This document shows, piece by piece, positions 1 to 64,000 of a stretch of DNA of 64,000 nt. Below the pieces are notes generated by a model that ran no database searches, was not told the DNA's origin, and saw only the letters and a program-made list of their open reading frames with translations. Each line of letters begins with the position of its first letter. Within the stretch, counting starts at the first letter, position 1. Origin of the DNA: Rhizophagus irregularis (lineage: Eukaryota; Glomeromycota; Glomeromycetes; Glomerales; Glomeraceae). The position numbers and the translations under genes are program-made. The stretch is from positions 3,286,001 to 3,350,000 of the forward strand of contig NC_089439.1 in the NCBI RefSeq assembly GCF_026210795.1, written 5' to 3'.

Positions 1-1071
1 CAAGTAAATATTCTCACTTGTGTAAACTTCGCTCTCTACTCCTCCAGGTGTTAAACTAAAAAAATGATGATAGCAGTAATAAAACTGCACTGCAGAAAAA
101 AAAAGCCCGAATGGGTCTTATATATATATATATACGAGGCATTTTTTACGCGATTATTTGCTATCGATATTACAGTAATTTTACTACTATGACGTGATGT
201 TACAGCTGTTATGCGATCAATATGCTAATTCATTGTTATCCTACAGCCAAATAGGATCGTATTTTTTTAATAGCATAATTATTATTGATATTTCTCATAT
301 ATTAAATAACATGAAAAAGTTAAAGGACGCGTTTGGTTGAAATTACATATTATTGGATACAACTAATTGTTATTATACCAGCTGCATAATAATTAAATAA
401 TTTTAATATAAAATAAACAATTATTAAATAAATTACTTTATTCCTTATTTTAAGTATATTTAAGTATAAATACTTTTCGTAGGGATAATTGACCTGAACA
501 TCTCCCAGATTGAAAATCCAGCAATGCAAGATTTGCCTTGCTTTCCCATATATCATTTATACTGCAATATTTTTATTATTGGATGATTACAATCTTATAA
601 TGCTTATAAAATTTTTTTTTTAGGCAATATATAGAAATAAAATCCATTCATACTTTTCTCTTTTATCGCAATTTATACACACACATTATTTATATATAAC
701 ATACGTAATTAAAAAATATAGACTTTTTTATTTATTTTATTATTTCTCCATTTTTTTTTTTTTGAAAAAAAAAAAGGCTACTTATTTTGATAATCTTCAA
801 AGGTGTATTGAAACCATACCGTTTCTCGGGGAACCGTTCATTTCACCGACAGACGTTTCACCGACACATTTTTTTCACCCCTGTGATTGTCACATGACAG
901 TACTTGGCGTGATGTTTAACGTATAATTATCACGTGATATGTATGTGACATTTAGGTGTCGGTGAAACGGGTGAATCTGTCATTTCTCAAAGCAACCGAT
1001 GGACTTGTAAAATTGATCTATTTCTTCCTTTAGAATGTATAGAAATTTTATTCTACCCTTTTTTCTTTTTA
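1..1071. other. AT-rich intergenic stretch
   Basis: No gene is recognisable. The only structure seen is a short inverted repeat at 854-867 and 956-969, listed separately. The stretch ends at the first recognisable codons of the GLTP relic. Confidence 0.6.
854..969. repeat. 14 bp inverted repeat, possible small MITE relic
   Basis: CGTTTCACCGACAC at 854-867 is matched exactly by its reverse complement at 956-969, with 88 bases between. The left arm is preceded by a second, partial TTCACCGACA. The sequence between contains CACGTGA and GTCACATGAC motifs. No target-site duplication was seen, so a transposon origin is only a guess. Confidence 0.4.
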
Positions 1072-1722
1072 GATTTGCTTGGTTCAAAGGTATTTAATGT
1101 TGTTCAAAATGATATGAATGGAAACATTGAGGTACGTTTTAATCATTTTAATAGTTTTAATCGGGTTTAATCGGTTTGATGGTTTTTAATGTTTTAATCT
1201 TTTTCATTAATTTTCTTTATATAGAAAATTAGGAAATGTTATGATGCTGACCCAACAAAGAGTCATACTCTCGAAAAGCTGGTGATTGACGAACAAGGTG
1301 AAAAGAAACGTCCTGCTACTGATCCTACTCATAAATGTCATATTACTTAATAAATTTCATATAAATATAGAGGATTGGAATTTACTTCAGTAGCATTAGG
1401 ACGTTCTATTAATGATGGAAATGATGAACTTTCAGTTTCTTTTATAGTGTTACTTTGAAACCATTTCATGGAATGGTCGTCCGACCTATATTTGCAGTAT
1501 GTTTTATCATTTTTATTTTTTTTTGCATACATACATATTTTTGTATATATTAAAAAAAAAAATTCTTTTTTTTTGGATCAATCAAGTTGGCAATGAAAGC
1601 TTGTCCTTATCGTAAAGATTTTTTTGAAAAATTGTGAAAAAGTTAAACAATATGATGAACGGTTAAAATGTTGTTCAAAGATTAAATAACTTTTATACTG
1701 AAGGTGGTTATGATAAAGGTAA
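1072..1722 (+). pseudogene. decayed glycolipid transfer protein (GLTP) gene
   Basis: GLTP proteins shuttle glycosphingolipids between membranes in the cytosol. Fragments read LLGSKVFNVVQNDMNGNIE (1072-1131, then a GTACGT donor) and KIRKCYDADPTKSHTLEKLV (from 1225). Further on are GLEFTSVALGRSINDGNDEL (about 1374-1433), VTLKPFHGMVVRPIFA (about 1449-1496), LAMKACPYRKDFFEKL (about 1587-1637) and a tail ending in TEGGYDKG. These follow the GLTP fold in order. The segment that normally holds the lipid-contacting Trp (a GLLWL..RGLEF context) is replaced by a stop-containing stretch near 1340-1372. A deletion-type frame change lies near 1440 and stops follow FFEKL. No N-terminal exon was found upstream. 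It is a host-gene relic, probably of a duplicated gene. The family call is by eye from motif order. Confidence 0.75.
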
Positions 1723-3059
1723 ATTTTAATAATAGATAATAATTTATACATTTGTTGATTTTTTTTTTCATATATTAAAGTTTTCATAAAATAAATAAAG
1801 ACGGAAAATATAATTTTGGAACAAAGCAAATTAATTGGCTCTTATTAATAATGCGATAATAGAATTGAATAATATATATATTTATAATAATTATCATCTT
1901 ACAAATATATTGTTAAAAGGATTTCCCACCAAATAATTAAAAAAAAAATTATCTAAAAAAAAGGTAGTAGAAGATAAATTAAAAACAAAACATATTTTTT
2001 AATTTTTGTTTTCAGTTTCACCAGAGTTTCACCAGGCTTCTTTGAATTACAAGCTACAATCTTGATTTTGTGATTTTTGTCAGCAGGTAACGATTCATGT
2101 AATTTGGATTCTTAATAATAATGAATGTCCATATTTTCGTCGCAAAACGATAAGTACGAGGACGTCCAGCCTGAAAATTCCAATAATAAGTTGGGATGTA
2201 TAAATTTAATAAAACAAATTTGATCCAAGAGATTCCGCTATACTTTTATCAAACCAATAATAAATATAAATTTGATTTTGTAAGTACTATATTAACAAAA
2301 ACAAAAAAGAAATATATATATTTCACGATCAAATCATTTCTATTTTTTATATTATACCGGATTTATTCAAAATATTAATACTTGTAAAATCAGGTGGAAC
2401 ATCAGGTTCTAACGTGATGTAATTCAATCATATTTCCTTATTTTTTATGGAACATTCTTTTTTGTAATCTAATTTTATTAATTTGGAGCACTTAAATTTG
2501 GCCAGAGTTATAACCGGAAATTATCAGTATAATTCCGTATGGAATCCGGATTCAATCCGGATTTAATTGTAACATTCAAGTGGGTTTTTGTATCTTAAAA
2601 AGGCGAATCTATGCTTTATTTAGCGACATTGTGATAGTATCGGACACCACAACATACTAAATTTGGTCGTCTTTCGGTAAAAATTCTTTCCGATGGTTGT
2701 ACAATACAAATGTACAATAGAATAAAGGGTTAAACCGGAGATTTAGAAATCATCCTATCCGATAAAACATCATTGGGAATATTAATCTGTTATAAATACG
2801 GTTTAACCTTAACCGAAAATAAAATTTTACCCCCTGTTGATCAATTTTTAGTTTTATAATTTCTAAATCTTAAAAACAAAAGCACACAATTTAACGCCAT
2901 TCAACCAAATTCAGAATGAACGTTATCCGAAATTGAAAGGGTTAATCAGCAACTACTTTTGGAAACAATAATTAGTTGAAAAAAAGAAATAATTAAGTCA
3001 AAAAAAAAAAAAAAGCAATATAAAAATGATTAAAAGTATTTTTCTCACCCCAGCTAACT
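1723..3059. other. intergenic, nothing recognised
   Basis: AT-rich sequence with homopolymer runs. A short direct repeat of GAATCCGGATT/CAATCCGGATT lies near 2540-2563. No coding similarity was noticed. The 100 bases before the next start codon contain a poly-A run (about 3000-3014) and pyrimidine tracts typical of this genome's upstream regions. Confidence 0.5.
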
Positions 3060-4498
3060 ATGGATTCTATCAAAATTTTATTAAGTGATTTTCGTCAAAT
3101 TTATGAGAAACCTGATGATTTTGATATCGTTATTAATGTTGGAAAAGGGGAAAACTTTAAAAGTTTTAGTGCTCATTCCGTAATTTTAAGAGCAAGATGT
3201 CCCTATTTTAAAAAGAAAAAGGTAATAACGTCCGAATATTATTTAGAAAATTTTTCACCTGAAGCTTTTGAATTTATTCTAAAGTAAGTGTATTATTCAT
3301 AATTCCGTTTATAATTATGATATTTATTTAAACAAACAAACAAACAAACAAACATATTTATAGGTATATTTATACGGGCGAATGTAATATAGAGGAAGAT
3401 ATTGATATGTATCAAGTTCTTATAGCTTCGAACGAGCTGGAACTTACATATTTAATCGATTATGCTCAAAATTATATAATTAATAATGAGGAAGATTGGG
3501 CAGAAAATAATATTATAAGAATGTATATTGAGTCAGTACGATGCAATTTTACCAAACTTTCGAATTTTTATGGTGAAATCATCGCGTTTCAACCTTTATT
3601 ATTATTTAATTCATCATATTTCAACTCTTTGGATATTAATGTTTTCTTAAAATTCCTCGAACGTAATGATATTAACATCGATGAAATTGAAATTTGGGAC
3701 AATATAATTAAATGGGGGACTGCACAAAGACCACGGCTCAATTTCGGACCTTCAAATTATTCTAATCATGATTTTGGAGAATTACAACGTCGTTGTTACG
3801 ATTTAATTTCAAAAGTCAAATTCTTTGGGATTACTGGTGACGAATACCGTGCATACGTTTGTCCTTATAGAAGAATATTACCACCTTTTATTGTTGATAA
3901 ATTGGAAGAATTTTACAGGGTAAATGGTGCAAGACTCCCTTATAACACATTAAACATTAGAAATCCAAGATCTTATAGAGTTAATTCGCGTATTGTCTCT
4001 ATTGAACACCTTAGGATAATTACTGATTGGATAGCGAGAAAAAATAACATTAATATTTCATTATTACCGATATTTTCTTTTAAACTTTTACATCGTGGCA
4101 TAGATGATGGAATGAGCGTCGATGAATTTCATGAAAATTGTGACGAAAAAGGACCTACATTGGTCGTAATTAAGATAAAAGATTCCCACGACATCATTGG
4201 CGGGTATAATCCATCTAGTTGGAGTTCTTCGGGATTTTGGAAAGTCACAAATAAAAGTTTTATTTTTTCATTTAAAAATGGATCTTTTAGAAATGATATC
4301 TTAAGTCGTGTAAGAGATCAAAGTACTGCGATACATGATAATTTTAATCACAATCTTGGATTCGGATATAGAGACCTTCTTTGGTTTAAAGGTGAATGTA
4401 TATGTTCTAGCTATAAAAAAAAAATTCTTGAAACTAGTAAATTTCTTTTAGAAGATTACGAAGTTTTTCAAGTAATTAGAAAGACAAATTATTCTTAG
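3060..4498 (+). CDS. BTB-BACK-TLDc domain protein (intact)
   Basis: Two exons, 3060-3283 and 3364-4498, joined through a GTAAGT..TAG intron that splits a Lys codon, give 452 residues. An N-terminal BTB/POZ domain (about 15-105, core SVILRARCPYFK then FEFILKYIYTGE across the junction) is followed by a BACK domain (about 110-250, with EIEIWDNIIKWG). A C-terminal TLDc domain follows (about 285-450, with LLHRGIDDG, CDEKGPTL, IIGGYNPSSW and LEDYEVFQV). Such proteins are probably cullin-3 adaptors: BTB binds the ligase and TLDc is a protein-interaction or oxidation-resistance module. The frame is whole, in contrast to the broken relatives that follow. The 15-residue BTB linker at 76-90 matches the other copies in this window, which supports the splice site. 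Confidence 0.9.
3330..3354. repeat. (AAAC)n microsatellite in an intron
   Basis: About six AAAC units lie inside the single intron of the BTB-BACK-TLDc gene, just before its acceptor. They do not disturb the splice signals. Confidence 0.8.
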
Positions 4499-5322
4499 AT
4501 TTTAGCCCTTTTGAATTATTATAAAACATGTATTTTATCTTATACAATTATTTATAATAAATTAAAATAGATAAATCCAATTTAGCCAAAATATTCATTT
4601 TATATGGATATAGATTTTAGATTTTCAAACTAAGCGTCAATTGAACGTCCAGCAAAACTATACGAAAGCATTTTAGACATCATTATTTCATTTTATTCAT
4701 TTTATGAAAAAGATTAAAGAAATTATTAAATTTTCTTAATAAAGATGATACACTTCCAAACTTCTGAAAAAAATATCTTTCAACAGAAAATCGGGTAAAT
4801 CTTTTTTTTTTTATTTTTCATAATGAAATATTTTACAATTACATGTAGCATGAAATTATTAGATATTAATAAAAGGTTTCTATATACTACTCAGGCTTAG
4901 TACATATAAAATAGCGTGGGACATGATCATACTTCATCATGTTCAAACAACAAACGTAGTGGTAAGATTTGTTACCCAATCAGGCATACATCAATAATCG
5001 CGACACATTAAACAAGTTAGGTCAAATCTCGCTATATATAATCCCAATTTAACGTGAAAATTTACACATTTTTTTTTTCTCCTTTTTTTCGGGGGCATGT
5101 TTAATTCATCTCGTTCTCCTATTTCGTTGCGAAACTTGGCGGAAATTTTCTTAGATGATAATGTTCGCTTTCGTTCACATCGGTTATCGGGTTACTATGT
5201 CAAGAATTAACAGGACTTTCATATATTGAAAATTTTCGCTCTGGTAATATTCCTAGAGCTCGTTTTTCGGATAGCGCACATCAAGTCTTGACAGGATTTT
5301 TCAGGCAATGAAAGTTTTCACA
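4499..5322. other. intergenic, nothing recognised
   Basis: AT-rich; a short open stretch starting near 5097 reads like coding sequence for about 35 codons but matches no family I know. It lies between an intact BTB gene and a broken copy, and may be decayed upstream sequence of the latter. Confidence 0.4.
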
Positions 5323-6560
5323 ATGGTTTACCTCTCTTGTCGAAAGACTTTGATAAAACTTTTAGACAATAAAAAAATGAAAAAAAAAATTTTATCTACA
5401 CTCAATTATTCTTGAAGCAAGATCCGCTTATTTTGAAGGTATTCTTTTTAATGGATTGGTAAAAAAAAGAATATGTTTATTTTGAATTTTCCAGATACCT
5501 CTGTTAACGTGTTCAATATACTACTAGTAAGGTAATATACAATTAAAATACATGTTAACATTTTTAACGTAAATATATTTAAAATTAAGACATCTTTATT
5601 TTATTTTAATTTAGATATATTTATGATGGTACTATCAATATTCATCACGAAAGGGCCGCGGTTATTTTGAACCTTTTAATTGCTTGCGAAAAATCGAAGA
5701 ACTGTGTGATTATGTTCAATATTATCTTATCGAACATCATCAAACTTGGCTTTTTCAAAATTTTGTTTTAACTCAACAAGTAAATTTTAAATATTCGGAA
5801 TTTACCATATTACAAGATTATTGGATAGCGACCGTTTGTATACAACCTGAAATTATTATATTTGAAGCTACTGATTTTACATCTATTGGCAAAGAAGTTT
5901 TATTATCTCTTTATAGAAATGAAAATTTATATATTGAAGAATATGAATTATGGGATCATATTATCCGTTGGGTAAAGCTCAAAATACCGAATCACCAAAA
6001 GAAATTAAAACTGGACATCAAATAATTTTGATATTTTAAAGAAAACTATAGATGACTTTTTACTTATATTAATTTTATGACATTTCACCTGAAAACTTTT
6101 AGTAAGGTTCCTTCTAATGATTTGTATCAAGACATTTTAAAATATCATTTAGTAGCAAATCGACAACCAAATTTAATAATCTTACGTATTGATTCAATAA
6201 TGAGCAAGCAATGCTCATTTGTTCCTGGATTCAAGGAACAAAGAAAACAAATTTATTATGAATTTCGATTGCTTACTCGTGAGAGTCGTGATGGATTTAA
6301 TAGAGAAATATTTCATACAGTGTGTGATAAAGAATACCCTACAATTACAATTATGAGATTGCAAAATGAAACATTAGCTAGGAAAACTTTAAGAGTTTTC
6401 TTTTTAGTATAGGTAAAGAAATAATTTATCTAGAGTTCAAGATTATAATAAGGCTATATACCAAAATGTGGATGGTCCAAAATTTTAATGAGTTAATGTT
6501 TTTGGGAGCTTTCAACAACAAATTTGTATGCATTACGTTAAAAAGGCGTATGATCAAGAA
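5323..6560 (+). pseudogene. broken BTB-BACK-TLDc gene
   Basis: The order of an intact copy is preserved. A start and LIKLLDNKK (5323-5380) come first, then SIILEARSAYFEG (about 5403-5441). A decayed first intron follows, and the second exon begins RYIYDGTINIHHERAAVILN at about 5614. BACK follows (ELCDYVQYYLIEHHQTWLFQ, 5699-5758), then YELWDHIIRW (about 5941-5970), LYQDILKYHLVANRQPN (about 6121-6171) and the TLDc start RLLTRESRDGFN (about 6265-6300). The frame changes near 5480, 5690, 5973 and 6412, and a deletion removes the GGYNP part of TLDc. It is a dead duplicate of the same family as 3060-4498, but its wording is closer to the minus-strand copies at 37-46 kb. Confidence 0.85.
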
Positions 6561-6759
6561 ATACATGAAAATGTGAATTTTTTTTTATAAAGTTCTAGTG
6601 TAACTAGATTTCTTTTCGTAGTTTTTGTAAATAAGATCGTAAACAAAGATCAATAAACCATTTCTGGTTGTCTTGTTGTTTAGAGAAAAAGAAAATTATA
6701 TATTATTTTTCAGCCAACACAATATAATTTTTATGGATGGATGTAAAAATTATATTTTA

Positions 6760-7096
6760 ATGGGCACGCAATTTTACCTTAATTGTCACAAGACAAAACT
6801 TTTAGAATTAAGATTTTATAACTAACATTGCGAAAAAGAATTTTGCTCACGGTCAATTATTTTTGAAACAAGATCCGCTTTCTAATGGATTAGCAAGAAA
6901 AATTAATGACCAATTTCTTTGGATCTTTCTGATATTTCCCGTTAATTCTTTCAGAAATTTAATTAGGTAATATAAATTAAAATTTAACATATATATTAAA
7001 ACGAATTTCTATTAATTTTAGATGTATTCATGGCGCCATTTATTTTGATTGGGGAGGTTATAGTATTTTGGGCCTATTAATTGCTTGCGAAAAGTA
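6760..7096 (+). pseudogene. truncated BTB fragment of the same family
   Basis: From an ATG at 6760 the frame reads MGTQFYLNC..TKLLELR, then after a stop EFCSRSIIFETRSAF, with more stops before a decayed GT donor near 6966. The next exon starts CIHGAIYFDWGG at about 7022 and reaches LLIACEK before a stop at 7094-7096. No BACK or TLDc sequence follows. It sits 200 bases after another broken copy in the same direction, as expected for tandem duplication followed by decay. Confidence 0.75.
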
Positions 7097-7404
7097 ATTT
7101 CTTCTTACTCTTCGCGATTGATTATTTAGTAGCTCAAAATTGATTATCGATTTTGCTCTCTTCCATCTCCATTTGGCCATTTCAGTTTTTTTCTGAGGAC
7201 ATTATCTGAAATCGTGCTAGGAAGCTGTTGACATACTTCTTCGTTAACTTTCTTGTGTGCCTCGTGTTCGAGATGGTATTTCCTATGAAAGTCAAAACGT
7301 TCCAATAGGACTGTTCTAAAAAATTATAACTCCTAATAACTTCTTGGGTTAGGAGAATATGATGTTGAAAATTGTGTTTTTTAGAAATAGATTTAAAATA
7401 ATAC

Positions 7405-7626
7405 TTGCAACTCCCTGGATTAGAAACAAATTATTTAGTTTTGAAACAATACTATAAAATTGAAGGTGAGATTCCTTCAATCGAAGGCGTTTTTATCACG
7501 AACAATTTACCATTTGGTAAATTTAAGATTAACCTTACATTACCCGAAAAGCTTTTCGTCGTTATTTTGCAGCGTGGGAATGAAGAATCAGAGTCGATGA
7601 CGGATCAGTATTTTATGTTTTTATAA
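7405..7626 (+). CDS. unassigned short ORF, 73 codons
   Basis: I do not recognise this frame. It has an even residue composition, unlike the Lys/Asn/Ile-rich chance frames around it, and includes LPFGKFKINLTLPEKLF. No intron, partner exon or upstream signal was seen. It may be a relic of a larger gene; the preceding 300 bases, after the BTB fragment, are not recognisably coding. Confidence 0.2.
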   Translation: MQLPGLETNYLVLKQYYKIEGEIPSIEGVFITNNLPFGKFKINLTLPEKLFVVILQRGNEESESMTDQYFMFL

Positions 7627-8370
7627 AATATTTTAAATATTTTCGTTTTATGAATTCCCTACAGATTTGATGAACAAAAATTACAGTAGAATTGACGTTC
7701 ATTATTTTAAAAAAATTAAAAATTTTTATGAATTAAATTTTTCTTAATTTTAATACAAAATTTGTTCTACGTCCGATACACTATTGAATATTATAAAAGT
7801 GAAACTAAAAAAAGATATATTACATGACCATCTTCTATATTCGAATACTTGTCATTGATTTCTGTGATCCGCTTTCCTTCTCCATAATTCAAAGAAACGT
7901 TCCGAAGGGTTCCTAGGAGCTACATAACATAAATATTACTATTGTCTACATAGATACATCACATCACCCTTCGGGGTTAAAAGCCAGAAATTTTCACCAA
8001 CCTTAGATCCATAAATCACTAACTTCAAAAAATTCTTGTTGATATCTTTAGTCGAATGATTATATTTGATTGTTCTCTAACTTCATCCCCCTCGCTTTCG
8101 ATTATTGTATACTTCTTGTTCTCGATACTAAACTTACATATACTTCCCTATATTTTTTTTATTACTATCCTCGCTTCCCATTACCAAAAATAAAAGTATA
8201 TATTTTGTTGTAGATATCATATTTGTATTAGTTTAAGTCCAATGTATTTTTTTCTTTCCATACCAAAAGTATACACTCCGTATGTTTATGTTTTTCATAC
8301 TTTTTTCGTATTGCCTCCCTGTCAATAAAATTTAATTTTTAAAATCGCAACAATGATAAAACAATGTTAA
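7627..8370. other. intergenic, nothing recognised
   Basis: AT-rich with several T-runs and pyrimidine stretches. No coding similarity was noticed on either strand. Confidence 0.5.
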
Positions 8371-8628
8371 TTATACTTTACTTTTCTTCAGCAACGGTGA
8401 TTTTAAACTCTTGTTCTTTGACTTTATTGATAAATTCTCTTTCATATAATGATGGATGAATCTGATACTAATTTATTGAAAATGTTAATTTTGTAAGGTC
8501 AATTTTATTTTATCTAAATAAAGTTTTAAATTTATTTACCTTTTACGTAATCTTTTTGCGACGTGCAAAAACTCAAATCCCTCATTTCTTAACCATTTTT
8601 CCATGGGTTTCGGAATTCTTACAACGCC
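8371..8628 (-). CDS. possible C-terminal exons of an unknown gene
   Basis: On the minus strand, 8628-8540 reads VVRIPKPMEKWLRNEGFEFL and runs into a good GTAAAT donor. A TAG acceptor at 8470-8468 leads to a second open segment ending at a stop at 8378 or 8371, depending on phase. The frame reading IHPSLYEREFINKVKEQEFK looks the more protein-like, but the simple phase-2 junction selects the other one. A CT-rich tract and AG acceptor lie before the first segment. Upstream exons would have to lie in or beyond the minisatellite. Function unknown; it could be a gene end cut off by array growth, or chance. Confidence 0.25.
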
Positions 8629-8756
8629 TACTTTTAAAAAAAAAAGAAAAAAAAAAAGAAAATGTTAGTAGTTAGTACGCAAAATTTACTGTATATAATA
8701 AAATGGTTACGTAAATCTTCAGGTGATACGGTACTAAGATAAATAAATCAAAAAGC

Positions 8757-10425
8757 TCCATGAAAGGAGTATCAAAAATCTCCACGAAGAGAGTATCAAA
8801 ATCTCCAACAAAGGGAGTATCAAAAATCTCCACGAAGGGAGTATCGAAAATCTCCACGAAGGGAGTATCAAAAAATCTCCACGAAGGGAGTATCAAAATC
8901 TCGGAAGTATCAAAAATCTCCACGAAGGGAGTATCGAAAATCTCCACGAAGGGAGTATCAAAAATCTCCACGAAGGGAGTATCGAAAATCTCCACGAAGA
9001 GAGTATTAAAAAATCTCCACGAAGGGAGTATCAAAAAATCTCCACAAAGGGAGTATCAAAATCTCGGAAGTATCAAAAATCTCCACGAAGGGAGTATCGA
9101 AAATCTCCACGAAGGGAGTATCAAAAAATCTCCACGAAGGGAGTATCAAAAAATCTCCACGAAGGGAGTATCAAAAAATCTCCACGAAGGGAGTATCAAA
9201 ATCTCGGAAGTATCAAAAATCTCCACGAAGGGAGTATCGAAAATCTCCACGAAGGGAGTATCAAAAAATCTCCACGAAGGGAGTATCAAAAAATCTCCAC
9301 GAAGGGAGTATCAAAATCTCGGAAGTATCAAAAATCTCCACGAAGGGAGTATCGAAAATCTCCACGAAGGGAGTATCAAAAAATCTCCAACGAAGGGAGT
9401 ATCAAAAAATCTCCAACGAAGGGAGTATCAAAAAATCTCCACGAAGGGAGTATCAAAATCTCGGAAGTATCAAAAAATCTCCATGAAGGGAGTATCAAAA
9501 ATCTCCACGAAGGGAGTATCAAAAAATCTCCAACGAAGGGAGTATCAAAAAATCTCCAACGAAGGGAGTATCAAAATCTCGGAAGTATCAAAAATCTCCA
9601 CGAAGGGAGTATCGAAAATCTCCACGAAGGGAGTATCAAAAAATCTCCAACGAAGGGAGTATCAAAAAATCTCCAACGAAGGGAGTATCAAAAAATCTCC
9701 AACGAAGGGAGTATCAAAATCTCGGAAGTATCAAAAAATCTCCACGAAGGGAGTATCGAAAATCTCCACGAAGGGAGTATCAAAAAATCTCCAACGAAGG
9801 GAGTATCAAAAAATCTCCAACGAAGGGAGTATCAAAATCTCGGAAGTATCAAAAATCTCCACGAAGGGAGTATCGAAAATCTCCACGAAGGGAGTATTAA
9901 AAATCTCCAACGAAGGGAGTATCAAAAAATCTCCACGAAGGGAGTATCAAAAAATCTCCACGAAGGGAGTATCAAAATCTCCAACGAAGGGAGAATCAAA
10001 AAATCTCCACGAAGGGAGTATCAAAATCTCCAACGAAGGGAGAATCAAAAAATCTCCACGAAGGGAGTATCAAAATCTCGGAAGTATCAAAAATCTCCAC
10101 GAAGGGAGTATCAAAAAATCTCCACGAAGGGAGTATCAAAAAATCTCCATGAAGGGAGTATCGAAAATCTCCACGAAGGGAGTATCAAAAATCTCCAACG
10201 AAGGGAGTATCAAAAAATCTCCAACAAAGGGAGTATCAAAAAATCTCCACGAAGGGAGTATCGAAAATCTCCACGAAGGGAGTATCAAAAATCTCCAACG
10301 AAGGGAGTATCAAAAAATCTCCAACAAAGGGAGTATCAAAAACCTCCAACGAAGGGAGTATCAAAACCTCCAAAAAGGGAGTATCAAAAATCTTCAACGA
10401 AGGGATTATCAAAAATCTCCCTTTT
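8757..10425. repeat. 24-26 bp minisatellite, about 1.67 kb, with higher-order repeats
   Basis: The basic unit is GGGAGTATCAAAAATCTC followed by CACGAA (24 bp). Variants are TCGAAAAT (24 bp), six-A (25 bp) and six-A plus CCAACGAA (26 bp), giving roughly 65-70 units. A truncated unit containing CTCGGAAGTATC recurs nine times, with TCGGAAG starting at 8901, 9064, 9204, 9319, 9461, 9579, 9722, 9840 and 10078. The spacings alternate near 142 and 118 bp in the middle, so there is a superunit of about 260 bp. Forward frames stay open across most of the array, but unit lengths change by one or two bases, so the frame is not conserved and this is not a credible protein gene. The last few units (after about 10330) are degenerate, as is usual at array edges. 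Confidence 0.95.
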
Positions 10426-10502
10426 AGCACATTAGCACGCGTACCTTCATACATTTTAATAAAATAAAATTTTTTAACGGAAAAATAATAAAATTGTTTT
10501 AA

Positions 10503-10749
10503 CGGACATATGATTAAGCTGAAACTCCCTTTTTTTTCTCCTGTTCGCTTTTTCTAATTTGTTGTCCTGATTAGGTTTGGTCGGAACGCTAGTCAGTTTC
10601 TTTTTTCTCTAGTGAGGATCCGCCCCGAGAGTCTTAGGTCCTTCCCTTGGGTTTGGATGAAGTTTATAATGTTTTTCCTTTTAATTCGATAGAATAGTTT
10701 TGTGACTTTCATTGTAATTCTCCTTGCTATCTATAAAATAAATAAATAA
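10503..10749 (+). mobile_element. LINE/SINE-type retroposon with target-site duplication
   Basis: The direct repeat ATAAAATTGTTTTAA occurs at 10488-10502 and again at 10750-10764, flanking a 247 bp insert. The insert is more GC-rich than its surroundings and ends in a (TAAA)n-like tail (10732-10749). This is the hallmark of target-primed reverse transcription. No reading frame of note is present, so it is either a 5'-truncated LINE end or a SINE. Perfect 15 bp duplications point to a recent insertion. It landed just beyond the minisatellite edge. Confidence 0.75.
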
Positions 10750-10764
10750 ATAAAATTGTTTTAA

Positions 10765-11934
10765 AATTTTTTAACGGAAAAAGAAGAAAAAGATCTTTTG
10801 TGCAAACAGACTGACACGAGTGACACAACTGACACGTCAAAGTTATTACAGATTTTGTGTAACCAATATTTAATGTTTATACGATAGTTCATTATATATA
10901 TCAATAGGCCGATTTTGATCGGGTTTGAATTGATAATTATTGGCTGATGAAATTGTGTGACCTGATCAAATGACCCGAACTTTCCGAACAACAAAATTGT
11001 GGTATCATTTTGATCACTTTTTTTTAACGTGTCTGGTGTCTAGTGATTAGTGAAGTTTTAATACGCGCCCTCAAAAAGTTTAATATACCTTTATGGTATT
11101 GCTTTTTAAAAAAGAAAAATATTTTATTGTACGAAAAATAGGGTGACCGTTCAATAAGCCGATCAGAAGTACTCAATTTTGATTTTGATCACATGATAGG
11201 ATTGGTTAATAGATTTTCGATAATAGATATATAAGGTGCTCAGTACAGAACTTATCAACACAAATTACTCGTCTCTGCGAATGTTCGCACGTCATTTTTT
11301 TTTTATACATATGTACGATGAAGTATGAATTTCTACGTAACTAGTTCCGCTAACGCAAAAAAATTTGTTATAAAAAAAAGCAAAAATTTGGTTTAAATAA
11401 ACGACCTTTATATCTCATTTCAGTAACTAACAAGGATTTTTCACTGTGGGTTGTCTTAAATAATATCTTTAAAATGTCCGGTTAACGATTGCAATATTGC
11501 AGAAGGGATTAATGAGGATTTCTTATTCATATTTTACTAAAATCATTTTTTTTATAGTTTAATAAGATTGATGATGATTTTTGACTTTTTATCCGATTTT
11601 CCTATTGAAAGAGAGTCACTCAAATATTAATTAAGGACTTGCAAAGACAATTTCTTTCATAATACAGTAAGTAAAAGCGAATAAGTATAATTGAATCATT
11701 GAATATATGTAAAATTCCTTAACGTTAATTGTAATCATTATCATTTATATTATTTATATTCAAAAAGTAATACGGAAATTTTAATATAATTGACGCCTCA
11801 ATCAGATCCAAATTTAAAAAAATTTTAGACATGAACAAATTTTTCAAATGAAGATTTAATAAAAATCTATTTAACCCTAATACAGATTGGACGAAAAAAA
11901 AACTATTCTTTTTTTGATTACACTAAAAACTTCA
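10765..11934. other. intergenic, nothing recognised
   Basis: AT-rich sequence; no coding similarity. A 77-codon minus-strand frame at 10761-10994 overlaps the retroposon's duplication and has no gene-like features. Confidence 0.5.
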
Positions 11935-13012
11935 TATTCCGGCTACCACGGATGAGCGATTGAAATTCATAATAAAATTTTTTGAATCTATTTATAACTT
12001 TGTTTTCATTATTTCCTTGAATTCAAGAAGAAATCAATTCTGCTTGTTCGTCATTTATCAGTTTAGAATCAATAGTTATATTGTTTTCTCTTGGTCTAAG
12101 ATTATTAAATTTTGGTTGCCAATTTGATAATAAATGGTATATTGAAAGATCTTGATATAAATCTTTTGGAAGAATTACACTATAAGGCATGATTTTATGA
12201 TAAAAATTATCGGATGAGATATCATAAAATCTAACATTAGGTATAAAATCATCTATAGTTTTCTCTAGAATATTAAAATCATTTGTTGTCCAGTTATTAA
12301 TTTCTTTAGTAATTCAGTCTTTTGAGCTTTGCCCCAATGAATGATATGATCCCACAATTCATTTTCTTCCATACACCATTTTTATTTTTACAAATCGACA
12401 ATAATCCTTCTTTACCTACAGATGTAAAATTGGTAGCATTGAATAGAATTTCAGATTGCTCGCAAATAGTTGTTGTCCAATAATTTTGTAATTTGGTGAA
12501 ATCAGAGTATTTAAAACTGACTTGTTGAATTAAAAATAAATTTTGAAAGAGCCAAGTTTGACGATGTTCGATAAGGTAATCTTGAATATAATCGTACAAT
12601 TCTTTAAGCTTGAGCTTTTCACAACCATTAAAAGGTTCAAAATATCTGCAGCCTCTTTATGATCAATATTAATGGTACCACCATAAATGTAACTAAATTA
12701 TAAATAAATAAATTTTGTTCAATATTTAATTATGTTAATAATATCATATTTAAATTTTTATTACCTAATTAAAATATTGAACAAGTTAACGGAAATATCA
12801 GGAATATCCAAAATAAAATTGTTATTCACTTTTCTTGCCTTTCCATTAGAAAGAGCATCTTCAAAGTAAGTTGATCTTGTTTCAAGAATAATCGAATGTG
12901 CGCAAAATTCTTTTCCGTTATCGTTATTACCAACTTTAATTATAAAATCATAGTTCTTTTTATTAAGTTCTGTCAAATCTTGTGACAAGTAAGGTAAAAA
13001 TTGCGTAACCAT
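11935..13012 (-). pseudogene. broken BTB-BACK-TLDc gene, TLDc core deleted
   Basis: The first exon is whole (13012-12765, MVTQFLPYLSQDLTELN... to FNILIR, donor GTAATA). The second begins at 12692 with SYIYGGTINIDHKEAADILN. The frame shifts near 12625, within the CEK equivalent. BACK then reads well (YIQDYLIEHRQTWLFQN and NATNFTSVGKEGLLS) and shifts again near 12380, at the ENELWDHIIHWG segment. The linker (LYQDLSIYHLLSNWQPKFNN) and LINDEQAELISS are clear, followed by a stop where intact copies have Trp. TLDc is cut from SLIRGSR straight to a MKFLV tail, so the CDNKGPT and GGYNP parts are missing. It is a dead duplicate. Confidence 0.88.
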
Positions 13013-13409
13013 TTTTTTTTTGCAGGATAATCCGTTTTTATTTTTGTTTTTATCAGGAAAATTCGTTTTTATATATCGTTCAACTTGTTTTATTCAGGTT
13101 TATAAATAAATTTAGTAATGATAATCAATGATTCAATCATTATAGTTAAAAATAATACAAAGCTAATTCGTCAGCAATAAATTTTGTATATGGTACATAT
13201 GGAGGTGGATGTTGAATTATTGGCTGTTATTGTACCACGCAGTGCATATCAACAATCGTTCAATATCGAATAACGGAGTGTCTAATTACCTGGTATGTTG
13301 ATAAATTTAATCGTATTCGGCACACGCAGATATTCGAAATTTCGAATATGAGCAAAAATGATTGTCATCTATGATCTAATGAAAGGATATGCCGATAACG
13401 AAGATCCAC

Positions 13410-13545
13410 AGTATGAAATTTCATAAAATCTTAGGTATAAAATCATTTGCTTCAATAGTGATCCAGTATTTTCGGTTGAGCATTACCCAAAGAATAAGAT
13501 GACTTCACATATCGGTTTCTTCCATGTCGAAGGCTAATCACTTTT
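13410..13545 (-). pseudogene. small BACK-domain fragment
   Basis: The minus strand reads MEETDM, stop, SHLILW near 13540-13500, matching MEENELWDHIILW of intact copies. It then reads EANDFIPKILWNFIL near 13455-13415, matching DDFIPHIRFYEIS. The middle of the BACK domain between them is missing. It lies about 400 bases from the start of the broken copy at 11935-13012 and on the same strand, so it is a separate older copy. Confidence 0.55.
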
Positions 13546-13959
13546 ACCGCCAAGAAAATATTTCAAAGGAATATTTATTAGTTTGACATAAATCAAAATA
13601 TATAATACATATTGCAGAATAAAATTAAATCTTCGTAGTTTATTTATACTAATTATTCATTAACGCTACTTTTAATCATATTAATGATTCTTACATTTCT
13701 TCAAAGTTCAAGCACTAATAATGTAAATATCTGGAAGAAAATGTGTACAAAGATACAGTACATTATACACATGAGATATATCAAGTACTTAATCCCCTTA
13801 TATACAAACCATCCCACATAATCTTCCTTTAAACAAGTATTTATGCGCTCCTTTAGGAGAATTTACAAGTGGCAAAAGATTTTCATTATCTCAGAAAAAT
13901 ATGGCCATAACAATCTAAAAAGATTACTTCAGTTAACCCTGATGGTAATTATATGATCG

Positions 13960-14520
13960 AAACCAAATTCTGCAACACGTTATATAGTATTTTAGTTCTT
14001 TGGATCACTACAATAATTAACAGAGAACCTGCAATACAAGATTTACCTTTAAATGTATCAACTCATATGAGTGTATTGCCACAATGTGGGGAGGACTCTC
14101 TTTTTCATCACATACTGGCATTTAAGACAGTAAATTACTAAATAACAACTTTTCGTGAAAAACTAAAACTTTTTTTAACGCTACGGATTTTAGTCATTTT
14201 ACATCTATTGATAATGAAATACATTGTCTATTTTTTATTAAGATAAGTTATGCATAAAGATGGGATCATATTATAACACATTGAATAAAACTTCAAATTA
14301 CAGAAATAATTAATTGGAACAACGAATGATTATAATATATGGAAACTTCATATTTTTACTATGAGATTTTTCCTTTATTATTCAAGATCTTGCGTAATAT
14401 CGTTTTAGTACCAAATTAAGAACCCAAATTCATTAATCATTGCATCAAAAAGAAGATTCAAGGTAATAATTGTTATGAATTTCAATTACTTGCGGGGCTG
14501 TGATGGATTGCCTTATAAAA
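13960..14520 (+). pseudogene. strongly decayed BTB-BACK-TLDc gene
   Basis: Scattered matches in correct order on the plus strand are LWITTIINREPAI (about 13998-14036), NATDFSHFTSIDNE (about 14176-14217), WDHIITH (about 14263-14283), IVLVPN, stop, EPKF (about 14400-14434) and YEFQLLAG (about 14475-14498). Each matches a landmark of the intact genes. Stops and frame changes separate them, and about 130 bases after the first match look foreign. No BTB part was found. It points opposite to the two relics on its left. Confidence 0.65.
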
Positions 14521-15475
14521 AAATATGTTAAACGTCCAGTTTGAAAGTAGTAATATAGGAACGCATCCTTGTTAAATCTAGAAGCAGAGATACTGTACAT
14601 ATTACGATCTAAAGTCAATAACGTATCCCACCGTTTGGTGGCAAATGTATCATAATATACTTTTTATCAAAAATCGTACGCTCTTAATTTGTTGAAGAAT
14701 AAGGCAAAATATTGACAAAGTCTATCAAATAGGTTAGTCCCTGTTGAAGATGTCTCGTTCCTATATAACATGTAGCAGAACATAGATTTCAGAATTTGTA
14801 TTTAATATTTTGCATTATTATTAGGGATTGTAGCGTCAAGAGTTTATACTGGCAAGAATTTCTATAAGTTTATTAAATTATAGAGTATCCTTGTATAGCA
14901 GTTCACATTTAGAATTATCAATAAGATTACAAATCAAAATTGGCTTATATGACTTTGGGAATTAGGTGTGGCGAGCTATTAACGGTTCTTTATTTGAAGT
15001 TGGACACGTTGGTGGTTAACCATTTATAATTCCAAAATTATATAAATTTTCATACACAAATTTTCCCATTAGCTCACTATAAAAAGAAAAAATTTGATGA
15101 TCGTGATTCGAACTGATCGACTCTATATACTCATTACCACAATGATGTATTAATAATCTGTTGACGTCACTAATATTTAAGGTTTAACGTCAGGTTTAAA
15201 GTTTAAGCTTTTCTTAAGATTAATAAAAATGTCGTCAATTTGCTATTCCATTGCAATATGGAAACTTATTACTAATTTTTCATGTGGCTGAAGTAGCCTA
15301 CTTTTATAGCGATCATTTTTGCTATATTTATAAATTGCTATATGTTCTAAAAAATGTTCGAGAAAAAACAAATTTGATTAATATAAATATATAAGGAAAA
15401 ATACATAAATACAGTCGAAAATCATCCTTTTTAAAATCAAGATAACAAAGAGAATCTTTTGAACACTTTTGAATA
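14521..15475. other. intergenic, start of the NmrA-like array
   Basis: No gene. A tRNA-like stretch on the minus strand near 15090-15160 was considered and rejected. The last 100 bases hold the leader of the first NmrA-like copy. Confidence 0.5.
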
Positions 15476-16819
15476 ATGTCTCAAAAACCTTTAATAGTTG
15501 TAAGCGGAGCAACTGGTGAATGTTTATTTATATCGAACGTAAATTAAACATTACGATCAATTAACAATTAAAGGTGCTCAAGGTGGATCCGTTGCTAACT
15601 CACTTCTGGCTACGGGAAATTACAGAGTTCGAGCATTAACTCGTAACCCGGATTCAGATAAAGCGAAAGCATTGGCATCTAAGGGAGCTGAAGTATTTAA
15701 ATGTAATTTATCTATCAGGGAGGATGTTAAGAATGCTTTGAGTGGTGCTGATATTGCTTGGATTGTTACTAATTTCTGGGATCCAGTAAATAATAATTAA
15801 AATATTATATGATATATATTATAATGATAAATTTTCTAATAATACTTATGTTTAATTTAGTCAATTTATGGTAAAGATGTTAATGAAGAAGAAAGGCAAG
15901 GTAAAATGATTTCCGATATCGCTAAGGAGGAAGGTGTTAATTGGTTAATCTATAGGTGAATAAATAACTTTCTAAATTCTTTGTTTCTGTGTAAAAATTT
16001 GAAAGTTTTATATCTTAACAAAAAATGTTTCACAGTTCTATTGTTGATTCTACTGTTGAATGTTATCCAATTTACTGGTAAAAGTCATGTAGAACAATAC
16101 ATTAGAACATCAGGAATTCCGAATATGACATTTGCCTATCTTGGCTTTTACAACCAAAATATTGGAGCTAATACGATTTTGATTCCGAATGAAAATGATG
16201 AAGTTGAACTTGCTATTTCTTATCTTGAAGAAAATGATCAGCTTCCCATGATCGATGTCGATGGCGATACTGGAGTACGTGTTTATTAATTGAACTTAAT
16301 ATACTTCAACTTTAGTTAAAATTATATTTTTTTCTAGCCTATTGTTGCAAAAATTATTGAGGAAGGCCCAGATAAATGGAACGGTAAAAGAGTTCCTGTT
16401 GCTGCTGAGTTCCTTACCATGAAACAAATCGTTGATATATTGACCAAAGGTAAATAACTAAACATAAATACTGTAAAGAAAATAGACAGGCTCAATTATT
16501 TGTTTTTTTAATATAGTTACCGGAAAAAAACATAAATTAAAAACTATGGGCGATGATGATATCGCAAAATTAGATGCATATGTAAACAATGAACAAATGA
16601 AGCAAATGGTAAAAAAAACAATGAAAAATTTTTTCGTTTTCTTTTTTTTTAAAAATAAAATATTAATTTTTTTTTGTTTTATAGTTTAAATTTATTAAAG
16701 AATTTGGAGTTTTTGGAAAGAGTGGTGAACTTCGAGATATTTCTATTACCAAGAAACTTCATCCAAACATTAAAACCTTTGAGCAATATGCACTTGAAAC
16801 TTTCGGAAAAGCAAAATAA
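15476..16819 (+). pseudogene. NmrA-like gene copy 1, frameshifted
   Basis: Seven exons line up with the intact copies: 15476-15515, 15574-15785, 15861-15955, 16036-16274, 16338-16449, 16517-16608 and 16685-16819. All splice sites are GT..AG. The glycine-rich dinucleotide motif VSGATGAQGG spans the first junction. Exon 4 is 239 bases against 256-262 in the other copies: about 20 bases after the ...DSTVE codons (near 16062) are missing. The summed coding length (925) is not a multiple of three, so the frame is lost from there. Everything else is well kept, so the loss is recent, or a sequencing or assembly error, or this copy uses an unseen splice form. Confidence 0.8.
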
Positions 16820-17983
16820 AAATGTTAAATATATTATAAATAGAACTTCCTTTTATTGTTAGTTTATATTCTTTTACCGGAAATAAAATTATTAGTACCT
16901 GATTACACCAATAAGCATTTATAAACAGATAATTATCATATGTATAATAAATATATGTACGGTAAAGAATTTCAAGAAAGATTAAAGTTGGTAACTTTCT
17001 TCCAGTTAATAATTGGTTACGAAATAAAGATTAATAAAATAAATTCAAGTGTTTGAGAAAAAAGAATTCTATTCTTAAATTACTGATTGTGCTTTCAATA
17101 AATGTTAAATATTTTACAGAAAAAAAAAATGTCGATTGACAATTCCGTCATAATAAATAGCCATTGTTCGTTTAATAAGACGACGAAAAGGCGTGTATTC
17201 GCTAAGGGAATTTTAATGTACGTGTACCTTTTTTGTGAAAAACGGGATCGTTCTGACTGATCACAAATTTGTACCCTTAGATAAATTGGTTGCTGATGCG
17301 GTCAGGCGGGTCAGCGGTCTGGAAACTATTATTTAATCAACTAGTTTTCAATGCTGGCCAGGTCTTTTAAGTCATATATTAACTACTATTGGAGGATTTG
17401 TCAGCCGAACAGTCAATTTATTAGAGAACTGGGGTTTCCATTAACAGTTAATATATTCAGATGGATTACGCAAATCCGCATAATTATTAAGACGTTCCAC
17501 AAAATTAATCGCTTATTTTGACAATGGTTTCGGATAAAGTCTAAATGAACAAATAATAATTTACACATAAAAATTTCGAGACTCTAGAATTTCGGCATCT
17601 GTATTTATATTTTTTCTTTCGCTTGGTTTTTTTTGTTTTTCTATTTAAAAAATGTGTAAAAAGCTTCAGAATTACTAGTCTGTAAATAAAAATGATTATT
17701 AATTTCTACTCTACTGCAAATCTACCATAGAACGGATAAACTTTTATTTGCATAATCGCGTCGATCAGGGGATAATACAGTATATTTGATTACAAATTAA
17801 CAATATGGTAAAGGCGTAAAACTTATCATCAAATCTTCCACATGACTAGACAAATACAGGTAGCTTATTTTCATAGAGAATCTAATCTATTTGTATACAA
17901 TAAATTGATTAATAATAATAATAACAAAAAATTATAAATAGGGGGCGAAATATCATCTACTTAAAAAATAATCCTTTTCAAGA
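16820..17983. other. spacer between NmrA-like copies 1 and 2
   Basis: No gene recognised. A 28-codon open stretch near 17256-17335 (KFVPLDKLVADAVRR) looks coding but has no context. It is among the longest spacers in the array. Confidence 0.5.
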
Positions 17984-19374
17984 ATGGTTCAAAAACCTTT
18001 AGTCGTCGTTAGCGGAGCTACTGGTAGATGACTTTATGAGTAATAAATCATGTGGGCTCAATGTTTCGATCGACTAACGTTAATCTTTAAATTTAGGTGC
18101 TCAAGGTGGATCTATTGCTAATTCACTCCTCGATACGGGACGTTACAAAGTTCGGGCATTAACTCGTAACACGAATTCAGATAAAGCGAAAGCATTGGCA
18201 TCTAAAGGAGCCGAGGTAGTTAAATTTGATATAACCGTTAAAGAAGATATTAAGAGTGCTTTAAGCGGTGCTGATATCGCTTGGTTGGTTACTAGTTTCT
18301 TTGATAAAGTAATAAGAATATGTTTAATAAATATGTGTTTATATTATTTTCGTATCAAGTTAATAATTTATAATGGAACATTTAAAAATTAGTCATTACT
18401 TGATACGGGTCTTGGTGAAGAAGAAAGACTAGGTAAATTATTTGCTGATATCGCTAAAGAAGAAGGAGTAAACTGGTTAATTTACAGGTAAACATAATAC
18501 TTTATGATCTTTTATTTCTTATTAAATTCGAAAAGCAATATATTTAAGTATTATGATAGTTCTCTCCCCGATAGTACTGCTGATTCTGGTGGAAAATATC
18601 CTGACGTTATCCAATTTGCTGGTAAAAATCACGTTGAACAATACATTAGAACATTAGGAATCAATTCAACATTTGTCTATCTTGGCTTCTATAATCAAAA
18701 CTTGGGAACTCATATACCTTTGATTCCGAACGAGAATGGCGAAATTGAAATTGCTCTCCCTTATTTGGAAGAAAATGATCAGCTTCCCGTGATCGATGTC
18801 GACAGCGATACTGGTGTATGTGTTTATTTATTTATTGATCTTAAATTTTTTTTAAAAAAGAATCGATCTTAAAATTTTTTTTTTTTCCTAGCCTATCATT
18901 GCGAAAATTATTGAGGAAGGACTAACTAAATGGAACGGTAAAAAAGTTCCTGTTGCTGCCGAATATGTTACTATGAAACACATTGCCGACGTATTGACCA
19001 AAGGTAAATCATATAAATAATTTATAAATATTATTTAAAGAGAATTAGCAAGCTCAAATTATTTTCTAATCTAGTTACGGGAAAAACATATAAGATAAAA
19101 ACTCTGGATGACGAAGGTGTCGCCGAAAAAATCCCAAATAATAACAATGAACAAATAAAACAAATGGTAAACAAAAAAAAAAATGGTGTGAATTCTTCCT
19201 CGTTCTTTATTAATAAAATATTCATTCTTTTTTGTCTTGTAGTTCAAATTTGAAAAAGAGTTTGGGCTTTTTGGAATGGACAATGAAGTTAAAGATATTT
19301 CTATTGCCAAGAAACTACTTCCAAACATTAAAACCTTCGAGCAATATGCACTTGAAACTTACGGAAAAGCATAA
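17984..19374 (+). CDS. NmrA-like NAD(P)-binding protein, copy 2 (intact)
   Basis: Exons 17984-18023, 18097-18308, 18393-18487, 18560-18815, 18892-19003, 19075-19166 and 19243-19374 sum to 939 bases, 312 residues. The protein starts MVQKPLVVVSGATG, then AQGGSIANSLLDTG, giving the G-x-x-G-x-x-G dinucleotide-binding loop and Rossmann fold. RALTRNTNSDKAKAL and SGADIAWLVTSF follow the pattern of NmrA/HSCARG proteins. In that family these are catalytically silent short-chain-dehydrogenase relatives that sense NAD(P)H/NADP and act through protein partners in the cytosol or nucleus. No classical YxxxK dehydrogenase centre was noticed. Its second residue (Val) and exon 3 wording (SLLDTGLGEEERLG) set it apart from copies 3-5. 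It is the only member before the decayed copy with an open frame. Confidence 0.9.
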
Positions 19375-20440
19375 AATAAAAAGTGAGACATTTTGCATGT
19401 CAATGTGCAATAATTTGAAAATTTTATATATTTGAGAAAAGAAACATATCATTTATTGTTAATTGTTTAAATTGTCACAATAACTTTTCATATTCAATAA
19501 ATTTTAATATTTTAATAAAGCTTTATTATTACATAGTTTATGAACAATATTATCGCTGAGATTTTACAGTAATTTCAGCTTTTAAATTACTTTAAAAATG
19601 TAAAAAATTATATCTTAAATTTTAAATAATTTTATTATTTTTAAACTTGAAGAGTACATAAGATGTACTAAGTAAACCGTAAATTCTATCTGTACTGAAT
19701 GTATGAATTTCCAGGAGGATGTTTGATGAAGCCCATTTAATCGAGTCAAAGGATTGTCCGAAAGACTTAGTGATTTCGCAAGAAAACTGTTTTGATCGGT
19801 TTCTGAGAAGAATTATTATTGTGTTTATTAACTTTGAATTTTTCTGCGTGATAAGGTTTCTTTTGTTTGTAATGATATCGTCGGAATTATTTTTACCGTT
19901 ACGGCACGTGCCGGCCGTAATAAATGCCAAAATCGTAAACGCCGTAAGGCCGTAATTTTACAGCCAAATATCTAAAAGATAAAAAAATGAAGTTAATATC
20001 GTTTCTTAACGGTTACTTTCAAGAAAAAGCCCCTCCCGCAAGAACTACTTCTAAAAAAGAAAAATTTTGTGTGTAATAAACCGGTATTAAATACTTACCC
20101 TTTTTTTTTAAAAAAAAAATTCCAGCATATATCTTTACATCTTTACTCACGGATACAGAATTATTTACTGCCGTAATCAGTGAATTCTACAGGCTATTTC
20201 CAATTCTTGTTTCTTCATTTAAAAAGGCCGGAGGAGCGAAATAATTACAAGATAAATTTACGTTACCAGATACGGGGTGATCATATTTATGTAGTACATA
20301 CTGTTTCCAAGGCTCGGACTAAAAAGTCAAATTTAATAAACTTATCGTTTCCAATATCAATCGTAAATTTGTAATTAAGAAGGAGTAACCTATGATTAAA
20401 TCTAACTGAAGGTCTATGTTGTAATATGATGTCGTACAGT
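19375..20440. other. spacer with a GC-richer ACGGC patch
   Basis: Near 19890-19960 there is a run of TTACGG/ACGGC words unlike the surroundings, perhaps a transposon end. Frames on both strands at 19622-19955 overlap each other and show no family match. A 64-codon plus-strand frame (20180-20374) has a fairly protein-like middle (YQIRGDHIYVVHTVSKARTK) but is unassigned. Confidence 0.4.
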
Positions 20441-20815
20441 AGGTTGCGTACTGGACAAGGGATAATAGTATGCGTTCGTTTGAGTGGAGTGAGGTGTTGT
20501 TATCGTTTTAATGTTGTAATTGAATTTGTAACCCGAACGTCAATTGATTGACTGGTTTGAAACTGCGGGTAGGAAAATGGCGGCGATCCTTGAGATAGTG
20601 TTGATTTAACATCGTTCCAAGTGAATAGGTATGAACTGTCTATCGATGTGACTTGGTCCATGAAATATTATATTTTTATTTTTAAACTTCTGTAGTTTTT
20701 GTTGTAAGCAGTAGGCAGTTAAGTCGTGGATGGAATTGAATGTGTTGTACCTTCTGACACTGTACTATTTCGTTTAGTCAATAAAAATAAATAAAATAAA
20801 ATAAATATGATAAAA
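20440..20815 (+). mobile_element. probable LINE 3' end with A-rich tail
   Basis: The stretch is GC-richer than its surroundings and ends in a (TAAAA/TAAA)n-type tail at about 20782-20808, like the retroposon at 10503-10749. No target-site duplication could be matched, so the left border is approximate. No reading frame was identified. Confidence 0.4.
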
Positions 20816-21260
20816 ATAAAGATAAATAATTCAAATTAAAATTCAAAGGAAGATTCAAAGATAAATCTAGGAATAGTGCAATAATCTATACGATAAAGTA
20901 AAATATTCGATGATGATAGTCCGTCACACTCTAGGAGCCAAGTAAACTAAATAATAAATACCTAACTAAAGAACTTGACACCGACCCAAAGGTCCAACAA
21001 TAGCAATTACTAGCATAAGGAAAAACAACAACGAAGGAAGGGAAATATACCTAAAAAAATTCTTCAAGAAAAAGTAAATATCAGAAAGAAAAAAAATTAT
21101 CTGATACTAGTCAAAGTGATATTAACTTCTTTGTATTTACTTTTTTTTTTTTAAATAACATTAAAAAAGAGCTTTTTATTATACTTTTCTTCAATATGCT
21201 AACTTACTGACAAATTTTATTAACCTTAACCTATAAAAATCTTTCAGAAATACTACTACT
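20816..21260. other. intergenic, nothing recognised
   Basis: Purine-rich on the plus strand (20930-21090), otherwise AT-rich. No similarity recognised. Confidence 0.4.
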
Positions 21261-21655
21261 TATAACAACTATTTCATTGTCAAATTTTAAAACTTTCGTC
21301 AGAAAATTTATTCTTGTTATTGAAATCATCTTTACCTTTATGATCGCCTAGTTTCTTAGGATTCTGAGGTGGATTCTTCGTATTGCTCTTAGCTTCTTAT
21401 AACTATTTCATTGTCAAATTTTAAAACTTTCGTCAGAATTTTATTCTTGCCACCGAAACCATTTTTACCTTTATGATCGCCTAGTTTCTTAGGATTCTGA
21501 GTTGGATCCTTCGTATGGCTCTTAGCTTCTTATAACAACTATTTCATTGTCAAATTTTAAAACTTTCGTCAGAATTTTATTCTTGTCACCGAAACTACCT
21601 TTACGATCGTCTAGTTCTTAGGATTCTGAGGTGGATTCTCTCTTAGCAGAACCTT
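21261..21655 (-). repeat. 135 bp tandem repeat, three copies
   Basis: Copies start at about 21261, 21397 and 21531. CTATTTCATTG recurs at 21269, 21403 and 21539, so periods are 134 and 136. The minus strand reads a Lys-rich segment (NPPQNPKKLGDHKGKDD, then NKFSDESFKI and a stop) in each unit. Just upstream on that strand an ATG near 21697 opens MVKSSKRSSKNDSKEGSAKR. Since the periods are not multiples of three, a single long protein is unlikely. It may be a decayed gene whose exon was triplicated. Confidence 0.7.
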
Positions 21656-21999
21656 CTTTGCTATCATTTTTCGATGACCGTTTCGAAGACTTTACCATAT
21701 TCTTCTTCCTTAATGATTTTAGAGAAACGACACGCGTCCATCAAATTTCTTATTTTCTATCATAGAATAAAGCTATTATTCGTTTATTCCGATCGGTAAA
21801 TAAAATCATGTGATTTAAGGTTTAAATTAATGCGTCAATCAAATCACCTCTATGGAAAGTTTCTAGATACACTTTTCGTGACACTTCAAACATGCATCAT
21901 AATTAAACAAATGCAGATCCGATAAGAAAATTTTAAGATCAAGCGGAGCTACAGTATATGAGATACGTTTCGAACGATAACGTTAGCCCGAATTAGGAT

Positions 22000-22690
22000 C
22001 CGTTACCAACTGGACGTTACAGTCATTAATCAATCAGTTAACGAGTTAATGCTCCCTTATTAACGACATCAGCAGTTATTTTACTTAACCTTCTTTCTTC
22101 ATTGGGTTCTTTATCAATAATAACCAAATAAATTTGCATAAATTATATATTGAAGTTAAAATATAAATTTTTACTTAGAAATAATGCAGTCAAGGCAATA
22201 TCATCACCGCTTAAAGATTCATAATATTTTCCTTGACAGATAAACCACATTTAAATCATTCAGTTCCACGTTACGAGCTGATCTGCAGATCTGATGATGA
22301 ATTCGAAAATTCCTACATCTAAATAAAACCTTACACAGAAGCTCCCTCTCCGATTCTACTACTAAATCATATGGAATAACTTGATATCGAATTATCTGGC
22401 GAAAATTGTATAGAACAATTACTTTATAACATTAGAAAATAACATAGTTTTGAACTCAAGTACCTATTATTCATAAATGATCAGATTCTTATTATGATTG
22501 ATGTTGACAATAATACTAGTATACGTATACCTTATGGAATTACTATCTCAAAACGGCGAATCATTCAAACAAATAATAAAAAAATACTGTAAATGTAATA
22601 AATACCTTCTCGTTCTTTTATTAATAAAAAATTCATTCTTTTTTTAATTAAGCTAAAGAATCTGAACATTTGAGAAAGGATAAATAAAGT
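22000..22690 (+). pseudogene. heavily decayed NmrA-like copy
   Basis: Landmarks of the array genes appear in order. The exon 2 start lies near 22000-22025 (GGATCCGTT.CCAACT then GGACGTTACAG). The exon 4 start SSLSDSTTKSYG is at about 22340-22376, followed by a shifted copy of the GKNHVEQYIR segment to about 22432. NDQILIMIDVDNNTS is near 22470-22520. The exon 6 end and intron 6 lie near 22556-22640, including the shared CTCGTTCTTTTATTAATAAA. Large deletions and many stops are present. It lies between copies 2 and 3 and shows that the array once had at least six members. Confidence 0.7.
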
Positions 22691-24240
22691 TTAAATATTT
22701 CAATTGTTAAAAACTTGCGAACAATATGCATGAAGAAGTCTTTAGATAGCAGAATATCAATTCCTTCGAATCTTCTCAACCTGTGAGTTTAAAATGACTG
22801 ATATCCCTAGTCTTTTTCGAAATAAGAGATGAATATATAAAAAAAGATTTTTTTTGTGTATACTGTATGCGTTTTATTAAAGATAGATTATCTCTCTACA
22901 CTTTCATGAAAAGTAAAATTCAGTCAAAGAGAATTTGTGAGGAAATTTGGAAGATAAATGATGTCGGTGAAATGTTTTTATTAACGGGAAGATCTGAATA
23001 ATGAATATATAAAATAATACATAAAAATATATTGTAGATGCCATAAAAATATACTGCAGATGAGATGATTTTTACAAAATAAAAATCAATCAATCAATCA
23101 CTTAAATCATTTAAAGCTATTTTTGGTACAATTCTATTATTAAACGTGGTAGTGAGAAGATAATAAGTATGGCTCACTATTTTTATTTTCACCCCAAAGA
23201 ATGGGATTGATTAATATAATATTTAAAGATCTATAAAATTATTTTTAGTATTATTATTATTACATTCGGACGGCTAGAATAATTATTACTCCTATTACGT
23301 AATGTAAAGGCTCACATAATTTATACTGTATTATTATTTATTTATACGCCTATAAGAGTAATTGAATAGGACAGTACATGCTAATAAGTAAAAGGTATTC
23401 TTTCTTGTACATCAATTGCTAACTGAAGAGAACTAGATATAAATGAATTACTTTAATATTTGAACTTTTTATATTTGTTAATCTTTAAAAAAATTAGAAT
23501 TGAATCGCACTTTTTGTAGTTTCAGAATGTCATGTTGTACGATTTAAATTAGTGTATCAGTCCCTTACCTTTCCAATCAATAAAATGAACTTCCCTGCAT
23601 CAATTATTACTACAAGATGACAATTTAAGGCAGCAATTGACAATAGATGGAGCTTGCGTAATATTGATTCTCATTGTTTTTCAAGATCTAAATTTCTAGA
23701 GCAAATGTTCGATTATTCCTTCCAGGAATTTCTTCTTTCTAAATTCTCAATTACACGTACAGGCTTACGAATCCAATTTTTTGTGTCATATGTTACTTTT
23801 CTTTATAATAAATAATTGCGTTAATATAATTGAACTTAAATTTTATTGTACCTTGTTATTACGTTTGCATGATTACGTTCCTTTACTGTAATATAAAGTT
23901 AATATAAAGTTAATATACGTAATTCGATCAATATAATCATGTTAACCATATATAATACTGTTACCTGTATGCTTTTATATAATGAATCTCTTACAATATG
24001 TCACACATTTGTTTGTTTAACTCTCGGTAAAAATTTACCGAGCGACCTTTCAAAGAAAGCTGACGTTTGCAATTCAATTAGTAAAAAAAATGATGGAAGA
24101 AAGAAATTTGCGTAATCAAAAAAGTTCTAGATTTTTTTTTTTGAAAAAAAAATAACGATCTTAATCTTTACTTAATTTATCCACCTAATAAATAAACAAT
24201 CACATTATAATCGAACAAGTGAAGATTACAATATGTATAT
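22691..24240. other. long spacer in the NmrA-like array, nothing recognised
   Basis: AT-rich. A two-unit tandem repeat of about 22 bases (CATAAAAATATA.TG.AGATG) lies at 23019-23064 and a short (AATC)n run at about 23085-23101. No coding similarity was found on either strand. Confidence 0.5.
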
Positions 24241-24740
24241 ATATTTTTTTGTACACGCATAGAAAATTCTTGAGGGAAAAATGATTGAGAAAATAAGGCC
24301 AAGAAAATTGATTAATAATGTAGAAAAAAAATGAACACGTATAAGAATTTATATATATGGAAAATTTTTTGTACACAAATTACGGAATTAGGGAAATTGA
24401 GCGACAAAATTGAAAATTTAATATAGTCATATGGGAACTATGGGAACGAAAAAAATTTATTAACGCGCACATATATGTACATATTTTTGTACACAAAGAT
24501 ACAAAATGCCGGGCGAAAAATGATTAATAATTAAAAATAAAAAATAAAAAACGGAATTTTTGAAAGAAACGTATATATATGTACATATTTTTGTACACAA
24601 ATTATAGAATTAGGACAAAAAAATATTGATTGATAAAATCAAATCAGGTGAAAATTATTTTGATTAATAATAATAATTGAGCATGGGAACGAAAACTTAA
24701 AAGTTTTTGTGCATTTTTGTAACAAATATGGATATATTTC
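24240..24740. repeat. degenerate ~120 bp tandem repeat upstream of an NmrA-like gene
   Basis: The word TTTTTGTACAC(A) recurs at 24251, 24371, 24489 and 24593, with a decayed form (TTTTTGTAACAAAT) near 24712. It is embedded in similar neighbours (an AT alternation before, and a GAAAAATGATTGA or AATTAGG-like tail after). Spacings are 120, 118, 104 and about 120. The array ends about 150 bases before the start codon of NmrA-like copy 3, so it makes up most of that gene's upstream region. Confidence 0.6.
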
Positions 24741-24886
24741 GGGAGAAACCATTGAGAAAATAAGATTTGGAAAATTAATAATACAAGAAATGGCGTAAAA
24801 TTTTAATTTACGTATCCTATATATATAGGTCGAAATTTTTTGAAAAATGGCAACAACATAACCACTGAAAACAACTTTTTTTAATA

Positions 24887-26251
24887 ATGTCTCAAAAACC
24901 TTTAATCGTCGTAGCCGGAGCTACTGGTAAATACTCTAAATGTGTATTACGTGAACTCACTTTTATACTCACGTTAAACTCATTACAGGTTCTCAAGGCG
25001 GATCCGTTGCCAATGCACTTCTCGATACAGGGCTTTACAGAGTTCGAGCATTAACTCGTAAAACAGATTCGGATAAAGCGAAAGCTTTAGCATCCAAAGG
25101 AGCTGAAGTATTCAAATGCGATTTATCTGTTAAAGAAAATGTTAAAAATGCCTTGAGCGGCGCTGATATTGCTTGGATTGTTACTAATTTCTTGGATCCA
25201 GTAAGTGATATAATATATAGAAATATATATATGTATATATAATGATAAGAGATTTAATAAATTATGTAAACTTCAGTCGATTTCCGGTGAAAATCCTCAA
25301 GAAGAAGAAAGAATTGGTAAAATGATCGCCGATGTCGCTAAAGAAGTAGGACTTAACTGGTTATTCTACAGGTAAATATATTATGCATATATCGAAATTT
25401 GAAATATTTTATATTAAATAAATATATTATATAGTTCCCTTCCTGATACTACTACTGGATCTGGTGGGAAATACTCTAATATTATCGAATTTGACGGTAA
25501 AAATCGCGTAGAACAATACATTAGGAAATTAGGGATTCCAAACGTGACATTTATCTATGTCTGTTTCTACAACCAAAATTTTGCGACTGAAATTGTACCT
25601 TTTATTCCGAATGATAAGGGTGAAATTGAAATTGTTATTCCTTATGTGGAAGAAAATGATAGCATTCTTTTGGTCGATGTTGTAAATGATGCTGGTGTAC
25701 GTGTTTATTAATCTTAATTATTATTATTTTTAAAAAGACAGTTCAATGTTATAAAGATAATTGTTTTTTTTCTTTTAGCCAATTGTTGCGAAAGTTATTG
25801 AGGAAGGACCTGCTAAATGGAACGGTAGAAAAGTTCCCGTTGCCGCCGAAAATGTTACTTTTAAACATATTACTGATGTATTGACCAAAGGTAAATAATA
25901 TAATTATATTTATATATATATTTTAAACAATAATAGTAACTCTTTATTATTAATCTAGTTACTGGAAAAACTCATAAATTGAGAACCATAAACGACGAAG
26001 ATATCGCCAGAGATTTTCCATTCCTTGACATCCCATCATTCAAAGAAATGGTAAATAAACAGATAAATATACGTTAAATTCTTTCTAATTCTTTTATTAA
26101 TAAAATATTTAATTTATAGTTCAAATGGTTTAAAGAATACTATTCCTTTGGACCAGACGAAGAACTTAAAGATATCTCGGTTGCTAAGAAACTACATCCA
26201 AAAATTAAAACATTCGAGCAATATGCAGTTGAAACTTTTGGTAAAGCTTAA
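24887..26251 (+). CDS. NmrA-like NAD(P)-binding protein, copy 3 (intact)
   Basis: Exons 24887-24926, 24989-25200, 25277-25371, 25435-25696, 25779-25890, 25959-26050 and 26120-26251 sum to 945 bases, 314 residues. It starts MSQKPLIVVAGATG then SQGGSVANALLDTG, with Ala and Ser where the other copies have Ser and Ala around the dinucleotide loop. The C-terminal half keeps AKWNGRKVPVAAENV and the array-typical ending KIKTFEQYAVETFGKA. Exon 4 is the longest of the family (262 bases), by whole codons. Its nearest upstream sequence is the 120 bp tandem repeat. Cytosolic or nuclear NAD(P)-sensing is inferred from the family, as for copy 2. Confidence 0.9.
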
Positions 26252-27419
26252 ATTAACAAATGTTGTATCATCAATTATATTATCAATTCTATTGTATTAT
26301 CAATTATTTTGTTATTTAGCCATTTTTATTATCTATTGTATTGTTTATTGTATTATTTGAAATTTAAATAAATTTTTCCAAAGTCGGCCAATAAATTTGC
26401 GAGTGTAAACACAACATGTGACATGTCCATACAATTTCTCAATTCGAAAGATAGGGGCAATCAAACAGTCAAATTTTAATGTATTTTCCGGCTAAATATA
26501 TAATTCACTTGTTAATATATAACTTAATTTCTCAAAAGTTACGTGGCATTTTATTACTAAATAAAGCAAGTATTTTTTATTTAAGAAAGAAAATTTATAT
26601 TCTAAATGACCAATGACATGCTTGGCGAGTTGGCTAGTTTGGTGGCTAAAACAGTTCTTGGCCGTGTCAAAATGACAATCAAATTTGGCTATCAAATTTC
26701 GGCTATTGGGCCTTGGCCGATCAATGGCTTTCTTGGCCACCAGTATATGATAAGTCATAATAATGATTTAAGTTAGCTTGTAATCTGGTTAAAATTTAAA
26801 TTAGAAAATTTCAATCAACTCTTTCATTTATTATTGGTAATATAATCTGTTCTTTTATATATACTGTATATATAACGACCATATTTTTTTATTATATATT
26901 ACAAATGTAATGAATAAATTTATTTGTTCAAATATATGTACAATTAAATTATAGCCAAAAATGTATATTATTTGGTAATTTAGTATTAATTACATTTATT
27001 TAAAATTTTTAGGATATACGTTGCATAAGTTTACTTAAGTCGTAAAAAAAATGTTATCGCGTCAGTTATTTTTTTGAAAAAAATTATTATTATTATTATT
27101 TTCTAGATGATTTTTAAGATTTCGTTATGATACTTTTTTATGATATTTTTTTTTTATATTTTGTCGTATGTATCGATCGTAACCGATGATGATAAGCCCA
27201 CCAGACATTTTAGTAATGTTTCCGGACAATGAAATCCGGCCACCAGAAATTTTTGCCATATATATTCTATTCAACCTTCCTAACCTGAGAAATGATCTGC
27301 GAAAATGACATTACTTAAAGTAAGATCTTACCATAATTAATTCATTTATGATTACTAATATTATTAATTAAAGAATTTAAATACGACATATAACGAAAAT
27401 AATTTATTCTAAAAAAACA
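26252..27419. other. spacer between NmrA-like copies 3 and 4
   Basis: Near 26610-26745 TTGGC(C/T) words recur about nine times on the plus strand, a local composition unlike the rest. An 88-codon minus-strand frame over it (26492-26758) is a by-product of this. Related (T)GGCCACC/CCGGCCACC words recur near 27235. No gene was seen. Confidence 0.4.
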
Positions 27420-28793
27420 ATGTCCCAAAAACCTTTAATTATTGTAAGCGGAGCTACTGGTCAGTGTTCACGACGTTGATTGTATATTACGTAAAATTAG
27501 TGTTTAACCTCAACCCTTCCGAATCAGGTGCTCAAGGTGGATCCGTTGTTAATTCACTTCTTGCTACAGGACTTTACAAAATTCGAGCATTAACTCGTAA
27601 CCCAAATTCCGACAAAGCAAAAGCGTTGGAATCCAAAGGAGCTGAAGTATTTAAATGCGATTTATCTGTTAGGGAAGAAGTTGAGAATGCCTTAAGCGGT
27701 GCTGATATTGCTTGGATTGTTACTAATTTCTTGGATCCTGTAAGTATAATATGTACGTATACATTTAGTATTATTTGGCAATATTAAAATAATGTTATGA
27801 AAATTTAGTCAATCATTGGTAAAGATCCTGGTGAAGAAGAAAGACAAGGTAAAATGATTGCAGATATCGCTAAAGAAAAAGGACTCAACTGGTTAATATA
27901 CAGGTAAATATACTGTATAATTACTACACGTACCTTCGTCAAATTATCCTAAATATAATAATTCTACTAGTTCTCTTCCTGATTCTACTACTGAATCTGG
28001 TGGAAAATATCCCGATGTCACCCATTTTACCGGTAAAAATCATGTAGAACAATACATCAGGAAATTAGGAATTCCAAACGTGACTTTTGCGTATCTCAGT
28101 TTCTATAGCCAAAATATTGGAACTTTTTTCTTACCCCTTATTTCGAATGAAAATGGTGAGATTGATCTTGTTATTCCTTATTTCGAAGAAAATGATCAGC
28201 TTCTTTTGATCGATGTCAGGGATACTGGTGTGCGTATTATTATTTATTTATTTATATTATTTATTTATTGTTAAAAAAGAAGGATCAATCTTAAAAAATT
28301 TTTTTTTCTAGCCAATTATTGCAAAAATAATTGAAGAAGGGCCTACTAAATGGAATGGTAAAAAAGTTCCTATTGCTAGTGAGAATGTTACTATTAAACA
28401 GATTACTGATGTATTGACCAAAGGTAAAACACAAATATTTTTATTAATATTTTAAATTTTTAAAAATTTATAATGATAATTATTTTTCTTAATCTAGTTA
28501 CCGGAAAAACTCATAAAGTAAGAACTCTTAACGATGAAGATATCGCCAAAGATTTTCCAACTTTAAACAACAAATCACTCAAACAAATGGTAAATAAACA
28601 AATAAATATAATGAATTCTTTCTCATTCTTTTTAATAATAAAATATTTGATTTTGTAGTTTAAATATGAAAAAGAATTTGGAGCTATAGGAAAAGATAAT
28701 GAACTTCAAGATATTACTATTGCTAAGAAGCTACATCCAAACATTAAAACCTTCGAGCAATATATACTTGAAACTTATGGAAAATCAGATTAA
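27420..28793 (+). CDS. NmrA-like NAD(P)-binding protein, copy 4 (intact)
   Basis: Exons 27420-27459, 27528-27739, 27809-27903, 27971-28229, 28312-28423, 28498-28589 and 28659-28793 sum to 945 bases, 314 residues. The dinucleotide loop reads SGATGAQGGSVVNSLLATG, followed by RALTRNPNSDKAKALESKG. Exon 4 reads SSLPDSTTESGGKYPDVTHF and is complete exactly where copy 1 has its deletion. It ends ...YILETYGKSD, one codon longer than copies 2, 3 and 5. Intron 4 opens with GTGCGT rather than the GTACGT of copies 1, 3 and 5. Copies 4 and 5 share VVNSLLATG and NPNSDKAKAL at the nucleotide level, suggesting recent common origin. Confidence 0.9.
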
Positions 28794-29675
28794 ATGTAAA
28801 ATTTGCTGCGCTATTTTGCAAATCAACGAATAAACTGACTTTTTTTTTTTGTTATAATGATGCTTAAGAAAAAATTGGAAAAAAATTTTATAATTAATAA
28901 TCAATAATATCATCCATTACAAATACTCTTTTTATACGTAATGATGATGAAAGGTCTGGCGTTTATTATACAAAAAATAAGCATTTCTTATCTGAGATAC
29001 TATTGCGTCATATGTTACACCAATCATATTATTGAAAAAATAATGATAATTATTGAAATGGATAATGATAATTATTGAAATGATAATGGCATAGCTAACA
29101 AACAAATAATAAAGTGCTCTAATTATTATTTCGGCCCAAAAAAGATTTTTCGGCAAATAAACCTTAAAAAAAAGATCAATAGACAATTCAATCGGGTTCA
29201 TTTTTAATTGGTTATAATTCATCAAATTTTGCCATAATTCATCAAATTTGCACAATTCGTGCATTTTATGCTGTCATGCTAACTGTCAATGGAAAAATTT
29301 TTTACTATATATTATATCTAGATCTTTTATTTATCTCGAAAATATAACGACAAGTTTAAAGAATTGCGTGCTTATAATGATGACTAATAATTTTAGGATC
29401 TACATTTATTCTTATTATTCTAAAATAAGTTATTTAATTTTGTAAGTATAAATACTAAAAAAGTTTAAATATTTGGTTAATTTGGTTAATCCTTTTCTAA
29501 TATTTTTCGATTAATAATAATAATAACAAGTTCAGTCTAATAATGTTTAGAAGAATTAAATTGATTAATAATATAAGAAAAATTACTTATAAATATAGGA
29601 CGGAAGAAATTGATTAAAAAGTGCAAAATAAATTAAAAGTAAAAATAAAAGTACAAAATATTCTATTTCTTAACA
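28794..29675. other. spacer between NmrA-like copies 4 and 5
   Basis: AT-rich. A doubled segment near 29035-29085 (TAATGATAATTATTGAAATG repeated) is the only local structure. A 110-codon minus-strand frame here (28932-29264) has no family match and low-complexity composition. Confidence 0.5.
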
Positions 29676-31088
29676 ATGTCTCAAAAACCTTTAGTCGTTG
29701 TTAGCGGAGCTACTGGTAAATCGTCAATCGTAAATAAATCATATGGTTTAACGTTTTCAATCGCTAACTTGCTAACCCTTCCAAAAATTAGGTGCTCAGG
29801 GTGGATCCGTTGTTAATTCACTTCTTGCTACAGGACATTACAAAATTCGAGCATTAACTCGTAACCCAAATTCCGATAAAGCAAAAGCATTAAAAGCTAA
29901 AGGAGTTGATGAAATAGTTAAATGTGATTTCTCTTCTAACAAGGAGGAAATTATTAACGCTTTAAGCGGTGCTGATATTGCTTGGATTGTTACTAATTTC
30001 TGGGATCCAGTAAGTCATTTAATTTGTTATTAGTCATTATCATAAGAAAATTAATTTTAATAATTTTACGTAAATTTAGACAATCGTTGGTGCAAAACCT
30101 GATGAAGAAGAAAGACAAGGTAAATTGATTGCCGATGCCGCTAAAGAAGTAGGACTTAACTGGTTAATCTACAGGTAAATATAATGTATAAATTCTACAT
30201 GCACTTTTTATTTCAATATCGAAATTTACACATAAATATTATTACATACATAGTTCTCTTCCTGACACTATCATTGAATCTGACGGAAAATATCCCGATA
30301 TTGTTCACTTTCATGGTAAAAATCGAGTGGAACGATACATCAGATCATTAGGAATTCCAAATACAACATTTGTCTATCTCAGTTACTACTACCAAAACAT
30401 AGGAGTTTTCTCACCTATTATCGAGAAGGATAATGAAGCTGTACTTGTTTTTCCTTATATAACAGAGAATGATACAATTCCTATGATCGATGTCGATAGT
30501 GACACAGGTGTACGTGTTTATTTATAATATTTATAATGAGTTGAATGAGTTGTTTAAAAAAGATTCTTTGGGGTTAAAAAAATATTTTTTTTTCTCCTAG
30601 CCGATTGTTGCAAAAATTATTGAGGAAGGGCCAGCTAAATGGAACGGTAAAAAAGTTCCTGTTGCCGCCGATAATGTTTCTTTAAAATATGTGGTTGATG
30701 TATTAACCAAAGGTAAATACAAATTATTATATAATACTGTAAATTTATTTAAAGGAAAATTGGCAAACTCAATTATTTTTATTCTTAATTTAGTTACGGG
30801 AAAAACTCATAAATTAAGAACTTTGACCGATGATGATGTAAAAGAATTTCCAGGCATTGACAATGATGAATTAAAACAAATGGTAAATAAAATAATAAAT
30901 GGTATAATAAAATTTCTTTCTCATTCTTTTATTAATAGAACATTTTCTTTTATTAGCATAAATGGTTTTTAGAATACGGACTATTTGGAAAAGATGATGA
31001 AGTTAAAGATATTTCTATAGCTAAGAAATTACACCCAAAAATTAGATCCTTTGAGCAATATGCACTTGAAAAATACTCAAAGGCTTAG
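29676..31088 (+). CDS. NmrA-like NAD(P)-binding protein, copy 5 (intact)
   Basis: Exons 29676-29715, 29792-30009, 30080-30174, 30254-30509, 30601-30712, 30794-30882 and 30957-31088 sum to 942 bases, 313 residues. Exon 2 is two codons longer than in the other copies (an insertion around KAKGVDEIVKCDFSSNKEE) and exon 6 one codon shorter, both in frame, as expected under selection for an open frame. The Rossmann loop SGATGAQGGSVVNSLLATG is kept. Exon 7 starts HKWFLEYG instead of the usual FKxxKE, and the end is ARYS-like (ALEKYSKA). It is the last member of the array; next downstream is 1.1 kb of empty sequence, then a BTB gene on the other strand. Confidence 0.9.
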
Positions 31089-32202
31089 GGTAGAAATCAT
31101 TATATATTGTTACTATCTCTTGTATTGTATATCTCTTGTATTATTCTTTCTTAAGAAATCTAAATAAAATCAATGATCGATATATTATAATATCTCTCAT
31201 CTCGCTTGAATTTCACCTAAGTGTTTACAACTTTTATTTATCGATGACTATGAGCGTTTTTTTTTATATTGTACTAGTCCCCATCAATAATTCAAAATTT
31301 GTACGTGCCAGAGTGCTGTTAAACAATAAAAACATTTAGCACATTATTCAATATAAACGAATCCTTACAATAATACAATCAATAATTAAATAAAGGATAA
31401 AGAAATTACCAATCATTATGAAAATTCCTTCGTTCTAAAAATGCTATAATAATTTAGGAAAAATGAATCTTTATTAATGATTTACACCTTGATCAAAATT
31501 CTTAACCTTGAATAAATCACAAAAAGAATTATTTTAACCGAACGCACCTCATGAACAAATTCTTTAATAGTAATGCTATAAAAATTAAAGAAGATTTTAA
31601 CGCTAAATACTGTAGAATTCCCGAAATATGCAGTAAATTCCAGATTCAATCAAATTAATCCGATTGGAATTGGTGCTATAAGAAGATATTACTGTGAAAA
31701 AGTTCTCTAAATTATTTATGAAAGCACAATTAAAGTTCGCTCATTCAAGATTCTAAGTGAACATATAATAAAAAATAATTTGATGAGTATAATCAGTTGA
31801 GTTTGTACAAAATGATAATTAAAATAATTAATTAAATTAGTCTAAATTATAAAAATTATAAAATGACTCATCAAAACTTTAAAGTATTTTCACGAATTTA
31901 AGTAAACAACAAATACCTAAAAATTCTAGTAAATATAAATTTAAAGATAAATATTTTTGTATTGTACAGTGGAAAAAGATTTTAAGAATTGAAACTAATT
32001 AAGTGATACTTACGATTATATATTTATAACGTGTGCTGAACAACTGAACGTGAATATCATTTATTATTGGTTTGGTGGAACAGTTTTATGTTGAAATATT
32101 TTAATTTCATGATTAGGTGTTAAATCATAAATCATAATAATTTTATTTAAAAAAGTTCATTACATTTAAAATTGTTAAATACATGCATATTACTGCATAT
32201 TA
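31089..32202. other. intergenic, nothing recognised
   Basis: AT-rich, lying between two genes that converge (NmrA-like copy 5 on + and a BTB gene on -), so it should hold both 3' ends. No RNA gene or repeat was recognised. Confidence 0.5.
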
Positions 32203-34092
32203 CTATAATATAATGATCTCGCCAAAACTATCATCGCTTTTATCATCACTACCTATATTTAATATACTACCATCTCTCTCATTAGAAACATTCGATTCAT
32301 TGGCAGCACTTTTCATTTCACCTTTCACTTCGCCTCCACTAACACTTTCACTTTCTTCTAAAATTTCTTCTTCAAAATTTTCTTTACTTTTCCCATTGGA
32401 ATAAATTACTTGAAATACTTCATAGTCTTCCATAACAAAAGTACCAGCATAGGTAATAGGTAAGATTCGTTTTCCGTAATATTGTTGAGTACAACTACCA
32501 CTAAACCACCAAAGATCATGACCAAAACCAAGATTATTATATTTGCAAGACATATCACGAATAGCGTATTGAGAATTTTGTACTCTACTTAGAATGTATT
32601 CGTTAGAGTCACATATAAGTGGATTTGTGAATGAGAATATAAATGAATCATTCGTTTGTTTATATGTATCCGATGAACTCCAATCTAAAGGATTGTATCC
32701 TCCAATCACAATAGAAGTATCACCACTTGTAATAGTAGTATTATTAATGATATTACTAGTACTAAATCTCCTAACCTTAAAGTTATCACTTTTATTATTT
32801 TTCAAATTTTCAGAAACATCTCCAATAGTATGTCTTTTATTAATAATATGATTACTATTATCATTTGATTCATCTCCATCATCATGATTATTTTCAAGTA
32901 TTTTAATCAATACTAGAGTAGGACCCTTGTTATCACATAACTTATGAAATGTTTTTACGTCCATACCATCTTTGCTCCCTCTCAATAATAATTTAAACTC
33001 AACTACATCCTTCTTCTTTATCTCGCTCTTAGAACCTTTATTCATCCACGATCTCAATATACCAGCATGCCTTGCTGAAATGTATAAAGAATCAATCTTA
33101 TATTTTGGAACACGTAATGATAAATTAAAATTACTATCACATGATGGTAATTCTGAATTTGGTATCATGTGAAATTTAATTAATTGAGATTTAAGTTGTT
33201 TGGGTAAAATCTTCTTGAATGGCCATACAAATTCATATAATTGATCGCCAGGTATTTGAAAAAATCTGATAAAAGGAAGAAAATCTTTTAATATATTTTC
33301 CAGTTCAATAAAATCTTTTTTCGTCCATGAAGAAGCATCAGAAATATCAGTACAGGAATTAAGTAAAGGGTATTGATTAATCGCCCAATGTAATAAATAA
33401 TTCCATATATCAATTTCATCTAAACATAAATTATCTCGTTTAATTATCGTTAACAGTGAAAGTTTTTCCAATCTTGTAAAAGATGGAGTATTGAATAATA
33501 ATGAAGGAATCTCGCAAATTAATTCACTACAATGATTGGCTAGTAATGAAAATGTTGTGGAGTGAGTGACAATGTGAAATACGTGAATAATATTCTCGTG
33601 TAACCATGATTGTTCGTTGGCTATGATGTGTAGTTGAATATATTTCACTAAATCTAAAAGAGACAATTCGCCGGCCGCTAATAACAATGGTACATACATA
33701 TCTTGCATATCTGGTTCCTTTAAATTACAAGTCCCGGTATAAATATATCTTTTTTTTTTTGGATAGAGATGATTTAATACAAATCTTTAGATGAGGCGTA
33801 TACTGTACTACTATGCATACGATACTTACTTGAGTATTAATCGAAATACATCTGGATAAATGTTTGGTTTTTTTAATAAAAAGAATTCACCATCTTTTTT
33901 TACTTCATCATTCTTATTAGAAAGTACGTTTTGAAAATATTTGGATCTTGAACGAAGTATTACTGAATGTGCCTTGAAAGTTTCTGTTTCGATACCTTCA
34001 TCTTCTCCACCGACCGTAATACAAACATTATAATCATCAGATTCATAATATAATTTACAAATATCTCTTAATAATCCTTTCGTTAAATCCAT
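32203..34092 (-). CDS. BTB-BACK-TLDc protein with inserted linker and acidic tail
   Basis: Exon 1 is 34092-33830 and exon 2 is 33748-32203, joined by a GTAAGT..AAG intron that splits a Lys codon: 602 residues, about 150 longer than the copy at 3060. BTB (about 1-105; SVILRSRSKYFQNVLSN) and BACK (about 110-260; EIDIWNYLLHWA) come first, then a linker. TLDc starts at LLLRGSKDGMD (about 341) but is split by a 60-residue Asn/Asp/Ser-rich insert (about 373-432) before IGGYNPLDWSSSD. The insert carries RRFSTS (from 414), a possible basophilic-kinase site. After VMEDYEVFQVIYS comes a 65-residue acidic, Ser-rich tail. The intron and domain order match 3060-4498, to which it is closer in sequence than to the 37-46 kb copies. 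The role as a cullin-3 adaptor is inferred from the family. Confidence 0.9.
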
Positions 34093-34971
34093 TATAATTT
34101 GAGAAAAAAAATTGATTAAATATAATCAAGAAAGAAAGAAAGAAATGAAATGTGAGAAATATTCAAATGAAAAACCAAATTTATATACCATATATCATAT
34201 GATTTGATTAACTGGTTTACTAACAAGTTTCTTTTTTAGTTGTAAATTGTATTCAAATCAAGAATATTTTATGCAGGTTTTATAATCATGTGTTTCATGC
34301 GTAAATAATGGCTATGACGCCCAAAAGCATTTAATATGCGTAATATTAAATGATTTTAAATGATTTTGACATTTTATTAAAAAAAATCAAGATTTATAAC
34401 ATGCGATCAATAACACATGACAACTATCAAAAAGCCTTTTTTAAAAATTTATAAATTAGTATTAATTTAAAAAATTTCCTCCTTTAGAATTATTAATTTT
34501 GATGTACTTGCACTACGAATCTACAATACTACATTTTTCTAATACTTTTTTGACTTAGTTTAACGGCAAATGGAAATTTCTTTTTCCCCAAAATTTTGTT
34601 CCATTGATTTAAGTAATTAGGCTGAGAAAAAATAAACATCAGCTTCAACCCACGCACTTTCTAAGAGCTTAATAGTTATATTAGTTACGTCATTAATAAT
34701 AAACTTTAATTCTCTTTAAAGTCAATTTCTTTGTAAAAAAGTCGAAATTGTTTATTTTAAAACCGTACAACAAACAAATCGAAAAAGAATTGATTGTCCA
34801 TAGTTCATGCTATTATAATTTTACTGTTTAGTGTAAATCAATAAAATTTGTACTCGGGATCTTTTTTTTTTTATTTAAATAAACGCCAAATTTTTCATTT
34901 CTATTTTCGGTTTTTTTTTCTTCTCTCGAAAAAAAAAAAAATAATAAAAAATAATTTCTCTCTTCGTAACC
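34093..34971. other. divergent intergenic region between the BTB and F-box genes
   Basis: The two flanking genes point away from each other, so both promoters should lie here. There is a (GAAA)n run near 34128-34147 next to the BTB gene's start. A T-run/A-run pair lies just upstream of the F-box start (34862-34950). No defined factor site was recognised. Confidence 0.4.
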
Positions 34972-36678
34972 ATGTCTTCACCATCATTAAAAAAAGAAAA
35001 TTTTCTTTCAATGAATAATGCATCATTGAACTTTGATATTTTAACGAAGATATTCGAGCAATTTTTTATTTATTCACGAACAGAAGATATCAAGATAGCC
35101 GACACATTATTTGCTTGTACGTTGGTAAATAAACAATGGTGTGAATCAGCTTTACCACTTCTTTGGAGGGATCCTTTTCAATTTATTAGTGATGACTCTC
35201 CTTCAAATGATAAGGCGGGAGAATTGGTTACTACATTATTATGTTGTTTAACAAAAGAAGAATGTCAACAGTTTTATTTAACAATGAAGGGATATATTGG
35301 ACCTAGATTTATAAGCCTTCCTCCATTATTTAGAAGACGTCCTTTTTTTAATTATCCTAATTATATTAAACATTTACATACAAAGGGGTTGATTAATTCT
35401 GCATGGAATTGGTTCAAAATTACTTATCAAAACGGTGAAGAAATCAGTAGTTCAAATACTAGTGAACTTAATTCTTCGAGCATCACAACTTCTAGCTCGT
35501 CCGGAACGCTTAATAGTATATCGTTGAAGGATAGATCAAACAGTTCATTAAGTATTAATAATGATACTTCCAATTCTGATGCATGGAGTAAATCTGAAAG
35601 AAGAACATTTGTGGAGCAAATTATTGAATGTTTATTACAAATGTTTGTCGCCAGAAACGTTGGTTTCAAAAATGTTTACGTTGAGAATGATTTTAATAGA
35701 TGTTTTTTCAAAGGTCAATTCATTAATTGTTTTAAACAAATTCAAAAATTGGATATACTTGAAATGAGAATTCCGGAGTATCCTGATATGTTAAACATTT
35801 GGAAAGATTTTGTAAGTAATCAAAAGAAGGGATTTTCTCTCTCTCTTTCTCTTTTCTTAGCGATGATGAGTTGTAACAAAATTTGAGTTATTAACGTATT
35901 TTATTAATCTTTTTCTTTTCTTTTCCCCTCTATCTCCTTCTTAATAGTCGAACTTAACCTCTCTTTCGATAAAGGTGGAATATCCATTAGATAATCATTA
36001 TTCAAATCTATCACGAATTTTACAATCCACATCCCATTTACGTAAATTGAAACTCGTTTCTGGTGAAACGAAGTACATATTACCGCTTTTATCACCAAAA
36101 TATTCATCGTCAATTCAACATTTAATTTTTGATAGTATTGCATTTGATACTTCTGATGCTTGGCATCTTTTATCCAATTTCACTCAATTAAGAAAAATGA
36201 AATTAATTCAATGTTGGTTTAATCCAATTGTTGATGACGATAGTAAACAAAAAATGTTTTCTGTCATAACTCAAATGCAATTTAATCATTTAAAATTATT
36301 TGTTTGTGTTACAAATGAAGTTAATATTGAAGATGAAGCTAAAAGTGAACTTGTACTTTGGGGTGTACAACAACATGCTATCGTCGCTTTAGAAAATCCT
36401 GGGTTGGAAAATGTTAGGATTTATCATGAGTCTATGATAAGTGGTAAGTATTTTTACAAAATGAGATTAACCCGTGAGAGAGGTGGGAGAAGGGGCGGAG
36501 AGCGAAACATTGTTATGGATGAGATTAAAATATCTTAAATGTGAATGAATGTTTTTATTAACGAAAAGATTTTTTTTTTTTTTTTGAATACATAGGATTA
36601 CAAGTTGATGCGGTTAAACATCATCGTTACACCTCTTACATGAAAGAGATTAAGAAATCTTTGAAAACTCAATCATAG
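34972..36678 (+). CDS. F-box protein
   Basis: Three exons, 34972-35811, 35948-36443 and 36596-36678, give 472 residues. The N-terminus holds an F-box-like motif (about 14-60: LNFDILTKIFEQF ... TLVNKQWCESALPLLWRDPF), which in this family binds Skp1 of SCF ubiquitin ligases. A Ser/Asn/Thr-rich loop (about 160-205) separates it from a C-terminal part with leucine-rich-repeat-like strands (SNLTSLSIKVEYP, LRKLKLVSGE, IQHLIFDSIAF, LRKMKLIQCWF, LENVRIYHESM), the usual layout of the expanded F-box/LRR proteins in these fungi. Both introns start GTAAGT; intron 2 sits in a run of T. The start was chosen as the first ATG of the frame, preceded by an A-rich leader. Confidence 0.85.
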
Positions 36679-37392
36679 CGAGTCTAGTTTATACTGTAGT
36701 TAGAAAGTTATAGATTATTTATTATTATTATTATTGTATGGTATTTTTTTTTATTATCCATTTAAAAAATGATTGTATTCTTATAATTCTTATATCACTA
36801 ATAATAAATTTAATGATATAAGCTAGCGTAATTTACAAGAAAATAATTAGTTTAACCTTTAAAGAAATACGACGAATTAACTTTTTTAAATCATGATTAG
36901 GAACAATATATATGTACATGAAAATTTTTTAAAAAATATGGTTCAGCTCCGACGTATATAACTACTGTAAATAAATACATTTTTTCTCAAGTTAGATTCT
37001 TTGATCCCGAAATCGTCTTCGCAATCATGATTTAATATCGATACGCTACTTAAATTGAATTAATTTTAAATTTAAATTCTTTTTCATATTAGATTATAAA
37101 AATCATAAATTTTGCCGTTAATCCGATACGAGATCAGATTAACAAAAGAATTAAATTTTTACAATCTAGTCACTTTCACTTTTTACCTGACATTATACAC
37201 AATGAAAAAGCACGTAGCAGTCGTAGCACTACTTATCACTTGCCAATCCCATACGTATTTTTTTTAATGACAATTAAAAAAATAAAACTGAAAAAAAATT
37301 ATTTGATGATTAAAGTTGAAAATATTTTTATTTAAGTCTGAAAAAAAACATATTAAATTTGTATTTATATGTTGTTAATCTTGATTACTCAT
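36679..37392. other. intergenic, nothing recognised
   Basis: Lies between converging genes. AT-rich, with several short palindromic AT words, no coding similarity. Confidence 0.5.
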
Positions 37393-39187
37393 CTATGGGG
37401 AATATAAAATTATACTAAAAATTTCATATTCTTCGGCACTAGAGTATCCAATATCATGTATTTTTTTACTATATGAATTATGGGTAAAATATATTCCTTT
37501 TTCAGCACTAAAATAATCGATAAGTTGTAGGTCTCTAAAACTTATCCCACGACTAGATTGAAATATCGCAGTATCATATTTTGAAACTCTGGATAAAATT
37601 ATTTCTTTATCTAAACTAAAAATAAAACTATCTGAGGTATTTTCATAATTTCCATGTTTATTAATATCCCAGTTAATAGGATTATATCCTCCAATAATGG
37701 TACTTTCACCTTTCAATTTTATAATTGTAATTGTGGGACCTTTGTTATCACACATTTTGTGAAATGACGCACTCGTAAATCCATCTCGACTTCCACGAAT
37801 GAGTAATTTAAATCCATAAACCTTCCATTTATTTGATATCTCGGTATCATTATTTCCTTGAATCCAAGAAGAAATCAATGCTGCTTGTTCACTATTGATC
37901 AGTTTAGATTCAATTGGAGAATTAGAAAGATGATTAACACTATAAACATTGAATGAATTAGAAAATTTGTTAGAACTCTGCGAACTATACGAATTAGGAG
38001 AACTAGGAGAATTAGGGGAACTAGGAGAATTAAGAGTATTGGGTGAATTGGGTGAATTGGGTGAATTGAGGGTATTAGATGTAATAGAGGAATTAAAAGT
38101 ATTAGGTGACTTAGGAGAATTGGGAGGGGGAGGATTGGGAAGATTGATCATATTAGGTTTCTTTACAACATTTGTAATAATCGGAGAATTCGAGGCACTT
38201 AAATCTTTTTTCCTCGGTGAAAGGTTATTAAATATTGGTTGCCAATTTGGTACTAAATGATATTTTGAAAGATCTTGATATAATTCATTCGAAAGTACAC
38301 CACAGTAAGGCATAATTTTATAACAAAAATCTTCGGATGAAATTTCATAAAACCTAATATGAGGTATAAAATCTTCGATAATTCTCTTTAAAATATTAAA
38401 TTCATTCGTTGTCCAATCAGAAATCTCTCCTAACAACTTGGTATTTTGGGCCTTACCCCAACAAATAATATGATCCCATAATTCACTTTCTTTCACACAT
38501 ATATCTCCATTTTTATAAAGGGACAATAATGCATCTTTATCTACAGATGTAAAGTCAGTAGCATTAAATAAAATTTCTGGTTGTTCAACAACGATTGCTG
38601 TCCAATAATCTTGTAATTTGGTAAATTCAGAGTATGTAAAACTGACTTGTTGAGTTAACACAAAATTCTGAAAGATCCAATCTTGATGATGCTTTATAAG
38701 ATAATCTTGAATATAATCATATAATTCTTTGAGTTTAAAATTTTCGCAAACAACTAAAAGGTTCAAAATATCTAAAGCCTCTTTACGATCAAGATCGATG
38801 GTGCCACCATAAATATATCTGCAAGTTAAAAAAAAAAGAAAAATCAAACAATCAAACAATCATTGCGTCATTGCATATAAGAGCAAAACATTTAATTTAT
38901 TTCAAGATTTTTTTATTTTTTTTTTTGCATTACCTAATTACAATATTGAAAACATTAACAGAGATATCAGGTAAATCCAAAATATATATATTATTTTCTT
39001 TCTTTGTAAATCCATTTAAAAGAGAATTCCTAAAATATGACGACCTCGCTTCAAGAATAATTGAGTGTACACAAAATTCTTTCTTATTATTTTCATCATC
39101 AACATTAATTATAAAATCATAATTCTTTTTATTCTCTAAAAGTTTTGTCAGGTCTCGCGATAGGTAAGGTAAAAATTGGGTGGACAT
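37393..39187 (-). CDS. BTB-BACK-TLDc protein with Asn-Ser-Pro linker
   Basis: Exon 1 is 39187-38934 and exon 2 is 38818-37393; an Arg codon is split (AG|A) and the protein has 559 residues. BTB covers about 1-105 (MSTQFLPYLSRDLTKLLENK, SIILEARSSYF, then RYIYGGTIDLD over the junction). BACK covers about 107-256 (LYDYIQDYLIKHHQDWIFQN, SELWDHIICWGKAQ, FIPHIRFYEIS). A proline/asparagine/serine linker follows (about 312-381, repeats of NSPNSPN and SSPNSP), then TLDc (about 389-559; LLIRGSRDG, CDNKGPTITIIKLKG, IIGGYNPINW, EEYEIFSII). The linker is absent from its closest relative at 44552-46071, so it grew by short repeat expansion. The upstream run of T/A is typical of this subfamily. Confidence 0.92.
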
Positions 39188-39509
39188 TTTTTTTTAATTA
39201 TTTTGTTTTTTGAGGAGAAAAAAAAAATCGGGGAAAAAAAAATTTAAGCGTTAGAACTGGGAATTTTTGCCTTGTTTTATTTAAGTTTAGATTCTCAATT
39301 TAGAAGTGATGACCAGCTTATCCGAGTATCGCCCCATATCGGATTGTATTTATTTAGATAAAAACTTAGCCAAATTCTTTTTAGATCAGTGGTTTTTGCA
39401 TGATGTGTTACATTTGCTGAAATTTTTACCATAATCTTAGTACAAAAAAAAATTTTTTTATTAATTGTTATGTTAATCACTTAATCTCATAATAAGTTCT
39501 ATGAATATT
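39188..39509. other. short spacer between two BTB genes
   Basis: Contains the leader of the 37393-39187 gene. A 61-codon minus frame (39295-39480) shows no family match. Confidence 0.4.
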
Positions 39510-40584
39510 TTATGGACGCTACACCTGCAAATCCATCATCACGGCAATAATACATTTTTTTTAAATCTATTCTTTGTTTTCTGTTTTTTTTAAATTCAAG
39601 AAAATAAACGTAATCAATAGTAACATTAGAAAGATTTTAATTTACTTTTCTTGGTACAAGATTATTAAATTTTGGTTTCCAATTTGATACTAAATGAAAT
39701 TTTGAAAGATCTTGAAATAATTCATTAGAGAGAATTAAACTATAAGGCATAATTTTAAAACAAAAATCTTCAGATGAAATTTCATAAAATCTTATAAGAG
39801 GTAGAAAATCTTCTAAAGATTTTTTTAGAATATCAAAATCATTATTTGTCCAGTTATTAATTTCTTCATGTAATTCAGCGTTTTGAGCTTTACCCCAACG
39901 AATGATATGATCCCATAATTCATTTTCTTCTATGCACAAATTTTCATCTTTACAAATGGATAATAATGCTTCTTTACCTATAGATGTAAAATTATTAGCA
40001 CCAAATAAAATTTCAGGCTGTTCACAAACAGCCGTTGTCAAATAATTTTGTAATTTGGTGAAATCAGAATATTTGGAACTGAGTTGTTGAATTAAAACAA
40101 AATTTTGGAAGATCCAAGATTCATGATGTTTAATAAAAGAATCTTGAACATAATCATATAATTCATAAAGCTTGAGTTTTTCGCAAGCAAATAAAAGATT
40201 CAAAACATCTGCAGCTTCTACATGATCAAGATAGATGGTACCACCATAAATATATCTAAATAAAATAAAATTTGCATTATTATGATTATAGAATAAATTT
40301 CTCCGTGTTAAATTTTAAATAATTTATTACCTAATTAGAATTTTGAACGCATTAACAGATATATCAGGAAAATCCACAATAAAGATATTATTTTCTTTTC
40401 TTACTAATCCATTAGAGAGAACGTCTTCGAAATAAGAGGACCTCACTTCAAGAATAATTGAATGTGCATAAAATTCTCTTTTGTTGTCTTCTTTATCAAT
40501 ATTAATTATAAAATCATAGTTTCGTTTACTTTCTAAAAGTTTTATTAAATCTTGCGATGAGTTATGTAAAAAATGTGTAGACAT
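39510..40584 (-). pseudogene. BTB-BACK gene with TLDc lost
   Basis: Exon 1 (40584-40331) and exon 2 (40255-39637) form an open frame of 290 residues: BTB (MSTHFLHNSSQDLIKLLESK, SIILEVRSSYFEDVLSNG), BACK (LYDYVQDSFIKHHESWIFQN, NELWDHIIRWGKAQNAEL) and the linker LVSNWKPKFNNLVPRKVN, then a stop at 39637. Intact relatives continue for about 180 more residues. Past the stop the strand still holds decayed linker (near 39600-39580) and a TLDc trace reading like RDDGFAGVAS near 39544-39515, after which homology stops. The BTB-BACK part shows no damage, so either the loss is recent or the short protein is still used, for example as a competitor of full-length copies. Confidence 0.8.
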
Positions 40585-41520
40585 TTTTTTTTCTTTTTTT
40601 TTTAAAAAAAAAAATAAAAGAAAACCAGGAAAAAAATTATTAAACGTTAGTATGTTAGTTTTAAAAAAGCTTTTGATTCTTAATTTAGTAAAGATAACCG
40701 TCTAAGTAACTTTACCAAAAAAGTATTCGAGTATCGCCTCATATCGGATAACATTTATATAGACAAAACCCAAGCCCAAATTGAAAATTATCACCAGCCA
40801 TATATAGAAAAATCACATGCTAAAAAATCATGGTGATACTGGAGGAGATCACTCAATGTTTTTGATCCGATGTCTATTGTTATTCAAATTGATCAATTAT
40901 GATTGTTCAGGTTTTTAAAAATTTCATAAGTATTAACCCAAAACAGAATTGAACGGGCCTACTGTGTGTTGCTTATTGCTCGTTGGTATAAATATATAAA
41001 GTCAGACACGTACTTCGCAAACTCTCTAACTCTTTAAACTCTTTCATATACTGTAAATAAAACAATTTACGCAGTAATAATAACATCAGTGATGAACTTT
41101 GCCTAGTACTGTTTTTTATTTAAGTACTTCTTATTAAACTCCTTCCGAAAGTCTATTGAATTACTAGCAGATCATGGATTTTTTTTAGTGACGTCAACTG
41201 AGCAATAATATTATAAAAAAGAATATGATTTCAAAACCTAAGGAAAATTCTTCGTAAAATTAAAGAAGAACCTTATAAAATTTAATAACGCAAAAACTCA
41301 CCATCCTTCTTTGCACGAAAAAGCAGCTAATGTTCTTAATGATTGGAATGTAAGTATCGAGGTTATTGAGTCATAGAAAGTATTGTACAGTATAATCCGT
41401 AAAGGGTGCTCCTTTACTTTCAAGTTGTTTAAATTTCCTGTTTAAAATCTGCCGGTTCCGGACGTGTGAAACAACAAGCGAAACAAGCGAAACAAGAAGC
41501 GAAACAACAGGATCAAGGTT
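40585..41520. other. intergenic with a possible orphan exon
   Basis: Mostly AT-rich. At about 41287-41350 the plus strand reads NAKTHHPSLHEKAANVLNDW and runs into a good GTAAGT donor, which may be an exon of the unknown relic downstream. Confidence 0.3.
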
Positions 41521-41527
41521 CAGGACC

Positions 41528-41871
41528 ATGAGGGATGTACTCAATCAGAGAATTATTCTTCATCTTAGAGATGGAATATTGGATAATAAAGATCTAGCGA
41601 GCTTTGGTGCATTTGGCCATCGCACTGAGGTATCTTTATTTTGGTGTACAATGCATCAAAAATCATATTGTCTTCAGGAATATGGAAGTTTTCAAATTCC
41701 TGCAATTTGGCAGGATCTTCCTGTATAATTGATGATGATATTGACAAAGAAAGAATTTTAGATCCGATAATTAAATGTTCTAACGAATTAAAATCAGAGT
41801 TTCGCACACAAATTATTAAACTTTATTATTATCTTGACGAAGATGACTGGAACCGCAAAGAAAATTCTTAA
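41528..41871 (+). pseudogene. unknown gene relic in two frames
   Basis: The first frame (41528-41728) reads ILHLRDGILDNKDLASFGAF and ends at a stop. From about 41641 a second frame gives LAGSSCIIDDDIDKERILDP, then ELKSEFRTQIIKLYYYLDED and a stop at 41869. The second frame continues past the stop of the first in a way that suggests one protein with a frame change between 41640 and 41730. I do not recognise the family. An upstream orphan exon may belong to it. Confidence 0.35.
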
Positions 41872-42194
41872 AGCAGAGAGGTATCTAAGGCACACCAAGT
41901 TCTGAGTTCTCATCATAGCTAATAATAGTAATATTGCATACATAACCTTTTATTTAAAAAATAATTATATAATGAAATCTGCTAAAAGTCGAGATTTAAA
42001 TTAAAATTATATAGTACAGATATAAAAGAATGAATCTAGTAAATGAAATTAATTAAAGATTAAAGAATATCAATAAATAATTGGAAATATCTATTTGTAA
42101 ATATATAGTAATACTTAAATATAATGGTTTAATGGATTAGTTGATTAAACTCAAAGGATATGGTGATAAATAATTATTTGCCACTATATACGAG

Positions 42195-42336
42195 CAGTGT
42201 TGTCAAATGACACTGAAATGACATTGAAATGACATCAAATGATATTAAATGACATCAATTTTACTATGAAAAAGTATGAGAAATGATAAATGTCATTTGA
42301 AAAATGGGCAAATGACATGGCAATTTAACAACACTG
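42195..42336. mobile_element. hAT-like MITE, copy 1 (142 bp)
   Basis: Terminal inverted repeats are CAGTGTTGTCAAATGAC at the left and, read inward from the right, CAGTGTTGTTAAATTGCC. The CAGTG start is typical of hAT elements. The body has repeated AAATGACAT words. It differs from the copy at 50950-51080 mainly by an 11-base duplication (GAAATGACATT). No clean 8 bp target duplication is visible. Too short to encode a protein, so it would depend on a transposase elsewhere. Confidence 0.85.
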
Positions 42337-43199
42337 TGAGTAATATAGTAATGAATAGCAGAACCCTAAACAATAATAATTATTATCATACATTATTTTT
42401 GAATAATTAATTAAATAAGAGAATAATAAAATTTTCTCAATACCAGGAGATATGGATATTTTTTATTTTATTTTATGTTAAAGAGACTGTTTAGCTATAT
42501 CAATACAGATATGACTCGTGGTGAACAAGAAAATTAATATATATAAGTATTTTAATGCAAAAAATCTTGCGAGACTCCTATAATAAATTCATTTTATTGT
42601 ATTGTTATATTATACATTCACAGAATGTCTGTTACCCAAGAATTACAGCTTACGCCTATAACAAGTTTATGAGACTTGTAGTCTGAACTTTTCTACATAT
42701 GACAAGGGATAATTAGTAAAAAATCATGAATGCGAGTATTTTGAACAAGTGATGCGTACCTGTTACTTTGAAGTTAATATTATACAAAATAACTGTTCCA
42801 GATGCTCCACACATCATTCCGTCAATAATTCCCGATCGATAAAATTGCATATAAGTTTCCAATGTCTACATACAGAATATAATCAATATATCCTTTCGAG
42901 ATTGGGTCGTATTAATTCTGTTCTTCGAATTCATTTGACAAAATGTTCAGTTGTATGATATCGAAGCGATCATAGTATGACCAGGTAGAATTAGATGGTA
43001 CATTGTATCACGTGCTACATTTGCTAAAATTTTGACCCTAATATTGATGTATTCTTTGTCTTAAAATAAACTCTATCCAAAATTTATTCATAATTTCTAA
43101 GTCCCAAATTAATGTTAATCTAATTAAAATGATAAGACTTATATCCTTGATCCGAGAGGAAAATAATTGTAATCAAAAGTAGTATTAGAAAGAAGTTTT
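42337..43199. other. intergenic, nothing firm
   Basis: AT-rich. A plus-strand frame at 42749-42958 (69 codons, with CSRCSTHH) has somewhat protein-like composition but no family match or partner exons. Confidence 0.35.
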
Positions 43200-44235
43200 A
43201 ATTTGCTTTTCGATTTTTAAATTTTGGTTTCCAAATTATAAATCGTTAAAAGAATTACATCGTAAGGCATAATCTTGTAACAAGAATCTTCAGATTGTGA
43301 GGCAATTAATCATCTAGTATAGTTATTTGTTGTCCGATTAGTTCTTTTTTCGGAATTTTGAGCTTTACCCTAACGAATTCTTATTCTATCACGTGATCAA
43401 TTGCCCAACGAATATAAAATAGTAACATTAAATAAAGATTCAGGCTCCTGTTTAAGTGACCCTTAATGTTAGGTTATAATGATAGTGGGTCGGCCGGTTG
43501 GGCCTGCCTGTTAGGTGATTGTTGGTGCTTCGCTTGGATTTAACCGCATCCAAACTTTAAATGTGTTGAGCTAGCTTCCTGAACCCTTCAGCCAACTTTC
43601 CGACTGAATTAGCAATCCTAAAAAAAAAAAAAAGATTCAGGCTCCTTATAAATGATAGAATGATGGTTGTCTAATAATTTTGTAATGTGGTGATTTCAAA
43701 GTATTTAAAACTGAATGATTGAATTAAAGGCAAAATTTCGAAAGATTCAAGATTGATGATGTCTAATATGATGATGTTCTTGAACGTTAAATCCTTTAAG
43801 CAAGAGTTGTTTAATTGTCTAATTCTCATATATGTACACATACATTAAATGTCTGCAGCTTCTACATAATCAAGATCGATGATACCACACCATAAATATA
43901 TCTAGATAAAACGAAACTTGCATTAATATAAATAAATTTTCTATGTTAAAAATTTAAATAATATATTACCTAATTAAAATTTTGATATATTAACAGCAAT
44001 GTATCAGGAAAATCCAAGATAAAAATTTATTTTCTTTCATTACTAATCCATTAGAGAAAACATTTGCAAAGCAAGAGGACTTCACTTCAAGAATAATTTG
44101 AATATACACAAAGTTATAATTATTGTTTTCTTTATAAATTGATTATAAAATTATAAAATCATAAATCATAAATACTATTTACCTTCTCTTTAATAGCGAC
44201 GATCGAGACAAAAAATTATGTGGACGTTATTTAAT
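43200..44235 (-). pseudogene. decayed BTB-BACK gene split by a retroposon
   Basis: On the minus strand, 44235-43975 is a scrambled BTB exon (traces of SIILEVKSSCFANVFSNGL and a kept TTAGGTAATA donor). A second-exon start TAGATATATTTATGG lies at 43908-43894, with DLDYVEAADI-like codons after it. BACK traces run to about 43650. The BACK and linker remnants resume beyond the retroposon (43450-43633) and end near RKAN at about 43200. Many stops and deletions are present. It is the oldest-looking of the minus-strand BTB copies and lies directly downstream of the intact gene at 44552-46071. Confidence 0.75.
43450..43633 (+). mobile_element. poly-A retroposon (SINE or LINE end) with target-site duplication
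   Basis: The 16-base repeat AAAGATTCAGGCTCCT occurs at 43434-43449 and 43631-43646, exactly flanking an insert of about 180 bp. The insert is much more GC-rich than its surroundings (GGGTCGGCCGGTTGGGCC) and ends in a poly-A run from about 43619. A hairpin-capable GGATTTAACCGCATCC lies in the middle. No clear RNA-polymerase-III box A or B was seen, so SINE versus truncated LINE is open. It is inserted in an already dead BTB gene. Confidence 0.85.
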
Positions 44236-44293
44236 TAATTAATTAATTTTATTTATTTATTTATTTATTTATTTTAAAGAAAGAAAGAAAGAA
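44231..44293. repeat. adjacent (TTAA)n, (TTTA)n and (AAAG)n microsatellites
   Basis: Three simple tetranucleotide runs follow one another directly at the start-codon end of the decayed BTB copy. Such runs are common just before the start of the intact copies as well, where they are shorter. Confidence 0.85.
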
Positions 44294-44551
44294 CAAAAAG
44301 TAGAAAAAGTTTTTTTTTTTTAGCGTTAAATTTTTATATTTAAGTACATTTTTTTTTTCCTAAATTGGTAGCGATTAGAGGATTGGAGATGCAAAACTTA
44401 TGTGATGTAACTAGTTAAGTCATAATTAAGTGCGTCTTTGTTGCAATAAATATAAACGTTTTATTTATTTATTTTTTTAATATATATATATATTTATTTA
44501 TACAAAATTAACTAATCTAAAATACTAAAAAAATATATATATTTATTCTCC

Positions 44552-46071
44552 CTACAATGATTTAATTATTTTCTTCTTCCTTGTAATAATACTGAAAACT
44601 TCATATTCATCTGCAATAAAATATCCTTTAGCATGTATCTTTTGATCATAAATATATTTAGCATAATAAACACCATTCGTTGAATTAAAAGTTCCCCGTA
44701 ACGTTAAATCATTAAAATTAGGACCATTTTTATTTTGAAATATAGCATTATCATAATTTTGAACTCGAGACAAAGTTATTTCTTTATCTAAACTAAAAAT
44801 AAAACTATCTGAAGTTTTTTCATAATTCCCATGTTTATTAATTTCCCAATTAATAGGATTATAACCTCCAAGAATTGAAGGTTCACCCTTTAATTTTATA
44901 ATTGTAATTGTGGGACCTTTGTTATCACACATTTTATGAAATGATGCACCCGTAAATCCATCACGACTTCCACGAGCAAGTAATTGAAATTCAAGATTAG
45001 CCTTACTATATTTTTTTGATATTTTGCTTTCATTATTTCCTTGAATCCAAGAAGAAATCAATGCTGCTTGTTCACCGTTAATCAGTTTAGAATCGATAGG
45101 TATATTAGAAAGATTTAAATTTATTCTTCTTGATTTAAGACTATTAAATTTTGGTTGCCAATTTGATACCAAATGATATCGGGAAAGATCTTGATATAAA
45201 TCATTACAAATCATTGAACCATAAGGCATAATATTGAAACAAAAATCATCAGAAGGAATTTCATAAAATCTAATATGAGGTATAAATTCATCGATAGTTT
45301 TCTTTAAAATATTAAATTCATTTGCTGTCCAATTAGAAATTTTTTCAGGTAATTCAGGATTTTGAGCTTTCCCCCAAAGAATAATATAATCCCATAATTC
45401 ATTTTCTTCCATGCATAAAATTTCATTTTTATAAAGAGATAATAACGCTTTTTTATCAACAGATATAAAATCGGTAGAATTGAATAAAATTTCTGGTTGT
45501 TCACAAATTGTTTCTGTCCAATAATTTTGTAATTTAATAAATTCAGGATGTTTAAAACCGATTTGTTGAATTAAAAGAAGATTTTGAAAAAGCCAAGTTT
45601 GATGATGTATGATAAGATAATCTTGAATATAATCATATAATTCTTTAAGTTTGAATTTTTCACAAGCAATTAAAAGATTCATAATATCTGAAGCCTCTCT
45701 ATTATCAAGATTAATGACACCACCATAAGCATACCTAAAAAAAAATTTTTTTTTTTTGCCTCAATTTTAACGATATCAAAAAAAAAATTTTTTAAAATTA
45801 CTTAATTTTGTATTTACCTAATTAGAATATTGAACGCATTAACAGATATATCGGGAAAATCCAAAATATAAGTATTATTTTCTTTCTTTGCAAATCCATT
45901 AGAAAAAGCATGTTCAAAATAAGAAGATCTCGTTTCAAGAATAATTGAATGCACACAAAATTCTTTTTTATTGTTCTCTTTATCAACATTAATTATAAGA
46001 TCATAATTCTTTTTATTATCCAAAAGTTTAGTCATGTCTTGCGACAAATATGGTAAAAATTGTGTGGTCAT
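44552..46071 (-). CDS. BTB-BACK-TLDc protein (intact)
   Basis: Exon 1 is 46071-45818 and exon 2 is 45734-44552; an Arg codon is split (AG|G), giving 478 residues. BTB (about 1-105: MTTQFLPYLSQDMTKLLDNK, SIILETRSSYFEHAFSNGF, RYAYGGVINLD) is followed by BACK (about 107-256: ELYDYIQDYLIIHHQTW, NELWDYIILWGKAQNPEL, FIPHIRFYEIPSDDFC). A short linker follows (LVSNWQPKFNSLKSRRINLN) and then TLDc (about 300-472: LLARGSRDGFTGASFHKMCD, ILGGYNPINWEIN, ITLSRVQNYDNAIFQN, ADEYEVFSIITRKK). It lacks the Asn-Ser-Pro linker of its relative at 37393-39187. An upstream T-run of more than 20 bases and the GTAAATA donor are shared with the neighbouring copies, so the duplicated unit includes the promoter region. 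Confidence 0.92.
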
Positions 46072-46799
46072 TTTTTTTTTTCTTTTTATTTTTCACTTTT
46101 TTTTTTTTTTTAAAAAAAAAAATTTCAGGAGAGAGAAAATTCTTTTTTAACGGAGAATGAATTTAAAGTTTACATAAATCTTGTTCTGTTCAAGTTTTAA
46201 TACGCCTGCTATTTTCATGGGATACACGATTGCAACCATAAAACCATAAATAAATAAAAAATCTTTTGTTTTTATTAAAAAAGATAGACTTATTTCCAGC
46301 CGAAAGTAAAATTGGCTAAGCTTATAGAATAGTACAACAGAGAACCTATAAATGAATAGGAAATTTTTGGTTAGAATAATGTGCCACGGAAAATTACCTT
46401 ATGGTAATTTAATGTATGGGAATAAATTACCAAAATTGGTTGTGATCTAAGGGCGATGTATTGTTTCAAATTTCCAATAAGAATTTCTTTGGATAATTGA
46501 ACAAATTAGGTTGTTATTTACATTTATATAGAAGTCAATATCTTATTAATTCTTATTAGTCATTATTGAAAAAATTCATTTTGTCATATGTTTCCAAATG
46601 TTTTTATGATAATCTAATACAATTTACTTTCTGGAAATACTATTACTTACTTTGTTTTTGTATAGTTTACACACAAAAGTACGATTTTTCTCATTTCTTT
46701 ATTTTAATTAGTTTTTATATGTAAACGATGATGCTTTATATATAAAGAGGTTAAATTCCCAGCGAATTTGGTCTTTATTAATTTGATTCTTTGCAAATA
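46072..46799. other. intergenic upstream region
   Basis: Holds the leader of the BTB gene at 44552-46071; otherwise no recognised features. Confidence 0.4.
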
Positions 46800-46805
46800 T
46801 GTGTT

Positions 46806-46858
46806 TACCTTGGTACAAGATCATATAAATTTGGTTCCCAATTAGTTATTGGGTAACC
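46806..46858 (-). pseudogene. stray linker fragment of a BTB-BACK-TLDc gene
   Basis: The minus strand reads VTNWEPNLYDLVPR then a stop, matching LVSNWKPKFNNLVPRKVN of the copy at 39637-40584. No BTB, BACK or TLDc sequence adjoins it. It marks a further copy that is otherwise deleted. Confidence 0.5.
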
Positions 46859-46859
46859 T

Positions 46860-48205
46860 CATCCAATAGCGGACATGTCCGCACGCCTTATATGACAATA
46901 TGACATAATATATTTCATAATATATACAAATATGAACAAAACAGGTAGCATCATGTATGCCGGATATAGAACTTTAAATCACTATAACAGTAAAGGGTAA
47001 GTAAGAAACTTCTGATATTCTATGATCACATGAATTATCTCTTTATTGCTCATTTGTTTGTTCGTTTAATAAAAAAAAAATTACTATATTTAAAAATAAT
47101 TTAAAGGTTATTTATTATGATCAGGACCGATAATATTAAAATATATATATGGACCATTATAGCGGGTTTCTCTGCTTAGAGAATGTATTGTTTTGGAAGT
47201 TAATAGAATTACAAATTAGATTTAAATTGCACGTGTAAATATATATGAATTATATACTAATACTTATTTGGCATATTATTGCCGCAACAACAGTAAAAGA
47301 TTATCATAAAATGCAACGGCAAATCTTTTATAAACTGATGCCAAGCCATGACATGTATCAATGAATAACTGAAATATTCTGGGGAGGGAGGGAAGCATCG
47401 GTGTATACAGTATGTACAGTATGGAGTATTTATTAGATATTCATGGAATAACAGGCTTATCTCATTGTGTATGACGTGTGCACCAATGAATTTTATACTT
47501 TTTTATACTTTTTTTTATACCGGTGGAGTAATTTACTTGGGTGATAATCGGCATTATATTTTCAAATCCCTAAATCCCTTTAATAATTAAAAGTTAATTA
47601 CTAGTATTGAATATATTTAATAACAAATACGTTTTCTTTATAAAATGCGTATTCGCGTGTGTATCATTTGAGATTTCTAACGTAAAAAAAATCAATTTAT
47701 GTGTAAGCATTCGTTAAATATTAATAATGTTTGTTGTGTTTAAAGAGCGGAAATTAATATTTTGGGCGACTATTAAAATAATTTTAAACACTTATGATAA
47801 ATTAGTTTGTCCTCTAATTCGGCTTATTAAGAAAAATAGTCTCGTATCTCGTAATCTTATTGCTTCGATTAGAGATTAGAAATTGAAGGAAATTAAATAC
47901 AAATGTAACTAAATAATATTCATTATTTATATATTACAATATATATATATATAATAAATTTAAATAACATACAGTTAAATACAATTCATTTATATAAAGA
48001 AGAAAACACTCTCTATGGTTACAATAAATTATAAATCTTAAACATTTTGCAATTCACGCTAAAAACTATTATTCTGGGGATATAGACAAGCAAGGAAGCA
48101 CTAGGAATACTATACAAGAATGTAAAATAGTTGCTAACTTTACAAGAATATTTATCTAAACAAAAAATATCTACAAACGTATATTTTTTTTAAAAGAATA
48201 CTAAT
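46860..48205. other. intergenic, nothing recognised
   Basis: AT-rich. The part next to 48206 may hold the 3' end of the Sel1-repeat gene; no RNA gene or repeat was noticed. Confidence 0.4.
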
Positions 48206-50518
48206 TTATATACTTACTTTATGATACCATAATAGTAGGCATTTTAAATTTTTTTTACCTTCATCACATTCATTATTAGCTGATTTGGAATACCATTTAA
48301 ACGCTTCGTGGTAATCTTTACGAGTTCCAAATCCTTTCTCATAACAAACACCTAAATTATTTTGGCCTAAAGCAAACCCATTATTGGCTGATTTTTTATA
48401 TAATTCAAATGCTTTTTTATAATCTTTTGTTATTCCCTTTCCATAAAAATAACAATTCCCTAAATCATTTTGACCTTTAGAACATCCTTCATTAGCTGAC
48501 TTATTATATAATTCAAATGCTCGCATATAATTTTTATCGGTTCCGAACCCTTTCTCGTAACAACGACCTAAATTACTTCGGGCAAAAATATATCCATTAT
48601 TAGTTGCTTTAGAATACAATTCAAATGCTTTACCATAATCTTTATCTATTCCAATTCCATTTTCATAACAAAGTGCTAAATTATTTTGACCTTCAACACA
48701 CCCATTATTAGCTGATTTAGAATACCATTCAAATGCCATATTATAATCTTGTTTCACTCCTTTACCATGTTCATAACAAGCACCTAATTTATTTTGACTT
48801 AAAGCATGTCCATTATTAGCTAATTCATAATAATATTTAAATGCTTTTATATAATCTCGTAATACTCCTCTTCCATAATAATAACAATCTGCTAAATGAT
48901 ATTGACTTTTGGAATATCCACTCATAGCTGATTTAGAGAACCATAGAAATGCTGTTTCATATTTTTTTTTAACTCCTTTACCATGTGTATAACAAGTACC
49001 TAAAGAATATTGACCTTCAGCACATCCATTATTAGCTGATTTAGAATACCATTCAACTGCTTTTTTGTAATCTTGGTTTATTCCCTTTCCATAATAATAA
49101 CAATTTCCTAAATTACTTTGACCTTCAGCACATTCATTACTGGCTGCTGATTTAGAATACAATTCAAATGCTTTATTAAAATTTTGTGCTACTCCTTCAC
49201 CATACTCATAACAATGACCCATATTATTTTGTCCTTTAGCATCTCCATTATTTGCAGATTTAGAATACCATTCAAATGCTTTCTCATAATCTTGTTCTAT
49301 TCCAATTCCATAATAATAGCATTCTCCTAAATTATTTTGACCTTTAGCACATCCATTATTAGCAGATTGTTCAAACCATTCAAATGCTTTCTTGTAATCT
49401 TGTTCTACACCTTTACCATCTCTATAACAATAACCCAAATTATTTTGACCTTCAGTATTTCCATTATTAGCTGATTTAGAATACCATTCAAATGCCATAT
49501 TATAATCTTGTTCAGTACCTTCACCATTTTCATGGCAATTTCCTAATTTATATTGACCTAAAGCATGTCCATTATTAGCTGATTTAAAATACCATCCATA
49601 TGCTTTTTTATAACTTTGTTTTAATCCTTTTCCATAGTAAAAGAATTCTCCTACATTATATTGACTTTCAGCATTTCCATTAATAGCCGATTTAGCATAC
49701 CATCCAAATGCTTTCTTAAAATCTAATGTTGTTCCTCTTCCATAATAATGACAATTTCCTAAATTATGTTGACCTAAAGCATTTCTATTATTAGCTGATT
49801 TAGTATACCATTCAAATGCTTTATTAAAATCTTTTGTTACTCCTTCACCATATTCATAACAATGACCTAAATTACATTGAGCCGTTGAATCATCTCTTCT
49901 AGCAAGTTTTAAATATTTAATTATAAAATCAGGCGCGTTTCTAAAATGTATATCATCCAAAATAATATCTTTATAATAAAAAGTTGATAATAAATATTTT
50001 CCAATATTATAATTAATATTTTTTAAAATAATAAATTCATCATTTTCTTTTAATAAATTTAAACTTTCATCATCATTATTGTTGTCATCGTTATAATCAT
50101 CATCATCATCATTACGATGATTATTATTAACTATTAATAAATAAAATTCTAATGCTTTATTTTTATCAACATTACAACCTATACCATGTTGATAAAAGAA
50201 ACCAATTATACTTGAAAACCAAAATTCATATTCTTCATGATTTTGCATTGATTCCAAAATCATTTTAGTATCCTTGATAAAACTATTTATCCATTCGATT
50301 AAATTATTTTCAAACGTATTAAAATCATTTGTTTCAATGATTTTAAGAATATTTTGATAAAAATCTTTTGAAAATTCTTTAACGTCCAAGAAAGTTAATT
50401 GAGAATTTGATGACATTGTAGTGAGCAAAAGTATGAATAATAATAATCTGGGAAAATTATGCTTTATAAATATGAATGAAATATTGGCTAAATTAAGGTC
50501 AACAAAAGACGCATTCAA
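48206..50518 (-). CDS. Sel1-like repeat protein, 15 full repeats
   Basis: One long exon. The frame from 50518 has 770 residues; the more likely start is the Met at residue 35 (50416), MSSNSQLTFLDVKEF, giving 736. The extra N-terminus contains a hydrophobic run (PRLLLFILLLTT) that could be a signal peptide if used. A divergent first repeat (about 92-135) and a long Asp/Asn-rich insert (about 135-155) precede 15 uniform 36-residue Sel1 repeats from about residue 205 to 747, plus a partial one. Each repeat follows A..GQ.NLG.CY..G.G...D..KAFEWY.KSANNG. Sel1 repeats form alpha-helical solenoids that scaffold signalling or protein-degradation complexes; in this fungal group they are often fused to kinases, but no kinase domain is seen here. 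The last repeat breaks at a possible GTAAAA donor near 48261, so a further exon may exist. Confidence 0.9.
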   Translation of the reverse strand: MNASFVDLNLANISFIFIKHNFPRLLLFILLLTTMSSNSQLTFLDVKEFSKDFYQNILKIIETNDFNTFENNLIEWINSFIKDTKMILESMQNHEEYEFWFSSIIGFFYQHGIGCNVDKNKALEFYLLIVNNNHRNDDDDDYNDDNNNDDESLNLLKENDEFIILKNINYNIGKYLLSTFYYKDIILDDIHFRNAPDFIIKYLKLARRDDSTAQCNLGHCYEYGEGVTKDFNKAFEWYTKSANNRNALGQHNLGNCHYYGRGTTLDFKKAFGWYAKSAINGNAESQYNVGEFFYYGKGLKQSYKKAYGWYFKSANNGHALGQYKLGNCHENGEGTEQDYNMAFEWYSKSANNGNTEGQNNLGYCYRDGKGVEQDYKKAFEWFEQSANNGCAKGQNNLGECYYYGIGIEQDYEKAFEWYSKSANNGDAKGQNNMGHCYEYGEGVAQNFNKAFELYSKSAASNECAEGQSNLGNCYYYGKGINQDYKKAVEWYSKSANNGCAEGQYSLGTCYTHGKGVKKKYETAFLWFSKSAMSGYSKSQYHLADCYYYGRGVLRDYIKAFKYYYELANNGHALSQNKLGACYEHGKGVKQDYNMAFEWYSKSANNGCVEGQNNLALCYENGIGIDKDYGKAFELYSKATNNGYIFARSNLGRCYEKGFGTDKNYMRAFELYNKSANEGCSKGQNDLGNCYFYGKGITKDYKKAFELYKKSANNGFALGQNNLGVCYEKGFGTRKDYHEAFKWYSKSANNECDEGKKNLKCLLLWYHKVSI

Positions 50519-50949
50519 CTCCGGTAGTTCAGTTAGACAACATTATTCGTATTTCAAACTTCCAACTGATTTAGAAAGAAAATAACAAGAATGGAGTAAC
50601 ACACGGGGTTTGATTGTTCATTATAGATGTTACTCAGTGTACAAATTTTTACTGTGCTTACTGTGCTTATGAGTTTGTGGCCAAATTTACGATTTACAAT
50701 CATAATCTAAAAATGGACTACCGTTGTGAGACATAGTATTGAATTGTTGCGTTCCAATGGTCATTAATATTAATTTCGAATCAACAAAAAAATCAATTAA
50801 GGCTCTATATAACTTTATTAATTATCTAAATAAAAGATTTTATTTCAAGAAAGGCAGGTAAACTGCTGAAACAGATACATAATTACAGAGTTATAAGAGT
50901 AATAAGACTCGTTCAATTAGTAATACACATTTATAACTTTCGAAACTAG
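50519..50949. other. intergenic, promoter side of the Sel1 gene
   Basis: No gene. TATCTAAATAAAAGA at 50823-50837 recurs at 51241-51255; see the rejected list. Confidence 0.4.
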
Positions 50950-51080
50950 CAGTGTTGTCAAATGACACTGAAATGACATCAAATGATATTAAATGACATC
51001 GATTTTACTATGAAAATGTATGAGAAATGACAAATGTCATTTGAAAAATGGGCAAATGACATGGCAATTTAACAACACTG
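50950..51080. mobile_element. hAT-like MITE, copy 2 (131 bp)
   Basis: Same element as 42195-42336: begins CAGTGTTGTCAAATGAC and ends GGCAATTTAACAACACTG, with very few substitutions outside the 11-base length difference. TTCGAAA occurs on both sides (50939-50945 and 51081-51087), separated from the left end by CTAG, a possible imperfect target duplication. The close similarity points to recent activity. Confidence 0.85.
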
Positions 51081-52420
51081 TTCGAAAGTGATATAGGTTG
51101 GTATAACATAGTTGGTACCACCCTATATCCAACTCTAACCTTCCCCAAAAGGGGGTAATGCATTGGCCGTCTAGCTCCCAGTCTACACCACTTCAGGTTA
51201 GAGCTTACTGCAATGTATTCGAGGCTCCATACAAATTTTATCTAAATAAAAGAGAAAACGAGGACGAAAGGTTATTATATAACATATTAAAAAATATGAC
51301 ATATTTGTTAAGATAGGAAAACCATAAGAGAACACGAAAAAAATTTAATATATTTTACTGTATTTATTAAATTAACTCTTAACAAGTTGCCTGATACATA
51401 CTGTATCATCGCTCTGGCTCGTTGCGCTATTCATTTACCCTATTTTATTCGTACACGTAGTTCTCTTTTGGCGTAAGATGTACTTTTTGTTAACGTTATA
51501 CAGTAATATATATTAATGAAGTAGTTTATGTTACAGAAATTATTAATTAAAAAAACCTGATATTAGATTCAAACTTTATAACGTTATGGATCATATAATA
51601 AAAGCGAACATGACAACCTTGTCCAATTTTAAACTCTCTTTAAAAAATTTGGAATTACAAGTATAAATTATTTCTTTGATAACTTTTATTCAAGATGGTT
51701 GTAATGTATAACATAGTTAATCAAGATGTAGGATTTATCGTAAATTGAATTTAAAAAAATCATATAATTAAGTTCATGCAGATTTAACATAATTGTTACT
51801 TTATTCAGTTAGTATAATAATAAAGTTATCAAATAGTAGTGGGAGTTTATTATAAAAATTGCACGTCAAATCGATAATAATATTATTATTGGATGACAGA
51901 TTAGAATGGTTGGATGAAATGAAACGCGAAGTGACTATTTTTACCAATCAATAGCCCTGTTCAATTCTAGACCAATCCGATCACTCAATTTTGGGGTTCA
52001 AATTTCTGCTAATTTTATTGAAAATTTACTTATTTTATAAAGTGGCTTTATCTGCCATAGAGCATGATAAGAACTTTGAGATCTTTGGCATCATGTCGAT
52101 TAAAAATTGATGCAACACAATGTAATGCCCTCTATTTAAATTACGAACTGTAATACTTTGCTCTTTTTTATGTCTTTAATAATAACCATTTTCATCTCAG
52201 ATCGATACGCGAAAGCCAATCGTATTTTAATTATTTTTTTCGGTCTGAACGGTATTGTGATGTTTACTCGCTCACTATCAATATGTACTGTAGGTGGTTT
52301 ATTTTATTGGTGAATTGGTGCATATATAATCACGTGTTGATATCATATCACGTGAACAAACGGTGTATTTTATTTTATTTGATATTACCGAACAATATAT
52401 TTACTAAATGGAATTATTTT
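51081..52420. other. intergenic, mostly unassigned
   Basis: 51105-51240 is GC-richer (ACCTTCCCCAAAAGGGGG, then CTCCCAGTCTACACCACTTC) and looks like part of a retroposon, but no borders or tail were found. The rest is AT-rich without recognised content. Confidence 0.4.
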
Positions 52421-52426
52421 TTTTCC

Positions 52427-52971
52427 ATGGGAAAATCTTGCCAAGCATATGACAATTGCCAAGAAAATTCAGATTCCTACAATCCAATGATGATTTACGA
52501 ATTAAAATTGGTATTTAATATTTCAAAATATGAAATACTATTTATTATTGTATAACACAATGCATAATATAGAAAGTTACTATTTTACTTAATGTATCAG
52601 GTATTTGATCTAAATGAACCGCAATTTAATTTGTATAAAGGAAATTGTATTATTTCGTACGCTATCTCTTTTCTCCGTGTTCGGATGATGCCTCATTTGT
52701 TTATTATTTTTTTTTTTTCTAATAGATCTCTGTATTTTAATTCCTTATATATGTTGAAAACTCAAGGGTATCATCCTGCTGGGATTGAATGTAATCCTAA
52801 TAGCAATAACACAATTAGTTCGTGTATGTTAATTTCAAACTATTCCTATTATCCTATTATTATTGTTCACAACTTTTTGGGATAATAAAAAAAAATAAAA
52901 AATGGATATTTTTTTTTTTAATAGCTTGCGCTTCTAATGTTACAAATGTCAAATGGTTACCGGATTCGTAG
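52427..52971 (+). pseudogene. possible remnant of a Cys-containing multi-exon gene
   Basis: From ATG 52427 the frame reads MGKSCQAYDNCQENSDSYNP to a donor-like GTATTT at 52511. A later segment after a TAG at 52723-52725 contains GYHPAGIECNPNSNNTISS and meets GTATGT at 52824. After a T-rich tract and TAG, 52925-52971 continues SCASNVTNVKWLPDS and a stop. Further protein-like words (EITVVGPSNDLPVEAH, QHCKDDGLLHSHLH) follow in other frames to about 53125. The spaced cysteines suggest a small secreted or extracellular-type protein, but no family was recognised and several pieces need unsupported joins. Confidence 0.25.
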
Positions 52972-53449
52972 GAACTAGAAATCACGGTTGTTGGTCCTTC
53001 GAATGATTTGCCTGTAGAAGCCCACTGACAGAAACAGCGGTTGTAGATATTTAAAGGATCCTAAATTGTCAATGACCAGCATTGTAAAGATGATGGTCTA
53101 CTCCATTCACATCTGCACTAAATATAAATAAGGGGGGATACAGTTAATATTTTGAATTATATATTGAGGTGTTCAGCTGCTGCTCCTCCTCATGCAAAGT
53201 ATTGTTTTTTTATGAATCACGACTAGTTGTGCTTTATAATTTCAATTGCTCAAGTAAAAAAATATATATTAAATTATTATAACTGAGTTTATTAAACGAA
53301 TTTTTGTATAGTAAAATATGAAATATTGTAACGAAATTGATTGGATGTATCACGTGATCACCCATGATTCCGTTTTATTTTTTTAATTAACGCGTTTCGC
53401 GTTTTACACTTGCTTTCCGCATATTTTTTTTTTATAAAAGGATCAGTAA

Positions 53450-54100
53450 ACAGACTGTCCTTTTATCTACGCAACCTTCCCCAGGGCCCAGGCGTTACTT
53501 CATACGCGTACGCCGTGTTAGCAAAGTATTACAAGTCAAACAAACAAAAGAAACTGAGGTTTCAAGAAGAAACACTGTAAAAGATTCCTTTAATTCCTCA
53601 TCACTATGGTAACGTCTGGGGTCGTCCTTGTTTTTTTACATTGCTCTAACAACTTACCCAACTAATGTTCCAAACCTGTCCTTTTATGCTACGCAACCTT
53701 CCCCAGGAGTTACTTCATACGGCACCAACAATCAAAGAGGGGAGGAAGTTAGTGTTGGTCTCCGTAAATAGTTGTTAGTCCAAAAGTCAAGTAAATTTAA
53801 TGTTTGTAAATTAGAATTACCATCTTTTAGCTAACCATAATAGTGTAGTATTTACAGCCAATTTACAGCTTACGTTTTAATATTACAACCGCTAAAGGTT
53901 GTAATTTGATATACTGTATCTGACGAAGAGGAAGTAAAGGGTGGCGAACAAAAGATCTCACCATCTTTTACAGTGTTTCTTCTTGAAACTTCTGTTTTTT
54001 TGACTTGTAATAGTTTGCTAACAAAGCGCACGCGTATGAAGTAACGGTTGCGTAGTATAAAAGGACAGGTTTGGAACGTTAGTTGGGTAAGTTATCTAGT
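53450..54100. mobile_element. inverted-repeat element with three copies of one module
   Basis: Module A (53457-53585, +) and module C (53963-54093, -) are inverted copies over about 130 bases, sharing GTCCTTTTAT.CTACGCAACC, GTTACTTCATACGCGT, TTACAAGTCAAA and TTTCAAGAAGAAACACTGTA. Module B (53651-53721, +) is a partial copy. It extends the pairing with C outward (AACTTACCCAACTAATGTTC at 53651 against its reverse complement ending at 54093). The middle holds a perfect 9-base hairpin (ATTACAACC, GCTAAA loop, 53882-53905). Single strands could fold into a long stem. No coding capacity was seen. This best fits a non-autonomous foldback-type DNA transposon, or one element inserted beside a related one. 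Confidence 0.7.
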
Positions 54101-54422
54101 AGGAACGCGAGTCCTCACATCTTTATCATGCTATGATGGTCTGGATCTGGCTTCTCAAATTAAAAATAAGTGGAGGAAGTAAAGGATGGCGAACAAAAGA
54201 TCTGTTTTAATTTATATACTAGCGATTTAATTATAATATGCTCCGACAGTAATCAAAGAGACTATATCAATATTATCAATTATATATTCTCTTAATCCTA
54301 CAATTTTCCGTACGCCAAGAAAGTGACACCTAAGGATAAATGTAAATACTGGGTATTTATTCATTTTCTTATTATCCAGATTTATCTATTTTATTTATAT
54401 ACTAGTGATTTAATTATAATAT
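53928..54422. repeat. direct repeats around the inverted-repeat element
   Basis: A 31-base word starting GAGGAAGTAAAGG and ending AACAAAAGATCT occurs at 53928-53958 and 54173-54203 with one mismatch. A second 29-base word (TTTATATACTAG.GATTTAA and on) occurs at 54211-54239 and 54394-54422 with one mismatch. They suggest a segmental duplication or nested insertion rather than simple target-site duplications. Confidence 0.65.
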
Positions 54423-54442
54423 ATGGTTAATAAGATCTCTTG

Positions 54443-54592
54443 GACGAAGAAAAACTGGTTGCCTCGGCAAAAAATCTAGCTGATTATACGAAGATGGAAG
54501 AAGTAGTTGAAATAATTAACGAGTCGAGGAAGGAAGAAAAATTCGTAAAAGAAGTCAATACAATGAATGTGTCTTTCATTAATCGACTTTAA
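54443..54592 (+). pseudogene. unassigned coding-like fragment
   Basis: An open stretch of 49 codons before a stop reads DEEKLVASAKNLADYTKMEE, then VVEIINESRKEEKFVKEV. It is charged and likely helical. After the stop, similar charged codons continue (KDKEVDGHKDGKNDSTKIER) to about 54680. No start codon or family was recognised; it follows the direct-repeat cluster and may be a captured or truncated gene piece. Confidence 0.3.
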
Positions 54593-55484
54593 CAAAAAGA
54601 TAAGGAGGTTGATGGTCATAAAGATGGTAAAAATGATTCAACGAAGATAGAGAGGACAGAGAAAATTTCAACGCGTGATTAAAGAGAATTCACATAATAC
54701 GTATTCGGTTCTAGTGTAGTATATTTGTATGGTGAGCCCGTTTAAGAAAATTTAGAAAATCGGAAAAACTAGTTAATGACAAAAAGAGAAAGTGGGTTTT
54801 GGTTTATGTAATATTTAATAGTTAGTAGTACATGAAAAACGTTACCATTTCATCGGATGGTATGAAATAATTAATAAAGTATTACGTTTTACCACAAAAA
54901 AAAAATTTAACTGTTAATTATAATATGTTCTTTTGCTAATCATAATTTTTTTAAAATTGGCTTTATTTATAATTACAAAGGCCCAGAATAATTAATTTTC
55001 GTAGTTAAGCTTATTCCAGTTAAAGTGTTCTTTTCGTTGAATTATTAGATATCGAAAATTTATTAATATACGTAATTTTACAAGTTTACGAAATATACGA
55101 AATTAGAAATATTACAAAATATTTTTTTTTTCGATTCAATTACTTATGAGAATAGAGATATCCAGACCCGGTTAGTGCGAGAATTTATGTGTAAGCCTTA
55201 AGGAAAAGCGAATATCTTTTAATTAATTTAACGGAGTAATCCTGGATAGTACTTTAATGTGTTTTGTTTTTAAAGATGAGAATATATATGATTTCCTGTA
55301 GTTCTTACTGATAATGTATTTTTCTGTGAAATAAAATAAAATAGAATATATCATGGGTGCTTTCTTATTTACTGACAGAACCAATAATCTATAGACTCAT
55401 CCTACCATGTCTAGTCCTTCGCTTCATTCATCATTTAGTTTAATAACTGACTTAAATGCTGGTATATTATAATTTATTGTATAT
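54593..55484. other. intergenic, nothing recognised
   Basis: AT-rich; holds the presumed 3' end of the ten-exon gene that follows on the minus strand. Confidence 0.4.
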
Positions 55485-58400
55485 TTAATAAATCTTTACA
55501 TTTTTTTGAATTATTTCTATAAAATTATTTATATCTTTCATCAAAGAATTTATACCACCCGTTTTCTCTTCATCTACGATTTCATGAGGATACCATTCAG
55601 GAACTTCGCCAGGCTCCAAATTACTATTAAAAGAAACTTCATCCCAAGACTTGTTATATAACTATATACAGTAATATGATTATTAATTGTTAATTTATTA
55701 AAAATGAAATTAATGATAATTCAAAAAAAAATAATAATATTTGCTTACAGTGATTCCATAAGTAACAATGGGTGATGGTTCTTTGCTAAGTGGAATGTCA
55801 ATTCCTGGGGGTGAGTCCTGATGTTCTGATAAATTCCAATATTCATACTTGGTTATTTCTATAATATAATCTTTAAGCCACCAATATTTCCATTTCGTTT
55901 TTTCACATACTGAAAGAACATTTATTTCTTTAGTGTTCGAATAAACCAAACGACCTTTTGGACTATTATTTTGTAAATTAATTAGCTTTCCTTTTAATAA
56001 GAATATTAATTAATTTATTATTATAATTACCAAATTCTTAATTTATAAACAAAATTCCCCTGTGCCCCGATTTTATCGTTTGAAAGTCTTCTTGCCGTTT
56101 GGATAAGTATTTTCCATGAATAACTACTATCTAAACATGCCATGCTTATGTCCAAAATATCTTTTTCATTTAAAACAGCATCCCATAATCCAATTTTATC
56201 ATTTTTATCGTGTGTTCTATCAGTTCTTTTGCTAGAATTACTTGACCTATCGATTTTCCCTTTTTCATTCTCGTATCTCTCAACTTTGACGTCAAATGAG
56301 CAGGGCCATGATTCATTTTCACTGTCAGGGATTTTACGAATTGCGTAAATTTTAAATTCACGAAATGGGGAACCATCTAATTCTTGACAACATGTGGAAT
56401 AGTCCAATTCTCGAGTTTCCTTTTCATCTTTCCTAGATTCATTTGATTTTTCCCAAGCTTTGGAACGGAATATGAGATCATCAAATAATTTATCTAATTG
56501 TTCATCTTTGGTGGCGAGACTAAAAGAAAGAGAAGGAAAAAAATTTAAACTTTGATATAAAGCAAATTAATAATTCACATATTATTTCTCACCATGTAGC
56601 AAATTTAGATAATATGCGAGGATTTTTTAGGACCTTTTCAAATTTATCGATAGCCCACAATGGGTTAGAGTCCTTACGCTGAGGAAAACGTGTCAAACAC
56701 ACGTGACCAATCCTGAATATGATGTAAAACTTGTGAATTAATATTTAAATAAATAATAAACAGCTTTTCCTTAAATGCTATACCTAATTCTTATTTTTAT
56801 TACTTCATCAAGTAAATGAATATGTTGAAGAGCTTTAACAAAAGCATCCTCGATATTTTTTGAATTAGACTCACGAATCCTAAATATTTAACAAAATTAA
56901 TATTTTATTATCATAAAAATCTAAAACGTAATATTAAAAACTTACCCTTGTAAAATAGCAGGATCAAAACTTTGATCTAATTCCTTTGAAGCATCTTCTT
57001 TACCAACAATCGGAATCTTATCTCCTTCAAAAACTGGCTCAAGAAGTTTGAAATCTAATACGTCGTATGGTTTTATAAACCAAGATGGTGGATCCGCTAT
57101 TCTTACTTTGTGTGGCTTATTCGGTGGTTCTAACATATGAAATACCCAACCCCTTGGTGGAATAGATTTATACTAAGAAAAAAAAAAAGATTACAATTAA
57201 AATAGATTCGATCTTTTTATTATTTCATTTAAAAACTATTTCATACCGCAAAAACTTTTACAAATAAGCCTCTTACTCGTAGTGAAGCTTCTTCAACAGA
57301 TTCGTCATTTTTTCCAACAACTTTTATATACTACAAAAAATTTAAAAAAAATGAAGTAATAAAAATTATTATTACGTTATTTAAATTATTTATCTCTATA
57401 ATACTACTTACAGAGTGTTTAGGTTCATGCCAAATATGGCATTTAAACTTGATTCGCACAGGATCCAACATATATCCATTCTTTCCAATAAATTGTTCAA
57501 TAGGAATGTCGCTATCAGGAATAACAAAGAAGCCGTAGAAAGGGTGAGGATCATTCGTCATTTCTTTATACTTATTTTCTTCCTCTTCTCTTTTTTTTCT
57601 ACGTTCCAACTTTTTTTCTTCCTTCTTAGTAAGAGGAGCCCTTTCAGCTTTTTCCCAGTCATCCCAAGTCTTATTTCTTCCACGTTTTTTTCGTTCTAAC
57701 ACAGTGTTAGCAATATCTTCAAATTGCCTGGCAGCTTCTTTGAGATTATCAAAATTCTCATCTCCTCCCCACATTTCGATACGCTAAAATCGATTTAAAC
57801 GAAATAATATATTCAAACCGATTAATCAATAATGAAAATAAAGAAAATAAATATTACATTATGAAAAAAAAGCATGCATTACTTACATTTTTACTTTTAT
57901 TAAATTCAATTTGAGAATCAGTCAATATTGCGATGCGTTTTAAATACATTTCTTTTTCACCGAAAAGTTCACTTGGGGAAATATTACAATGTGGAGGGAT
58001 CTTCAAAATTTTTTATAGTCTTTTAAAACGTTGATAATTATAATCAAAAAAAAAGAAAATAAAGAAGGTTAATAAAAAAATTTTTTTTACCATCCAAACC
58101 ATGTCGGGTATACTGACTGGAGCAAATTGATCATCATCAATCTTCTCTTTTATTAAACTCAATGGAGTCGATTTATGATTCAATTGCTTCCATTCGACTT
58201 CATCTTCTTCATAGAATACTTTGATATCTTCCTTTTTTGGTACAGAATCTTTATAATTGTCATCAACTTCTTTACTATTTTTTGATACAGAATCTTTATT
58301 ATTAACATCCACTTCTTTACTATTGTTTGATACAGAATCTACATCCACTTCTTTACTATTGCTTGATACAGAATCTACATCCACTTCTTTACTATTGTTT

Positions 58401-58504
58401 GATACAGAATCTTTATTACTGTCATCCACTTCTTTACTATTGCTCTCCACTTGTCGATTTTCCGCTTTTTTACGACGGTTCTTTTTCTTATTACGGTTTG
58501 TCAT
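55485..58504 (-). CDS. ten-exon protein with two KH-like segments, unnamed
   Basis: Exons on -: 58504-58091, 58000-57887, 57783-57412, 57330-57247, 57172-56946, 56879-56784, 56712-56593, 56519-56031, 55962-55749 and 55661-55485. All have GT..AG borders and the phases agree throughout: 2307 bases, 768 residues. The N-terminus is basic (KKKNRRKKAENR, a possible nuclear signal), then five repeats of the type NSKEVDVDSVS (about 20-90). One KH-like segment lies at about 147-200 (ELFGEKEMYLKRIAILT, then RIEMWGGDENFDNLKEAA). A charged coiled-coil-like stretch follows (about 205-245, KKEEKKLERRKKREEEENK). A second KH-like segment is at about 266-320 (IGKNGYMLDPVRIKFKCHIW, YIKVVGKNDESVEEASLRVR). The C-terminal half is unrecognised, with Trp-rich parts (KTKWKYWWLKDY). 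KH domains bind single-stranded RNA or DNA, so an RNA-binding role is inferred, not shown. It has no relative in this window. Confidence 0.8.
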
Positions 58505-60237
58505 AGAAAAATAATTACGAGTTATAGAAGGGAAAGAAAAAACAAAATAAAAAAAAAAATATGTAATCTAATTTATTGTTCTTGTGAAAATCCTTTTGCA
58601 TGCAGTTAACACGATTTGTTAGTGTATTTTCTTCCACATTTTTAAGATTAAATTTTGTGAAACGAAATTGTCAAATGATATTCGTCAATCTCGGCCATTT
58701 TAAAAAATGTTTTTGTTTTATAAATAAGGAACATTTAAAATAGGTAACATTTTGACAATATTAAAAGCTTAAAACTATTAATATAAGCTGCTATTTGTTA
58801 TTTCGGTTTTATGAAAAAAAAATAAATAAATAAAAAAAAAGTTTTGTTGGCAATATGATTTATGTTAAGAATATCTTGTGTATCATACCATATTTTTTCT
58901 GTCTATCGTGAACAAAGAATCATAATAAAAATGGAAATGATCACGATAAAGCTTACCAAAATTACAAATCATGATGTAAACAAAAAGGCAATCAGCCGAT
59001 AATCAAAATATTTTTTTAAATTTAAAATAAATAGAAAATTGTATAATGTATATTATAAAAAAATATTTACGATAAAAAATCGTCATATTTTATTTTTTTT
59101 TTAAAAAAAAAAATAATTTTTTCTTTGATAAAAAAAGTTTTGCCAGATTTAAACTAATTCTGGTAAGCGTTGTGCCATCTTTAATTTTAAAGATTGTTTG
59201 TACACACTTGGTAAGATCACAAGATCACAATCTGAGTCACATGTATTCAATTTAGTGACGTAACCTTAATAGTTATTGATACTAATAAAATCGTAGTTTC
59301 GGATTATAAGTATCATATTACGGCTACCATTCAGAATAAATAAATTGGACTTCAAAATGTATATGTATTATTAAAGGTCATCACTTAAAATAATTTAGAA
59401 AAAGACATAAATTTAAAAAAGAAATTATTCTTGCTAACGAATCTCTTACAAGAAAGTAAAAATCATTACGCAGTAAATATATTAATTGAAATCTTGTTTA
59501 TTGTAAAAGTTCTCTTGAAAATTGTTAATATTAATGTTTAGCTAGTTATAATATACTGTGAATATTGTAGAATTATAGAAATTATTAAACTAGTTACCTA
59601 AAAATAATGTTAATTTACAAATTTCAAATAAAATATCATTATTAAAAACAAAGACAATGATTGGATTTTATAATCAATCAAAAAATTTTGGAAAACTCAA
59701 AAGTAATACTTGAAAGTGTTAATAAAAAAAATGGTTTGAAAAGATAAATGATTAATAAATATTTGAAAAAGTTAATAATACTTATTTAATATTCTATGGT
59801 AGGTACTATAAAGTATAAATAACAGTCAACCACCTTAACTTTATAATCATTAAGATGAAGCCAGAAAACTTCTTAAAATTATAAAGAATAATGGGATTAT
59901 AGACAGAAGTCTTGAATTGTTGATATTTATTTTTTTACTGATATATTTGTAGACAGTATTGTCAAATGACAAAATAAATAATAATACACATATTAATATA
60001 ATTAACTTTCAATTACTGTAAATATAAATTTTTGAAGGCCTAAGTACTAGTAATATTTTTTTTTAGAAATTTAGTAGTTAGAAATTAAGAAAGCAGATAT
60101 TTGAACAAAAAGTACATGTTTAAAATAATTATATTGAGATATATTTGACTAATGTGTCTTTGCGTATAATGTGACTTTGTGTGATTGATCTACTCACAAC
60201 AAATAAAGCGCAGTAACTTGCTAAGCAGGAACACAAG
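58505..60237. other. long intergenic stretch
   Basis: AT-rich, no gene recognised. Contains the leader of the ten-exon gene (right after 58504) and a MITE end at 59954. Confidence 0.5.
59954..59975. mobile_element. end fragment of the hAT-like MITE
   Basis: CAGTATTGTCAAATGACA matches the left end of the MITE copies at 42195 and 50950 with one substitution; the rest of the element is missing. Confidence 0.5.
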
Positions 60238-60471
60238 CTTATAATTAAGTTGGTAAGCTAATGGATAACATCATATAATAATTTTTTCATTATAGCTAAG
60301 TTAACTTAGCAAAATTCAAATTCCAAGTTGATGGTTATATATGATACATTTTTTACGTTTATAACTGAGTTAATAGAGTTAATAAATAACATGTAAAATC
60401 AATGGCTTAGCAAAATTTCAAGTTGTTTATGCTAAAAAGGTTATATGTGATACAAATTTTCATGTTTCAAA
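60238..60471. repeat. degenerate tandem duplication of ~117 bp
   Basis: Two neighbouring segments share the order TTATAA.T.AGTTG/TAA, ATAACAT, TTAGCAAAATTCAA, AAGTTG, GGTTATAT.TGATACA and TTTT.A.GTTT. They start near 60238 and 60358. Differences are many, so it is old. Confidence 0.5.
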
Positions 60472-60902
60472 GTAAATAACATAAGTTTTTAATATAAATA
60501 TCCACTCTTTCTCCATTCACAAAAAAAAAAAATATTATAAACTTTGTAAACAACTATTTCTAAACAATACTTTCAAAAGTAAGAACTAAAGAATTGGTCA
60601 TTAGTCGACTTTGACAGTTGATCTTTGATTACTGTTAGATGAACAGCATTCATAAAAAATTTTATTTATACCTTAATTCCATTTTATTAAATGAAAATGC
60701 ATTAGAGGAAGAAATTAGCACAGTTAGAAACCTAATTAAAATGAAAAAGGTAAATAATTTCAAACTAATTCAATAAACAGTTAGTGAACTGAAACTAAGA
60801 AACTTCCAGTATCAAATTTTTAGCTGAATCATAGAATAGTATTATTAGTTGCTTTTTACTCAATTTATTGCAAGGTAGTTAAGAAAACTTTTTGATATAT
60901 TT

Positions 60903-61325
60903 AACTGAATCCTCAAGCTTTTTACAGCATTTACATTACAACAATTTAAGAAAAATATCAACTTGATGATTATTTCTTATCTTAATCTCTTCTTTGTAAT
61001 GATTTTAACTAAAAAAATTTTTAAGTAAATCTAACTGAATCCTCAAACCTTTTATAGCATTTGCATTATAATGATCTGAAAAAGATATTAACTTGATGAT
61101 TGTTTCTTATCTGAACTTCTTTTCTTAATTTCTTTATAATGATTTTAGTTAGAAAGATTTTTAAGTAAATCTAACTGAATTATCAAACTTTTTACAGCAT
61201 TTGCATTGCAATGATCTGAAAAAAGTATCAACTTAAATGATTATTTCTTATCTTAATTTTTTTCCTTAATTTCTTTGTAATGATTTTAACTAGAAAGATT
61301 TTTAGATAATCTAACTATTAGAGGA
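60903..61325. repeat. 130-140 bp tandem repeat, three copies and a bit
   Basis: AACTGAAT(C/T) begins units at 60903, 61033 and 61173, and a cut one starts at 61312. Each unit has the order TCAAACTTTTTACAGCATTT, ATGATCTGAAAAA, CAACTTGATGATTATTTCTT, CTTTGTAATGATTTTAACTA and GATTTTTAAGTAAATCT. No coding frame survives. It ends about 270 bases before a decayed transposase. Confidence 0.85.
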
Positions 61326-61590
61326 TATAATAGTTTAAGAGAGGGATACAAATAAAAAATTTTTTATAAATAGTATTTAACTGAATTAGGCTTTTTGATG
61401 AATGAATATTTCCAATTTAGGAATTGATGCAGATTTAGAAATTAAGATAATCTATTTTTTTAAATTCACGTGTTTATTAATTATGTAAACTTATATCCAG
61501 TACACGTTTTTAAACAAAGAAAAATTTTTTTTTGTTTACTTATTTAGTTCTTTTAATATAATATGATTATTCATTGAGGTAAAAATAAAA

Positions 61591-62765
61591 GGCTACAAGT
61601 AATAGAAAAAAGTAGAAGACAATGGTGTGCTCATGAAAAATTGATTATAATAAATAGTGTGAAAGTAAATGTTTAGTGGCAAGAAGGTTTGATATAAAAC
61701 TAAAACAAATCTATTATTAGATGAATTAAAAATCTCAACTTAAAAATGTAGTATTAAAGATACTGCATTTTCAGAACTTGAAAAGTTTCTTTTTAAATGG
61801 GTATCAGATTTGCGTAAAAATACAAAAGCTGTTTAATACATGAAATATGGTAATCAGAAAAACAAAATTAATTGCTAAAGAAAAAAAATGAGTAGATATG
61901 TATCCAATTATTGCTCAATTTAAATTTTCAGAAGCATGATTAGAAGGATTTATAAACAATATAATCTTGTAACAAGAAAAAGAACATATATTGCATAACA
62001 TCTTTCTGATAATCTTATAGAAAAATAATAAAATTTCTTAAGTTTTATTTTATACAGATGAATTTAGCTGATTATTCACTGAAATACATAGGCAATATGA
62101 ATGAGATGCCTGTTGCATTTGATTTACTATATTCAACTACTTTGGATCATTGAAGTACTTCAATTGTTAATATAAAAACTACTAATCATGAAAAAATAAA
62201 TTTTACTGTTATATTAGCCTATATGGCTAATAGTATAAAATTACCATTAATTTGTATCTTCAAACTTAAAAAAATGTCATGAGAACTTTTCCTCAAGGAG
62301 TTTATATATGTGTAAATGAAAAAAAATAGTGTAATGAAGAAGAAATGTTCTGGTAGATTGAAAATGTGTGGACTCAAAAAAATAAGCTTGATAATTTAAG
62401 GTCCTTATTGGTCTTAGATTCTTTTCGTGAACATCTTATTAATTCAAAATAGATTTAAAAAAAACAAATAAATCTTGCTATTATTCCTGATAATCTTATA
62501 TGTAAATTATAACCATTGGATGTAGCTATTAATAAAAGTTTAAAGTAAATTTGCATCAGTATTACAATACATGGATGAATTCTGAAATCATACATTCACA
62601 CCTACTGGAAAAATCAAATAGTTATCCTATACTACTGTAACTTAATAGGTGAAAAATCATGGAGAGATGTAGATATTTCTATAATTTAAAGGTCTTTTAA
62701 ATATTGCAGAATTTCTACTGCCAGAGATAGAAGTGAAGATAATTTAATATTGATAATATAGTTAA
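61591..62765 (+). mobile_element. decayed pogo/CENP-B-type DNA transposase
   Basis: Fragments in order match DDE-superfamily transposases of the pogo/Tigger/CENP-B group. The start has an HTH-side RRQWCAHEKL (about 61620). Next come ELEKFLFKWVSDLRKNTKAV (about 61777-61836), MYPIIAQFKFSEA (about 61898-61936) and the catalytic-domain start YIGNMNEMPVAFDL (about 62090-62130), where intact members have a D in NMDE. LDH..TSIVNIKTTNHEKI is near 62144-62200, then FTVILAYMANSIKLPLICIF, SLLVLDSFREHLINS and LAIIPDNLICKL.PLDVAIN. These are followed by a C-terminal WMNSEII and RSEDNL (about 62570-62740). Here NMDE has become NMNE, and many stops and frame changes occur. No terminal inverted repeats were located. 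It is an old dead copy. Confidence 0.8.
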
Positions 62766-62855
62766 TATGAAAAAAAATAAACAAAGTGGTGAGATCCCCC
62801 AATTCCCCCTGTCATCAATTTACAAGGTTGCCACATCGAACGGGCATTCTCATGG

Positions 62856-62915
62856 TCGAACGAACGAATGAGCGAACAAACAAACGAACGAACGAGCAAT
62901 CAAACGAACAAACAC
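62856..62915. repeat. (CGAA)n / (CAAA)n microsatellite
   Basis: Imperfect tetranucleotide repeats of CGAA and CAAA over about 60 bases, in the middle of a short frame whose Glu/Arg/Thr/Asn repeats are a by-product. Confidence 0.85.
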
Positions 62916-62989
62916 GTGATCAAAACATAATTAACGAACAACAACATCAGCGAACAATATACAACAACATTCTTGGTTCACAAAATAAA

Positions 62990-64000
62990 TAGCGTTAGTA
63001 ATATAAAACATCAAACAATATAAAATAAAAATTAACTTCTCTAAATTTTCCTCAAATTATATCCACTTTTACCTTTAATTTCAAACTACGATAGCTTTCG
63101 CTACGGAACATTACTTTTCAAAACATATATTTAATTCTTCTTAAAATTTCCATTTTTTAATTAAAATTAATTAAGCGAACATTAATTAAAGTTTAGGGCG
63201 AACCTATTACCTTTAATTAACATTAAACTTCATTAACAAATAATTAAATGAAACTTATATTTTATTGAGTTCTGTGGATGCGAACTGTGGAATTACTTTG
63301 AATTCCGTTCTCTATATATACAATTTTTATGCTACTTTCTATTCTATCTATATACTATCTTTTATGTTCTTTACATATTATCTTTGAACTATCTTTCTAA
63401 TATACTATCTATATTTTAAATACGCTATCTTTTAATATGCTATCTTATATATTATTTTATATATTATCTTTTCTATTATTCAAATATTACATCGTAAAGA
63501 AATAATTTATAACCCATCTTTTATGGCTGTGCTATCTTTTCTTTAAAATAATCTTTCAAATATTATGTCGTAAAGATATAATTCATCTTTTGTGGCTGTG
63601 TTATCTTTTATATATGTTCTTTTTAATATGTTATCTTTTATATTCCATCTTTACGCCATCTTTTCATATTATCTTCTATATTATTTTGTGTTCTCCAATC
63701 TTTCCGACATTATTTTATATATTCTTTTAATCCACTTTATGTGTTTCGCTCATAATCTACCTTTTGTGGCTTATAATTATTCTTTCTTGTCGTTCTCATT
63801 GTTAAAGATCGCTAAGCCGCAAATGATCGACTCTATTTATCCTATTGGTTCTTTGTCAATCATTCAATAAATATTACATCATGTAGATCATTACTCTTCT
63901 TAAATGTTTATCCTTTTCGGCTAATTATTTATCCATCCACGCCAATCCACGATTAATTCGTTCGTTCTTAATACTTGATAATTACATTTGGTGGTTGAAT
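62990..64000. repeat. pyrimidine-rich ATCTTTTA repeat region, no gene
   Basis: From about 63300 to 63760 the words CTATCTTTTA, ATATTATCTT and similar recur many times. A larger unit of about 73 bases is doubled. TCAAATATTA(C/T)(A/G)TCGTAAAG starts near 63479 and 63557, each followed by CATCTTTT.TGGCTGTG.TAT and CTTTT. The remaining part to the window end has no recognised content. Confidence 0.5.

Follow-up and report, generated by a model that had tools for sequence, protein, structure and literature searches.

A tandem array of NmrA/HSCARG-like genes in Rhizophagus irregularis with open, freshly broken and long-dead copies

Introduction

Among NmrA-like proteins, HSCARG/NMRAL1 is recognised as an NADPH sensor by an NADPH-dependent change of form and by the binding of partners, and the fungal nitrogen repressor NmrA by its binding to the GATA factor AreA. 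Among the short-chain dehydrogenases/reductases (SDRs), the lack of a conserved Y-x-x-x-K active site marks the atypical members of NmrA/HSCARG type. In Fusarium verticillioides, the protein Fv_Tan1 is called both NmrA- and HSCARG-like in a passage of PMC12028961. As to genomic arrangement, passages of PMC8647823 describe expanded gene families in the genomes of arbuscular mycorrhizal fungi as occurring occasionally in tandem arrays, which in Rhizophagus irregularis comprise kinase, BTB/POZ, Sel1-like and other families.

Here we analyse a stretch of 64,000 nt from R. irregularis (positions 3,286,001-3,350,000 of NC_089439.1, contig 11), called the window below, in whose numbering all array positions are given. 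A preliminary description had read part of it as an array of NmrA-like genes and knew of no description of such an array. Within the open-licence literature searched, we found no description of this NmrA array, and the term 'NmrA' is absent from the main texts of PMC10234402 and PMC8647823; the statement holds for this array in that literature, but not for tandem duplicate arrays in general, which passages of PMC8647823 already put in print.

Results

Layout of the array

Between positions 15476 and 31088 of the window, five NmrA-like copies and one relic lie head to tail on the + strand: c1 (15476-16819), c2 (17984-19374), the relic (approximately 21941-22730), c3 (24887-26251), c4 (27420-28793) and c5 (29676-31088). 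While the frame of c1 is broken in the assembly, c2 to c5 are open, translate with zero internal stops and encode 312, 314, 314 and 313 residues, respectively. The seven exons measure 40, 212, 95, 239, 112, 92 and 135 nt in c1; 40, 212, 95, 256, 112, 92 and 132 in c2; 40, 212, 95, 262, 112, 92 and 132 in c3; 40, 212, 95, 259, 112, 92 and 135 in c4; and 40, 218, 95, 256, 112, 89 and 132 in c5. All length differences among c2 to c5 are multiples of three, and in the gene models of c1 to c5 all introns (30/30) have GT...AG ends; the donor of c4 intron 1 reads GTCAGT. These models agree with the preliminary description on six same-strand, head-to-tail copies over 15.6 kb, on their division into four open, one frameshifted and one heavily decayed copy, on exon lengths of 40, 212-218, 95, 256-262, 112, 89-92 and 132-135 nt with c1 exon 4 excepted, on whole-codon length changes in the open copies, and on the presence of different stages of decay side by side. 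Identity to c2 is 66% for c3, 72% for c4 and 65% for c5, and a 229-nt stretch is repeated in four copies at 80-84% identity, as compared without a shuffled control. Five open frames of the same 64-kb window encode TLDc and/or BACK domains; for one TLDc protein of the window, at least 150 matches were obtained from 88 scored of 1851 candidates.

The relic is an old, rearranged copy. Recognisable on the + strand are exon 4 (22343-22520), the tail of exon 6 (22537-22574) and exon 7 (22642-22730), while the tail of exon 2 (22267-22187) and exon 3 (22121-22038) lie on the - strand (best E 3.8e-15 and 5.8e-10), so that the stretch 22038-22267 represents an internal inversion, which the preliminary description had missed. 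Only exon 6, intron 6 and exon 7 have kept traces of their order; of the exon 1 tail, 12 nt match weakly (E 0.027), as do 47 nt (E 0.005) of exon 5, which is nearly lost. The relic exon matches alone, with their best E value, place the likeness within the array beyond chance.

Relatives elsewhere in the genome

A search of the genome (146.7 Mb, 32 contigs) with c4 as query returned 59 exon-level matches at E values up to 0.01, with close matches in four places: the array, contig 21, contig 14 and contig 1. In total, the family comprises approximately eleven complete, decayed or fragmentary copies, six in the array, two each on contigs 21 and 14, and one on contig 1, and exon layout and splice sites are common to the copies on three contigs. 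The contig 21 copies form a tandem pair (C21a, approximately 1195346-1196733; C21b, approximately 1199761-1201184), both open and with the seven-exon layout of the array, exon 1 being longer by 3 and 6 nt. The contig 1 copy is a scrap (908434-908526) with 97.8% identity over 93 bp to c4 exon 6 and the start of intron 6. Judged by their sequences, the other matches (32-37% identity; contigs 1, 2, 3, 17 and 24) seem to belong to a different NmrA-fold subfamily.

Contig 14 carries decayed NmrA copies at 481816-483957, within a larger block of likeness. The array stretch 24271-32267 (+ strand) has counterparts, in pieces and on the opposite strand, at 480638-485225 of contig 14; they comprise the upstream region of c3 with its exon 1, fragments of c4, and c5 from intron 1 onwards together with its 3' flank, which reaches the end of the next open frame. 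Identity is 75.6% over 2680 aligned columns between contig 14 positions 480638-483142 and window positions 29757-32267, more than 1 kb of 3' flank included, and 65.6% for this flank alone; 483493-484068 matches c4 in pieces at 81-86%, and 484570-485225 matches the c3 upstream region with exon 1 at 67%. In addition, the intergenic stretch 20393-21073 (+ strand), situated between c2 and the relic, recurs at 489675-490440, inverted relative to the contig 14 NmrA copies; its single further match in the genome covers 65 bp on contig 8. Counterparts to pieces of an array region of approximately 12 kb are thus present on contig 14, and in one or the other of the two regions there have been losses and an inversion. 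The contig 14 copy used in the comparisons below (C14a) is devoid of exon 1 and differs from c4 by three frame-breaking length changes (7, 1 and 2 nt).

Protein family

The assignment to the NmrA family made in the preliminary description is confirmed at significant scores: all four open array copies match Pfam NmrA (PF05368) at E values up to 0.001, the best being 1.2e-63, and c2 reaches 215.9 bits, against a cut-off of 27, over positions 2-298 of the 298-position profile. A search of NCBIfam gave weak matches alone, far below the cut-offs. The nearest solved structures in a profile search are those of human HSCARG/NMRAL1 (E 9.8e-40 and 1.1e-39), with fungal NmrA further down at 1.1e-22. A GxxGxxG dinucleotide-binding motif is present at the N terminus, in the form GATGxQGG (G11-A-T-G14-x-Q-G17-G18) in all six intact proteins, namely c2 to c5 and the contig 21 pair, and in c1. 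R37 is likewise invariant in these six proteins and aligns without gaps with HSCARG/NMRAL1, where we take Arg37 to be an NADPH contact. Both motif and arginine belong to the 138 of 314 codon columns that are invariant over the intact proteins, a set from which c1, C14a and the relic were left out. A Y-x-x-x-K common to the six is absent, as expected of atypical SDRs of NmrA/HSCARG type: c3 and c4 have none, and in the other four it stands at column 227, 271 or 305, two further occurrences at 310 in the contig 21 copies being discounted as they lie past the stops.

Do these features indicate a sensor or an enzyme? Instead of sensing NADP(H), the copies could work as metabolic reductases (NmrA/isoflavone-reductase/pinoresinol-reductase kind), and their expansion would then widen substrate range or dosage. 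This is a possible, if somewhat doubtful, alternative, as the profile also matches CtdP (8.3e-26), an entry named 'Monooxygenase' (1.4e-23), pinoresinol-lariciresinol reductase (1.5e-6) and YtfG (2.1e-6), and K138 of a GKN motif is invariant in the six intact proteins, a lysine near this position being catalytic in plant reductases. However, HSCARG is matched far more strongly (1e-39), and the missing common Y-x-x-x-K likewise speaks against the reductase reading. From the sequences, the likely function would be NADP(H)-dependent sensing or reduction.

Selection on the copies

Pairwise dN/dS (NG86) among c1 to c5 ranges from 0.26 to 0.47 at dS of 0.45-0.66 (0.45-0.63 among c2 to c5), with bootstrap intervals below 0.67 in 10/10 pairs. 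In a codon model run with a custom script on one fixed tree of eight copies, with at most 40 optimiser steps and with c1 and C14a aligned to the frame of c4 and gapped codons masked, the one-ratio dN/dS is 0.399, and a ratio fixed at 1 is worse by a 2dlnL of 125. On the terminal branches, dN/dS is 0.41 for c1, 0.29 for c2, 0.41 for c3, 0.38 for c4, 0.37 for C21a and 0.29 for C21b, a value of 1 being rejected on each of these six of the eight branches (raw 2dlnL 9.4-24.7); it is not rejected for c5 (0.71; 2dlnL 0.84) and C14a (1.01; 2dlnL 0.00). Three open array copies, c2 to c4, are thus clearly under purifying selection. The preliminary description had held that selection keeps the frames and had proposed dN/dS near 1 for all copies as the sign of a dead array; no such picture emerges, and selection on the frames is borne out with the exception of c5.

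The frame of c1 was broken by a single 20-nt deletion in exon 4 (junction approximately 16059/16060), downstream of which it is lost; apart from the deletion, this exon is 3 nt longer than that of c2, giving the 239 nt observed. The low dN/dS on the c1 branch, which rejects 1 at a 2dlnL of 10.0, implies either that the frame was lost recently relative to the age of c1, or that a splice variant is still in service. For the latter to apply, an AG within exon 4, downstream of the usual acceptor (16035/16036), would have to skip the damaged exon start in frame, and two such sites (exon starts 16085 and 16106) do keep the frame open, for products of 291 and 284 residues. We consider this unlikely, since about one AG in three would be in frame by chance, the YSSLPD...GKY segment, which is conserved, would be missing from the product, and a recent deletion accounts for the low dN/dS equally well.

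That the array is a graveyard, with every copy drifting and the open frames no more than leftovers, is highly improbable: while c1 is frameshifted, one copy is a relic, the contig 14 copy is dead and c5 stands at 0.71, the overall ratio of 0.40 is far from 1, c2, c3 and c4 each reject 1, and the open copies differ in length by whole codons only, despite their synonymous divergence.

Origin of the copies

In copy trees, c1 pairs with c2 (87-89% in DNA and codon trees, 98% in the protein tree), as expected from tandem duplication; the DNA and codon trees also join c3 to c4 (65 and 59%), a pairing absent from the protein tree. Support for the deep branches is uneven (41-98%). When rooted with bacterial relatives (the first 16 of 68 usable proteins from 80 loci), the tree places the contig 21 pair outside the copies of contigs 11 and 14, with 41% support; a test constraining the array to monophyly offered no contrast, as the best tree already satisfied the constraint.

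All six introns are kept by seven copies (both members of the contig 21 pair and c1 to c5), and the contig 14 copy still has introns 2-6; this argues for duplication at the DNA level and against retro-copying. To this extent, the preliminary description was right in proposing duplication of genomic segments; that these had the size of a spliced gene found no support, since the flanks in the array are largely decayed and the homology of the younger pairs, c5-C14a and C21a-C21b, passes the gene ends. We compared introns and 300-bp flanks over the 28 pairs of eight copies and set them against 10 and 50 single-base shuffles. The identity of introns is above the shuffled level by 0.113 in c5-C14a and 0.106 in C21a-C21b, and by at most approximately 0.085 in the other 26 pairs, with c1-C21b falling below its shuffled control. 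Flank scores are far above the shuffles only downstream of c5-C14a (193) and for C21a-C21b (115 and 166), where homology continues past the gene for approximately 100 bp on the upstream and 300-400 bp on the downstream side and resumes in another piece further upstream. A fainter excess over every shuffle is seen upstream in c1-c2 (47), c1-c5 (47), c2-c3 (36), c2-c5 (48), c2-C21a (39) and c3-C21b (36), and downstream in c2-C21b (42), c3-c5 (44), c3-C14a (51), C21a-C14a (48) and C21b-C14a (36); upstream comparisons with C14a mean little, as its exon 1 is missing. The introns are not wholly lost, given that gapped blastn alignments span them at approximately 70% over whole genes. With introns of the old pairs near the shuffled level and flanks at most faintly alike, the size of the duplication unit cannot be read from the array.

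Runs tests for gene conversion gave no pair surviving correction in the array, for sets of 21 pairs (best raw p 0.0285, c3-C21a) and 28 pairs (0.008, c4-C14a), and thus lend no support to ongoing exchange. With introns included (five copies, 10 pairs), C21a-C21b gave p <= 0.001 and an identical stretch of 93 bases, in a test chosen after an identical intron 2 had been spotted by eye. Copying by a mobile element was also considered and rejected: a genome-wide search with four intergenic stretches gave no element boundary common to the copies. Beside self-matches, the stretch between c1 and c2 has 34 matches, all short, that between the relic and c3 two, which include the contig 14 block, that between c3 and c4 two, and that between c4 and c5 none. 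Nothing suggests recent transfer from bacteria in a comparison with R. irregularis as the one eukaryotic genome: among the best 80 of 84 confirmed bacterial relatives, retrieved with patterns of two short peptides, identity is approximately 26-33% where the match spans most of the query and up to 41% in partial matches.

Discussion

What, then, does this locus represent? It is very probably a tandem family of NmrA/HSCARG-type atypical SDRs that grows and shrinks by birth and death. New copies may have arisen from their neighbours through unequal exchange or replication slippage, and a block with at least the 5' part of c3, c4 and c5 would have been copied from contig 11 to contig 14, a direction that the decay on contig 14 suggests. 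The array is an ordinary locus, correctly read in the preliminary description, and documents, cleanly and at one site of an arbuscular mycorrhizal genome, how genes are born and die: open, freshly broken and long-dead copies and a block shared with another chromosome can be compared there with one another.

Through the kept Rossmann motif, the array proteins may bind NADP(H), and they could be either regulators of HSCARG type that respond to redox state or small-molecule reductases, the copies possibly dividing dosage, expression or ligand range among themselves. A role in redox signalling, as raised in the preliminary description, is suggested by family membership. The locus would gain in weight only if the retained copies each had a redox role of their own in symbiosis. 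It is conceivable, though rather unlikely, that the four open copies on contig 11 and the two on contig 21 are a set of diverged redox sensors tuned to different mycorrhizal stages or partners and kept by selection while their neighbours die; if true, it would amount to a symbiont-specific expansion of an NADPH-sensing family.

Among known systems, HSCARG/NMRAL1 (PDB 2wm3, 2exx) comes closest, being alike over query positions 1-305, with GxTGAQGGSV and R37 aligned without gaps, yet it is a distant relative across kingdoms, whose NADPH sensing, partners and relocalisation the array proteins may or may not share. The fungal NmrA nitrogen repressors (PDB 1xgk, 1k6i) belong to the same fold family, but match only query positions 2-238, with 84 bits compared to 140 for HSCARG. 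Fv_Tan1 is fungal and described as HSCARG-like in the passage cited (PMC12028961). In genomic arrangement, the array families presented in passages of PMC8647823 are likewise arrayed duplicates in the same genome, but far larger than the NmrA-like family.

Repeats and shared stretches of the NmrA-like copies

What can be discerned about exchange between NmrA-like copies? The two open tandem copies on contig 21, C21a and C21b, differ by 13% over exons 2-7, yet a 93-base segment spanning the surroundings of intron 2 (positions 4663-4755 and 9083-9175 of L009, a stretch of that contig) is identical in both, a pattern which suggests gene conversion between them. A fragment of array copy 4, comprising 93 bp of exon 6 and the start of intron 6, lies on contig 1 at 908434-908526 (3934-4026 of the ~8-kb stretch L018) with 97.8% identity to copy 4; the 8 kb around it, compared with the window at E 1e-10, gave no match besides the fragment, which is perhaps recent filler DNA.

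Within the array, a tandem repeat of about 2.8 copies of a 133-bp unit (21267-21639) lies between copy 2 and the relic. The gap between copies 1 and 2 holds two short recurring stretches, at about 17246-17319 and 17608-17695, with 34 short matches combined, spread over many contigs in the genome search; they are likely short dispersed repeats.

Other features of the window

The minisatellite at 8747-10420 repeats a 24-25 bp unit about 70 times, and two plus-strand frames of more than 560 codons each are simultaneously open across it; it may represent either no gene or a low-complexity gene.

A 778-residue open frame with Sel1 repeats (48206-50542, minus strand) was matched in 15 stretches. TLDc and/or BACK domains were found in five open frames, one on the plus strand (3332-4495) and four on the minus strand (32206-33786, 37396-38859, 39640-40314 and 44555-45760). 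The last three are mutually close (65-69%), with an additional relative at 3357014-3358186 of contig 11 (63-64%), and belong to a family that is very large in the R. irregularis genome.
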